A stretch of 38,803 nucleotides of DNA from a virus. The notes beneath the pieces are model-generated. The model saw only the letters and a list, made by a program, of their open reading frames with translations, was not told where the DNA came from and ran no database searches. Positions within the stretch are counted from its first letter, which is position 1, and every line of letters begins with the position of its first letter. The stretch lies in the IMG/VR virus record IMGVR_UViG_3300020473_000061, positions 1-38,803 of that record. One strand, given 5' to 3'. Below, piece after piece: positions 1-38,803 of the stretch. Made by a program: the position numbers and the translations under genes.

Positions 1-255
1 GCATCATGGCCTGTTATCTGTGTATGGTTAACCTCTATGGGTATCTGCACAATGGCATTCAACCTTAATGGTTTCAACTTCAACCAGTCAGTCGTAGACT
101 CATCAGGTAAGGTTGTTCCTACTTGGGGTGATGTTCTTAACAGAGCAAACCTTGGTATGGAAGTTATGCACGAAAGAAATGCACACAACTTCCCACTTGA
201 CTTAGCAGCTGCTGAGACTAGTGAAGTTGCACTTGTTGCTCCTGCCATTGGTTAA
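1..255 (+). CDS. psbA: Photosystem II D1 protein, C-terminal fragment (5' end outside window)
   Basis: This is the last 84 codons of a phage-borne psbA, open from base 1 in frame 1. D1 is the photosystem II core protein in the thylakoid membrane; cyanophages carry psbA to replace host D1 that turns over during infection. The end of transmembrane helix E and the lumenal tail are visible. The motif [14 protein letters not shown] contains the residues that ligate the Mn4CaO5 cluster in cyanobacterial D1 (H332, E333, H337, D342 and A344 in standard numbering), all unchanged. A C-terminal extension follows the LDLA cleavage site, so maturation would need host CtpA protease. No intron or frameshift is visible in this part. 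The stop overlaps the start of a 24-codon reading frame, and a strong terminator lies about 85 bases downstream. The identification is secure; only the 5' part is missing. Confidence 0.98.
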
Positions 256-329
256 TGGAACTCATCGCAAATGCTGTTGCCATAGCAGCAACAGCATTCG
301 GTGCGTATCGGATGACACCTAAGAATTAA
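255..329 (+). CDS. Possible 24-residue hydrophobic peptide overlapping the psbA stop
   Basis: An ATG overlaps the psbA stop codon (TAATG), opening a 24-codon frame that ends just before the promoter/terminator. The predicted peptide begins [18 protein letters not shown] and ends RMTPKN: a short apolar stretch followed by a basic, polar tail, as in a single-span membrane microprotein. The TAATG arrangement is the same translational-coupling geometry used by several certain gene pairs in this window (for example 15876 and 37430). No separate ribosome binding site is evident, so expression would depend on re-initiation after psbA. I do not recognise a family; small photosystem subunits such as PsbT-type proteins are single-span too, but I see no match. 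It could be a chance frame. Confidence 0.35.
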   Translation: MELIANAVAIAATAFGAYRMTPKN

Positions 330-340
330 TATGATATAAT
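312..340 (+). promoter_or_regulatory. Sigma-70-like promoter overlapping the psbA terminator
   Basis: ATGACA (312-317, five of six matches to TTGACA), a 17-base spacer, then a perfect TATAAT (335-340). Predicted initiation near 346-348 falls inside the terminator hairpin, so transcripts from this promoter would lack its 5' arm and escape termination. It would drive the oxygenase gene at 367 with a leader of only about 20 bases. Confidence 0.5.
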
Positions 341-366
341 AGGAGGGTTAACACCCTCCTTTTTTT
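341..366 (+). terminator. Intrinsic terminator after psbA
   Basis: A perfect 7-bp G+C-rich stem AGGAGGG/CCCTCCT (341-347 and 354-360) with a TTAACA loop is followed by an uninterrupted T run to 366. The next gene's ATG starts at the first base after the T run. This ends the psbA transcript. Confidence 0.9.
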
Positions 367-855
367 ATGAAAATAATTGATAATTATCTTGATCAAAATA
401 GTTTTGATTATATTTCTAAGATACTTGGTTCAAATAGTTTTCCCTGGTTTTATACTAATGCTAAGTCATCTACAGATGTTGATCATGTTTTTAACTATCA
501 GTTCTTTCATAGGTTTTATTTTGATACTAAAATAACTTCACCATATTTCAATATGATGACCCCTATTATTGCAAAGATTGGGATAAGTGACCCCAATAAA
601 TTGCTTAGAATAAAAGCAAATTTGAATCCACCTTCTAATGATCTTGTAAAATATGCTATGCATAGGGATCAAAAATATTCTTGTAAAGCAGCAATATATT
701 ATGTTAATACAAATAATGGATATACTACATTTGGAGATAAAAAGGTAGAATCAAAAGCAAATAGAATTGTATTTTTTGATGGTAATGAATTGCATTCAGG
801 AACTAACTCTACTGATTGTAAGAATAGGATGGTTATAAATTTTAATTATTTTTGA
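367..855 (+). CDS. 2OG-Fe(II) oxygenase-like protein (162 aa)
   Basis: Predicted small 2-oxoglutarate/Fe(II)-dependent dioxygenase. The C-terminal half shows the double-stranded beta-helix pattern: the iron-binding HxD (H99-R100-D101, in AMHRDQ), a distal histidine H143 (in GNELHSGTN), and R154, eleven residues on, placed to hold the 2-oxoglutarate carboxylate. Conserved-looking strands such as AAIYYV and RIVFFDG flank these. T4-like cyanophages commonly carry several such enzymes; substrates are mostly unknown (protein hydroxylation or nucleobase oxidation are possibilities). The ATG abuts the T run of the psbA terminator, so there is no room for a standard ribosome binding site; expression most likely comes from the promoter at 312-340. 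The family call is good; the substrate is not inferable. Confidence 0.8.
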   Translation: MKIIDNYLDQNSFDYISKILGSNSFPWFYTNAKSSTDVDHVFNYQFFHRFYFDTKITSPYFNMMTPIIAKIGISDPNKLLRIKANLNPPSNDLVKYAMHRDQKYSCKAAIYYVNTNNGYTTFGDKKVESKANRIVFFDGNELHSGTNSTDCKNRMVINFNYF

Positions 856-881
856 TTTTGTGGTATACTAGATACTATAGT
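852..881 (+). promoter_or_regulatory. Possible sigma-70-like promoter
   Basis: TTGATT (852-857), an 18-base spacer and TATAGT (876-881, five of six to TATAAT) lie just before the gene at 896. A second -10-like string, TATACT, is at 864-869. Spacing to the ATG is very short, so the call is tentative. Confidence 0.25.
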
Positions 882-895
882 AATTAAAAAAAAAT

Positions 896-1171
896 ATGGA
901 TGAGGAATTACTTAGAGCACAAATAAATGAATTAATTCGTGATGAAATTCAGGAAGGAATCAATGATTATGTGGATTCAAAAGAATCTTCTGAGAAGAGT
1001 GGGCTTTCATTTGTTGAGAAAGAGGATGAAAAAGAATTGAAAGTTAGTATTTCTAATAGAGAAATTGATAGAATTATTGCTGAGTATAAAAAAATTAAAA
1101 AATCTGAGAAATCTAATATCGGACAAATAAAAAAACTTGGGTTAGTTGATAAGGACGGAAGACCATTATAA
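896..1171 (+). CDS. Small charged protein of unknown function (91 aa)
   Basis: The protein is rich in Glu, Lys and Asp, with long predicted helical stretches (EELLRAQINELIRDEIQEG, then a second helix around residues 59-73) and no cysteine, so it is probably soluble and partly coiled-coil. I do not recognise the family. It sits between an oxygenase and an HNH endonuclease gene and ends 31 bases before the endonuclease start. No clear ribosome binding site precedes the ATG, only an A-rich leader. Its reading frame is clean and its codon use resembles the neighbours, so I take it as real. Confidence 0.6.
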   Translation: MDEELLRAQINELIRDEIQEGINDYVDSKESSEKSGLSFVEKEDEKELKVSISNREIDRIIAEYKKIKKSEKSNIGQIKKLGLVDKDGRPL

Positions 1172-1202
1172 AAATCTAAATAATCATAAGTCGCAAGCAC
1201 TT

Positions 1203-1574
1203 ATGAAACTCTTATCTTCTCCTCGTCAGTATTTGTTTAATTTGAAAACCACAAGTTCACAAGAAGCAATACGAATGTGGAGGAGAAATGTAAAAGAGAG
1301 ATGGGATTATGAGTGTGCCTACTGCGGATCTAAAAAAGAATTAACAATTGATCATGTAGTTCCTCGTTGTAAAGGAGGAACAGATTTCACAAAGAATGTA
1401 GTATGTTGCTGCCATTCTTGTAATCAATCTAAAGCTCATAGTCCTTGGGAAGAGTGGTATCTTTCTCAGGATTTTTTTAATGTGGAAAAATATAATAAAA
1501 TTATAGATTGGATGAAACCAGATCCTCCAGTAAACTTGTTTACTTATCGTCCAAGACGTAACAATGCAACTTGA
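1203..1574 (+). CDS. Free-standing HNH endonuclease (123 aa)
   Basis: This HNH nuclease-family protein probably cuts DNA with a single metal ion. The core shows a zinc-knuckle pair C38-x2-C41, the active-site D50-H51, N65 in the middle helix, and a second knuckle C70-x2-C73 followed by N74 and K77 (NQSK). The basic N-terminus (MWRRNVKERW) precedes the first knuckle, as is common. I chose the ATG at 1203; the frame is open upstream to a TTG at 1146, but that would overlap the preceding gene. It lies about 950 bases downstream of psbA, and free-standing endonucleases near psbA are known in cyanophages as drivers of psbA intron or flank spread, though this one is HNH, not the EDxHD type described for F-CphI. 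A homing role is inference. Confidence 0.85.
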   Translation: MKLLSSPRQYLFNLKTTSSQEAIRMWRRNVKERWDYECAYCGSKKELTIDHVVPRCKGGTDFTKNVVCCCHSCNQSKAHSPWEEWYLSQDFFNVEKYNKIIDWMKPDPPVNLFTYRPRRNNAT

Positions 1575-1581
1575 ATAAATA
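1574..1581 (+). promoter_or_regulatory. T4-type late promoter motif (AATAAATA)
   Basis: It matches the NATAAATA consensus reported for T4-like cyanophage late promoters and lies 46 bases upstream of the first structural gene at 1628. It overlaps the last base of the HNH stop codon. Confidence 0.5.
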
Positions 1582-1627
1582 GATCAGCAGTATATACTGC
1601 TTCTACTGGTACATACCGAATATATAA

Positions 1628-4414
1628 ATGGCAACCCCGATAAGGATCAAACGATCTGCGGTACCTGGAAAAAGACCGCAGGTTACAGACCTACAAGTAG
1701 GAGAATTAGCTCTTAATACTCACGATGCAGAATTAGTAACTCTAAGGCAGAGAGCATTTACACATCGGTTTGTCTCTTCAAATAATAATTCGGTTAATGT
1801 TCAGAGTGGTGCAGAGAATGGAAATCAAAAGACTCCAAATGATGCAACATACATTGCTTCAACAGGTGTTCTTACATTAAAATTTGCTTCTGCTCATGGA
1901 TTAGCAGATGGTGACACAATTACTCTTGATAATGATTCCTTAAAGTTTACTTGTGATGCAGATAATTATGCAACTGAACATACATATCCTCGTTCAACAG
2001 ACCCAATTGCAGGCGTAACTACTGCTGTTGGTGGTGTAACCACAACTAGTTTTACTATTAATGTTGGAAAGGGATATTCTACAGAAGTTGTTAGAACTGG
2101 TGCAGGTGCAACAGTAACTAACGTAATATATGTAACTAAAGATGGAAACGACAACAACACAGGACTCAAACTCGGAGACGCAAAAGGAACAATTCAAGGA
2201 GCAGTCGGAATCTCAACAGACGGATCTGTCATTAGAGTTAGTGCTGGATCTTATGTAGAAGAGAATCCAATTGTTTTACCAAAGCAGGTTAGTTTAGTTG
2301 GAGATAGTTTAAGAGAAGTATCGATTATACCTAAGAATGTAGATAAGGATATATTTCATGTTGCTCCTGGTGTGATGCTACAGGAGTTAACTTTTTCTGG
2401 AACAGTGGATCAGGGAGTTGCTGCAGTCGCATTTAATCCAGATAAAATTTATTATTATGATCAATCACCATATATTAGATTCTGTACCAATAAAGTTGGT
2501 AACAGTATTGGTTTAAAGATTGATGGAACCAAATCACTTGGTCCATTTAAGAGTATGGTTACTGACTCTTATACCCAATACAATGCAAATGGCATAGGAG
2601 TTTCAATTAGTAATGAGGGATATGCTCAGATAGTTTCAATGTTCACTATGAATCTTGATGTTGGAATTACTTGTATTAGTGGTGGACAATGTGATGTAAC
2701 AAACTCCAACTCTTCATTTGGAAATTATGGAATGATTTCTGATGGTATTGGACCTAGAAAATATACAGGAACAATAAATGCTGAACAAATTCCTAATCAA
2801 GATACCTTTGTAGTAAACTTAGGAATCTCCACTCATTCTGTAGATGATGCAATATATGATGGTAACTCTGGTATTTTAACAGTAACCACTTATACTAATC
2901 ATGGACTTGAAGTTGGTGTGGGTGTTACATTATCCAAGTTAGGATTTACTTGTGACTATGGAGATTATACTCATGCATTTGTAAGTGGAACTTCTGGTGC
3001 TGTAACTGTTAATACTGGTGTTGGTTATACTGCAAAGACTGGAACAACATATACTCCAACTACTGGAGAGTTGGTTATAGATTTTGGTGAAGCACATGGT
3101 CTTAGTGCTGCAGGTATTTCTACAACACAAAGTGCTTCTTATACACCAACAACAGGTTTATTAACAATAAACACTCAAGACAATCATGGAATGTCTAATG
3201 GAGATTATATTAAAATTGCTGACGAATCATTAATATTTACTTGTTCAAGAGATGGTCAAGCTACAAACCATAAGTATCCTAGAATTTCTGATCCTGTTTC
3301 CAATAAATGGTTACCAGTTACTGTAGTTGATAGTGATACTTTTACTGTTAATGTAGGAATATCTGAGGATTATAATCATCTATATTCAAATAGTGTTCCT
3401 GGTAATATTAAAAGAGCAGTAAATACTATTGGTATTGCCACGGATGGTGTAACATTTACTTGTTCTAAAGATAATAATGCTTCTAATCATTCTTATCCAA
3501 GAACAACTGATCCAGCACACAATGCCACATTGGGTATTGAAGCAGTGACTACTAATTCTGTTACTGTTAATGTTGGTGTATCAACTCATGACATATTCCC
3601 AAGTGGTATAAATGGGTATATTTTTGATGTTGTTTCTGTTCCTACAACAAAATCATTTGTTGTATATGTTGGACCTAATAGACATCCTCATACTTATGTT
3701 TCTGGTGGTAATGTAAAACCTGATATTATCAGACCTTTTGATGGTCAGGTAGTCTTTTTTGATACTTTATATCAAGAAGTTTTTAAAATAAAAGTTGCTA
3801 ATGGGGGTTCTGGATACACTAGTGTTCCTACAGTAACTATTGATGCACCACCAACTGACTGGGGTGTTCAGGCAACAGCTGTTGCTGAACTTAAAAATGG
3901 TAAAGTTGATAGTATTGAGTTAGTTTCAAGTGGAAGAGGATATACATCTATTCCAAATGTTACAATAACTGGTGGTGGTGGATCTGCTGCTGCAGCAGCA
4001 TTAGTAATGGTGCCAAAATATTATTCTATAACAAAATCAACACCAATATCTGCTGGTATATCAACCATTACTGTTAATGATAATGTTCCATATACAGTTG
4101 GTGTTGGGGTTACAGTTCCATTCTATAAACAGAGTAGAATTTTAGCATCCAGTCATTCATTCGAATACATTGGAACTGGTGTTGATATAGTTAATTCATT
4201 ACCATCTAGAGGTGCTGTTCCAATTCAAGATAATGAAATTGATGATCGGAATGGTGGACTAACTATCTTTACAAGTACTGACCAAGCAGGTCAATTTAGG
4301 ATTGGTGATGGTGTCATCATTGATCAACAGGCAGGAACAATTACTGGAACATTCTATTCCAAGAGTTTGTTCTCGACAATGACACCGTTCATTCTAGCAC
4401 TAGGAGGAGATTAA
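1628..4414 (+). CDS. Virion structural / tail-fibre protein with tropism-determinant-like N-terminus (928 aa)
   Basis: This is a large secondary-structure-rich virion protein. The N-terminus (TPIRIKRSAVPGKRP, then a VGELALNT stretch) matches the start seen in many cyanophage fibres and in the Mtd N-terminal domain. Residues about 165-260 begin a parallel beta-helix (GNDNNTGLKLGDAKGTIQGA, then SLVGDSLREVSIIPKN). Four copies of a module with a TG-L-HGL-G core, several running into FTC and a YPR-DP stretch, occur near residues 76, 410, 490 and 520-650. Around 720-795 are two GxGYTSxPxVTI elements, another phage-fibre repeat. No signal peptide or transmembrane segment is present. It starts a probable late operon behind AATAAATA and ends with AGGAGGA, which is the ribosome binding site of the next gene. 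Cyanophage annotations sometimes call such proteins VrlC-like; I would not insist on that. Receptor binding is inferred, not shown. Confidence 0.8.
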   Translation: MATPIRIKRSAVPGKRPQVTDLQVGELALNTHDAELVTLRQRAFTHRFVSSNNNSVNVQSGAENGNQKTPNDATYIASTGVLTLKFASAHGLADGDTITLDNDSLKFTCDADNYATEHTYPRSTDPIAGVTTAVGGVTTTSFTINVGKGYSTEVVRTGAGATVTNVIYVTKDGNDNNTGLKLGDAKGTIQGAVGISTDGSVIRVSAGSYVEENPIVLPKQVSLVGDSLREVSIIPKNVDKDIFHVAPGVMLQELTFSGTVDQGVAAVAFNPDKIYYYDQSPYIRFCTNKVGNSIGLKIDGTKSLGPFKSMVTDSYTQYNANGIGVSISNEGYAQIVSMFTMNLDVGITCISGGQCDVTNSNSSFGNYGMISDGIGPRKYTGTINAEQIPNQDTFVVNLGISTHSVDDAIYDGNSGILTVTTYTNHGLEVGVGVTLSKLGFTCDYGDYTHAFVSGTSGAVTVNTGVGYTAKTGTTYTPTTGELVIDFGEAHGLSAAGISTTQSASYTPTTGLLTINTQDNHGMSNGDYIKIADESLIFTCSRDGQATNHKYPRISDPVSNKWLPVTVVDSDTFTVNVGISEDYNHLYSNSVPGNIKRAVNTIGIATDGVTFTCSKDNNASNHSYPRTTDPAHNATLGIEAVTTNSVTVNVGVSTHDIFPSGINGYIFDVVSVPTTKSFVVYVGPNRHPHTYVSGGNVKPDIIRPFDGQVVFFDTLYQEVFKIKVANGGSGYTSVPTVTIDAPPTDWGVQATAVAELKNGKVDSIELVSSGRGYTSIPNVTITGGGGSAAAAALVMVPKYYSITKSTPISAGISTITVNDNVPYTVGVGVTVPFYKQSRILASSHSFEYIGTGVDIVNSLPSRGAVPIQDNEIDDRNGGLTIFTSTDQAGQFRIGDGVIIDQQAGTITGTFYSKSLFSTMTPFILALGGD

Positions 4415-4418
4415 AAGA

Positions 4419-4760
4419 ATGGCATTAGCATTAAACGTATTCCAAACAGTACCATACGTTGCACCTACAAGCCCAGTGGGCATTTATACAGCACCTGTTG
4501 GATACACTGGTGTTGTTCTTTTAGCACAGGCAGCAAACATTGGTTCTGGGACTCAAACTGTATCTTTCTCTCATGAAAGATCTATTGCTGGTACAGCAGT
4601 TACAACAGAGATTGTAAAAGATTTGCCAATTGAGGCAAGTGATACTGTAAATTTATTACCAGGTAAACTGGTTCTTGAAACTAATGACATTCTTGTATTG
4701 TCTGCAAGTAATGCAACTGATATTAAATTTTTGGGAAGTATATTAGAAACACTCAACTAA
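4419..4760 (+). CDS. Small beta-rich virion-associated protein (113 aa)
   Basis: A compact, Thr/Val/Ala-rich protein with no charged clusters or cysteines. Its pattern (VGYTGVVLLAQAANIGSGTQ, then VSFSHERSIAG) looks like an all-beta fold. It starts 4 bases after the preceding stop, and a strong AGGAGGA ribosome binding site lies inside the end of that gene. Its place between a fibre gene and a giant fibre gene suggests a fibre accessory, connector or baseplate-decoration protein. I recognise the general type from cyanophage structural clusters but know no assigned function. Confidence 0.65.
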   Translation: MALALNVFQTVPYVAPTSPVGIYTAPVGYTGVVLLAQAANIGSGTQTVSFSHERSIAGTAVTTEIVKDLPIEASDTVNLLPGKLVLETNDILVLSASNATDIKFLGSILETLN

Positions 4761-4770
4761 ATTAAATCCA

Positions 4771-7700
4771 ATGGCTGTAAAATATCTTAGTAATAAATTT
4801 AAAGACCTTCAGGTTGGTATTACAAATTATAGTGAGAATAAAGGTTCCTCATTATATGTTGTAGGAAATGTTGGAGTTGGAACTAATGATGCCACTGCTG
4901 AAGTTGGTATTAGTAATACTTCTATATTGGCAGTTGGTATTCTTACAGCTTATAGGATTTATAGTTCTGTATATGGTGAGTTTACTGGAGCCTTTAGTGG
5001 TGGTACTATACAGGCAAATAGTTTAACTGTATCTGGAATCTCTACTTTAGGTAATGTAAAGGTATCTGGTGGTATAGTAACTGCGACTACAGGCGTTGTA
5101 ACTTATTATGGAGATGGTCAATATTTAACTGGTATTGATGTAGAAAATCCATCCCAATTAAATGTATCTGGTGTTTCTACATTTGCTGGTGCTATAGATG
5201 CTAATGGTACATTAGATGTAGATGGTTCTACAAATTTAGATGATTTAGTAGTAACTGGTGTTGCAACTTTTAATAACACTGTTAACTTATCATCACTTTT
5301 GGATTGTAATGGTGGTGCTGATATTGATAGTTTAACTGCAGCAACTGCTAAGATTTCTGATTTAACAGATAGTAGGATTGTAATTGCAGGTCCTAATGGT
5401 GAGTTAGCAGATAATTCTAATCTTAGATATACCTCATCCACTTTAACTGTTGGGACAAATTTAGATGTAGATGGTCAGACTGAATTAGATGATGTTAATG
5501 TTAGTGGTGCTATTACTGCTACTACATTCACGGGTAATTTAGCAGGTACAGTTACTAGTAACTCTCAACCTAACATTACTTCACTTGGTACTTTGAGTGG
5601 ACTATCAGTATCTGGTACTGGTTTGCAGGTTGAACATGCAGCAAATGGTGTTGCACTTGATGTAACTGGATATACAGAATTAGATACTGTAAGTGTTGCT
5701 AGTACTTCTACTTTTAATAATGATGTAACATTTGTTGGTGCAACATCTAATGCAAGATGGGATCATTCTACAAGTGATTTAATTTTATTTGATAATACTC
5801 GATTAGAATTTGGAAGTAATAAAGATTTTGAGATATGGCATGGAGGTTCTCATACCTTCCTGAAAAATACTGGTGGTGATCTCAGAATTCGTGGTGATGT
5901 AATCAAACTTGCAAGAGAAGATGGTACTGAGACATATCTTGAAGCTAATGTTAATAATGAGGTAAAATTATTCTTTAATGGTAATGAGAAAGTTGCTACT
6001 ACTGTTCATGGTATTGATGTAACTGGCCATGTTGAGACTGATACTTTAAAGGTATCGGGATTATCAACATTTGTAGGGGATGCTGTATTTAATGGTAATG
6101 TTTCTATTGCTGGAACATTAACTAAAGAAGATGTAACTAATATAGATTCAGTAGGTCTTATAACTGCTAGGAGTGGAGTAAGAATAAGTGGTGGTGGTTT
6201 AACTGCAGTTGGTGTTGCTACATTTAGTGATGCTATTAATGCTAATGGTAGTTTAACTGCATCAAGTGCAAAAGTTTCTGATTTAACTGTTAATAGAGTT
6301 GTTACTGTTGGAGCAAGTGGAGAACTTCAAGACAGTGCTAACTTAGGATATGATGGAACTAAACTTACCACGAATGGTTTAACTGTAAATGGTAATATTC
6401 TTGCTCCTAATGCAGGAAATTTTGTTGCTATTGGTACTGCTAATGCATTAGGTGCAGGAACTGATAGATTAGCTCTCTTAGGAAGTTCAACTGATTCTGG
6501 AGTAAGAATTTGGGCTTCATCTGCTGCACATAAGGCAACATCTGTTCCATTACAGGTAGCAGATTATTCTGGTACAGAGTTATTCAGAGTTCATGGTGAT
6601 GGTAATGTTGGTATTGGTAGTGCAATTCCTACACAAAAATTAGATGTTGTAGGAACGGTAAAGGCAACATCATTTATTGGGGATGGTTCTGGTTTAACTA
6701 ATCTTTCTGTTTCTGGTGGACTTTGGGTTGCAAATTCTGCTGGTATTCATACAACAGTTGATGTTGGTATTGGAACTACAAATCCATCTGCTGCTGTTAC
6801 TTCTGCTAATACTGCAAAATTAGCAGTCGGCATTGTATCTGCTTATCAACTTTATGGTGAAGGTTCTAATTTAACTGATGTTAGTTGGGGAAGTAGTCCT
6901 GGTAGTAGTAGTTTTATTACACAAGGTTCTCAAACTGCCGTAGGTGGTGATGCTGGTGACTGGCAGGTTATTGCTGGATATTGGGCTGGTTGTTGTGCAA
7001 ATAATAATACAAAATATAATGTTATTTTTGGTCAAAGTGCTGGAAGAAAACTTGTAGATGGAGATAGGAATGTTCTTATTGGGTCTGATGTAGGATGTGG
7101 ACTCACTACTGGTATGAGAAATGTATATGTGGGTTCTGATGTAGCATGTGCATCTCTAACAGGTGATTATAATATTGGACTTGGATATCAATCCTTACGT
7201 CAAAATACTGGTAGTTGTAATATTGCAATAGGATTCTGTGCTGCTGATGGAAATACTTCTGGTGAGCAGAATATCATTATAGGTAAACGTGCAAATTATG
7301 ATGTTGGTGGTGGTGGAAATGATAATATTTGGGTAGGAACAGAATCTGGTGGATATGCATCTGGTTCTTGTAATAGCTTTATTGGTGTACAAGCTGGTTA
7401 TGGTGTTTATAATGGAACCTTTAATATTGGATTAGGATATCAAGCAGGTCAATCAGTTATTCAACAATCTGCTCATTATAATATTAGTATTGGTGCTAAA
7501 GCAGGATGTCTTGGAACCACTGGATCATGTAATGTTTTCCTTGGAGTTTGTGCTGGTAGATCAGTTTCATCAGGAGACTTTAACTTATTTGCTGGTCATA
7601 AAGCTGGTGATGCAGTTACAGTTGGTGCTTGTAATGTTTACTTAGGAAACTTAGCAGGTGCTGGTTCTACTGCAGGTGAAAGAAATATTGCAGTAGGACA

Positions 7701-9657
7701 ATGTGCTGGTTATAGTAATAAGACAGGAAGTTATAATATATCATTTGGTTCTTGTGCTGGATATACTAATGAGACTGGTGTTAATAATGTTTTCATAGGA
7801 AAGGATGCTGGTAAAGTAAGTACTACATCAAACAACACATTTGTTGGTGGTTTATCTGGAAGTAAAGTTACATCTGGAGATAGTAATGTTTTCCTTGGAC
7901 CTAATTCTGGACTTGAAGCAACTACTGCTGGATGTAATGTATTCATAGGTGCAAATGCTGGTCAAGGTGATACTGGTCAACCAATTATTGGTGGATGTAA
8001 TATTGCTTTAGGTGCATTTGCTGGAAATGAACTTAAGGATGGTACTGATAATCTTTTCCTTGGAACTAGAGCAGGAAAGATAACTGATGATGGTATTGGT
8101 AATGTCTTTTTAGGATATTATGCAGGTTCTGCTAATGGTAGTGGACATTGTAATGTCTTTATTGGAAATCAGGCTGGTGATACAAATACCACTGGTAATA
8201 ACAACATTGCTATAGGTTATAATGTAGAATTACCATCAGCATCTGATAGTTGTCAATTTGCTATTGGTAATGGTACTAATCGTTGGATTACTGGTGATAG
8301 TAATTTCAACACAACTCTTTCTGGTATTGTAACTGCCTATGCTTCTGGTATTGTTAGGGCTACATCTTACTATGGTGATGGTTCTAATTTAACTAATATT
8401 GGTGGTGGAACTCTTATTTCAGGAATTACTGTACAAGAAGAATCAAGTACTGTTGGTATTGCAGGTTCCATAAAAACATTAGATTTCCAAGGTGCAGCTA
8501 TAACTGCATCTGCATCGGGTACCACTGCAACTATTGTAGTTAATTCTGGTATTAATACCACAGACACTTCTACCTTTGAAGATCTAATTGTTAATGGTAA
8601 TGCTGGTATTGGTAGTCTTAGTGTAGTTGGTGTTTCTACATTTAATGGTGTAATAAATGCTAATAGTCCCACAACAAATTCAGCAATAAACATTCAACTT
8701 AATGGTAATACAAAAGGAAGACTATCCCCAGAGAGCGATGGGTTCGAGATACAAACAACTGGTGATGATGATATAATATTCCACCCCAATTCTGCTGGTG
8801 GAACATCTGGAGATGTTATATTTAAGTCTAGTGGATCTAAAAATGTTGTAGTATTGGGTACTGGTGAAGTTGGTATTGGGACTACTAATCCTAGTGCTGC
8901 ATTACAAGTTGGTACAGCTGTTACAATTGCATCAAATGGTCAAGCAACCTTTGCTGGTATTGCTACATTTGCGAATGTTGATATTAATAGTGGTGCAATT
9001 GATGGAACTAATATAGGAGTTTTTCATAGATCTAACGCAAACTTTAATTATGTTGATATATACAATGATGTAGATATTAATGATACAACACAATCAATTA
9101 ACACTACCACTGGTGCGTTAAAGGTAGACGGTGGTGTTGGTATTGTTAAAAATTTGAATGTAGGTGGAAATACTAATGTTACTGGTATCCTTACTGCAAC
9201 CTCATACACTGGTGATGGTTCTAATTTAGTTGGTGTTGCAAAATCAACTGTTCTTGAAGATGCTGGTATTCATACTTCGGGAACAACAACTCTTAATCAC
9301 TTTGTTGTAACTGGTATATCCACCTTTGGTAATAATATTGCAGTAACAGGAACTGCTTCTGCTACTGACTTTAATTCTACTTCTGATATTAGATTAAAGA
9401 CTAATATCAAACGAATTGAAGACCCACTTTCTAAGGTTATTCGAATTGAAGGTGTAACTTTTGATTGGAAGGAATGGAACAGACCAGCACTTGGTGTTAT
9501 TGCCGATCAGGTACAAGAAGTAATACCAGAACTTGTTCAGGGTACTGATCCTAAGACGGTTAATTATAATGGTTTAATTGGTCTACTCATTGAGGCTGTC
9601 AAAGAACAGCAAACACAGATTGATGACTTGAAGAGTAGACTCTCTAAATTGGAATGA
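4771..9657 (+). CDS. Giant tail fibre 1 with YadA-head-like repeats and S74 intramolecular chaperone (1628 aa)
   Basis: The predicted trimeric fibre has three parts. Residues 1 to about 700 are short VSGISTF/GVATF-type beta repeats typical of cyanophage fibre shafts. Residues about 706-1180 form one block of NIxIGxxAG repeats about 20-30 residues long, resembling the left-handed beta-roll of YadA/Hep_Hag heads, closed by a cap (FAIGN, then RWITGDSNFN). After another shaft comes an S74 intramolecular chaperone: SDIRLKTNI with Ser1538 and Lys1543 in the S-x4-K dyad used by endosialidase-type chaperones, then the GVIADQVQEVIPELV segment and a terminal coiled coil. Cleavage before S1538 would release about 91 residues after trimer folding. 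It is the only giant fibre here with this domain. Function in host adsorption is inferred from family knowledge. Confidence 0.9.
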   Translation: MAVKYLSNKFKDLQVGITNYSENKGSSLYVVGNVGVGTNDATAEVGISNTSILAVGILTAYRIYSSVYGEFTGAFSGGTIQANSLTVSGISTLGNVKVSGGIVTATTGVVTYYGDGQYLTGIDVENPSQLNVSGVSTFAGAIDANGTLDVDGSTNLDDLVVTGVATFNNTVNLSSLLDCNGGADIDSLTAATAKISDLTDSRIVIAGPNGELADNSNLRYTSSTLTVGTNLDVDGQTELDDVNVSGAITATTFTGNLAGTVTSNSQPNITSLGTLSGLSVSGTGLQVEHAANGVALDVTGYTELDTVSVASTSTFNNDVTFVGATSNARWDHSTSDLILFDNTRLEFGSNKDFEIWHGGSHTFLKNTGGDLRIRGDVIKLAREDGTETYLEANVNNEVKLFFNGNEKVATTVHGIDVTGHVETDTLKVSGLSTFVGDAVFNGNVSIAGTLTKEDVTNIDSVGLITARSGVRISGGGLTAVGVATFSDAINANGSLTASSAKVSDLTVNRVVTVGASGELQDSANLGYDGTKLTTNGLTVNGNILAPNAGNFVAIGTANALGAGTDRLALLGSSTDSGVRIWASSAAHKATSVPLQVADYSGTELFRVHGDGNVGIGSAIPTQKLDVVGTVKATSFIGDGSGLTNLSVSGGLWVANSAGIHTTVDVGIGTTNPSAAVTSANTAKLAVGIVSAYQLYGEGSNLTDVSWGSSPGSSSFITQGSQTAVGGDAGDWQVIAGYWAGCCANNNTKYNVIFGQSAGRKLVDGDRNVLIGSDVGCGLTTGMRNVYVGSDVACASLTGDYNIGLGYQSLRQNTGSCNIAIGFCAADGNTSGEQNIIIGKRANYDVGGGGNDNIWVGTESGGYASGSCNSFIGVQAGYGVYNGTFNIGLGYQAGQSVIQQSAHYNISIGAKAGCLGTTGSCNVFLGVCAGRSVSSGDFNLFAGHKAGDAVTVGACNVYLGNLAGAGSTAGERNIAVGQCAGYSNKTGSYNISFGSCAGYTNETGVNNVFIGKDAGKVSTTSNNTFVGGLSGSKVTSGDSNVFLGPNSGLEATTAGCNVFIGANAGQGDTGQPIIGGCNIALGAFAGNELKDGTDNLFLGTRAGKITDDGIGNVFLGYYAGSANGSGHCNVFIGNQAGDTNTTGNNNIAIGYNVELPSASDSCQFAIGNGTNRWITGDSNFNTTLSGIVTAYASGIVRATSYYGDGSNLTNIGGGTLISGITVQEESSTVGIAGSIKTLDFQGAAITASASGTTATIVVNSGINTTDTSTFEDLIVNGNAGIGSLSVVGVSTFNGVINANSPTTNSAINIQLNGNTKGRLSPESDGFEIQTTGDDDIIFHPNSAGGTSGDVIFKSSGSKNVVVLGTGEVGIGTTNPSAALQVGTAVTIASNGQATFAGIATFANVDINSGAIDGTNIGVFHRSNANFNYVDIYNDVDINDTTQSINTTTGALKVDGGVGIVKNLNVGGNTNVTGILTATSYTGDGSNLVGVAKSTVLEDAGIHTSGTTTLNHFVVTGISTFGNNIAVTGTASATDFNSTSDIRLKTNIKRIEDPLSKVIRIEGVTFDWKEWNRPALGVIADQVQEVIPELVQGTDPKTVNYNGLIGLLIEAVKEQQTQIDDLKSRLSKLE

Positions 9658-9660
9658 TTA

Positions 9661-9668
9661 TATAAATA
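9661..9668 (+). promoter_or_regulatory. T4-type late promoter motif (TATAAATA)
   Basis: An exact T4 late-promoter core lies in the 48-base gap between giant fibres 1 and 2, with the ATG of fibre 2 starting 38 bases downstream. This is good spacing for a late transcript. Confidence 0.7.
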
Positions 9669-9705
9669 TTAAAAATACCTAGTGTTACACGAAGACGGTA
9701 ATTAA

Positions 9706-12700
9706 ATGGCAATTAAAATATCAGGCTCTACTATTATAGATGATAGTAGGAATATAGTAGCAGGAGCAGCGGCAACTTTTACTGGAAATGTTTCGGTAGG
9801 TGGAACATTAACATACGAAGACGTAACTAATATAGACTCGGTAGGAATAATAACTGCAAGAGAAGGGATAAAAATACCATTTGATAATAAGAAGATACAA
9901 TTGGGTTCAAGTGCACAGTTAGAAATTTATCATGATAATACTCATAGTTATATAAAAGAATTTGGAAGTGGTGGTTTATATATTAATGGTAGTCAAGTAA
10001 CTATAGGAAACACAGATAATAGCAAAACTAGTATTCTAGCTACTCCCAATTCGGATGTTGTATTAAAATATAATAATTTAACAAAACTTGCTACTACTAA
10101 CACAGGGGTATCAGTAACAGGAACTCTTGCTGCTACTGCATTAACTGGTGATGGTTCTGGATTAACTGGTATTACTACTGCTGGTGGTTCTCCTACTGCA
10201 TGGTCTCAAGACGCACAAGGAAACTTAAAAGCAGGATCCGAGGCAGGTGAAAATCTTGATGCTGATACTTGTTGGAATATTCTTCTAGGTCAGAGATCTG
10301 GATATTCAATTAATTCTGGTGACAGTAATATTTTAATTGGATGTTGTGCAGGTACGTCAATTACTGCTGGATGTTATAATGTTATTTTAGGTCACGCTTC
10401 AGGTAGATGTCTAAGTAGTGCAGGTAATAATGTTATTATAGGTAAGGAAGCAGGAACTGGATCAAGTGGTAATGACAATGTATTCTTAGGTAGATATTCT
10501 GGTACTGGTGTAGGCGGTCAGGGTGATTTTAATATAGGTATTGGTTATGCAACTGGTGGTAGTGGTGGTATGAATAATGGTGATTATAATATTGCACTTG
10601 GATTCCGAGGAGGTTATAAGGTAACAACGGGAGATAGAAATATCTCTATGGGATACGATGCTGGAAAATGTGTAACTACTGGTAGTGATAACATTGCAAT
10701 TGGTCAGTTAGCTCTTGGTGGTGCTACTGTAACTGGTAGTCATAATATAACTATTGGAAAGTATGCAGGTGAGGCTATAACTTCTGGTGCGTGTAATACA
10801 TTCTTGGGTACTTATGCTGGTAGAAATAATACATCAGGAATTCAAAATGTTATAATAGGTTATAATCATTGTGCTGCCTCAGCTGTTGGAGACTGTCAAT
10901 TATCAATTGGTTTTAGTGGTGATTACTGGATACGTGGTAATGAATCAAGCACTGTATGTTTAGCTAACACTACATCTATTAAGGCAGTTAATAGTGGTGG
11001 TGTCTTCTGTGCCACAGAATTTGTTGGTGGTGGTTCTGGTTTAACTGGACTTCCTGGATTCTCACCAGACGCAGATGAAAACTTAGTAGCAGGTACGAAT
11101 GCTGGTGCTAACCTTGATGGTACTAATGCTTGTTATAATGTTTTACTTGGAAAAGATGCAGGTAAATGTATTACTTCAGGTTCATATAACTTGGCAATGG
11201 GTATTGATGCCCTTGGTGATGCCACTCTAACGGGAGATCATAATATTGGTTTTGGATATGGTGCAGGTGAAAAGATGACCAGTGCTGACCATAATATAGT
11301 GTTGGGTTATTTTGCAGGTAAATGTATAACTACTGGTAGTGGTACTGTTGCCATTGGTAAAAATACACTGCTAAAAGTTAGTACCTCAAATTATAATATT
11401 GCTCTGGGTTCTAATGCAGGTTGTAGTGTAACTACTGGTAATTCTAATGTTTTCATCGGTGAGGAGGCAGGAAAATCTAGTTCAGATATTACAGGATCCA
11501 ATAATGTTTTCTTGGGACGTTATGTAGGTCGTGCTGCTGAAGGTGCTACTGCTAATATCCTGATTGGATGTAAGACAGGAGATACTTTAACTACGGGTGA
11601 TCAAAATATTGCTATGGGTTCCAGAGCAATGGGATCTGGTGCTGTTACTGGTGATAATAATATTACATTAGGTCAGTGTTCAGGTAATACTCTGACTTCT
11701 GGTGATAAAAATATTATTATAGGTTGTGGTGCTGGTAAAATTCTAACTACTGGTAGTGATAATATATTCATGGGTGACACTGCTGGTGAGAATCTAACAA
11801 CTACTAGTAGTAATGTTTTCATAGGTAATGCTGCAGGTAGATGTAGATGTACTGGTCATCAGAATATTGCTCTGGGTGGTAGTGCATTAAGAGGAAGTAC
11901 TACTGTTTCTAATAATACTGGTTCATATAATGCAGCATTCGGTGTAAATGCAGGGTTGAATGTATCTACTGGTTCTTATAACTTCTTCTGGGGTAGAAAT
12001 GCTGGTGATGCAGTTACCACTGCAAGTGGTAATATTGCGATGGGTTGTCACGCATTGGGAGGAAATGTTAGTGGTGCTTTTAACGTTGTATTAGGTGCAA
12101 CAGCAGGACAATCAATTGGTGGTGCATGTAACGTCTTTATAGGAAGGGCTGCAGGTGAATCATCTGGAACTGCAACTGATAATGATGCATCTAGCAACGT
12201 TGCAGTAGGATTTGAGGCAGGAAAGTTATTAACTGACGGTGATCAGAATGTTTTCTTGGGTCGTGATGCTGGATCTGACGTTACTACGGGATGTAATAAC
12301 ATTTATCTTGGATATACGGCAGGAAAAGGAGATGCTACAGGTAGTGAGAATATAGCAATAGGTTGCGGAGCAGCCAGAAAAATTGGTGTTGGTGGTGGGA
12401 ATATAAGCATTGGTAAGCAAGCAGGTGGTAATGAAGGAACTGCTGCTGATAATGATGCAGCAAATAACACTTCTATAGGTAATTATGCTGGATATAGTCT
12501 TACTGACGGTGATAACAATATCTTCATGGGTAATAGTGCTGGTGGAGAAACTACTACTGGTCTTGCCAACGTCATGATAGGTAACTATGCAGGTCAGTGT
12601 CATGTATCTGGTAGTGAGAATACTTATATTAACCACTGTGCTGGAAGATGTATGTGTAATGGTAGTGCTAACATTGCCATAGGTCAACATGCACTACAAG

Positions 12701-15700
12701 GTGGTAGTACTGTAAGTGCTAATACTGGTTCACTTAATGTTGCGATTGGAAAGGAAGCTGGTTGTGTTATGACTTCTGGTACTCGCAATGTTCTTCTTGG
12801 AGCAAATGCTGGAGATGCTATTACATCAGGTAGTTATAACGTTGCCCTTGGATTTAATGTAGATGTAGCATCAGCAACTGGTAATACTCAATTAGCAATT
12901 GGTTGTGCAGCTTCTAATTGGATTACTGGTGATAGTTCCTTTAATGTATGCCTAGCAGGAAGTACCATTAAGGCAATGGCTTCTGGTGGTATCTTCTGTG
13001 CTACAAGTTTTGTTGGTTCTGGTGCTAACTTAACTGGTATTAATGCTGGATTTGATCCAGACTCCCAAGAGAACTTATATGCTGGTACTAATGCTGGTGC
13101 ATCTTCTGGTGCTGGTACTTGTTATAATATTGCTATAGGATATGAAGCTGGAAAAGTAACTGGTGATTATAATATCTTCTTTGGTAAGGGTGCTGGTAAG
13201 AGTGGTACTACTAGTGGTAATAATAACATTTTCATTGGTTGTTATTCTGGTCTCTGCATGGGTGGTGGTGGAGGAAATCAATTTATTGGTGACAATGCTG
13301 GTAGAAAATCTAATGGTGCATATAACGTTGTCTTAGGTAGATTTGCTTTTTGTGGTGATGCATCTCATAATGGGTGGAATAATGTTGTTATTGGTCATAA
13401 GGCAGCTAAAGGTGTAACTGGTGGTAATTCTAACGTATTCATAGGTCAATATGCTGCATGTGATTTTACTACTGGTTGTAGGAATGTTGTTATTGGATAT
13501 CAAGTTCACCCACCTTCATTATCTGGTAATAATCAATTAGCTATTGGTTGTGGTGCTCATAACTGGATTGTTGGTGATAGTTCATTCAATGTTGGTATTG
13601 GTACTACTATTCCTACTGGAGCAGTTGGTGTTGGTAACACTGCTAAGTTATCAGTCGGTATCTTATCTGCCTATCAACTTTATGGTGATGGTTCTAACTT
13701 AACTGGTATTAATGCTGGATTTGATCCAGACTCCCAAGAGAACTTATATGCTGGTACTAATGCTGGTGCTGCGTCTGATGCTGATACTTGCTTTAATGTT
13801 GCCATCGGTTATGAGGCAGCAAAGGCATTAAATGCAGGTGATAAAAACGTTTTTATTGGGTATGGTGCTGGTGCTTGTACTACTACAGGTAGTGACAATG
13901 TATTCTTAGGTAGATATGCTGGTCAGCATACTCCTGATGAAGATTCGAGTGTTTTTATAGGAAAGAATTCTGGAAGGTGTAATACTGGTTGTGCTAATAT
14001 TGCTATTGGTCTTTGTGCACTGAGGGGTACTGCTACTCCTAATGATAATAGTGGATATCGTAACATTGCTCTTGGTTGTAGTGCAGGTAAAGAACTGACA
14101 GACGGTGATGATAATATTCTGATCGGAGATCAAGCAGGACGTAATATAGGTGTTGCATTTTATAATTTGATTGGTGGTTATCATGCAGGTTGTAATATTA
14201 GCACTGGTTCTGCCAATATTATACTTGGAAAGTATGCAGGTAGGAGTGGTGTTCTCACTGGTGGATGTAATTTCCTTGGTGGTTATAAGGCAGGTGAAGA
14301 TATTACTAGTGGTGCTTGTAATCTATTACTTGGTGTTACTGCAGGGGCTAATCTAACGACTGGTTCTTCTAATATTGCACTGGGTCAGTTAGCTATGGGA
14401 TCTGGTACTGTAACTGGTACTCAGAACTTTGTTGGTGGTTATAAAGCAGCATGTAAGTTAACTTCTGGTTCCCAGAATATTGTGATGGGTTCTGAGGCTA
14501 TGGGAAGTGGTACCATAACTGGTGATAAGAACGTAGCAATTGGTGATAATGCTGGTTATAAATTAACCAGTGGTCAGTATAATATATTATTTGGAACATG
14601 TGCTGCTAAATGTTTAACTGATGGTCATAATAATATTGTAATGGGCAGATGTGCAGGAAGAGGTCAAAATTTGACTGGAAATGTTAATATTATATTAGGT
14701 GCTTGTGCTGGATATGGTATTCAAAGTGGTAGTGGTAATATTCTACTTGGTATGTGTACTGGTAAATTAATTAGTACTGGTGGTCATAATGTTTTCGTGG
14801 GAGGTTATGCAGGTTGTTCTATTGGTGCTGGTGGATGTAATGTCTTCCTTGGAAAGGATGCAGGTAAGAGTGTAACTACTGGTAGCAATCTTATTGCAAT
14901 AGGATGTGGTGCATTAAGTGCTGAAGATACTAATACTAATGGATCAATTGCGATTGGTCAGGATGCATTAGCAGTTCAGAATACTACTGGTTTAGGGAAC
15001 GTTGCGATAGGTAAAAATGCAGGTCAATCGGTAACTACTGGAGGAGAAAGCGTTTACATCGGATATTCTGCTGGTGGTGGTACAACTGGTAGTAAGAACA
15101 CTATTATCGGATTTTTAGCATTAACAGCTTCAGGTTCAGGAGAAGAAAATGTTGTTATTGGACGAGATGCTGGTCGTAACACTACAGGTAGTCAGAATAC
15201 AATAGTAGGTGATGCAGCAGGAGATGCTTCTGGTGATGGTAGTTATAATGTATTTTTAGGTAAAAATTCTGGTAGTGCCGTCACAAATGGAGATGGAAAT
15301 ACTTTCTTGGGTTATAATTCAGGAGATGCAGTCACCACTGGATGCTATAATGTTGCCCTTGGACATAATGTAGATGTAGCATCAGCAACTGGTAATACTC
15401 AATTAGCAATTGGTTGTGCAGCTTCTAATTGGATCAGTGGTGATAGTAGTTTCCATATCCAACCTGGTGCTGGTATTAGAGACACAGCTGGTAATCTAGG
15501 TAGTGCTGGTCAAGTTTTATGTACTACTGGTAGTGCTGTAGCATGGGCAGATGCTGGTGGTGGTGCGACTTCAGGATCATTTACTGCAACTCCAGGTAGT
15601 GCATCTACCTTAGATACATATGCTTATGATTCTGCAGAATTAGTATTTGAATATACTGTGTTTGTTAAAAATGGTTCTGACTATCAATCACAAAAAATAC

Positions 15701-15876
15701 TTATTATGAGAGATAGTACAACAGTACATTCGACTGAATATGCTGTGATGTATAGTTCTTCCTTACTTGTTTCATTAGACGTTACAATAAGTGGTAGTAA
15801 TCTGTTATTGAGAGCTACACCAGAACCTGGTGTAAGTGGTTCGACAACATTCCGTTTCAAGCGTGAGGCAACTTAA
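9706..15876 (+). CDS. Giant tail fibre 2 with four YadA-head-like cassettes (2056 aa)
   Basis: The N-terminal shaft (residues 1-165, MAIKISGSTIIDDSRN, then TLTYEDVTNIDSVGIITAR) is shared in style with other cyanophage fibres. Four cassettes follow, at about residues 166-445, 450-1111, 1117-1333 and 1340-1921. Each opens with a D(A/S)xxNLxAG entry motif, runs through many NIxIGxxAGxxxTTG repeats, and closes with a QLxIGxxxxxWIxGDSSFN cap. The C-terminal about 110 residues form a different beta-sandwich-like domain (SGSFTATPGSASTLDTYAYD to FRFKREAT) and contain no S74 chaperone. Unusually for a virion fibre, cysteines recur at fixed places (GxCNxxxG, AGxC). Two long perfect DNA repeats lie inside the gene. 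The stop overlaps the next start as TAATG. The product is probably a trimeric host-recognition fibre; the receptor is unknown. Confidence 0.88.
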   Translation: MAIKISGSTIIDDSRNIVAGAAATFTGNVSVGGTLTYEDVTNIDSVGIITAREGIKIPFDNKKIQLGSSAQLEIYHDNTHSYIKEFGSGGLYINGSQVTIGNTDNSKTSILATPNSDVVLKYNNLTKLATTNTGVSVTGTLAATALTGDGSGLTGITTAGGSPTAWSQDAQGNLKAGSEAGENLDADTCWNILLGQRSGYSINSGDSNILIGCCAGTSITAGCYNVILGHASGRCLSSAGNNVIIGKEAGTGSSGNDNVFLGRYSGTGVGGQGDFNIGIGYATGGSGGMNNGDYNIALGFRGGYKVTTGDRNISMGYDAGKCVTTGSDNIAIGQLALGGATVTGSHNITIGKYAGEAITSGACNTFLGTYAGRNNTSGIQNVIIGYNHCAASAVGDCQLSIGFSGDYWIRGNESSTVCLANTTSIKAVNSGGVFCATEFVGGGSGLTGLPGFSPDADENLVAGTNAGANLDGTNACYNVLLGKDAGKCITSGSYNLAMGIDALGDATLTGDHNIGFGYGAGEKMTSADHNIVLGYFAGKCITTGSGTVAIGKNTLLKVSTSNYNIALGSNAGCSVTTGNSNVFIGEEAGKSSSDITGSNNVFLGRYVGRAAEGATANILIGCKTGDTLTTGDQNIAMGSRAMGSGAVTGDNNITLGQCSGNTLTSGDKNIIIGCGAGKILTTGSDNIFMGDTAGENLTTTSSNVFIGNAAGRCRCTGHQNIALGGSALRGSTTVSNNTGSYNAAFGVNAGLNVSTGSYNFFWGRNAGDAVTTASGNIAMGCHALGGNVSGAFNVVLGATAGQSIGGACNVFIGRAAGESSGTATDNDASSNVAVGFEAGKLLTDGDQNVFLGRDAGSDVTTGCNNIYLGYTAGKGDATGSENIAIGCGAARKIGVGGGNISIGKQAGGNEGTAADNDAANNTSIGNYAGYSLTDGDNNIFMGNSAGGETTTGLANVMIGNYAGQCHVSGSENTYINHCAGRCMCNGSANIAIGQHALQGGSTVSANTGSLNVAIGKEAGCVMTSGTRNVLLGANAGDAITSGSYNVALGFNVDVASATGNTQLAIGCAASNWITGDSSFNVCLAGSTIKAMASGGIFCATSFVGSGANLTGINAGFDPDSQENLYAGTNAGASSGAGTCYNIAIGYEAGKVTGDYNIFFGKGAGKSGTTSGNNNIFIGCYSGLCMGGGGGNQFIGDNAGRKSNGAYNVVLGRFAFCGDASHNGWNNVVIGHKAAKGVTGGNSNVFIGQYAACDFTTGCRNVVIGYQVHPPSLSGNNQLAIGCGAHNWIVGDSSFNVGIGTTIPTGAVGVGNTAKLSVGILSAYQLYGDGSNLTGINAGFDPDSQENLYAGTNAGAASDADTCFNVAIGYEAAKALNAGDKNVFIGYGAGACTTTGSDNVFLGRYAGQHTPDEDSSVFIGKNSGRCNTGCANIAIGLCALRGTATPNDNSGYRNIALGCSAGKELTDGDDNILIGDQAGRNIGVAFYNLIGGYHAGCNISTGSANIILGKYAGRSGVLTGGCNFLGGYKAGEDITSGACNLLLGVTAGANLTTGSSNIALGQLAMGSGTVTGTQNFVGGYKAACKLTSGSQNIVMGSEAMGSGTITGDKNVAIGDNAGYKLTSGQYNILFGTCAAKCLTDGHNNIVMGRCAGRGQNLTGNVNIILGACAGYGIQSGSGNILLGMCTGKLISTGGHNVFVGGYAGCSIGAGGCNVFLGKDAGKSVTTGSNLIAIGCGALSAEDTNTNGSIAIGQDALAVQNTTGLGNVAIGKNAGQSVTTGGESVYIGYSAGGGTTGSKNTIIGFLALTASGSGEENVVIGRDAGRNTTGSQNTIVGDAAGDASGDGSYNVFLGKNSGSAVTNGDGNTFLGYNSGDAVTTGCYNVALGHNVDVASATGNTQLAIGCAASNWISGDSSFHIQPGAGIRDTAGNLGSAGQVLCTTGSAVAWADAGGGATSGSFTATPGSASTLDTYAYDSAELVFEYTVFVKNGSDYQSQKILIMRDSTTVHSTEYAVMYSSSLLVSLDVTISGSNLLLRATPEPGVSGSTTFRFKREAT
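12855..12923 (+). repeat. 69-bp direct repeat, copy 1
   Basis: Identical base for base to 15366-15434. It encodes the cassette-closing cap (NVDVASATGNTQLAIG through SNWI) of giant fibre 2. Confidence 0.9.
13025..13100 (+). repeat. 76-bp direct repeat, copy 1
   Basis: Identical to 13694-13769. It spans a shaft-to-cassette junction (NLTGINAGFDPDSQENLYAG), the entry motif of cassette 3 of giant fibre 2. Confidence 0.9.
13694..13769 (+). repeat. 76-bp direct repeat, copy 2
   Basis: Second copy of the repeat at 13025-13100, 669 bases (223 codons) downstream and in the same frame. It is the entry motif of cassette 4; recombination between copies would delete cassette 3 in frame. Confidence 0.9.
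15366..15434 (+). repeat. 69-bp direct repeat, copy 2
   Basis: Second copy of the repeat at 12855-12923, 2511 bases (837 codons) downstream and in frame; it encodes the cap of the last cassette of giant fibre 2. Confidence 0.9.
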
Positions 15877-18800
15877 TGAGTTTAGATGTTACTATAGTTG
15901 GAGAATCTGAAGATACTCCTGTTATAAACTATACTCCAGATCCAATTGATGAGTATATGGTAATTGTGAATCTTCCAGAAGATTGGGAAGTAGTTCACAA
16001 TTATATCATTAATGAAAATGAAATTGATGGTATTCCAAATAGAAAGGTTGAGTGTAGTAATGATCAACCTTTTTCATTAAGAACATCTATCTATATGATG
16101 AGTGCTGCAGAGGTAGAAGTATTAAAAACTCATCCTAAAGTTGAGACTGTTGAATTAAATCCTGATAAGTATCCTCAACCACAATCAATAGATGCTTATC
16201 GATATAAAAAGAATGTTGCATTTAATAAACCACTCTTAACTGCTGGTCAAGGTTCAGAATCTACTGGATATACAAATGGAGTTAGATCGAATTGGTCTCA
16301 TTTATTTTTAACAAATCCAACATCAACACCATATAAAGGAGTTGGTATTACTACGACAGATACAACGGATAGTGATGTCATATATTCTTTAACGGGTAAA
16401 AATGTTGATGCAGTTACCATTGATACTGGAGTTGGTATATTACATCCTGAATTTATAGCTGGTGATGGAACATATAGAGTACAGGATGTAATTCTTGATG
16501 GTCCATATAAAGTTGATCCAGATTTCTTTAATGCAGATCCTACTAATAGATTAGAAACAGTTACGATTGATGGAGTTTCAATTGGTACTCGTGCAAAAGA
16601 ATCTGTTGCTCGTGATTGGTGGGCTAATACTGGAACAAGTTATAGGTCTGCTGCATATGCAAGTATTGGTACAGCTACAATTTCATCAAGTTACACAAGG
16701 ATACATGCACATAGTAAGAATGGAACGAATGCTGTTACCAATAGTCACGGAACATCTTGTGCATCTCAAATTGGAGGTAAGTCATTTGGACTAGCAATTG
16801 AGGCTAATTTATGGAATATAAGAATAGCATTAGGTGGTGCAGGTGGTGTTGTAAGTGGTGATACTTCATTAAATATATGTACAATATGGCATAAGGCTAA
16901 AAAAATTCAATCAGGTAATCCAGATCCTACCATTCTTAATAATAGTTGGGGTTCAACAGGATCAACTGGTAATAGTAGTGGTACATCATACAGTCATGTT
17001 TATAGAGGACAATCATTAACTTATACTGGCAGTGGAAGTGCTGGAACAATTCCTGCTAACTCTGGTTCTTGTAGGAACAATAAGTATTTTACTGTTCATA
17101 CTGGATCTCCTTCAACTCTTGCATATAATGGAGATGGTCAATACACAAACACTGGTAGTACGACTAATACTGCAGCAGAAAATGCAATTGCAGCTGGTGT
17201 TATAGTTGTATCATCTGCAGGAAATACGAATCAAAAATTATCAGATAAGAATGATGTTGATTTTGATAATTTATATGGAGGATATGCATATGTTAATAGA
17301 ACTGGTGGAGTTCAACAAGGATTTTCGGGAGACCATGAAAGATATAAAGGTACTATAAGAGTTGGTGCATTAGATTGTGCAGTTGAACCACATGACGAAA
17401 AGCAAGGATCTCCAAAATATTCAATACGTAAAGTTGTTTATTCTGCTAATGGTCCTATGATTAATATCTGGGCACCTGCAGAATATACTATGTCTGCTGC
17501 CTATGCAAGTGGTGAAGATTTGCAAAGAACAGACAATTCAAGTTTCTATGATCATTGGTTTAATGGAACAAGTTCTGCTTGTCCAAATACAGTTTCTTTA
17601 CTTTGTTTATTCTTAGAATCAAATAGAAGTGCTAATCAAGATGTTGTAAGACATTGGTTAGATACCAGTGGGTCTACACCAATTGCCCTATCAGATCCGT
17701 ATAGTGGAGTGAATGATACTGGTTATTGGAGTCTTAATTATAATTCAACATATGATCAACCTACCATTGAATGGGATGGTTATAATGTTCGTGGTAATGG
17801 TAATCTAAGAGGTGCGACTAATAGAGTTTTAACCAATCCATATGCAAGTAATACTCTACCGACAATAAGATCTTCTAAGGGTGTTGTTGAGGATGGACTT
17901 GTATTATATTACAGTGCAAATAATACATATTGTTATGAGAAAAAAACATTTGAATTTGATGTAACTAATAGTGGATCAGGTGCTTATACTATTTCAGGAA
18001 CAGATAGGAATGGAACTGTTTCTGGTAATAATCCATCTATAAGTATCTTTTCAGGTGACCTTCTTAAATTTAAAGTTGATGCCAGTGGACATCCATTCTG
18101 GGTTAAAACAGTTGCTAGTACTGGAACTGGATCAGGAGCTTCACAAGTTACGAATAATGGTGATGATGATGGAACAGTTACTTTTGATACATCAACTTTA
18201 AATACTGGAACATATTATTATAATTGTCAATATCATAGTTCAATGCAAGGTACCATTTCGAACGTTAATAATAAATTATATAATTTGGTGAGACCAGGTG
18301 ATGGATGGTATCAATCTACTCCTAGTCCATATTACTTAGATGGAACAATTACATGGGGAACATCTTTTAGTTCTGATAATGGTGGAGTTTGGGACTTTAG
18401 TTCATCTCAAACTCAAATACAGAATCCTGTTCATACTAGTACTACTTTCGGAACAGGTGACTTTGCATTTGAATTTTGGGTTAATCCTGATGACTTTGGT
18501 AGTAGAGGAACTTTCTTTGATTCAAGACCCTCTAATGGTACAACAGGTATAACGATTGGTCACGAATCATCTTCAGGAGAAATTAGAGTTTATATGAATG
18601 CTACTAGTGGCAGTGATATTGTTGTGCAAAGTAGTGATTTTGTAGCAGGTCAATGGCAACACATAGTAGTTACAAGGTTATCTGGAACAGTAAGTTTATT
18701 TATCAACGGAGTTTTAAAAGATTCTGGAACTCGTACAAGTGATTTAAATAATAATAGTTCTGTAATTATTGGATATAAAACTTACACCTCTTCTACTTAT

Positions 18801-20084
18801 GATTATTTTGATGGTAAAATTGGTGAGATTCGTATATACAAAGGAAGTGGTTTAACGCAAGCACAAGCAAAACATAATTATGATACAACTAAAGCGAGAT
18901 ATAATTCTTTGTCAGATACAATTGGTCTGGTATCTTATGGTGATTCAAAAATAACTGCTGGAGATGCTATTAAAGGATTGCAATTCCATACTCATCCTGA
19001 AGATGTTATTGTGGGTCAACCTGCAGAAACATATCAAAAATCTTATGGTGCTGTGGTGAGATATCAGAATTCAAGTAGTACTTATAAATCGTCATTCATT
19101 GTATCTAATAATGAGTTTTCAAGTGCCACAGTATATGATGATAAAACTGATACTGGTAGTTCACAAATGGGTGGTTTTTCAGCTTCAAAAACTCATATGT
19201 ATTATAAAGGTTATTGGGGTAATCGTCAGATGATTAGACTAAGTGATCTGACATTTACGGGTCAGTACAAATATAATGGTCAATCTCCATACACATATAA
19301 TAATAGTTATCCCAATAATTTAATTGGTGCTAATTGGTCAGCTAATCTATACTATGCAACTAATAATACTAGTGAACCAATGGGTGATTTTACTCAATCA
19401 ACATTAAAAACTACCGCAGGTATTTCAACTTCTGGTAGTGGTTATATACACGGAACTGCATCCATGAATGGTATCACCCTATGGGCAAGTGGTTATCAAG
19501 GTGGTGGTATGGATAAGTCAAGAATATTTAAGAGTACTGATGGTGGTGTTAATTTTACAGAAGTATATTCAATTTCACCATATTCATTTGGTGGATATCT
19601 TGGTGCCTATCCACATTATAATGGTGGTAAGTTTATGTGGTGGGTAGGTGCAGATAGTACAAATAAAGTTTTTTCTTCATCTGATGGAGAAACTTGGACT
19701 GATGAAGGAGCTCAGAGTAGTGGTCCAGGAGCACCTACTTATCATGGATTTCGAGAGATTGTTTATAATAAGTATACTTGTAAGTTTTATCGGTGTTGGA
19801 ATTCGCAACAGGTAATGTCATCTTCTGATGGTGTGACATGGAGTCAGGAAACTTCATTTACACCTGCTCATTGGAATATGGTTGTTATGTATGATGGAAG
19901 TATGCTTGGAATGCAGATTGATGGAACCAATGCTAAGTTCTATAAATATCCAAGGAGTGGTCATAAAATAGATTGGACAAATTCCACATTATTAAATACA
20001 TCATCAATATCATCTAATATTAGTAGTGTTAATTCTCCTACTATAGGTTTATGGGGATTCACTGCACATAGTTCTGGAGGTTAA
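15876..20084 (+). CDS. Subtilisin-like protease with cupredoxin, LamG and Asp-box segments (1402 aa)
   Basis: A mosaic, probably virion-bound protein. Residues about 20-105 resemble an I9-type subtilase prodomain (MSAAEVEVLKTHPKVETVEL). The S8 catalytic domain follows, with Asp183 (VTIDTGVG), His291 (HGTSCAS), oxyanion Asn in NNSWGS (355/356) and Ser566 (GTSSACP). Residues about 690-800 form a cupredoxin-like domain with all four type-1 copper ligands placed as in amicyanin: His739 (GHPFWV), Cys784, His787 and Met790 (C-x2-H-x2-M). A LamG/concanavalin-like sandwich covers about 830-1010 (FAFEFWVNPDDF, then WQHIVVTR and LFINGVLKDSG). The C-terminal region has Asp-box motifs (STDGGVNF, SSDGETW, SSDGVTW) of a beta-propeller. 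There is no signal peptide. The ATG overlaps the stop of giant fibre 2. It could process capsule or fibre proteins; the substrate is unknown. Confidence 0.88.
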   Translation: MSLDVTIVGESEDTPVINYTPDPIDEYMVIVNLPEDWEVVHNYIINENEIDGIPNRKVECSNDQPFSLRTSIYMMSAAEVEVLKTHPKVETVELNPDKYPQPQSIDAYRYKKNVAFNKPLLTAGQGSESTGYTNGVRSNWSHLFLTNPTSTPYKGVGITTTDTTDSDVIYSLTGKNVDAVTIDTGVGILHPEFIAGDGTYRVQDVILDGPYKVDPDFFNADPTNRLETVTIDGVSIGTRAKESVARDWWANTGTSYRSAAYASIGTATISSSYTRIHAHSKNGTNAVTNSHGTSCASQIGGKSFGLAIEANLWNIRIALGGAGGVVSGDTSLNICTIWHKAKKIQSGNPDPTILNNSWGSTGSTGNSSGTSYSHVYRGQSLTYTGSGSAGTIPANSGSCRNNKYFTVHTGSPSTLAYNGDGQYTNTGSTTNTAAENAIAAGVIVVSSAGNTNQKLSDKNDVDFDNLYGGYAYVNRTGGVQQGFSGDHERYKGTIRVGALDCAVEPHDEKQGSPKYSIRKVVYSANGPMINIWAPAEYTMSAAYASGEDLQRTDNSSFYDHWFNGTSSACPNTVSLLCLFLESNRSANQDVVRHWLDTSGSTPIALSDPYSGVNDTGYWSLNYNSTYDQPTIEWDGYNVRGNGNLRGATNRVLTNPYASNTLPTIRSSKGVVEDGLVLYYSANNTYCYEKKTFEFDVTNSGSGAYTISGTDRNGTVSGNNPSISIFSGDLLKFKVDASGHPFWVKTVASTGTGSGASQVTNNGDDDGTVTFDTSTLNTGTYYYNCQYHSSMQGTISNVNNKLYNLVRPGDGWYQSTPSPYYLDGTITWGTSFSSDNGGVWDFSSSQTQIQNPVHTSTTFGTGDFAFEFWVNPDDFGSRGTFFDSRPSNGTTGITIGHESSSGEIRVYMNATSGSDIVVQSSDFVAGQWQHIVVTRLSGTVSLFINGVLKDSGTRTSDLNNNSSVIIGYKTYTSSTYDYFDGKIGEIRIYKGSGLTQAQAKHNYDTTKARYNSLSDTIGLVSYGDSKITAGDAIKGLQFHTHPEDVIVGQPAETYQKSYGAVVRYQNSSSTYKSSFIVSNNEFSSATVYDDKTDTGSSQMGGFSASKTHMYYKGYWGNRQMIRLSDLTFTGQYKYNGQSPYTYNNSYPNNLIGANWSANLYYATNNTSEPMGDFTQSTLKTTAGISTSGSGYIHGTASMNGITLWASGYQGGGMDKSRIFKSTDGGVNFTEVYSISPYSFGGYLGAYPHYNGGKFMWWVGADSTNKVFSSSDGETWTDEGAQSSGPGAPTYHGFREIVYNKYTCKFYRCWNSQQVMSSSDGVTWSQETSFTPAHWNMVVMYDGSMLGMQIDGTNAKFYKYPRSGHKIDWTNSTLLNTSSISSNISSVNSPTIGLWGFTAHSSGG

Positions 20085-20089
20085 AAATT

Positions 20090-20245
20090 ATGGATGATAA
20101 TTATAAAGTAGAAGCACAAATTGGTGGTAATTGGGTAACAATTGCAGACAATATGATTGAACCAGAAGCACACATTATTTTGAATCGAGTTCAGAATTCA
20201 AGTATTAGTGCAACCGACATGAGAGTTGTCGAATCCCCATTATAA
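20090..20245 (+). CDS. Small acidic protein of unknown function (51 aa)
   Basis: This short gene reads from ATG 20090 to TAA 20245. It has a good GGAGG ribosome binding site about 9 bases upstream, inside the end of the protease gene. The product starts MDDNYKVEAQIGGNWVTIA and ends DMRVVESPL. Its pattern (a short beta meander around GGNWVTI and MRVVES) resembles small phage fibre-accessory proteins such as the 78-residue one at 28274, but I know no family. It fills the gap between the protease and giant fibre 3, and its last three bases overlap the late-promoter motif for that fibre. Confidence 0.65.
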   Translation: MDDNYKVEAQIGGNWVTIADNMIEPEAHIILNRVQNSSISATDMRVVESPL

Positions 20246-20248
20246 ATA
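20241..20248 (+). promoter_or_regulatory. T4-type late promoter motif (TATAAATA)
   Basis: An exact late-promoter core 16 bases upstream of the ATG of giant fibre 3. The leader would be unusually short, about 10 bases, but the motif and position match the one before giant fibre 2. Confidence 0.6.
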
Positions 20249-20264
20249 ACTAAAAAATATATCA

Positions 20265-23200
20265 ATGGCAGATAAGAGTTTTGGTGTAAAGGAATTAAAT
20301 TTATTTGGGTCATCGGGAACTCCCACGATTGATAGTCCCAATGACTTGAATTTAAATGCTAGTACTGTTGCCATAAGTACTAATCTAACGGTAGGAAATA
20401 AACTTAGTATATCATCAGCAGGTATTGTAACTGCCATAAGTGGTGTTGTAACTTATTATGGAGATGGATCAAAATTAACTGGTATTTCTGCAGGTGGATT
20501 CACACCAGACGCACAAGAAAACTTATTTGCAGGAACAGGTGCTGGTGCATCTAAAGATTCTGATACTTGTTTTAATATTGGTATAGGAAAATGTGCTTTA
20601 AACGCACAGGATGCATCAGGATCATATAATGATGGTAGTAATGTAGCGATTGGTTGCTTGGCTATGTGTAGAGCAACAGGTGGACAAGAGCATGTTGCAA
20701 TAGGTGAAAAAGCAGGTGCAGGTTTAATGAATGGATATAGCAATATCTATATTGGAAATACTGCTGGAGGTGATACAGGAGCTACAATTAATAGTGAATT
20801 TAATATTGGATTGGGATATGGAGCTTTAAGGTCTAATACTGGTCATTGTAATATATCATTTGGTTATGAGGCTGGAGTACAAGGTAACGCAGCTCATAAC
20901 TTCACCGTTGGTAGATATGCTGGAGGTCATTTACAGAGTAGCAATAACGTTGCCATCGGTGAATGTGCGATGCAACAAACGTCTACTGGTAACGGTAATA
21001 ACATTGTAATCGGTAAGAAAGCAATGTTATGTTCAACCAGTGGATCTCATAATGTAATCTTAGGATGTGGTGCAGGTGAGCAGACAAATACTGGTGCTTA
21101 TAATATTTTCATGGGTGAAAATGCTGGTAAGTGTCGAACCGCTTCTGAGAATAATGTTTTCTTGGGTGCTAATGCTGGTAGAAATGGTACAAGTGGTTGC
21201 TTAACTATTGCAATAGGACCGTCTGCTGGTTTAACTAATACTGCTAATAATAATATTTTCCAGGGTAATCAAGCTGGTAGATATACTACTACTGGTTCTC
21301 ATAATATTTTCCTTGGAACTTATGTAGCAAAATGTCATACCACTGGTGGATGTAATATATTCATTGGTAATGAGGCAGGAAGTAATGTTAGTTCTGGTGG
21401 AACTGGTGATGGTAATATTGGATTGGGATGTAAATCATTAACTTGTTTGACATCAGGATCAAATAGTGTTGCAATAGGAAGACAGGCAGGATATAAAGTA
21501 AGTAGTGGTAGTAATTATATTGCCATTGGTTATCAGGCATTATTTACAGAAGATACTGGTGGTTCTGGAGCAGTTGCGATTGGTTATCAGGCATTATGTC
21601 AACAAAATGCAAGTTTTGGATATAATGTTGCAGTTGGATATCAAGCAGGAACGGCAATAACTGATGCGACAGAAAACGTTGCCGTGGGTTATCAAGCTGG
21701 TGAAGGAATCACGACGGGTACTGGTAACGTTGCCATTGGAGCAAAAACATTAACGGCTGCAGGTTCAGGTGGTAGTAATGTTGCAATAGGACAAGACACT
21801 CTTCGTAACAATACTGGTAGTGGTAATGTTGCAGTAGGTGGAGCAGCATTAGATGCTTCTGGTGCTGGTGGAACAAATAGTGCATTTGGTTATGCTTCTG
21901 GTAGTAGTGTTACAAGTGGATCGGGAAACACCTTATTAGGTTATCAAGCTGGTGATGCAATTACTAGTGGTTCTGGTAATGTTGCCATTGGTAAAGCTGT
22001 AGATGTATCATCACCATCTGGTAATACTCAATTTATTATTGGTTGTGGTTCTAATAAGTGGATATGTGGTGATAGTAACTATAACATTTATGATAAGGAT
22101 GGTAACCAAATCACCGGCGGTGGTGGAGGTTCATCAGGAACTTGGACACCAGATGCACAAGACAACTTAAAAGCAGGTACTGATGCTGGTAAATGTTTAT
22201 CAAGTGATAATGATTGTAATGTTTTAATAGGATATAAAGCTGGTTGTAAGGTATGTGAAACAGGTGGCAGTTGGGGACAAAGTTCTATAATGATTGGTAC
22301 TTGTGCTGGTATAAATGATACCCATGCACTTTATAATGTCTGGATTGGTCATACGGCTGGTAGTGCCAATAGTAATGGTTTTTATAATACTGCAATTGGA
22401 ATGTATGCACTAAGAAGTAATACTTCATCTAATTGCGGCGTTGCACTTGGATATGGAGCTGGTTGTGGTGCTAATGGGTATCGTAATACTTTCTTGGGTG
22501 CAATGGCTGGTAGTAATGTTACTAGTGGATGTGCTAATGTTGCTATTGGACCTGGTTCTGAAATCGCATCTGCAACAGGTAACAATCAATTAGTAATTGG
22601 ATGTGGTAGTAGCTATTGGTTGAGAGGTGATAGTAGTTGGAATGTTAGAATTGGTGCTGGTATTTTAGATTGTGATAATACTACTGGAACTAGTGGTCAG
22701 GTCTTAAGTTCTACTGGTAATAATATTAAGTGGGTTGCTTCTGGTGGAGGTGGTGGATCAGGTGGTTGCCTGAAATTAGATTCTGATGTTAACATATATT
22801 CTGATGGAGTATGTGCTGGATGTGATTTTGATGGAACAAATGCATGTTATAACATAGCAATTGGATGTTGTGCAGGTCATACAATTGCAAGTGGTTCTTA
22901 TAATGTGGCACTTGGTTATGGGGTGATGAGTCAGAACACTGCTTCAGGAAATTGTAATACTGTTCTAGGTAGAGATGCAGGAAAATGTATTTGGTCTGGT
23001 ACTAATAATATATTTCTTGGTACTGAGGCAGGACGTGGTGATAGTACTTCTGGTATAAGTGGTTCAAACAATATTGCCCTTGGAACATTTGCATTACAAC
23101 AATTAAGTAGTGGATCAAACAACTTTGCTATTACTTCTTATGCTGGATGTGAGATAACAACTGGTTATGCCAATATTACCATTGGTGAAAAGGCAGGAAG

Positions 23201-25520
23201 CTCTATAACATCTGGTGCTTCCAATGTAATGTTGGGTCCTTATGCAGGTCAGGAGACTACTGGTAGTCATAACGTATACATTGGTTCTTGTGCTGGTCAA
23301 GCGGCAACGACTGGTTACAACGTTGCCATAGGTTATATGGCAGGATGTGTTGCTAACAATGGTTATGAAGTATTCATAGGATCTGAAGCTGGAAGATGCA
23401 TGGTGGGTGATAGCAGTGTTGCCATAGGTAGACAGGCTATGAGGGGTGGATCGTCTTCAACCTCTGGAAATGATGCAGTTGCAATTGGAATGTATGCAGG
23501 TAAGAATACAACTACTGCTGCTGGTAATGTTTTAATAGGTAGGGACGCGGGAAGTACTGTAACTACAGGTGGTTGTAACGTTGCCATTGGTCTTTATGCT
23601 GGTCAATGCATACAAGATAATCAAAATAGTGTTTACATAGGTGCTAGAGCTGGTGCACTTGTTAAGGGATATGGTAGTGTCTATATTGGATGTTGTGCAG
23701 GATATGGTGTTGCAGATTGTTATAATGCAGAAAATGTTTATATTGGTTGCAACACTGCTAAGGGTGTTACTACTGGAAATCTTAATGTAGTAGTTGGAGG
23801 AGCAGGTGCTCAAACAATGACTACTGGATCATGTAATGCTGTTCTTGGTTCAAATGGGGGATATTCACTCACAACGGGTTCTCAAAATTCAACTTTAGGT
23901 GCATTTAGTGGTTATAATATAAGTAGTGGTACTCATAACGTTGCGATTGGATATTGTGCTAAAGTAGGTTCAGCAACTGGCAATAAGCAATTTGTAATTG
24001 GTTGTAATACAAGTTGGTGGATCTGTGGTGATAGTAACTTTAACATCTATGACAAAGATGGTAACCAAATCACCGGCGGTGGTGGTGGTGGTGGATCAGG
24101 CGGTTGTCTGAAAGTGGATAGTGATCAGAACGTATACTCTGATGGAACTTGTTCTGGATGTGGTATTACTTCTGGTAGTGGTCTTAAAAATGTTGCAATA
24201 GGTGCTTGTGCTGGTAGATGTTTTACTACTGGTGATAACAGTGTATTCATAGGTGCTAAAGCTGGAGAAGGAACAACTACTGGTAGCAATAACATTTATC
24301 TTGGTAGATATGCTGGATATGGTGCTAGTAGTGGTGGTATGAATTTCTTTGGAGGATATCAGACAGGTGGTTTTAATACTGGTAGTAATAATGTAATGTT
24401 TGGTTATCAGACAGGATTTACGTCTGGTAATGGTAGTGATAATGTACTTATAGGACAACTTACATACCACAAATTATGTAGTGGTAGTGGTAATGTTGCT
24501 ATTGGTCGATATGCTGCATATTGTAATTGTGGTGGTAATAATAATATTTACTTAGGATATGATGTTGCATATCATGGAACAAGTAATTGTTATAATGTTC
24601 TTCTGGGTTATAAGGCAGGTAGTGCTGGTAGTAGCACATATATGTGTTGTGCTAATGATAATATTGGATTGGGAAGAAAAAATTTATATGCATTATGCTG
24701 TGGTGATTCAAACGTTGCCATTGGTCATGAGGCAGGATGTGCATTGACAAATGGATGTTGTAATACTTTCTTAGGAACATATGCAGGTCGTAATGTTACT
24801 ACTGCAAATTGTCAGGTTATAATTGGTCCTGGTAGAACTTCTCCATCAGCTACCAGTAATAATTGGATGATAATGGGTGTTGGTGCTTCTGATTATTGGA
24901 TCATGGGTAATGATTCCTTTAATGTTTGTTTCCAGAGAGGTATAGTTGATTGTACTGGAAGTACTGGTACGAGTGGTCAGGTATTAAGTTCCACTGGTAG
25001 TTCTTACATGAAGTGGGTTGCTAATTCTGGTGGCGGTGGTGGTGGATCACCAGGTGGTTCAGATACTCAAGTTCAGTATAATGACTCTGGTAGTTTTGGT
25101 GGGTCATCAAATATGACCTTTAATGGAACTGCTTTAAGTGCTAATACTATATGTGGAACAGCAGGTAATCATTTATTATGTGCAACTGGATCCAATTCAG
25201 CCATAACATTATGTTCTGGTGGTAGTAATGCGAATATCTACTTATGTTCTACTGGTAGTAATGCACAAGTAAGAATTACTTCGACTGGTAGTAATGGTGT
25301 ATCAAGAATGGATGGACTAAATGGGGTTGAATTATCTCATGGTGGATCATTTTCTTCTACAAAATTAGCAACCACTAGCACGGGAGTAACGGTAACTGGA
25401 TGTGTTAACACATCATTGAGTGTTCCTTCAAGTGCTAATGGTGTGAGAAAGATTACTGCATCAACTTCAGCTCCATCTGGCGGTGCTGATGGTGACATTT
25501 GGATTAAGTATACAGCTTAA
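20265..25520 (+). CDS. Giant tail fibre 3 with four YadA-head-like cassettes (1751 aa)
   Basis: A third repeat fibre, close in style to giant fibre 2. A short N-terminal shaft (residues 1-79) leads to four cassettes at about 80-622, 628-828, 836-1273 and 1280-1565. The first two open with PDAQ(E/D)NL; the last two with CLKxDSDxNxYSDG. Each closes with a cap ending W(I/L)xGxxxxN. Cassettes are joined by glycine linkers of five to eight residues, two of them introduced by the same DKDGNQITGG string. The C-terminal domain (GGSDTQVQYNDSGSFGGSSN, then GDIWIKYTA) is a shaft-like tail found on other phage fibres; there is no S74 chaperone. Cysteine is frequent, often as GCNxxxG or AGxC. It follows a TATAAATA late motif. 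It is probably a trimeric adhesin; the binding target is unknown. Confidence 0.87.
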   Translation: MADKSFGVKELNLFGSSGTPTIDSPNDLNLNASTVAISTNLTVGNKLSISSAGIVTAISGVVTYYGDGSKLTGISAGGFTPDAQENLFAGTGAGASKDSDTCFNIGIGKCALNAQDASGSYNDGSNVAIGCLAMCRATGGQEHVAIGEKAGAGLMNGYSNIYIGNTAGGDTGATINSEFNIGLGYGALRSNTGHCNISFGYEAGVQGNAAHNFTVGRYAGGHLQSSNNVAIGECAMQQTSTGNGNNIVIGKKAMLCSTSGSHNVILGCGAGEQTNTGAYNIFMGENAGKCRTASENNVFLGANAGRNGTSGCLTIAIGPSAGLTNTANNNIFQGNQAGRYTTTGSHNIFLGTYVAKCHTTGGCNIFIGNEAGSNVSSGGTGDGNIGLGCKSLTCLTSGSNSVAIGRQAGYKVSSGSNYIAIGYQALFTEDTGGSGAVAIGYQALCQQNASFGYNVAVGYQAGTAITDATENVAVGYQAGEGITTGTGNVAIGAKTLTAAGSGGSNVAIGQDTLRNNTGSGNVAVGGAALDASGAGGTNSAFGYASGSSVTSGSGNTLLGYQAGDAITSGSGNVAIGKAVDVSSPSGNTQFIIGCGSNKWICGDSNYNIYDKDGNQITGGGGGSSGTWTPDAQDNLKAGTDAGKCLSSDNDCNVLIGYKAGCKVCETGGSWGQSSIMIGTCAGINDTHALYNVWIGHTAGSANSNGFYNTAIGMYALRSNTSSNCGVALGYGAGCGANGYRNTFLGAMAGSNVTSGCANVAIGPGSEIASATGNNQLVIGCGSSYWLRGDSSWNVRIGAGILDCDNTTGTSGQVLSSTGNNIKWVASGGGGGSGGCLKLDSDVNIYSDGVCAGCDFDGTNACYNIAIGCCAGHTIASGSYNVALGYGVMSQNTASGNCNTVLGRDAGKCIWSGTNNIFLGTEAGRGDSTSGISGSNNIALGTFALQQLSSGSNNFAITSYAGCEITTGYANITIGEKAGSSITSGASNVMLGPYAGQETTGSHNVYIGSCAGQAATTGYNVAIGYMAGCVANNGYEVFIGSEAGRCMVGDSSVAIGRQAMRGGSSSTSGNDAVAIGMYAGKNTTTAAGNVLIGRDAGSTVTTGGCNVAIGLYAGQCIQDNQNSVYIGARAGALVKGYGSVYIGCCAGYGVADCYNAENVYIGCNTAKGVTTGNLNVVVGGAGAQTMTTGSCNAVLGSNGGYSLTTGSQNSTLGAFSGYNISSGTHNVAIGYCAKVGSATGNKQFVIGCNTSWWICGDSNFNIYDKDGNQITGGGGGGGSGGCLKVDSDQNVYSDGTCSGCGITSGSGLKNVAIGACAGRCFTTGDNSVFIGAKAGEGTTTGSNNIYLGRYAGYGASSGGMNFFGGYQTGGFNTGSNNVMFGYQTGFTSGNGSDNVLIGQLTYHKLCSGSGNVAIGRYAAYCNCGGNNNIYLGYDVAYHGTSNCYNVLLGYKAGSAGSSTYMCCANDNIGLGRKNLYALCCGDSNVAIGHEAGCALTNGCCNTFLGTYAGRNVTTANCQVIIGPGRTSPSATSNNWMIMGVGASDYWIMGNDSFNVCFQRGIVDCTGSTGTSGQVLSSTGSSYMKWVANSGGGGGGSPGGSDTQVQYNDSGSFGGSSNMTFNGTALSANTICGTAGNHLLCATGSNSAITLCSGGSNANIYLCSTGSNAQVRITSTGSNGVSRMDGLNGVELSHGGSFSSTKLATTSTGVTVTGCVNTSLSVPSSANGVRKITASTSAPSGGADGDIWIKYTA
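22098..22126 (+). repeat. 29-bp direct repeat encoding the DGNQITGGGG linker, copy 1
   Basis: Identical to 24057-24085. It encodes the linker after the first cassette of giant fibre 3, in the same frame as the second copy. Confidence 0.8.
24057..24085 (+). repeat. 29-bp direct repeat encoding the DGNQITGGGG linker, copy 2
   Basis: Second copy of 22098-22126, 1959 bases downstream in the same frame, after the third cassette of giant fibre 3. This marks a possible recombination seam between cassettes. Confidence 0.8.
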
Positions 25521-25584
25521 TATGAAAATGAAATTTTATATTTTAACTACTCATATAGATATAATATACGGAGGAATTATTTAA

Positions 25585-28269
25585 ATGGCAACTTATTATA
25601 TTGACTGGGAAGGCGGAGATGATTCTAAGGATGGTACTTCGTTTGCCAATAGAAAAAGGACTCAGTATGGTTTTCAGCAAGCTGGTATAAGTGTGACAGG
25701 TGGTGATGAAATTAGATTTGCTGGAAAACCTAGACAGTTACTTGATAGTAATGCCAGAATATGGAATTGGATGGGTTGGAGACCATATCATTATTATAGT
25801 ATAGGTAGTATAACTTATAGTCAAACAACAGGTGAAACAGTTCTTACTTGGTCTAATCATGGAATGCAGACAGGAGAAACTGTAGGAATAGATCAAAATA
25901 GTAATTTCTCAAATCATTGGGAAACAATTAATGGTATGTGGGAGATTACAAGAGTTGATGCTAATACTTTTAAATTAAATGATTACACTGCACCTTCTGG
26001 TGCAACCACTGGAAGTGGTGGGTATATAAGAAAGATGAAAAATTCTATAGTACAACTTTCATCAGAAGTAACACAAGAACTTGCATCTAATGGTCAAAGA
26101 AATGCACCTTGGACTGCATCTACAAATGTTACTACTAGTTTAGAAACAACTACTGGAACATGGAGTAGTCAGGTTCCTATGCAATCACATGCATATTCTG
26201 ATAAAATTGAGATTGCAGATGGATTTGGAACTGGAAAGGCTGCATATTGGCCAATTGGATCAGCATTAAATTTATCTGGATATCAACAGGTGTCTTATCT
26301 AGTAAGACAGACTAGTGGAACTAGAACATCAACAGGAACAGGATCAACAACAACTCCAAATCTTAGTTTGAGGTTATGTACTGATACTAGTGGAGATACT
26401 TCTGTCCATACAATTCCAGTTATGACTGGTTCAGATACTAGTTCGACTTGGAGAGATTTTACTCATGATTTTGGAACTAATTTAAATTCGAGTATACAAT
26501 CCGTAGCTCTTTATGTTGATGTGGATAATGGAGCACAAACATTTAATTTTGATAATATTATTGCATGTAAGGCTAAATCTGCAGCTGATAGTTTAACATT
26601 GAATAGTGTAGTTGGTTTTGGAACACAACCAAATAATCCTCATTATTGGAAGATAGGTTCTATAAGGAAGAAAAATATTCGAATTTTGATGGGTGATAGA
26701 CGAAATAGTTATTATCCCTATAGTTATTATACTCCTGGTGGAGCTGATTGGTCTGGTGCTATTGGTGTTGCTCGAACTGCTAACACATATTCAACAGTAA
26801 ATATGTATAAAATAGAACCAACTCAAGTATGGGAGGATATGGGTATAGAGCCAGTTAGTGGTTCTTGGAGTAGTTATAGTCCTAATTGGTTTGAAATCAG
26901 TAGTAAATCTGGAGTTAGTACAACAAGTCGTCTTAAAATAAGTGGTGGTTGGGATGTCAGTACTAATATGGCAACACAACATACTGGTGGATATACAGCT
27001 CTTAATGGTCATAATAGTTATGGTTATTTTCTGCGTTTTAATAGTTGTAGTTATACAGAGTTTGAAAATTTCATGGCCATGAGTGCACTAAGACCCCTTG
27101 ATTTTAGTAGTTGTCATTATAGTCAGTTCCATAATTGTGGTGTTACTGGTGCGGGTTATTATGGGTTGATGATGCAGAGTTGTCAAAGGTTACTGGGTGG
27201 TTGTAGTTTATGGGGAAATGGTGGTACTCAATCTGTATATATGAGTAGTTGTAATAACTGGAATGATTATGAAGAACAAAATGCGGGGATAACTACATTT
27301 TGGTCTTCCACTAGTTATTCAGAAGGTGTTGTTGTTCAGCATCATACTAATAGTAATATTCATAAAATGGTAGGGAAGCATGTAGCACAAAGTTACGGGT
27401 GTGCATTATCTTATAGTACTGGGTGTAGAGTTGACTACATTGATGCTGGAGATTCTCCTGGTAGTGGTGGTTCTGTTCAAGGGTTTAGAATGTACCAGAA
27501 TTATGGTGGAGTAACTGTTGGTATTCTTACTGTAAGTAATTGTTATTATGGAACATATTTTGAAAATTCAGGAGATGTAGTACTTGATAAAGTTGATTTG
27601 ATCAGGGAAGATTGGGATCTATCTAATGGTTCAAATGGATATCAAAATAATATGCAATATGGATTTTATACTAGATATAATTCTGAAGCTAGAGTTAAAG
27701 GTGGTCAATGGGATAAACAACCTTACCTGGACGGATCAGATATATTCACAGATAATGTAATCTTGAATTATAGTAGTTCTCCCAACTTTACTGGAAATTA
27801 CAGGATTCTTGCTAAGAATCATGATGGTACTAGTGGTGAATATAAAAACTTCTATCGATATGGAACTGTTGAACCAGATACATCAACAAGACATACTGCA
27901 TCTGGTTGGTCTTGGAAAATTGATATTAGTAGTAGTAGTGCAAGCCCTACATCTCCAATTGACTGGGAAGTTGCAAAGGTTATATGTAATGCAAATGCAC
28001 AGGTAACTGCTTCTATTTGGGTTTATCGTGATGGAACGGGTGTGAATGGTGGTCTAAGGGTAAAAAGTGGTGCAGCTGCAGGTATAACTGCTGATATTAA
28101 TGCGGTTATTTCTGATAATACATCTGGTTCTTGGGTTCAATGTTCATTAAACTTCACACCAACAGAAGCTGGTGCGGTAGCTATATATGCTATGGGATAT
28201 CAGCCTACAAGTGGTGGAAACAATAGTCATAATCTATGGCTTGATGATTTCTCAGTAACACAGGCATAA
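25585..28269 (+). CDS. Beta-helix virion protein, possible depolymerase or fibre (894 aa)
   Basis: The N-terminus (TYYIDWEGGDDSKDGTSFAN) is the entry motif of phage beta-helix proteins. Residues about 73-148 carry one HGM-TGE beta module, a cousin of the modules in the 928-aa protein. The central region, about 468-658, has the regular short strands and Ser/Cys/Asn stacks of a right-handed parallel beta-helix (FNSCSYTEFENF, then FSSCHYSQFHNC). Residues about 745-894 look like a carbohydrate-binding jelly roll (WEVAKVICNANAQVTASIWV to LWLDDFSVTQA). No catalytic residues can be assigned by eye. A clear GGAGG ribosome binding site lies 10 bases upstream. Such proteins are either polysaccharide-degrading tailspikes or fibre parts; which applies here is open. 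Confidence 0.75.
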   Translation: MATYYIDWEGGDDSKDGTSFANRKRTQYGFQQAGISVTGGDEIRFAGKPRQLLDSNARIWNWMGWRPYHYYSIGSITYSQTTGETVLTWSNHGMQTGETVGIDQNSNFSNHWETINGMWEITRVDANTFKLNDYTAPSGATTGSGGYIRKMKNSIVQLSSEVTQELASNGQRNAPWTASTNVTTSLETTTGTWSSQVPMQSHAYSDKIEIADGFGTGKAAYWPIGSALNLSGYQQVSYLVRQTSGTRTSTGTGSTTTPNLSLRLCTDTSGDTSVHTIPVMTGSDTSSTWRDFTHDFGTNLNSSIQSVALYVDVDNGAQTFNFDNIIACKAKSAADSLTLNSVVGFGTQPNNPHYWKIGSIRKKNIRILMGDRRNSYYPYSYYTPGGADWSGAIGVARTANTYSTVNMYKIEPTQVWEDMGIEPVSGSWSSYSPNWFEISSKSGVSTTSRLKISGGWDVSTNMATQHTGGYTALNGHNSYGYFLRFNSCSYTEFENFMAMSALRPLDFSSCHYSQFHNCGVTGAGYYGLMMQSCQRLLGGCSLWGNGGTQSVYMSSCNNWNDYEEQNAGITTFWSSTSYSEGVVVQHHTNSNIHKMVGKHVAQSYGCALSYSTGCRVDYIDAGDSPGSGGSVQGFRMYQNYGGVTVGILTVSNCYYGTYFENSGDVVLDKVDLIREDWDLSNGSNGYQNNMQYGFYTRYNSEARVKGGQWDKQPYLDGSDIFTDNVILNYSSSPNFTGNYRILAKNHDGTSGEYKNFYRYGTVEPDTSTRHTASGWSWKIDISSSSASPTSPIDWEVAKVICNANAQVTASIWVYRDGTGVNGGLRVKSGAAAGITADINAVISDNTSGSWVQCSLNFTPTEAGAVAIYAMGYQPTSGGNNSHNLWLDDFSVTQA

Positions 28270-28273
28270 AATT

Positions 28274-28510
28274 ATGGCATACGAAACAATTAGAACAGAA
28301 CCAGCTGCAAGAGGGTTGGTTAGTTATAAAGTTCAAGTTAGTAATGATAGGTGTGTTTGGATTAAAACTGCACCTGATACATCACAATCTGATTTAGATG
28401 TACTTGTTGATGAATTTTTAGATGAAGAAACTGCTGACTTGGAAAGAAGAGAAAAGAGAAGACTTCAAATTTTAGAATTAGATCTACCAGTTGGTATAAG
28501 AACTATTTAA
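28274..28510 (+). CDS. Small fibre-accessory-like protein (78 aa)
   Basis: The N-terminal half is beta-like (GLVSYKVQVSNDRCVWIKTA) and the C-terminal half is a charged helix (DEETADLERREKRRLQILEL). It starts 4 bases after the beta-helix gene and 8 bases before the 105-residue gene, so the three are surely co-transcribed. The combination suggests a small chaperone or connector for the neighbouring structural proteins, but I know no named family. Confidence 0.65.
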   Translation: MAYETIRTEPAARGLVSYKVQVSNDRCVWIKTAPDTSQSDLDVLVDEFLDEETADLERREKRRLQILELDLPVGIRTI

Positions 28511-28518
28511 GGTAAACT

Positions 28519-28836
28519 ATGGCACTTCCAACTAGATCACAAGTAATGTCAATGGACTATGTTGATTGGTCCTTGCCAGCATTTTGGGTAGATTCTGGTG
28601 CCTCTGGTGGTGGTGCAGTTGTTTCTAATAATGCATATGTAAATGTAAGTGGTACTTGGAAACAATCAGACGATATCTATGTTAATGTTAGTGGAACATG
28701 GAAAAACGTGACAAATGATGTGGTGTATGTTAATATATCTGGAAGTTGGAAACAACTAACTGGAGGAGGAGGTGGAGGTGTAGATTCTGATACACTTGAT
28801 TATGTTGATTGGTCTTTACCTGTTGCAGGTAGATGA
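28519..28836 (+). CDS. Repeat protein with triple YVNVSGTWK motif and duplicated ends (105 aa)
   Basis: Three copies of Y-V-N-(V/I)-S-G-(T/S)-W-K occur at residues about 40-48, 54-62 and 70-78, separated by short acidic or polar spacers; then comes a six-glycine linker. The segment DYVDWSLP appears twice, near the start (residues 13-20) and just before the C-terminus, so the protein is nearly symmetrical. Both features suggest a small beta-prism or tip protein of the fibre apparatus. The YVNVSGTWK repeat is familiar from phage structural proteins; the function is not established. It is the last structural gene before a new late-promoter motif. Confidence 0.65.
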   Translation: MALPTRSQVMSMDYVDWSLPAFWVDSGASGGGAVVSNNAYVNVSGTWKQSDDIYVNVSGTWKNVTNDVVYVNISGSWKQLTGGGGGGVDSDTLDYVDWSLPVAGR

Positions 28837-28842
28837 TAAATA
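28835..28842 (+). promoter_or_regulatory. T4-type late promoter motif (GATAAATA)
   Basis: It fits NATAAATA, overlaps the stop codon of the 105-aa gene and lies 20 bases before the sulfotransferase ATG. Confidence 0.5.
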
Positions 28843-28862
28843 TTTTTTAAATTGAATTTTTT

Positions 28863-29798
28863 ATGAACAAAACATTTTATTTCATGGCAGGACTTCCACG
28901 TGCTGGAAGCACTCTTCTGTCTACATTATTAAATCAAAACCCAAGGTTTTATTCAGGACCATCAAGTCCTGTTCTTGGTGTAATGTATGCGACTCATGAT
29001 AACTTTCAGAATTCAAATGAACTTTATACTGGGTATCCAAAACCAAATCAAGCCAATGAGATAGTTGGTTCTATTATAAGACATTGGTATAGTGATGTTG
29101 AGGAAGAAGTTATCTTTGATAAGAACCGTGCATGGACTGCAAGAGTTGCTTTTATTGAGGGATATATTAAAGAAGAAGCAAAGATTATAGTTCCTGTAAG
29201 AAGAATAGATGAAATACTTGCATCTATACTTACCATGGTTCATCGTAATCCTTTTCAGGAAGGTCAGCCAAGAATTAATTTTGTTGACGAACAGTTAGTG
29301 AAGTTTAATATTCCTATTAATGATGAGAATAGATGTACGTTCCTTCTTAATTCTTCTGGTATTGTTTATGAGTCCTTGAATGCTGTTAAGATGGGTGTAG
29401 ATGAAGGGCATGGTGACAAATTTCATTTTGTAGACTATAATGATTTGGTAAACAATCCGCAAGAAGAATTAAATGATATCTATAAGTTCTTGGGTGAAGA
29501 ACCATTTGAACATACGTTTGATGAACTATCTAATGAATATAGAGAAGATGACCTGACAACTTATGGTTTATCTGATATGCATGAGGTTCATTCTAAATTA
29601 GAGAAGACTTCACCAGATCCAAGTACAGTTCTTCCTGAGTCTATTATCAAACTATATAATGAAAATAAAAAGAATCTTGAGTTTTGGAATGATTCTGGAG
29701 CAATGAAGGTTAACAAGCAACCTTTACGTAATGTTCCAGAATCATCACAGGTGGTTAACCCATCAAATAAAAATCCATACAATCTCTTTTCACAATAA
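28863..29798 (+). CDS. Sulfotransferase-like protein (311 aa)
   Basis: It resembles the PAPS-dependent sulfotransferase fold. The N-terminus has the phosphosulfate-binding loop GLPRAGSTLLSTLLNQNP (residues about 10-27), the hallmark of this family; a second PAPS-contact region is likely around VPVRRIDEILASI (residues about 111-123), where an Arg precedes the helix. It also has the HFVDYNDLVNNPQEELNDIY segment, which is common to phage and bacterial members. No transmembrane anchor is present, so it should be cytosolic. It heads a group of glycan-type modification genes. The acceptor could be host glycan, phage glycoprotein or a small molecule; nothing here decides. Cyanophage genomes are known to carry such genes. 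Confidence 0.85.
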   Translation: MNKTFYFMAGLPRAGSTLLSTLLNQNPRFYSGPSSPVLGVMYATHDNFQNSNELYTGYPKPNQANEIVGSIIRHWYSDVEEEVIFDKNRAWTARVAFIEGYIKEEAKIIVPVRRIDEILASILTMVHRNPFQEGQPRINFVDEQLVKFNIPINDENRCTFLLNSSGIVYESLNAVKMGVDEGHGDKFHFVDYNDLVNNPQEELNDIYKFLGEEPFEHTFDELSNEYREDDLTTYGLSDMHEVHSKLEKTSPDPSTVLPESIIKLYNENKKNLEFWNDSGAMKVNKQPLRNVPESSQVVNPSNKNPYNLFSQ

Positions 29799-29801
29799 AT
29801 A
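29794..29801 (+). promoter_or_regulatory. T4-type late promoter motif (AATAAATA)
   Basis: A match to NATAAATA overlapping the end of the sulfotransferase gene, 22 bases before the next ATG. Confidence 0.45.
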
Positions 29802-29823
29802 CTACACAAGGTTTAAATAAAAA

Positions 29824-30165
29824 ATGGCAATTACACACACCCAGACAGTATCCGCATTGACAATCTTAAATAATGCTGATAATATTGTTTCAGATGTTAG
29901 AGTGAAAACTGTTTCCGTTGATGATTCAAATCCTTCAGTTCTTACAATTGAATCTGAGGAGAATTATCAGGTAGATACATCAGGTGGTACTGGTGCATCA
30001 GGATTTGTTGCATATGATAGTCTTACTCAAGCAGGAATTCTTGCATGGACTCCTATTGCGGATGGATTATCAAAATCAAATGTTAAAACAAATCATGAAT
30101 CATGGATAGAATCTGTTAAGAATCCTCCAGCACCTACTAACGTATCTAAGGCACTTCCTTTCTAA
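29824..30165 (+). CDS. Small protein of unknown function, probably virion-associated (113 aa)
   Basis: A Thr/Ser/Val-rich sequence without cysteine: AITHTQTVSALTILNNADNI, beta-strand-like alternation through VRVKTVSVDDSNPSVLTIE, and a helical C-terminal part with the SWIESVKNPPAP stretch. The N-terminus resembles those of small cyanophage structural proteins. It lies between a sulfotransferase and a glycosyltransferase gene, behind its own late-promoter motif, so late expression as a virion component is likely. I do not know its family name. Confidence 0.6.
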   Translation: MAITHTQTVSALTILNNADNIVSDVRVKTVSVDDSNPSVLTIESEENYQVDTSGGTGASGFVAYDSLTQAGILAWTPIADGLSKSNVKTNHESWIESVKNPPAPTNVSKALPF

Positions 30166-30186
30166 ATTAAATCGTAATTTTTTATT

Positions 30187-31083
30187 ATGTCTCGAAAAAA
30201 ATATTCTTTGTTCCATGTACAAGGTGGATTTGGGAAGCACATTGCAGCGACAGCAGTAGCAAAATGTATTAAGAACAACTTTCCTGGTAGGGAGTTGATT
30301 GTTAGTGCTGTTTGGTCTGAAATATTCACCAATCTTCCTTTTGTGGATAGAATATATCAAACTGGAAATACGAGTTATTATTATCAAAATTATGTAGAGG
30401 ATATGGATTCATTAGTCTTTGCTAATGAACCATATTTTACTACAGATCATGTAAATAAAACACTACCTTTGGTTCAGACTTGGTGTAAGATGTATAATCT
30501 TGAGTACCATGGTGAGATGCCAGAGATAAAGTTTAATCCTCTACAGAGAAAGAGTGCCAAAGAGTTTTGGCCTGGTAGAGCAAATGGAAAACCCATCATG
30601 GTCATTCAGACTAATGGTGGAATGTATCAAGAACAGAGACCATATCTGTGGGCAAGAGACATGCCTGTGGTACTGGCACAAAAACTTGTAGATCATTATT
30701 CAGATGATTATCATATCTTCCAGATAACAAGGCCATCATGTGAAGTCTTAGATGATGTAGAAGTTATAAAAGACCCTATGAGTAACATGGAACTTGTAAG
30801 TACTCTGTTACATAGTGATAAGAGAATACTGATTGATAGTTGTATGCAACATGCTGCTGCAGCATTGAAGATGCCATCAGTAGTATTATGGAATGGAACA
30901 AGTCCAAAAGTATTTGGATGGGATATGCATACAAATATACAGGCGAAGAAACCTGCTAAGATGAAGTTACCGAATAGTGTATTGTTTGATTTTGATTTTA
31001 CTGGTGTTGAAGCAGAGTATCCATATGTAGATGAGGATGATGAGATATTTGACTTTGATAAAATTGTAGAGGCAGTCGGTTAA
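30187..31083 (+). CDS. Glycosyltransferase family 9-like protein (298 aa)
   Basis: It resembles GT-B fold heptosyltransferase-type enzymes (GT9), which move a sugar from a nucleotide donor. The N-terminal domain opens with a glycine-rich loop, VQGGFGKHIAATAVAKCIK, followed by LIVSAVWSEIF and NLPFVDRIYQTG, the usual GT9 layout. The C-terminal domain has LIDSCMQHAAAALKMPSVVLWNGTSPKVFGW, matching the nucleotide-sugar-binding segment (D-S-x3-H-x-A-A). The C-terminus is acidic (VDEDDEIFDFD). The length is slightly short for the family. It is separated by only 2 bases from the carbamoyltransferase, suggesting one pathway. The sugar and acceptor are unknown; related proteins without proven transferase activity exist. 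Confidence 0.75.
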   Translation: MSRKKYSLFHVQGGFGKHIAATAVAKCIKNNFPGRELIVSAVWSEIFTNLPFVDRIYQTGNTSYYYQNYVEDMDSLVFANEPYFTTDHVNKTLPLVQTWCKMYNLEYHGEMPEIKFNPLQRKSAKEFWPGRANGKPIMVIQTNGGMYQEQRPYLWARDMPVVLAQKLVDHYSDDYHIFQITRPSCEVLDDVEVIKDPMSNMELVSTLLHSDKRILIDSCMQHAAAALKMPSVVLWNGTSPKVFGWDMHTNIQAKKPAKMKLPNSVLFDFDFTGVEAEYPYVDEDDEIFDFDKIVEAVG

Positions 31084-31085
31084 TT

Positions 31086-32771
31086 ATGAATGTAGTTGGT
31101 CTTTATGGTGCGATTGGTTGGAATGTTATAATCTCAGACAATCCTAAGTTATTAAAACAATCAGAAGATTCTTGGACACATGGTGCGAGTGTAACTCTCA
31201 TTAAAGATGGTGAGCACTGTGTGAGTATCAGTGAAGAGAGATTGAGTAAGATAAAATATGATGGTAACTTTCCTAGAAAGTCTATTGAGTATTGTTTGTC
31301 TGCTGCGAACTTAGATAAGAATGATATTGATTTAGTCATTGTTCCATCAATGGCTAATCAAAATTTCTATAAGAATTATATCAATAAGACCATTGAGAAG
31401 AAGGTTAAAAGATATTTTCCAAAGGCAAAGGTAGAGATAGCATCACATCACTTGTGTCATGCCTATTCTTCTGTGTTCTCTTGTGATTATAATGAGGGTT
31501 CATTTATTACATTAGATAATGCTGGTTCCGTTTTATTTGATACTGTAGGAAATATATTTGCCTGTGAAAATCATTCATTTGGATACTTTAACAAGAAGAA
31601 AAATCTATTCAAATATTATCCTGGTATTCCACAGACAAATAATCTAGGAAACTATTATTGGTTGTGGGCATATCATATCTACGTGAATAAGATACAGGCA
31701 GATATTAAACTTACAGATCCAAAGTATAGAGAGACATTCTGTGGTAAGGTCATGGGTCTTTCTGCCTATGGAAACATCAAAGAGTTTAAGCAAGATTGGA
31801 GAATGCATTTCGAGGGCATACCACAGGTGGCACTTGAGTCTTTTCCTAATAAAGATTTTAAATATGGTAATTTATCACCAGAGAATAAGGCAAAGCAACT
31901 CCAGTATAACTTTGAGCAGGGAATGCTTAAGTGGATGAAACAGTTAAAGAAAGAGGATTATATCAATGATAATCTATGCCTTGCTGGTGGTGTCTTTCTA
32001 AACATCCTTGCTAACTCTGTACTGCGTAAAAATAAGGTCGCAGACAATATACATATCCCACCATTTCCAGACGATACAGGACTATCTTTCGGTGCTGCAG
32101 CGTATGGATTATTTAAGAACAAGGAGCAAGTAAAACTACCTCATAACATTTCACTATTTGGTAAGACTTATAGTGATGAAGAGATAGAAGAAGCACTGGG
32201 AGATACCAAGTATAAGAAGTATGATAACTTTGAGGAACTATGTAAGGTTACTGCGAAACATCTAGCAAATAATAAGATTGTAGGATGGTTCCAGAACAGG
32301 TCTGAGTTTGGTCCTAGAGCACTTGGTTCTAGGTCTATCCTTATGAATCCTCAACCTAAGAAGAATAAGGACACTGTGAACTCACGCATTAAGCATAGGG
32401 AAGAGTGGAGACCCTTTGCTGGCATCATGTTAGAGGAGTATCAGAAGGATTACTTTGTAGAAGATTATCCAAATGAGTATATGTTATATTCATTAGTCGT
32501 AAAACCTCATCAAAGAAAGAATATAGGTGCTATTACACATCAAGATGGTACTTGTAGAATACAAACGGTGAATGAGGAATTACACCCAGAAGTCACTACA
32601 CTTCTACAAAAATATAAAGAGGAAACAGGGTGTCCTATTCTTCTTAACACATCTTTCAACGATAATGGCCAACCCATTGTTGAGACACCAAAACAAGCAA
32701 TCGATACATTCAATAATATTGATTTAGATTATTTGTGTATCGGTAATTACATTATAAATAAAAACTCATAA
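31086..32771 (+). CDS. Carbamoyltransferase, NodU/CmcH/TobZ family (561 aa)
   Basis: It is predicted to transfer a carbamoyl group from carbamoyl phosphate, via carbamoyl-adenylate, to a hydroxyl of a sugar or small molecule. The N-terminal Kae1-like domain has the metal-binding HHLCHA motif (H121, H122, H125), the YYWLWAYHIYV segment and GLSAYGN. The ATP-site motif CLAGGVFLNILANS and the signature FGPRALGSRSILMNP precede the YrdC-like C-terminal domain (EEWRPFAGIMLEE, then GCPILLNTSFND). The length is full for the family. With the adjacent glycosyltransferase it suggests decoration of a glycan or nucleoside. It ends shortly before a late-promoter motif and the glutaredoxin. The family assignment is firm; the substrate is not. 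Confidence 0.93.
   Translation: MNVVGLYGAIGWNVIISDNPKLLKQSEDSWTHGASVTLIKDGEHCVSISEERLSKIKYDGNFPRKSIEYCLSAANLDKNDIDLVIVPSMANQNFYKNYINKTIEKKVKRYFPKAKVEIASHHLCHAYSSVFSCDYNEGSFITLDNAGSVLFDTVGNIFACENHSFGYFNKKKNLFKYYPGIPQTNNLGNYYWLWAYHIYVNKIQADIKLTDPKYRETFCGKVMGLSAYGNIKEFKQDWRMHFEGIPQVALESFPNKDFKYGNLSPENKAKQLQYNFEQGMLKWMKQLKKEDYINDNLCLAGGVFLNILANSVLRKNKVADNIHIPPFPDDTGLSFGAAAYGLFKNKEQVKLPHNISLFGKTYSDEEIEEALGDTKYKKYDNFEELCKVTAKHLANNKIVGWFQNRSEFGPRALGSRSILMNPQPKKNKDTVNSRIKHREEWRPFAGIMLEEYQKDYFVEDYPNEYMLYSLVVKPHQRKNIGAITHQDGTCRIQTVNEELHPEVTTLLQKYKEETGCPILLNTSFNDNGQPIVETPKQAIDTFNNIDLDYLCIGNYIINKNS
32753..32760 (+). promoter_or_regulatory. T4-type late promoter motif (TATAAATA)
   Basis: An exact core inside the last codons of the carbamoyltransferase gene, 22 bases before the glutaredoxin ATG. 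Confidence 0.5.
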
Positions 32772-32782
32772 GGAATACAAAA

Positions 32783-33025
32783 ATGAATTTTGCAGTCTAT
32801 ACAAAGGATGGTTGCCCGTATTGTGATAAAGTAAAACAGGTATTAGAGTTGACAGGAAGTAAGTTTGTGGTGTATAATTTAGATCAACATTTTAATAAGG
32901 ATGCTTTTTATGGTGAATTTGGTGAAGGATCCACCTTCCCACAAGTAGTATGTGAAGGAAACAAACTAGGAGGATGTGTTGACACAATCAAATACCTCAA
33001 AGAACAACGAATCATTAAAGAATAA
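32783..33025 (+). CDS. nrdC: Glutaredoxin (80 aa)
   Basis: A thioredoxin-fold redox protein that reduces disulfides, in T4-like phages typically those of ribonucleotide reductase. The active site C11-P-Y-C14 follows the first strand (FAVYTKDG); the cis-proline loop STFPQVV and the glutathione-site GGCVDT are both in place. The length is normal for phage glutaredoxins. It has its own late-type motif upstream, and GATAAATA begins at the base after its stop codon. The gene symbol follows T4 and cyanophage usage. Confidence 0.93.
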   Translation: MNFAVYTKDGCPYCDKVKQVLELTGSKFVVYNLDQHFNKDAFYGEFGEGSTFPQVVCEGNKLGGCVDTIKYLKEQRIIKE

Positions 33026-33033
33026 GATAAATA
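33026..33033 (+). promoter_or_regulatory. T4-type late promoter motif (GATAAATA)
   Basis: It fits NATAAATA, right after the glutaredoxin stop. The next certain ATG is 180 bases away, so it would make a long leader; it may be fortuitous. Confidence 0.35.
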
Positions 33034-33212
33034 AAAACAACATTCCCGTTAATCGTGGTGTTGAGCTTATTCTTAGTGGAGGTAAGAGGAAAAGAAAACC
33101 ACTTCATATATTATTAAATAAGGTTGTTTGTTTTTTTAATACAGAAATAGACATCTATTTTGAATTCTCTTTATCAGTAAAGAGAAAAAAATAATTCTAA
33201 AGGAGGTAACAG
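33034..33212 (+). other. Intergenic leader with a stem-loop
   Basis: About 180 bases with no convincing gene. A reading frame crosses it (to 33194), but it has no ATG after the glutaredoxin stop. A near-perfect 9-bp stem TTCTCTTTA/TAAAGAGAA with a TCAG loop lies at about 33166-33187. It is not followed by T's, so it is not a terminator. It ends just before the strong AAAGGAGGT ribosome binding site (33199-33207) of the next gene. Confidence 0.4.
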
Positions 33213-33437
33213 ATGACCATAGAAACGATACTAGTCTTAGTGTTACCGATATCTTTTTTATTATTTTGTGCAGGAGCACTAGGTGGTTGGATTGCACGAG
33301 ACTACATGATGAACTATCAGGAGATACCACGACCTCACCCTGAAATGTTCGATGAAAATGGGAACCTAGTTCCCGATGAGGTTATAGCATTTCGATTTGA
33401 AAACAATTATGACTACGAAGAAGACACCGACGACTAG
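33213..33437 (+). CDS. Small single-span membrane protein (74 aa)
   Basis: Residues about 4-27 (ETILVLVLPISFLLFCAGAL) form one strong transmembrane helix, followed by GGWIARDYM and an acidic, proline-containing soluble tail ending DYEEDTDD. The ribosome binding site AAAGGAGGT is among the strongest in the window. The gene's end overlaps the next gene by 29 bases. I recognise this as a type conserved in T4-like cyanophages, but with no assigned role; a membrane-tethered partner of the downstream protein is a guess. Confidence 0.75.
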   Translation: MTIETILVLVLPISFLLFCAGALGGWIARDYMMNYQEIPRPHPEMFDENGNLVPDEVIAFRFENNYDYEEDTDD

Positions 33438-34083
33438 AGGAAGAAAGAAATCTACTACTACTTCTTCTACTACAACTCCAAAGAAAACAACTACTCCAAA
33501 GGCAACTAAAACAGCAACTAAAAAGAAAACTGTTTCTGTTAAACCTCTTCCAGAATTACCTGCAAGACCATTTGCTTTTGAAGTTTTAGATTTGGTCTCT
33601 AAACAAAGATCTAAGGCTAAAAAGATTGAAGTTCTTAGAAAATATGAAGATATATCATTGAAAGCAATCTTTATATGGAATTTTGATGAATCGATAGTAT
33701 CATTACTTCCAGACGGACAAGTTCCTTATACTGGATATGATGAACAGAATACCTATAGTGGAACTTTATCTACAAAACTTTCATATGAAGTTCGTAAGAT
33801 GCATGAGAATGGTGATTTTTCTTTAGGTGTTAGTGATCAGCAAGGACATACAACTATTCGTAGAGAATGGAAACATTTTTATATGTTCTGTAGAGGTGGT
33901 AATAATGGTATGAATGCTCTTCGTCGTGAGACTATGTTTATTAACATTCTTGAAGGACTTCATCCATTAGAGGCAGAAATTCTTACTTTAGTTAAGGATA
34001 AGAGATTACATGAAGTTTATAATGTTACACAAGATGTTGTTGCTGAAGCATATCCTGACATTCAATGGGGAGGTAGAGTATGA
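33409..34083 (+). CDS. Conserved phage protein with a basic Thr/Lys-rich tail (224 aa)
   Basis: The first about 45 residues are a disordered, highly basic Thr/Lys/Pro/Ser-rich tail (MTTKKTPTTRGRKKS onward), probably nucleic-acid-binding. A folded domain follows (FAFEVLDLVSKQRSKAKKIE, then AIFIWNFDESIVSLLPDG, and IRREWKHFYMFCRGG). I chose ATG 33409; a TTG 12 bases upstream would add four residues. It overlaps the membrane-protein gene by 29 bases, and its stop overlaps the next ATG (ATGA at 34080). The folded domain looks like a conserved T4-like phage family without known function, possibly DUF6433, which I could not verify. Confidence 0.75.
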   Translation: MTTKKTPTTRGRKKSTTTSSTTTPKKTTTPKATKTATKKKTVSVKPLPELPARPFAFEVLDLVSKQRSKAKKIEVLRKYEDISLKAIFIWNFDESIVSLLPDGQVPYTGYDEQNTYSGTLSTKLSYEVRKMHENGDFSLGVSDQQGHTTIRREWKHFYMFCRGGNNGMNALRRETMFINILEGLHPLEAEILTLVKDKRLHEVYNVTQDVVAEAYPDIQWGGRV

Positions 34084-34448
34084 CAAAATCTACAATGGAA
34101 GTAAAGAAACCTGAGTTAAAAGAACCAGAGAAAAAGGAAATGATTTGGACTAAGGAGGAGAAGGATACTTTAAAATCAAAGTATGGTTCTGAAATACTTA
34201 TAGAGAATGGTTCGTATGAAGATGTAAATACTAAACAAGCACCTACTGATGCGTATATTATAAAGTATATACATGAGGATAAGGTTCGTTTTGATCTGAC
34301 AAGAGGGACTAAGATAAAAATATTTGATATGTATTGGGATAAGTTTAAGGGTGGTATACAATCCATTGATTACGGTAAGGGTAGTATCAAACCAAACCTT
34401 TGGGGGTACCAATCACCTAAGACATCAAAGAAAAAAAGAAAGGGCTGA
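34080..34448 (+). CDS. Conserved cyanophage protein of unknown function (122 aa)
   Basis: A Lys/Glu-rich N-terminus (about 30 residues, probably disordered or helical) precedes a compact domain (YGSEILIENGSYEDV, then IIKYIHEDKVRFDLTRGTKIKIFDMYWDKF) and a basic tail ending SKKKRKG. It is coupled to the preceding gene by ATGA. A terminator follows within 60 bases, so it is the last gene of this unit. No motif gives a function; the basic tail suggests nucleic-acid contact. Confidence 0.7.
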   Translation: MTKSTMEVKKPELKEPEKKEMIWTKEEKDTLKSKYGSEILIENGSYEDVNTKQAPTDAYIIKYIHEDKVRFDLTRGTKIKIFDMYWDKFKGGIQSIDYGKGSIKPNLWGYQSPKTSKKKRKG

Positions 34449-34469
34449 ACCAAAATCGACTTTTAATTC

Positions 34470-34505
34470 CAAAATATCGGGGAAAAAAATCCCGGTATTT
34501 TTTTG
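34470..34505 (+). terminator. Intrinsic terminator before the riboswitch region
   Basis: A stem of about 9 bp, AATATCGGG/CCCGGTATT (one G-U pair), with an A-rich loop is followed by an uninterrupted T run. It ends the transcript of the three preceding genes and isolates the next promoter. Confidence 0.85.
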
Positions 34506-34541
34506 GTCTGTAGGGTCGATGTAACAAATTTACATACTTGG

Positions 34542-34570
34542 TTGACTATATAGTATATCTGTGTTAGTAT
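34542..34570 (+). promoter_or_regulatory. Sigma-70-like promoter for the riboswitch unit
   Basis: TTGACT (34542-34547), exactly 17 bases, then TAGTAT (34565-34570); both are five-of-six matches. Predicted initiation around 34577 is 3 bases before the first conserved base of the RNA element, so the aptamer would be the very 5' end of the transcript. This looks like an early promoter read by host RNA polymerase. Confidence 0.7.
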
Positions 34571-34579
34571 TAACACAAT

Positions 34580-34623
34580 CGTTCAACCTCTTAGGAGGTC
34601 GCAAGTAAGCCGACTCGGAACGG
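34580..34623 (+). ncRNA. Glutamine-riboswitch-like aptamer 1 (glnA / Downstream-peptide type)
   Basis: P1 is CGTTC (34580-34584) with GAACG (34618-34622). P2 is ACCTC/GAGGT (34586-34590 and 34595-34599) with a TTAG loop, followed by the conserved-type stretch CGCAAGTAAGCC and GGAACGG. This order and wording match the glutamine-binding RNAs of cyanobacteria and their phages, which are known to precede short open frames. P3 looks very short here. The element begins at the expected transcript start and precedes a 52-codon frame. Glutamine as ligand is by family analogy. Confidence 0.7.
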
Positions 34624-34631
34624 AATCGTTC
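34618..34631 (+). promoter_or_regulatory. Possible anti-aptamer hairpin GAACG-GAAT-CGTTC
   Basis: The 3' strand of aptamer 1 P1 (34618-34622) is also perfectly complementary to CGTTC at 34627-34631, four bases away. The two pairings exclude each other, giving a ready two-state switch six bases upstream of the ATG at 34638. Confidence 0.45.
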
Positions 34632-34803
34632 ATCCTTATGGAATTACTTCTCGTTAGTCTTTTACCATGTGATTATGCTACTGGTCTTGTCGAACAGATA
34701 TACCGACAGCATACTGAAACACCTAAATCTGAATTAATTCAGATTGTGGAACAGAGTACTGAGAAGGGATGCTTTGAGGACGCAAAAGCCGACTGAAGGA
34801 ACG
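34627..34803 (+). ncRNA. Possible split glutamine-riboswitch-like aptamer 2 enclosing a gene
   Basis: The 5' half CGTTCATCCT (34627-34636) fits the family's 5' consensus. The matching 3' half, AGGACGCAAAAGCCGACTGA followed by AGGAACGG, is at 34777-34804. The two can pair as P1 (CGTTC/GAACG 34799-34803) and P2 (TCCT/AGGA 34777-34780). The whole 52-codon frame lies between them, as an enlarged P2 loop; its stop TGA is inside the 3' half. Alternatively the 3' half is a relic. Confidence 0.4.
34638..34796 (+). CDS. Riboswitch-associated small protein (52 aa)
   Basis: The frame begins MELLLVSLLPCDYATGLVEQ and ends KGCFEDAKAD. It is mostly helical, with a hydrophobic start and an acidic end, and contains two cysteines. 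No Shine-Dalgarno stands at normal distance; the only AGGAGG (34593-34598) is about 40 bases upstream, within P2 of aptamer 1, so translation is probably tuned by RNA folding. Short frames after this riboswitch class are a known theme, and the ELLxxSLxxCxxAxxL start resembles small proteins I recall from other cyanophages. By analogy with glutamine-controlled small proteins of cyanobacteria, such as the glutamine synthetase inactivating factors, a role in nitrogen control is possible but unproven. Confidence 0.7.
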   Translation: MELLLVSLLPCDYATGLVEQIYRQHTETPKSELIQIVEQSTEKGCFEDAKAD

Positions 34804-34837
34804 GGGCTAAAAATCCCTACTACTTTGGAGAAAGCCA

Positions 34838-34981
34838 ATGGCACAAGTTACTTACCGTGGTGTCGAGTATGACACTGAAGAGTACAGAAAAATGCTCATC
34901 AATGAGCATAATCAAACTCGTAATCACGATTTAATGTATCGTGGTATCAAGGTTAGAAGCAAGGCAATACCTTGCAGTTAA
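34838..34981 (+). CDS. DUF4278-like small protein (47 aa)
   Basis: MAQVTYRGVEYDTEEYRK, then a YRG repeat (DLMYRGIKVRSK) near the end: this two-YRG layout resembles DUF4278, a short family typical of cyanobacteria and their phages with unknown function. A GGAG ribosome binding site (34827-34830) sits 7 bases upstream of the ATG. It lies directly after the 3' half of aptamer 2 and a small GGG/CCC hairpin (34804-34817), so it may be under the same glutamine-type control. The strong terminator at 35003 ends the unit. Confidence 0.75.
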   Translation: MAQVTYRGVEYDTEEYRKMLINEHNQTRNHDLMYRGIKVRSKAIPCS

Positions 34982-35002
34982 GTTCTAGAACTTAATTATA
35001 AT

Positions 35003-35033
35003 AAGAGAGTCTATTGACAGACTCTCTTTTTTT
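35003..35033 (+). terminator. Intrinsic terminator whose loop contains a promoter -35 box
   Basis: A perfect 10-bp stem AAGAGAGTCT/AGACTCTCTT (35003-35012 and 35019-35028) with an ATTGAC loop, then T's to 35033. It ends the riboswitch unit. The loop and first stem base supply the TTGACA of the next promoter. Confidence 0.92.
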
Positions 35034-35042
35034 GTGTAAAAT
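35014..35042 (+). promoter_or_regulatory. Sigma-70-like promoter embedded in the terminator
   Basis: A perfect TTGACA (35014-35019), exactly 17 bases, then TAAAAT (35037-35042, five of six). Initiation near 35049 is after the hairpin, so new transcripts do not contain it. It would drive the gene at 35062 and thyX. Confidence 0.65.
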
Positions 35043-35061
35043 AACCGAAAGTCTTAAATTA

Positions 35062-35217
35062 ATGAGATCTAAACAATTACTTAGAAATCTAAAAAAAGCA
35101 CTTAAACAAGATCATCTGTATAGTAGTGATGAAATTGATTTTATGAAAAAACAACTATCTCTCTTAGAAGAGGAATTAACACCTAAACAAAAAGAATTCA
35201 AAGGATTTGGTAAATGA
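35062..35217 (+). CDS. Small helical basic protein (51 aa)
   Basis: [20 protein letters not shown], then a second helix ([20 protein letters not shown]) and a basic end. It is probably a two-helix protein, with no cysteine. I chose ATG 35062; the frame is open farther upstream but runs into the terminator. Its stop overlaps the thyX start (ATGA at 35214), implying translational coupling. It resembles a small protein commonly placed before thyX or replication genes in cyanophages, but I know no function. Confidence 0.65.
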
Positions 35218-35843
35218 ACGTAAAACTTGTAAGCATCACTCCTGACGCAGAACAGACAATGGCATATATTGCCAGAGTGTCTAATCCTTCAAATCAGGAC
35301 AATGAGAAGTATTCTGGACTTTTGAAGTATTGCATCAAACATAACCATTGGAGTGTTTTTGAGCAATCTTCGATGACTTTGGAAATTGAGACTACTCGTG
35401 CTATTGCTGCTCAAATTCTAAGACATAGAAGTTTTACATATCAAGAGTTTTCTCAAAGATATGCTGCAAGTACTGCATTGGGAAAAATCGATTTACCAGA
35501 ACTTCGCAGACAAGATGAAAAGAATCGTCAAAATTCTATTGATGACTTAGACCCTAAAATTGTAGAAACATTAAATCGTCAGATTGAGACTTTATTTACT
35601 GCATCTACAAATCTTTATAGTCAGATGTTAGAGGCAGGTGTTGCAAAAGAGTGTGCTAGAATGGTATTACCACTTGCTACTCCTACTAGAATCTATATGA
35701 CTGGTTCTTGTCGTTCTTGGATACATTATATTAATCTAAGAAGTGCTCATGGTACTCAAAAAGAGCATATGGAGATAGCAGAGGCATGTAGAGAGGTATT
35801 TACCGAACAATTCCCTGCAGTCTCTGAGGCTCTAGAGTGGTAA
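35214..35843 (+). CDS. thyX: FAD-dependent thymidylate synthase (209 aa)
   Basis: ThyX makes dTMP from dUMP using methylenetetrahydrofolate, FAD and NADPH, supplying phage DNA synthesis. The signature RHR-x7-S is exact (R70-H71-R72 to S80, within [14 protein letters not shown]). [17 protein letters not shown] near the N-terminus and [18 protein letters not shown] near the C-terminus are the other conserved ThyX blocks. The length is typical. The start overlaps the preceding stop, and the stop overlaps the next gene's GTG. ThyX is widespread in cyanophages, and many marine cyanobacteria use it too. Confidence 0.96.
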
Positions 35844-36340
35844 TCATTATTGATGATGTTGTTTCAAATTTTGATACCTTTAGGAAAAGTACCTTACAAA
35901 TTATTGGAGATAAAAATTTTAGTATAGATTGGTGTTCATTTGAATATGAACATGAATTTAAAGATTTTTGTTTGCAGATGATTGGTATAGCATCAAAATA
36001 TTATGATTTATCATCATCTATAGGATATGAATTTTGGACACATAATAATACAAGACCATTTGGTGATTCTGAGACAGATGGATGGCATTATGATAAAGAT
36101 GAATTTTTATTTGATGCAAATGGAACTTATGATTATCCATTATGTTCAATGGTGTATTATCCAGTTATTCAAGATCTTGAAGGTGGACAATTGCATTTGG
36201 AATGTGATATAATAACACCAAAGGAAAATAGGTTGGTTATTTTTCCACCAAAAACATATCATTATGTTCAACCTTTTAAAGGTAATAGAATTTCTCTCTT
36301 AGTTAATCCTTGGAGTAAAATATTAAAACCTTTAGATTGA
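35837..36340 (+). CDS. 2OG-Fe(II) oxygenase-like protein 2 (167 aa)
   Basis: A second small 2-oxoglutarate/Fe(II)-dependent dioxygenase. The iron ligands H84-Y-D86 (GWHYDKDE) and H142 (YHYVQP) and the 2-oxoglutarate Arg R151 (GNRISLLVN) are in the expected order, with GGQLHLE on the intervening strand. It differs clearly from the copy at 367 in sequence outside the motifs. Translation seems to begin at a GTG (35837) overlapping the last codons of thyX; no ATG fits as well. The substrate is unknown. Confidence 0.8.
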
Positions 36341-36341
36341 T

Positions 36342-36349
36342 TATAAATA
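36342..36349 (+). promoter_or_regulatory. T4-type late promoter motif (TATAAATA)
   Basis: An exact core just after the oxygenase stop, 21 bases before the next ATG, opening the 36371-38803 gene group. Confidence 0.65.
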
Positions 36350-36370
36350 TCTTCACATTATTTAATTATT

Positions 36371-36667
36371 ATGGCAACATATCCTGTTAAAAATAAAGAA
36401 ACTGGTGAACAAAAAGAAGTAAAAATGAGTGTTCATGACTGGGATCAATGGAAAGAGGATAATCCAGATTGGCAAAGAGATTTTTCTGACCCAAGTACTT
36501 GTCCTGGTGTTGGAGAAGTTGGAGAATGGCAAGATAAATTAGTAAATAAAAATCCTGGATGGGGTGAAGTTCTCAATAAAGCTGAAAAAGCTGGAGGTAT
36601 TTCTGGAAGATTAGCACGTAAAGGATCTTACGAATCTTCAACCCAATCTGCTTTTGATATAGATTAA
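36371..36667 (+). CDS. Conserved phage protein of unknown function (98 aa)
   Basis: The protein is Trp/Asp/Lys-rich: MSVHDWDQWKEDNPDWQRDF, then GEVGEWQDKLVNKNPGWGEV, and a GISGRLARKG tail. The N-terminus (ATYPVKNKETGE) resembles the first strands of FmdB-type zinc ribbons found in phages, but it has a single cysteine and so no metal site. It stands just 4 bases before phoH. I recognise it as a type that recurs next to phoH in cyanophages, without a function. Confidence 0.65.
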   Translation: MATYPVKNKETGEQKEVKMSVHDWDQWKEDNPDWQRDFSDPSTCPGVGEVGEWQDKLVNKNPGWGEVLNKAEKAGGISGRLARKGSYESSTQSAFDID

Positions 36668-36671
36668 AACC

Positions 36672-37430
36672 ATGCCAAGAAGAAAAAGAGCATCTGCAGA
36701 CCAACCCATTGGAGTTGGTTTAACCGCAAAGCAGATGAAAAAGAAAAAACCTTTAAATTCTGCATATTTGGTTGATATTGAACCAATTACAGAAAATCAG
36801 AAAAAATTATTTGCTTCATATAAAAAAGGTAAGCAAATAGTTGGGTATGGTTGTGCAGGAACTGGTAAAACCTTTATTACACTTTATAATGCATTAAAGG
36901 ATGTTCTTAATGAGAATACTCCTTATGAGAAAATCTACATTGTTAGGTCTCTCGTTGCCACTCGTGAAATTGGTTTCTTACCTGGTGACCACGAAGATAA
37001 ATCAGACATTTATCAAGTACCATATAAGCATATGGTAAAGTATATGTTTCAGATGCCTTCTGATGCAGACTTTGAGATGTTATATGGTAACTTAAAGGCA
37101 CAAGAAACAATTAAGTTCTGGAGTACATCATTCCTTCGTGGAACAACATTAGATAATTCTATTGTAATAGTAGATGAGTTTCAAAACCTTAATTTCCATG
37201 AATTAGATTCTATTATTACTCGTATTGGTGAAAATAGTAAAATATGTTTCTCTGGAGATGCCAGTCAGTCAGATTTAGTTAAAACTAATGATCGTAATGG
37301 TATTGTTGATTTTATGAACATCTTGCGGAAAATGCCATCTTTTGATATAATAGAGTTTGGTATCGATGATATAGTTCGTTCTGGATTAGTCAAAGAATAT
37401 CTTACTGCCAAAATTGAAATGGGACTTTAA
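36672..37430 (+). CDS. phoH: PhoH-like ATPase (252 aa)
   Basis: A P-loop ATPase of the PhoH family, common in marine phages. The basic N-terminus (MPRRKRASAD) is followed by the Walker A G60-CAGTGKT, the VRSLVATREIGFLPGD segment, Walker B (IVIVDEFQNL) and the FSGDASQSDL motif. PhoH is linked to phosphate starvation in E. coli, but its phage role is unsettled; a nucleic-acid helicase or RNA-related function is often proposed. The stop overlaps the next start (TAATG). No Pho box was seen upstream. Confidence 0.93.
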   Translation: MPRRKRASADQPIGVGLTAKQMKKKKPLNSAYLVDIEPITENQKKLFASYKKGKQIVGYGCAGTGKTFITLYNALKDVLNENTPYEKIYIVRSLVATREIGFLPGDHEDKSDIYQVPYKHMVKYMFQMPSDADFEMLYGNLKAQETIKFWSTSFLRGTTLDNSIVIVDEFQNLNFHELDSIITRIGENSKICFSGDASQSDLVKTNDRNGIVDFMNILRKMPSFDIIEFGIDDIVRSGLVKEYLTAKIEMGL

Positions 37431-38110
37431 TGTTTGATCATGTTGATTTGAATCTTTCTCCTTTAGAAAGAGAACATATAGATGGTGTTCGTTATTATAA
37501 AATCCCTGATGAAGATGAACTTGTTAAAATGGTGTCTATTACTTCGGTAACTAGTCACTTTAATAAAGAAATTTTTATCAATTGGCGTAAAAAAGTTGGT
37601 AATAAAGAGGCAGATCGTATCACTAAAGCGGCAACAAGTCGTGGAACTGATATGCATACTCTTACAGAGCATTATTTAAAAAATGAAAATCTTCCTACAG
37701 TTCAACCTATTTCTGATTTTTTATTTAAGATAGCAAAAACTGAACTCAATAAGATAAATAATATATATGCCCTGGAAGGACCTCTCTATAGTAAACAGTT
37801 AGGTGTTGCAGGAACAGTCGATTGTATTGCAGAATATAATGGTGAACTAGCAATAATAGATTTTAAGACATCTAAAAAACCTAAACCAAGAGACTGGATT
37901 GAACATTATTTTGTCCAGTGTATGGCATACGGATGTATGTTGTACGAAATGCGGGATATCCCGATTAAAAAACTTGTAATCATTATGGCATGTGAAAATG
38001 GAGAATGTAAAGTCTATGAAGAATACGACAAAGCAAAGTACATCAGATTGCTCCAACAATATATTACAAAATTTGTTAACGATAAATTGGAACTCTATGG
38101 AACCGAATAA
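37430..38110 (+). CDS. PD-(D/E)XK exonuclease-like protein (226 aa)
   Basis: It resembles the RecB/MGME1-type exonuclease fold. The core is D131 (AGTVDCIAEY) followed by D144-F-K146 (AIIDFKTSKK), the expected D-x12-D-x-K spacing; HYFVQCMAYGCMLYE is the helix with the Gln-x3-Tyr-type motif. The N-terminal SITSVTSHFN and RGTDMHTLTEHYL helices are usual in this family. It probably acts in DNA repair, recombination or host-DNA degradation, fitting its neighbours. It starts within the phoH stop, and its end overlaps the gp33-like gene by 14 bases. Confidence 0.85.
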   Translation: MFDHVDLNLSPLEREHIDGVRYYKIPDEDELVKMVSITSVTSHFNKEIFINWRKKVGNKEADRITKAATSRGTDMHTLTEHYLKNENLPTVQPISDFLFKIAKTELNKINNIYALEGPLYSKQLGVAGTVDCIAEYNGELAIIDFKTSKKPKPRDWIEHYFVQCMAYGCMLYEMRDIPIKKLVIIMACENGECKVYEEYDKAKYIRLLQQYITKFVNDKLELYGTE

Positions 38111-38357
38111 AGAATTGCAACAAGCAATAGAAAAGAAATTTTTAACTCCTCAAAAATTTGCTATGGAGATAGAAACTATTGTTGCAGAACAAAACCTAAA
38201 TTATATTGATGCTATCTGCCAGTATTGCGAAACTAACGAAATTGAGGTAGAATCTGTTTCTAAATTAATTTCAAAACCATTGAAAGAAAGATTGAAGTAT
38301 GATGCTATTAATCTTAATTTTATGAAGAAAACATCAAGAGCAAAGTTACCAATCTAA
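38097..38357 (+). CDS. 33: gp33-like late-transcription co-activator (86 aa)
   Basis: It resembles T4 gp33, which links host RNA polymerase to the sliding clamp for late transcription. Residues 1-85 run LQQAIEKKFLTPQKFAMEIE, then LNYIDAICQYCETNEIEVES and SKPLKERLKYDAINLNFM, an all-helical layout in keeping with gp33. I chose ATG 38097 because it overlaps the nuclease gene by only 14 bases; the frame is open 105 bases further upstream. It is shorter than T4 gp33. The T4 order 59-33 next to 32 is broadly kept in cyanophages, which supports the call. It would act at the TATAAATA promoters in this window. Confidence 0.8.
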   Translation: MEPNKELQQAIEKKFLTPQKFAMEIETIVAEQNLNYIDAICQYCETNEIEVESVSKLISKPLKERLKYDAINLNFMKKTSRAKLPI

Positions 38358-38563
38358 TGCCAACTCAGTCGGAACTAATGCATTATCGTCTTCAAGCAAT
38401 GATGCGAGAACATAATTTTCCAGAACTTCAATATCTGGGTGTACGTCCAGATAGTATAGGTGTGGATCAGCATTGGTATCGAATTAATGGAGTTGAAGTT
38501 CCTGTTGACTCTATAACAGAATTAGATAATGTGGAAGAGATTGATGAAAGTGACCCCATTTGA
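38357..38563 (+). CDS. Small conserved protein of unknown function (68 aa)
   Basis: ELMHYRLQAMMREHNFPELQ, then a beta-hairpin-like GVDQHWYRINGVEVPVDSI and an acidic end. The start overlaps the gp33-like stop (TAATG), and its end overlaps the gp59-like gene by 20 bases. It sits between two T4-type replication/transcription genes in a coupled row, so it is surely translated. I know no named function. Confidence 0.7.
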   Translation: MPTQSELMHYRLQAMMREHNFPELQYLGVRPDSIGVDQHWYRINGVEVPVDSITELDNVEEIDESDPI

Positions 38564-38803
38564 AACCTATCGAACATATCTTTCGATGAAAAGTCATTTT
38601 ACTAATCCTAAATTTGACTTTTTTAAATATGGTGGTAAATCAAGAGCTACCATAACATCCTTTAATAAAAGAAAAGACAAGTACTGGTTTGAAAAAACTT
38701 CTAGGAAGTATTCAGATCAAGAAATCGTAGATTTTCTTTTAGCAAATTTTGCAACTACCGACAATCCACAAAACTTATGGATTGGAGAAATTATCAACTC
38801 AGG
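38544..38803 (+). CDS. 59: gp59-like helicase loader, N-terminal fragment (3' end outside window)
   Basis: The first 86 codons are visible. T4 gp59 loads the gp41 replicative helicase onto gp32-coated single-stranded DNA. The fragment shows the pattern of T4 gp59: TYRTYLSMKSHFTNPKFDFF, the KYGG-like turn, NKRKDKYWFEKTSRKYSDQE and NLWIGEII. The RRDKYFFQKL and WIGDI stretches of T4 are directly comparable by eye. It follows the gp33-like gene, as in related phages, and a gp32 gene is expected beyond the window edge. Confidence 0.85.
   Translation, partial: MKVTPFETYRTYLSMKSHFTNPKFDFFKYGGKSRATITSFNKRKDKYWFEKTSRKYSDQEIVDFLLANFATTDNPQNLWIGEIINS

Follow-up and report, generated by a model that had tools for sequence, protein, structure and literature searches.

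Type-1 cupredoxins, such as amicyanin, rusticyanin, plastocyanin and the domains of nitrite reductases and laccases, share a beta-sandwich in which one His starts a strand, a Cys ends another, and a second His and a Met lie in the next loop; in amicyanin, the last three ligands are spaced C-x2-H-x2-M. In the classic small cupredoxins the first His is mostly followed by Asn, and a His-Pro at this position occurs in multicopper oxidases. Among phage proteins, the members of the T4-GC_292 cyanophage cluster carry PF00082 (subtilase). Metal has been proposed in marine phage tail parts by the Ferrojan or Trojan Horse idea, which is presented in parts of PMC11705849 as concerning iron-binding His-x-His motifs in phage tails. 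In the open-access library that was searched, the titles and abstract openings listed mention no cupredoxin or blue copper domain of a phage tail.

The window, i.e. the whole 38,803 nt stretch that was analysed (record IMGVR_UViG_3300020473_000061), encodes on its plus strand a 1402-aa protein (positions 15876 to 20084), whose start codon overlaps the stop of a fibre-like ORF located upstream (9706-15876), and which is flanked on both sides by long fibre-like ORFs. The order of its domains is probable propeptide (I9-like), subtilase, cupredoxin, LamG and degenerate Asp-box motifs; inspection by eye of the N-terminus revealed no export signal. In the ORF translation, D183, H291, S566, H739, C784, H787 and M790 are found where the first-pass annotation of this DNA had placed them. 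The protein probably belongs to the tail, in its baseplate or fibre region, and the phage would be T4-like, marine and of the cyanophage type. Its link with the virion, assumed in that annotation, is supported only indirectly, by relatives in phage S-SCSM1, where gp144 (a relative of the protease) and gp141 (a cupredoxin-bearing proximal fibre) are labelled virion proteins. For S-SCSM1 as a whole, 45 virion proteins are reported from mass spectrometry (PMC9602691).

The subtilase (S8) catalytic domain spans residues 108-665 (16197 to 17870, plus strand, as are all features below), and was delimited by conservation and by profile and fold matches. In the alignment of homologues, the catalytic Asp183 (16422 to 16424) and His291 (16746 to 16748) are each conserved in 85/85 sequences, and the catalytic Ser566 (17571 to 17573), part of a GTS motif, in 82/82, three rows gapped at the Ser column (L247, L249 and L301) being left out of the latter count. 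Asn450 (17223 to 17225), which is Asn in 85/85 homologues, is probably the Asn of the oxyanion hole, a role that we presume from subtilisin. The predicted structure matched proteinase K-type subtilases, namely Meiothermus keratinase and ProteinT, with Z 33.0 and rmsd 2.4 over 277 residues, and a profile search of the PDB gave aqualysin, keratinase and relatives of proteinase K as top matches. The triad proposed for this protein is thus well founded, and the predicted protease is very probably active. It should be noted that the subtilase of the 1402-aa protein itself gave no match to PF00082, and that the Pfam and NCBIfam searches returned nothing for it; PF00082 was matched by 5 of its 6 aligned relatives, and 13/20 named records hold it above the cut-off.

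Upstream of the catalytic domain, a probable propeptide covers residues 24-95 (15945 to 16160), as judged from predicted secondary structure. Residues 24-94 were modelled as beta-alpha-beta-beta-alpha-beta, the order expected for the ferredoxin-like fold of I9; no I9 family or fold match was obtained for this region, so that the I9-like prodomain of the earlier annotation stays plausible for its strand and helix order and lacks the family match.

The cupredoxin domain (about residues 690-799, 17943 to 18272) was defined by homologue sets, fold prediction and fold matches. It was predicted with a pLDDT of 96.5 and a pTM of 0.89, and its strand order fits the ligand placement of type-1 sites. 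A Foldseek search of the PDB (E<=0.001) gave 45 matches, with rusticyanin at the top, all of them small cupredoxins, copper nitrite reductases, laccases or other multicopper oxidases, or coagulation factor V. In the VIA comparison, the N-terminal domain of nitrite reductase (Z 10.9) and rusticyanin (Z 10.3) were matched, and laccase domains were among the best matches, while amicyanin, rusticyanin and plastocyanin were found by the PDB profile search among the best 60 of 140 matches. Sequence searches of the PDB showed no solved phage copy of the domain among the matches listed (for one search, the best 60 of 140). Against the Pfam models, the window copy scored below both cut-offs (PF00127, 16.0 vs 21.2 bits; PF13473, 16.4 vs 27 bits). 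From the alignment, the ligands are His739 (18090 to 18092), which is the first and lies in GHPF, and those of the loop Cys784-x2-His787-x2-Met790 (18225 to 18245). Fold prediction on the domain therefore agrees with the cupredoxin-like segment recognized earlier, and the C-x2-H-x2-M spacing is as claimed. We infer that a single metal ion is bound by the module, copper being the likeliest.

The ligands are strongly conserved. All four (H, C, H, M) were present in 26/26 sequences of the first homologue set and in 7/7 further named phages. When the ligand columns were masked in the profile, 57/59 sequence clusters were found to keep them, while the other two had lost three or four ligands together; in sets retrieved without ligand patterns, 32/33 clusters keep them, the clusters being on average about 36% identical to one another, and the four ligands are 4 of the 6 most conserved among 107 columns. 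Because the filter applied to the final copy set (near-full-length, E<1e-5; 238 of 260 matches, 172 unique) could hide degenerate copies, very weak matches were examined separately: by eye, 15/20 have H/C/H/M, and the 20 include two plastocyanin-type genes, two fragments and one copy with the site lost. The A2 scan is uninformative on ligand loss because its patterns contained Cys and His, but two of the other searches were able to reveal such loss. The possibility, raised in the first-pass annotation, that the ligands are kept by chance must therefore be rejected in view of the 57/59 ligand-blind and 32/33 clusters, and homologues lacking two or more ligands amount to only 2/59 clusters. These two clusters also indicate that the cupredoxin fold can persist without metal.

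The same annotation regarded a cupredoxin-type domain as unusual for a phage, a view that is not borne out: the domain was found in hundreds of marine phage records (349 matched with the connector copy, and 98 and 40 in two other searches), which also rules out that it is peculiar to the 1402-aa protein. Its carriers in marine phages are the baseplate wedge/tail-fibre connector of T4-like cyanophages, tail fibres and proteases, and it is present in many unrelated tail proteins, often as their C-terminal domain. The domain is a mobile module of marine phage tail proteins. In a BFVD search, the fold came up in proteases, connectors and fibres of cyanophages, and also in giant-virus proteins, among them a Fadolivirus match named 'Blue type 1 copper protein'; the fold is therefore not limited to phages. 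Five matches on cellular contigs all read HP and C-x2-H-x2-M, the search patterns having included the ligands; by eye, at least two of these contigs (L327 and L329) resemble phage contigs.

In most of the named phages examined, the module is fused to, inserted in, or encoded near the protease family, and the protease relatives adjoin fibre or connector genes. When loci were retrieved by protease motifs alone, 0/80 were fused to a cupredoxin; a copy was present within 2.5 kb downstream in 22 of the 80 and, by eye, within 2.5 kb upstream in 17 others, the downstream sequence being too short in 26/80. In the record of S-T4, the protease is present and a cupredoxin match is absent. An obligate pair is thus ruled out, and protease and cupredoxin do not have to act jointly.

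The remainder of the protein contains a LamG (concanavalin A-like) domain at residues 854-990 (18435 to 18845), where the LamG region annotated earlier is matched by Laminin_G_3 (PF13385) well above the cut-off (E 5.2e-24, 85.5 vs 27.6 bits). Motif inspection also revealed three degenerate Asp-box-like motifs (reference pattern S-x-D-x-G-x-T-W) at residues 1220, 1268 and 1316 (19533 to 19844), exactly 48 residues apart. The region has no Pfam match, so that the annotated Asp boxes are supported in their period and not at the level of a family; the C-terminal region is probably a propeller.

Taken as a whole, the protein would be a tail protein in which a propeptide-subtilase is combined with a metal-binding cupredoxin and glycan-binding-type domains, the metal clamping a structural module, a reading that we consider rather probable. 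Free copper is probably scarce in the cytosol; as this is where virions assemble, copper would probably be acquired at or after host lysis. The bound metal could clamp the ligand loop and stabilize a surface or joint module, which would mount or stiffen tail parts without electron transfer. The propeptide would hold the protease folded and silent until processed, and the LamG and propeller parts may anchor the protein to host-surface glycans while the protease trims host surface protein or, alternatively, neighbouring fibre proteins. This last role, as a maturation protease and not as an enzyme against host surface protein, has a substantial chance, if less than an even one, in view of the position of the locus between long fibre-like ORFs and of its relatives beside fibre or connector genes; however, the chain also carries the LamG and propeller-like parts, which suggest that the protein binds outwards.

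As for the cupredoxin domain, it is unlikely that it is purely structural and metal-free in the virion, its ligands being kept for packing. The survival of two clusters without most ligands and assembly in a copper-poor cytosol would fit; however, H, C, H and M are kept in the large majority of clusters at such low identity, and in most of the very weak matches, and packing hardly explains so strict a surface Cys-His-Met loop. A similarly low probability is assigned to a site that binds a different metal, either zinc or Cu(I) alone, instead of forming a blue copper centre. The Pro that nearly always follows the first His in the phage copies speaks for it, as does folding in the cytosol, which would favour zinc or no metal, but multicopper oxidases also have His-Pro there, and the structures that match the fold best include laccase domains. 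It appears distinctly improbable that the site serves at the host surface in redox chemistry or copper sensing, for example by passing electrons to and from host copper proteins or by taking their copper: a full type-1 ligand set such as this one is what produces blue copper centres, but a partner enzyme, a docking patch or a signalling element was not found, and the presence of the module in many unrelated tail proteins, often at their C-terminus, is more in keeping with a structural or docking role. Finally, cyanophages such as P-SSM2 carry petE, but recent capture of a host plastocyanin gene can be practically dismissed, because the P-SSM2 petE is a separate gene, matches only distantly (within the set, E is about 1e-5), and reads C-x2-H-x4-M and not C-x2-H-x2-M. 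The reading favoured here, by inference, is a copper module with a structural or docking role on the virion, ahead of redox or sensing functions.

With copper in these sites, the tails of an abundant group of marine viruses would contain a trace metal that their hosts require for plastocyanin but that is also toxic to them. Copper would then join the idea of iron in phage tails, and the C-terminal domain on the T4-like cyanophage fibre connector would be given a function. More broadly, and only as a tentative and rather doubtful proposal, numerous T4-like phages of the sea, and cyanophages in particular, might be copper-bearing, an undescribed cupredoxin module at tail-fibre joints and on proteases being loaded with copper freed by lysis and locking or switching tail parts, so that copper supply would affect infectivity. 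As an enzyme that lends itself to experiments, a subtilase mounted on the tail and bearing a propeptide would also help to show how marine phages get past the surface protein of their hosts.

Compared with the type-1 cupredoxins, the phage domain has the same beta-sandwich, the same placement of the ligands on strands and loop and the C-x2-H-x2-M spacing of amicyanin, but differs in the Pro after the first His, in its location within a phage structural protein that by eye lacks an export signal, and in being only a sub-cut-off match, in the window copy, to the Pfam cupredoxin models. The subtilase family phrog_9158 spans residues 26-794, and thus protease and cupredoxin together; with respect to it and to T4-GC_292, the window protein has an added LamG and propeller-like C-terminus. 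At its C-terminus, the gp9-like baseplate wedge/tail-fibre connector of cyanophages bears the same module and ligand set, but it has no protease, and the N-terminus of one such connector matches T4 gp10 and gp9. The Ferrojan or Trojan Horse idea likewise places metal in marine phage tails, but as iron at fibre tips, with another fold and other ligands, and the passages concerned make no claim of bound copper (PMC11705849).

The protease gene (15876-20084, + strand) is an uninterrupted reading frame of 1402 aa whose start codon overlaps the stop of the upstream fibre-like ORF. All seven of the catalytic and putative copper-binding residues named in the first-pass annotation were found in it at their numbers, confirming that observation. 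The 38.8-kb window also has gene content characteristic of T4-like cyanophages (PhoH, ThyX, carbamoyltransferase, sulfotransferase and, identified by eye, glutaredoxin-like genes) alongside long fibre-like ORFs, and the closest named relative of the protein belongs to a single-cell marine virus in the Kyanoviridae (65.8% identity over residues 3-677). The protease is flanked by two very long ORFs of this fibre-like kind (9706-15876 and 20265-25520), which contain many short repeats and whose related PHROG families are labelled virion structural or tail spike protein; an 894-aa tail-region ORF at 25585-28269 has no Pfam or PHROG match. After the fibre genes, a sulfotransferase (28863-29798), an unassigned ORF (30187-31083) and a carbamoyltransferase (31086-32771) lie close together and are possibly a glycan-modifying set.

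Pfam searches gave no subtilase match for the window's own copy; such a match was present in five of six aligned family members and in 13 of the 20 named phage records. When the family's profile was run against the PDB, relatives of aqualysin, keratinase and proteinase K were the top matches. Asp, His and Asn are invariant among 85 aligned homologues, as is Ser in the 82 whose sequence extends to its column (three rows are gapped there). In a model of residues 1-815 (mean pLDDT 75.0, pTM 0.70), residues 108-664 align to subtilases with Z 33.0, and residues 24-94 show the strand-helix order of an I9-type propeptide, for which no independent match was obtained.

The predicted cupredoxin-like segment, when modelled alone (residues 687-802), indeed adopted a cupredoxin fold of nine strands with pLDDT 96.5. 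All 45 PDB structure matches at E<=0.001 were cupredoxin-fold proteins, nearly all of them copper proteins, and structure alignment gave Z 10.9 with a nitrite reductase domain and Z 10.3 with rusticyanin. Canonically, the first His of a cupredoxin precedes a strand, Cys ends a strand, and His and Met lie in the next loop. The modelled domain has this order: its first His lies just ahead of a strand, Cys ends the penultimate strand, and the loop after it holds His and Met.

Ligand loss in homologues proved rare. The only invariant columns in 26 first copies are H, P, Y, C, H and M. Searching with a profile blind to the four ligand positions gave 172 unique full copies, split into clusters at <60% identity; all four ligands are present in 57 of 59 clusters, the exceptions reading M-S-D-A and D-S-R-M. 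Among copies retrieved without ligand-bearing patterns, a less biased set, 32 of 33 clusters are complete and just six of 107 columns reach the conservation level of the ligands. Twenty very weak matches, inspected by eye, comprised 15 complete sets, two plastocyanin-type proteins (one gene annotated petE), two too partial to judge and the M-S-D-A protein; seven of seven further named phages were complete. Loss is thus nearly all-or-none, the pattern expected of a metal site. Two cupredoxin-like copies lacking three or four ligands (positions 4324-4683 of record L011 and 5695-6051 of record L096) offer natural metal-free comparisons, and the long ORF of L011 holds an intact copy beside the ligand-lost one.

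The named records were picked by similarity to the window protein or its domain, and their arrangements are not frequencies. The module is C-terminal in the proteases of S-H9-1, S-CAM4, ACG-2014h, ACG-2014i and P-HM2; apparently inserted within the subtilase, ahead of the Ser-bearing part, in AG-345-F15 (L013:4989-5333) and S-BM3 (L020:4992-5342, where the match covers only the C-terminal part of PF00082 and lies downstream of the module); in a gene adjoining the protease in P-SSM2, Sf-CH8, S-SSM7 and AG-345-L05; and about 7 kb away in S-SCSM1. In the S-T4 record the protease is present and no module was found. A search by protease motifs gave 80 loci; none is fused to the module, and in 22 of them a copy follows downstream at a distance of up to 2.5 kb. 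The module is thus mobile and its pairing with the protease loose. The closest named relative has a free-standing protease (L027:6001-8031), and its cupredoxin ends the next ORF, whose start resembles window ORF 20265; this is a module swap between neighbouring genes.

Such a domain, with its putative copper site, had been thought unusual for a phage. This was wrong, usefully so: among the tail proteins of marine phages the module is common. The window domain alone matched 98 phage records, the copy of the ACG-2014b baseplate wedge/tail-fibre connector, whose N-terminus matches T4 gp10 and gp9, matched 349, and a tail-fibre copy matched 40, Pelagibacter and Methylophilales phages among them. 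The HP / C-x2-H-x2-M domain also occurs in apparently cellular proteins of three bacterial assemblies (L325, L326 and L328, labelled Chryseobacterium, OCS116 cluster and Wenzhouxiangella).

Our reading of the module is a docking or joint domain, clamped by metal, that recurs in different tail proteins; we infer both the identity of its metal and its metal loading. The LamG and propeller-like parts would hold in place the protease, whose probable substrates are proteins of the host surface or of the fibres. In S-SCSM1, the protease relative gp144 and the cupredoxin-bearing proximal fibre gp141 are both annotated as virion proteins; the S-SCSM1 paper gives a total of 45 proteins by mass spectrometry (PMC9602691).

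No Pfam model scored above cut-off for the window's cupredoxin copy, and no description of such a domain was found in the open-access literature searched. We regard it as a variant of the known cupredoxin fold in a new setting, the tail proteins of marine phages.

Follow-up and report, generated by a model that had tools for sequence, protein, structure and literature searches.

The window studied here, which corresponds to positions 1–38,803 of the IMG/VR virus record IMGVR_UViG_3300020473_000061, is a fragment of a T4-like cyanophage with Marine virus AG-345-L05 as closest relative (34% covered, 84% identical). Positions 34471–35028 constitute a self-contained unit, in which a terminator-like hairpin and a promoter-like site precede tandem aptamers, the nested gene 1, the DUF4278 gene 2 and a terminator (Table 1). 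The gene thyX adjoins this unit and a glutaredoxin gene is located close by. The −10 region of the promoter-like site lies inside a palindrome, TGTGTTA...TAACACA (34559–34577), which is kept directly 5' of aptamer 1 in several related phages and could possibly be an operator or a 5' hairpin. Gene 2, described as DUF4278-like in a first-pass annotation of the window, could be confirmed as such with 25.4 bits at a cut-off of 25.3. We additionally observed a conserved hairpin early in the DUF4278 coding sequence (34838–34900 in the window, found in many loci), formed by GTGTC...GACAC or GAGTC...GACTC and displaying both-sided covariation (UA 20 / AU 14 at one pair).

Table 1. Annotated elements of the tandem aptamer unit.
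Feature	Position	Strand	Basis
Intrinsic-terminator-like hairpin 5' of the unit	34471–34501	+	sequence feature
Sigma-70-like promoter TTGACT-17-TAGTAT	34542–34570	+	consensus match only
Aptamer 1, compact glutamine-I (glnA) riboswitch aptamer	34578–34626	+	RF01739, 37.5 bits
Aptamer 2, 5' half: P1 strand CGTTC (34627–34631), P2 strand TCCTTA (34633–34638)	34627–34638	+	sequence, covariation
Nested gene 1, 52 codons, no Shine-Dalgarno, PHROG 504, forming the P2 loop of aptamer 2	34638–34796	+	
Aptamer 2, 3' half: P2 strand TGAGGA (34775–34780), core CGCAAAAGCCGACTGAA, P1 strand GAACG (34799–34803)	34775–34804	+	
Gene 2, DUF4278 protein, 47 codons, Shine-Dalgarno GGAG	34838–34981	+	
Intrinsic terminator closing the transcription unit	35003–35028	+	

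The first-pass annotation, made from sequence alone, had proposed tandem glutamine aptamers, the second of which encloses a whole 52-codon gene whose stop codon falls inside the 3' half. Both claims held, supported by the family match of aptamer 1 and by covariation across loci for the enclosure, and by the reading frame with its TGA at 34794–34796 for the gene. The end of the second 5' half, placed at 34636, had to be amended, since P2 extends to 34638 by pairing of TCCTTA with TGAGGA, so that the A of the inner ATG belongs to the helix. In the Rfam covariance search aptamer 1 passes the gathering score of RF01739 (cut-off 35), while its score for glutamine-II (RF01704) remains at 30.4 bits, under the cut-off of 33. 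Both halves of aptamer 2, CGTTCATCC (34627–34635) and CGCAAAAGCCGACTGAAGGAACG (34781–34803), are single copies within the window, with 0 matches of the latter expected by chance, and the core CGCAAAAGCCGACTGAA doubles as code for the C-terminus DAKAD and the stop of gene 1. The split aptamer 2 gave no RF01739 match as one contiguous RNA in a cmscan of the window, and Rfam finds no glutamine aptamer either in Syn9 and P-HM1, whose loci have a gene in each of the two aptamers. For the window this miss is expected, because RF01739 does not span inserts such as the 148 nt present here, and we ascribe it to the model no less than to the RNA. Natural compact copies of aptamer 2 reach or exceed the gathering score in three out of four loci tested (37.8 bits for L005, 35.4 for L003 and 35.3 for L024), with the copy of L036 below it at 31.6 bits. 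By homology to the contacts in the solved structures (PMC6698751), the glutamine-contacting nucleotides C34627, G34628, G34782, C34802 and G34803 are all present in aptamer 2. Comparative sequence analysis thus shows aptamer 2 to be an RNA of glutamine-I type in which the P2 hairpin loop is exchanged for a complete gene; there are no binding data. From the same homology it is inferred that the glutamine site would be assembled from nucleotides flanking the gene on both sides.

P2 covaries across the nested gene in many phages, co-variation of the two halves being the check that the first-pass annotation had proposed. In a set of 42 type 2 and 9 type 1 genes with less than 70% protein identity, contiguous P2 pairing amounted to 6.1 bp for type 2 and 5.8 bp for type 1, compared to 5.0 and 3.8 bp if 3' halves were permuted between loci. 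In 39 of the 42 type 2 genes the first base of the ATG is paired (23.5 expected), a value reached by none of 5000 permutations, while the entire ATG is buried in only 11 of these genes (6.9 expected). At L218 a TTG start codon still pairs (TCCTTTG with CAAAGGA). Pair counting over 37 distinct gene-collapsed aptamers found 93.4% of cells paired, as high in none of 500 shuffles and compared to 40–63% in slid registers; their covariation score of 0.208 (0.115 for shuffles) was likewise matched by 0/500, and both-sided changes occur at four of the six P2 pairs. P1 is invariant, so covariation neither supports nor opposes it. Unprompted, RNAalifold recovered P1 in each of the six gene families and P2 in four; for the window family, it placed a short local hairpin, UCC-UUAU-GGA, ahead of P2. 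At minimum energy the window RNA folds into a long extension of P2 that holds the whole gene (z −2.6) and from which, in the absence of ligand, P1 of aptamer 2 is missing, as would be usual for a ligand-stabilised helix.

Nesting of genes in glutamine aptamers is widespread in cyanophages, where aptamer 1, aptamer 2 or both may carry one. Compact tandem aptamers are found in P-TIM68 and AG-345-P14, a gene within aptamer 2 in P-SSM2, S-SSM7 and P-SSM7, and genes in both aptamers in AG-345-L05, Syn9, S-TIM5, S-CAM1, S-IOM18, P-HM1, Sf-CH11 and Sf-FS3. A first collection, in which the named loci and the window were added to the viral contigs retrieved by their 3' half, contains at least 122 gene-bearing aptamers (32 of type 1, 90 of type 2); by locus, the gene resides in aptamer 2 only in 65, in aptamer 1 only in 10, in both in 22 and in neither in 28. 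All 122 ATGs of this collection are situated at offset 10–12 from the first base of CGTTCA (counted from 0), and over all loci the start codon lies 10–14 nt from the first base of the aptamer. Stops of the first collection end at −2, +9, +13 or +16 relative to CGCA. Aptamer 2 of S-CAM1 (L141) is exceptional, its nested reading frame ending slightly 5' of the P2 3' strand and outside the core. At L105 (minus strand, 2474–3278) two tandem-aptamer units are adjacent; both aptamers of the first unit are compact, and aptamer 2 of the second holds a gene.

A second scan was keyed on the junction between the 3' end of aptamer 1 and the 5' half of aptamer 2 and was therefore blind to the second 3' half. 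With all fetched loci pooled, a matching 3' half was present in 192/192 scorable junctions, around a gene in 117 and as a short hairpin in 75, leaving none unpaired; seven further junctions are truncated by contig ends and could not be scored. A search for 3' halves lacking their 5' half, a finding that would have refuted the first-pass reading, turned up such cases solely at contig ends. It should be noted that neither scan was exhaustive and that both relied on exact patterns, so that all counts are lower bounds and divergent members are under-sampled. Gene 1 of the window used as tblastn query gave no match in the named phages, which we attribute to its short, diverged sequence, with relatives occupying the same place there. 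Among host genomes, the strict 3'-half pattern was absent from all 201 searched, a pattern too strict to carry much weight, and an Rfam search, itself blind to gene-sized inserts, found only compact aptamers of about 50–100 nt in 20 of 61 host relatives. Four contigs matched in a scan of genome contigs, two of them labelled Prochlorococcus, one of which (189106 bases) apparently is also part of the viral collection. No free-standing homologue of an inner protein was found among the eight isolate loci opened from tblastn matches, all being in riboswitch context; only part of these matches was opened.

The inner genes are under purifying selection, with pooled pN/pS of 0.24 (12 pairs) and 0.37 (28 pairs) after exclusion of the overlapping ends. 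Against synonymous codon shuffles, which preserve protein and codon usage, the closing probability of P2 was 0.73 in natural genes and 0.37 in shuffled ones, with natural values being higher in 48 of 51 cases (p about 2e-9) and those of the window gene at 0.92 and 0.17, respectively. An excess of start-to-end pairing is displayed by 43 of 51 inner genes and is absent from three control sets of the same contigs, i.e. mid-gene segments, gene starts and DUF4278 genes. Higher overall mRNA stability was rejected as evidence, since DUF4278 genes likewise beat their synonymous shuffles (50/50), leaving start–end closure as the only property specific to the inner genes. Codon-level closure and coding selection together show that the same nucleotides are under selection for the protein they encode and for the aptamer scaffold they form. 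Furthermore, a Shine-Dalgarno-like tetramer is within reach of only about 8% of inner starts, compared to 100% of DUF4278 starts and 31% of large reading frames.

The nested proteins comprise 49–69 residues and belong to PHROG 504 (aptamer 2), 6471 (aptamer 1) and 13397, without a Pfam family. The two main families feature a hydrophobic N-terminus and two invariant cysteines; structure models predict two-helix hairpins with moderate confidence, in which a disulphide could link both helices, and a fold search with the predicted structures gave no match below E 0.001. Any role of these proteins can only be inferred. Genes in aptamer 1 end with GRK (GGA CGC AAG TAA) and those in aptamer 2 with DAKAD and variants, and where a protein of aptamer 1 type resides in aptamer 2 (L086, L130), it bears the tail of that position, DAKAD or DAKVD. 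The C-terminus of the nested protein is consequently dictated by the aptamer sequence. On the DUF4278 gene tree, P2 content has switched at least 37 times for aptamer 2 and 18 times for aptamer 1. This tree is short and weak, rendering near-identical pairs the stronger evidence: the DUF4278 neighbours of L012/L019, L021/L034 and L024/L046 are 97–99% identical, yet differ in their P2 contents, pointing to recent exchange of loop genes.

How could a sensor operate with a gene in its stem? Going by the general size of ribosome footprints, a 30S subunit on the inner ATG would span the 5' half in its entirety, and the 3' half would be spanned by a ribosome on the stop codon. Glutamine binding and translation should therefore exclude each other. 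For the glutamine-II relative, the RNAs studied by crystallography and calorimetry carried a tetraloop hairpin in place of the equivalent stem-loop (PMC6698751), and by analogy the apical loop of P2 would be dispensable for ligand binding. In the mechanism we envisage, glutamine would join both halves and trap the inner start codon at or in P2, with no Shine-Dalgarno sequence to assist, thereby switching inner translation off, while the downstream DUF4278 gene would be on, as in known glutamine riboswitches. At low glutamine or upon early ribosome loading, the initiating ribosome would cover the 5' half and the terminating ribosome the 3' half, so that the aptamer could not form and the inner protein would be made. 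A single aptamer would thus drive the nested gene one way and the downstream gene the other.

The glutamine riboswitches known to precede DUF4278 genes are ON switches (PMC6316151), an association into which the downstream context found here fits, and in combination with mutual exclusion this favours opposite control. Upstream of gene 2, RNAalifold revealed no conserved alternative pairing that could serve as expression platform, and the ON assignment therefore rests on the relatives. The first-pass suggestion that translation interferes with aptamer folding is strengthened by a start in or beside P2, a stop in the core, the lack of a Shine-Dalgarno sequence and the codon-level closure of P2, remaining an inference nonetheless; a deciding role of gene 1 translation in the control of gene 2 likewise stays inferred, without expression data. 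We lean, by a modest margin, towards mutual exclusion between an aptamer folded around glutamine and ribosomes translating the nested gene, with opposite control of both genes, where glutamine binding and direction of control are inferred and bench data are lacking. Against this mechanism it counts that no gene-bearing aptamer is backed by data on binding, probing or expression, that a conserved expression platform is lacking, that RNAalifold favours the local hairpin in the window family, that P1 is missing from the ligand-free fold and that the ATG is fully buried in a minority of genes only. A bolder reading, which to our judgement might as well prove wrong as right, is the inference that glutamine closes the aptamer on both start and stop codon of the nested gene, shutting it and opening the downstream gene, that ribosomes conversely dismantle the sensor, and that codon choice tunes this balance.

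The most serious alternative, which remains possible, regards the gene as a passenger that occupies a tolerated P2 loop to save space and is translated at any glutamine level, with the codon bias merely keeping the aptamer foldable for gene 2. The replaceable apical loop of this stem in relatives (PMC6698751) is in line with this, as are the switches between hairpin and gene on the DUF4278 tree, which occur as though it made little difference what fills P2; the genomes of T4-like phages are, moreover, compact. However, a passenger could lie deeper in the loop with a Shine-Dalgarno sequence of its own, whereas the start codon is never further than 14 nt from the first base of the aptamer, its A is paired in nearly all type 2 genes analysed, the stop is nearly always at or in the core, and the Shine-Dalgarno sequence is mostly missing even though the downstream gene always has one. 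Less likely, the halves could act as exchange sites, their homology allowing small cargo genes to be swapped by recombination, while a gene-bearing aptamer 2 no longer senses glutamine. Near-identical DUF4278 neighbours with different P2 contents and proteins of aptamer 1 type carrying the tail of aptamer 2 would be accounted for; covariation of P2 and its codon-level closure would, however, decay if folding were unimportant.

We consider it very unlikely that gene 1 is a leader peptide, the reading ribosomes being the sensor which sets expression of gene 2 and the product being unimportant. The small reading frame located immediately 5' of gene 2, which stops within a regulatory RNA, speaks for such a system, but the products have 49–69 residues with conserved sequence, invariant cysteines and purifying selection, and a conserved series of regulatory codons was not observed. 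Chance likeness of two unrelated stretches around an ordinary reading frame, for which only the lacking Rfam match over the split RNA could be brought forward, is all but excluded, as it is refuted by the comparative evidence, i.e. 0 expected matches, the complete set of scorable junctions and covariation.

Tandem copies of glnA RNAs, as well as Downstream-peptide RNAs followed by short genes, were described by Weinberg 2010 (PMC2864571). With glutamine-I (glnA, RF01739) the RNAs discussed here share P1, P2, core motifs, tandem arrangement and the downstream DUF4278 gene, aptamer 1 being a member by score; described members, however, feature a short P2 hairpin, whereas P2 here encloses a full gene, which overlaps the core at its 3' end. 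Glutamine-II (Downstream-peptide RNA, RF01704) has a near-identical glutamine site within a CGUUCA...GGAACG frame and controls short proteins in picocyanobacteria, but its peptide gene is located downstream of the aptamer instead of within it, and a pseudoknot replaces P1. Group I and II introns with homing or maturase reading frames also accommodate a protein gene in a loop at the periphery of an RNA fold; these are self-splicing mobile elements, in contrast to a small metabolite sensor with a core overlapping the reading frame. In leader-peptide regulators such as mgtL and trpL, a small reading frame and RNA folding affect each other, while in the present case the frame is nested in a ligand-binding aptamer and encodes a conserved protein. 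Marine phage papers within the literature searched mention glutamine riboswitches without nested genes, and no description of a nested gene was found in the accessible literature; most subscription papers and supplements were outside this search, so that an earlier mention cannot be excluded. The sensor class is therefore known, while nesting of a whole gene inside the sensor appears to be new, and the blindness of Rfam to gene-bearing aptamers is a possible reason for it having been overlooked.

Riboswitches are taught as untranslated leaders, whereas here sensor and gene share nucleotides. This arrangement occurs in many abundant phages of the ocean, including the long-studied isolates Syn9 and P-SSM2, and offers a natural test of the competition between ribosome and metabolite for one RNA, with built-in controls in the form of the same aptamer carrying a hairpin in place of the gene. 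For the phage protein families PHROG 504, 6471 and 13397, which are without known function, it supplies a context and a likely regulator.

Follow-up and report, generated by a model that had tools for sequence, protein, structure and literature searches.

The window, as we call the whole stretch of DNA analysed here, is the IMG/VR virus record IMGVR_UViG_3300020473_000061 (positions 1 to 38,803; 38,803 nt). Its nearest records are Kyanoviridae and, judged by sequence, it is a fragment of a T4-like cyanophage. An RNA element and the DUF4278 gene that follows it (Table 1) look like a self-contained unit, a short mRNA lying between two terminator-like hairpins, with transcription expected to start near position 34577, immediately 5′ of the first strand of the element. 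A DUF4278-like ORF occupies the downstream position in 425 of 430 relatives. This domain shows a relationship to the N-terminal portion of IF17, a cyanobacterial inactivating factor of glutamine synthetase (GS), and in hosts the glutamine riboswitches of IF17-type genes switch expression on in response to glutamine (PMC6316151). The DUF4278 coding RNA of the window carries GTGTC...GACAC close to its start, an example of RNA structure, and a further promoter-like sequence, TTGACA-17-TAAAAT (11/12; 35014-35042), overlaps the second terminator 5′ of the next gene.

Table 1. Features of the RNA element and its transcription unit, in positions of the window.
Feature	Positions	Strand	Basis or remark
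Terminator-like hairpin with T run	34471-34501		Upstream of the unit
Promoter-like site, TTGACT-17 nt-TAGTAT, extended TG (-10)	34542-34570	+	Consensus match only
Strand 1, CGTTC, 5′ side of P1	34580-34584	+	Partner strand 4; covariation, pair probability 0.88
P2a hairpin, ACCTC TTAG GAGGT, compact in the window	34586-34599	+	P2a covariation
CGCAAGTA, junction and 5′ E-loop half AGUA (34604-34607)	34600-34607	+	RF01739 consensus alignment, core table
P3 5′ strand, AGCCGACT	34608-34615	+	Antiparallel to 34787-34794; inner-pair covariation
Hairpin 2:3, GAACG (34618-34622) and CGTTC (34627-34631), loop GAAT	34618-34631	+	Covariation, energy
P2b 5′ strand, TCCTT, start codon directly 3′	34633-34637	+	Partner 34776-34780; covaries across the ORF
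Nested ORF, 52 aa, PHROG 504 family, two cysteines	34638-34796	+	RNA is a long rod extending P2b
P2b 3′ strand, GAGGA, within coding sequence	34776-34780	+	Covariation
P3 3′ strand, AGCCGACT, last base is T of the stop codon	34787-34794	+	Covariation
GAA, 3′ E-loop half, overlapping stop codon TGA (34794-34796)	34795-34797	+	RF01739 consensus, core table
Strand 4, GAACG, 3′ side of P1	34799-34803	+	Partner strand 1; covariation, pair probability
GGAG, Shine-Dalgarno for the DUF4278 gene, 7 nt 5′ of its ATG	34827-34830	+	Sequence
Downstream gene, 47 aa, DUF4278 (PF14105)	34838-34981	+	Profile match
Terminator-like hairpin with T run, end of transcription unit	35003-35028	+	

The preliminary description had placed two aptamers here, and had proposed that a hairpin beside the start codon at 34638 competes with P1 of aptamer 1 and so relays the ligand signal to aptamer 2. 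The four P1-like strands are present as it claimed, with GAAT between the second and third; we number them 1–4 in 5′ to 3′ order and write n:m for strand n paired with strand m. The canonical set CGTTC/GAACG/CGTTC/GAACG permits either 1:2 together with 3:4, or 1:4 together with 2:3. All four strands are identical to those of the window in 320 of 366 related junctions, which is conservation beyond chance, and the variation that does occur comes in compensated pairs. We scanned IMG/VR in full for cores of aptamer 1 in which strand 2 starts with a nucleotide other than G, and obtained 110 genuine viral contigs. Metagenomic contigs are related to one another, so that neither this count nor the others given here represent independent events, and the detection patterns held parts of the cores fixed, so that rarer forms will have been missed. 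Strands 2 and 3 read CAACG/CGTTG in every one of these contigs. Strands 1 and 4 read CGTTC/GAACG in 92 and CGTTT/AAACG in 9, the C and T types never being mixed, and in the remainder strand 1 or 4 was unreadable, bar one GAACA. Pairings 1:2 and 3:4 are thus mismatched in the variant contigs, while 1:4 and 2:3 are intact, and no single-arm variants for strand 2 were seen anywhere in the full scan. Among 303 unique sequences the inner pair of 2:3 is G-C in 252 and C-G in 51 (100% paired), compared with 83% paired for the inner pairs of 1:2 and 3:4. Variation in P1 itself is very small, the nine CGTTT/AAACG contigs reducing to only 2 unique spliced sequences. The swapped strands also occur in a named isolate, Synechococcus virus S-PRM1 (NC_055761.1; CGTTC/CAACG/CGTTG/GAACG), the one match in a search of isolates with spacer TTC; the same search with spacer AG gave no match. 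In S-PRM1, which its swapped strands make a ready test case, the distance downstream to the next annotated ORF is greater than usual, and that ORF has a YRG motif.

Folding energies favor the same pairs. The unconstrained fold of 34578-34805 contains 1:4 and 2:3 at -64.2 kcal/mol, against -60.5 when 1:2 and 3:4 are forced, and in the window RNAfold assigns a pair probability of 0.88 to 1:4, a mean of 0.84 to 2:3 and 0.002 to 34580-84/34618-22 (1:2). The hairpin beside the start codon is therefore real by energy as well as by covariation (303/303 paired), and it excludes the P1 that Rfam gives to aptamer 1; by these pair probabilities it is not merely competitive with that P1 but favored over it. 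Across 347 unique folded sequences the composite pairs were favored in 98–100% of each group, with 1:2 and 3:4 averaging probabilities of about 0.02–0.04 in the canonical groups, and RNAalifold run on the canonical sequences alone returned 1:4, 2:3 and most of P3. Because RNAfold does not reward P3 (enforcing it in the window gave -60.3, with an energy model that has no E-loop), the assignment of P3 in the window rests on covariation.

That covariation links the two apparent cores. In short-type elements AGUCG of core 1 pairs with CGACU of core 2, and in long-type elements AGCCGACU of core 1 pairs with AGCCGACU of core 2 with two C-A mismatches, as in the window. Long-type elements (n = 157) have T-A as their inner pair in 123 sequences, A-T in 28, G-C in 3 and T-G in 2, so that 99.4% are paired versus 67% after shuffling, and the length type of the two P3 strands (long/long or short/short) agrees in 302 of 303 sequences. 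The E-loop is split in the same manner, its AGUA half lying in core 1 and its GAA half in core 2 with P3 between them. The RF01739 covariance model matches 34578-34626 at 37.5 bits (gathering cut-off 35), which is the first half only, and each half alone scores near the cut-off in the window or in relatives. The features of that family are nonetheless found when the halves are read as one: the CGUUC/GAACG P1 is formed by 34580-84/34799-803 and not by the Rfam-drawn pairing, the P2 hairpin that follows CGUUCA is represented by P2a and P2b, both of which covary, and the AGUA and GAA halves of the E-loop flank P3. A tandem riboswitch has two complete aptamers, with a P1, a P3 and an E-loop apiece; here each unit holds half an E-loop, and the pairing is 1:4 with 2:3. 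From its homology to RF01739, the window RNA is predicted to bind L-glutamine.

The P2 arms come in two sizes. In the 361 junctions that we took from IMG/VR and from named phages, P2 loops are either 11–47 nt or 137–234 nt long, and every long loop holds an ORF (266/266 for P2b, 98/98 for P2a; 364/364 in all). The P2a loop contains one in 98 of the 361 junctions, and the P2a/P2b combinations are compact/ORF (188), ORF/ORF (74), compact/compact (57) and ORF/compact (20). Among the named viruses, the region between strands 3 and 4 is a compact hairpin in S-PM2 and P-TIM68 and carries an ORF in P-SSM2, P-SSM7, S-SSM7 and ACG-2014b, as in the window; P-HM1 and marine virus AG-345-L05 have ORFs in both P2 loops. 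The nested start codon lies 3–7 nt 3′ of CGTTCA (rarely 10 or 15), and the stop codon is mostly in the core or just 5′ of it, with UGA or UAA having bases in common with P3 and the E-loop. Accordingly, the ORF of the window begins at the P2b stem and ends in the P3/E-loop core. As had been noted, it lacks a Shine-Dalgarno sequence directly upstream, where hairpin 2:3 and the P2b strand occupy the site. P2b pairing is maintained across the ORF: in 225 dereplicated inserts its pairs 3, 4 and 5 are 100, 97 and 91% paired, versus 89, 69 and 55% with shuffled partners, and over four positions a slid register gives 25–54% paired versus 86% in the true one.

The nested ORFs are under selection as proteins and are unusually structured as RNA. 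Their dN/dS, at 0.22 over 65 pairs of the P2b family and 0.12 over 28 pairs of the P2a family, indicates purifying selection. All but a few P2a types, which had no match, belong to PHROGs 504 and 6471, both without a known function; the window ORF matches PHROG 504 with an E-value of 5.9e-4, and relatives reach 2.8e-21. Exactly two cysteines are present in all unique nested proteins (256/256 for P2b, 95/95 for P2a), and AlphaFold2 predicts two helices for the window protein with modest confidence (mean pLDDT 73). No clear free-standing copies of either family were found among their matches, of which 325/338 and 135/142 are nested and the remainder are at contig ends or are variants. With ends fixed, mean MFE z-scores of nested-ORF RNA were -3.03 (P2b, n = 110) and -3.19 (P2a, n = 26) relative to dinucleotide shuffles, and -2.20 and -2.08, respectively, when the shuffles were synonymous. 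Coding windows of 153 nt from ordinary genes had a mean z of -0.56 and the downstream DUF4278 ORFs one of -2.25, and strong RNA structure is thus a feature of the whole unit.

Based on these results, it appears that the element is one composite glutamine-I aptamer with the ORF as its P2b arm, rather than a tandem, and that it leads a short DUF4278 phage mRNA; we put the probability of this reading at roughly three in four. It follows from the covariation of 2:3 and 1:4, the covariation of P3 across the halves and the split E-loop. The anatomy itself, meaning the helices, the nesting and the coding selection, is strongly supported by sequence comparison. P1 would be 34580-84/34799-803, P2a the first hairpin, and P3 (34608-15/34787-94) a helix between the two apparent cores that would open into an inner junction of hairpin 2:3 and helix P2b, the latter being itself the gene of 52 codons for amino acids. 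The evidence points to hairpin 2:3 as a permanent helix within this composite aptamer. Of the earlier picture, then, the match of aptamer 1 to RF01739 above the cut-off stands, but neither aptamer is complete, and so there is nothing between which a relay could pass a signal; the relay also lacks support from its pairs, with 1:2 and 3:4 mismatched in 110 contigs and of near-zero probability in 347 folded sequences. Pairing 1:4, the common P3 helix and the ORF inside the aptamer had no part in it.

As to how the composite aptamer might work, we propose that once folded it would bind glutamine at the P1/P2a/P3 junction, as homology to RF01739 suggests, and that binding would alter how strongly the DUF4278 gene downstream is expressed, probably raising its level as in the host riboswitches, although this direction is a guess. 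By eye, no expression platform in which the Shine-Dalgarno pairs with the core or with strand 4 is conserved across the relatives. The anatomy suggests that the nested gene, whose start codon lies buried in the P2b rod, would be translated mainly from nascent RNA, before P2b and P1 close. Since a ribosome crossing it would have to melt P2b and would then stop over the ligand core, translation of the nested gene and the folded aptamer may be mutually exclusive. A translation-sensing riboswitch of this kind, a ligand-binding RNA with whole genes as arms from which ribosomes and glutamine exclude each other, is a tentative idea that we hold at somewhat under even odds. If true, it would mean that a virus mRNA reports amino-acid supply and ribosome supply together.

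The most viable alternative concerns this last step and is compatible with the composite aptamer. The nested gene may simply be translated before P2b closes, in the manner of the MS2 maturation gene, with glutamine playing no role in its control. Ligand is not needed for the P2b rod to be very stable (-35.7 kcal/mol over 138 nt on its own), so that glutamine may add little control of the nested start codon; moreover, the ORF lacks a Shine-Dalgarno, and transcription reaches the second, 3′ half of this helix some 140 nt beyond the start codon. Taken alone, this account leaves unexplained the coincidence of start and stop codons with aptamer elements, and we consider it plausible without leaning towards it. 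A two-state switch, in which glutamine selects between the composite (1:4, 2:3) and tandem (1:2, 3:4) pairings, could apply to canonical sequences, as the strands are identical in most relatives and both pairings are permitted there. The variant contigs and S-PRM1, however, have lost the tandem inner pairs with their cores still intact, and such a switch is unlikely. A tandem of two independent glutamine aptamers, each with its own P1 and with the hairpin between them competing transiently as a relay, would account for the near-cut-off RF01739 score of each half and for the mutual complementarity of the four strands in canonical sequences. This reading is nevertheless very improbable: both P1s are mismatched in 110 contigs that keep 2:3 and 1:4, neither half has a full E-loop or a P3 of its own, unlike the units of true tandems, and 1:2 and 3:4 are rarely populated in predicted ensembles of canonical sequences.

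Hairpin arms can be corrected by quasi-palindrome template switching, and the exchange in 2:3 might be a mutational artefact of copying from arm to arm without selection for pairing. Only one type of substitution was seen, which is in its favor, but it leaves unexplained why cores stay intact in contigs with mismatches in both P1s, why 1:4 changed independently to CGTTT/AAACG and why distant P3 strands covary, and we give the artefact very little credence indeed. Least credible of all is an ordinary gene between two riboswitches, without a structural role. Small intervening genes are common, and the tandem-riboswitch survey assumed as much (PMC9481103); yet P2 covariation spans the ORF, loop lengths fall strictly into two modes with fixed start and stop positions, and ORF RNA is more structured than synonymous controls. 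We also rejected nested ORFs as chance frames (an ORF is present in every long loop, and dN/dS is low), a Gln-codon attenuator leader peptide (Gln is 3.0% in nested ORFs versus a 3.6% baseline) and an independent second aptamer of glutamine-II type, which score and core rule out.

If the composite reading is right, cyanophage "tandem" glutamine riboswitches have been misdrawn, each being a single composite aptamer whose P1 is domain-swapped, and a riboswitch aptamer can carry complete genes as helices. The arrangement is kept in hundreds of related viruses, which may target host nitrogen control through DUF4278, given its relation to IF17. Coupling of translation and ligand sensing on one RNA would become directly testable in abundant marine viruses. 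Current annotation and tandem surveys set such elements aside, reading an ORF between the units as a separator. Weinberg described glnA RNAs in 2010, including tandem ones (PMC2864571), and the tandem survey admitted only pairs of units without an ORF between them (PMC9481103), so that cases like that of the window would have been excluded. Phage papers list glutamine riboswitches, and their available passages contain no description of nested genes (PMC9964418, PMC9004378). Neither the type of riboswitch nor its ligand class is new; the composite fold and the gene within the aptamer apparently are, in that we found no published description of either in a literature covered incompletely for key papers.

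Among known systems, the element is closest to glutamine-I (glnA, RF01739), with which it shares a CGUUC/GAACG P1, P2, the AGUA...GAA E-loop, P3 and an association with DUF4278 and nitrogen genes (PMC2864571, PMC6316151). It differs in that P3 is opened into a second junction, that P2a and P2b may hold a whole gene, and that Rfam scores its halves separately. Glutamine-II (Downstream-peptide, RF01704) has similar CGUUCA...CGCA...GGAACGG strands and a downstream DUF4278 gene, but the window scores 30.4 (cut-off 33), below its RF01739 score, and the AGUA/GAA E-loop and P3 agree with type I. Tandem glutamine riboswitches, including those at SAR86-type loci, likewise present two adjacent CGTTC...GGAACG units (PMC2864571, PMC9481103). 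In the true glutamine-I tandems that we found in SAR86-type and other bacterial genome contigs, using a short pattern that returned mostly chance matches, each unit has AGUA, its own P3 and GAA, whereas the units of the window each hold half an E-loop and have P3 in common. Group I and II introns and similar structured RNAs host ORFs in peripheral loops, and so resemble the element in placing a gene in a loop of a structured RNA; unlike them, the window RNA has no self-splicing or nuclease, its gene forms the helix, and its stop codon lies in the core. Finally, in the leader of the MS2 maturation gene the start codon is closed by a long-range pairing formed later in RNA synthesis, much as P2b would close the nested start codon, but here the RNA is the mRNA of a DNA phage with a predicted ligand-binding core.
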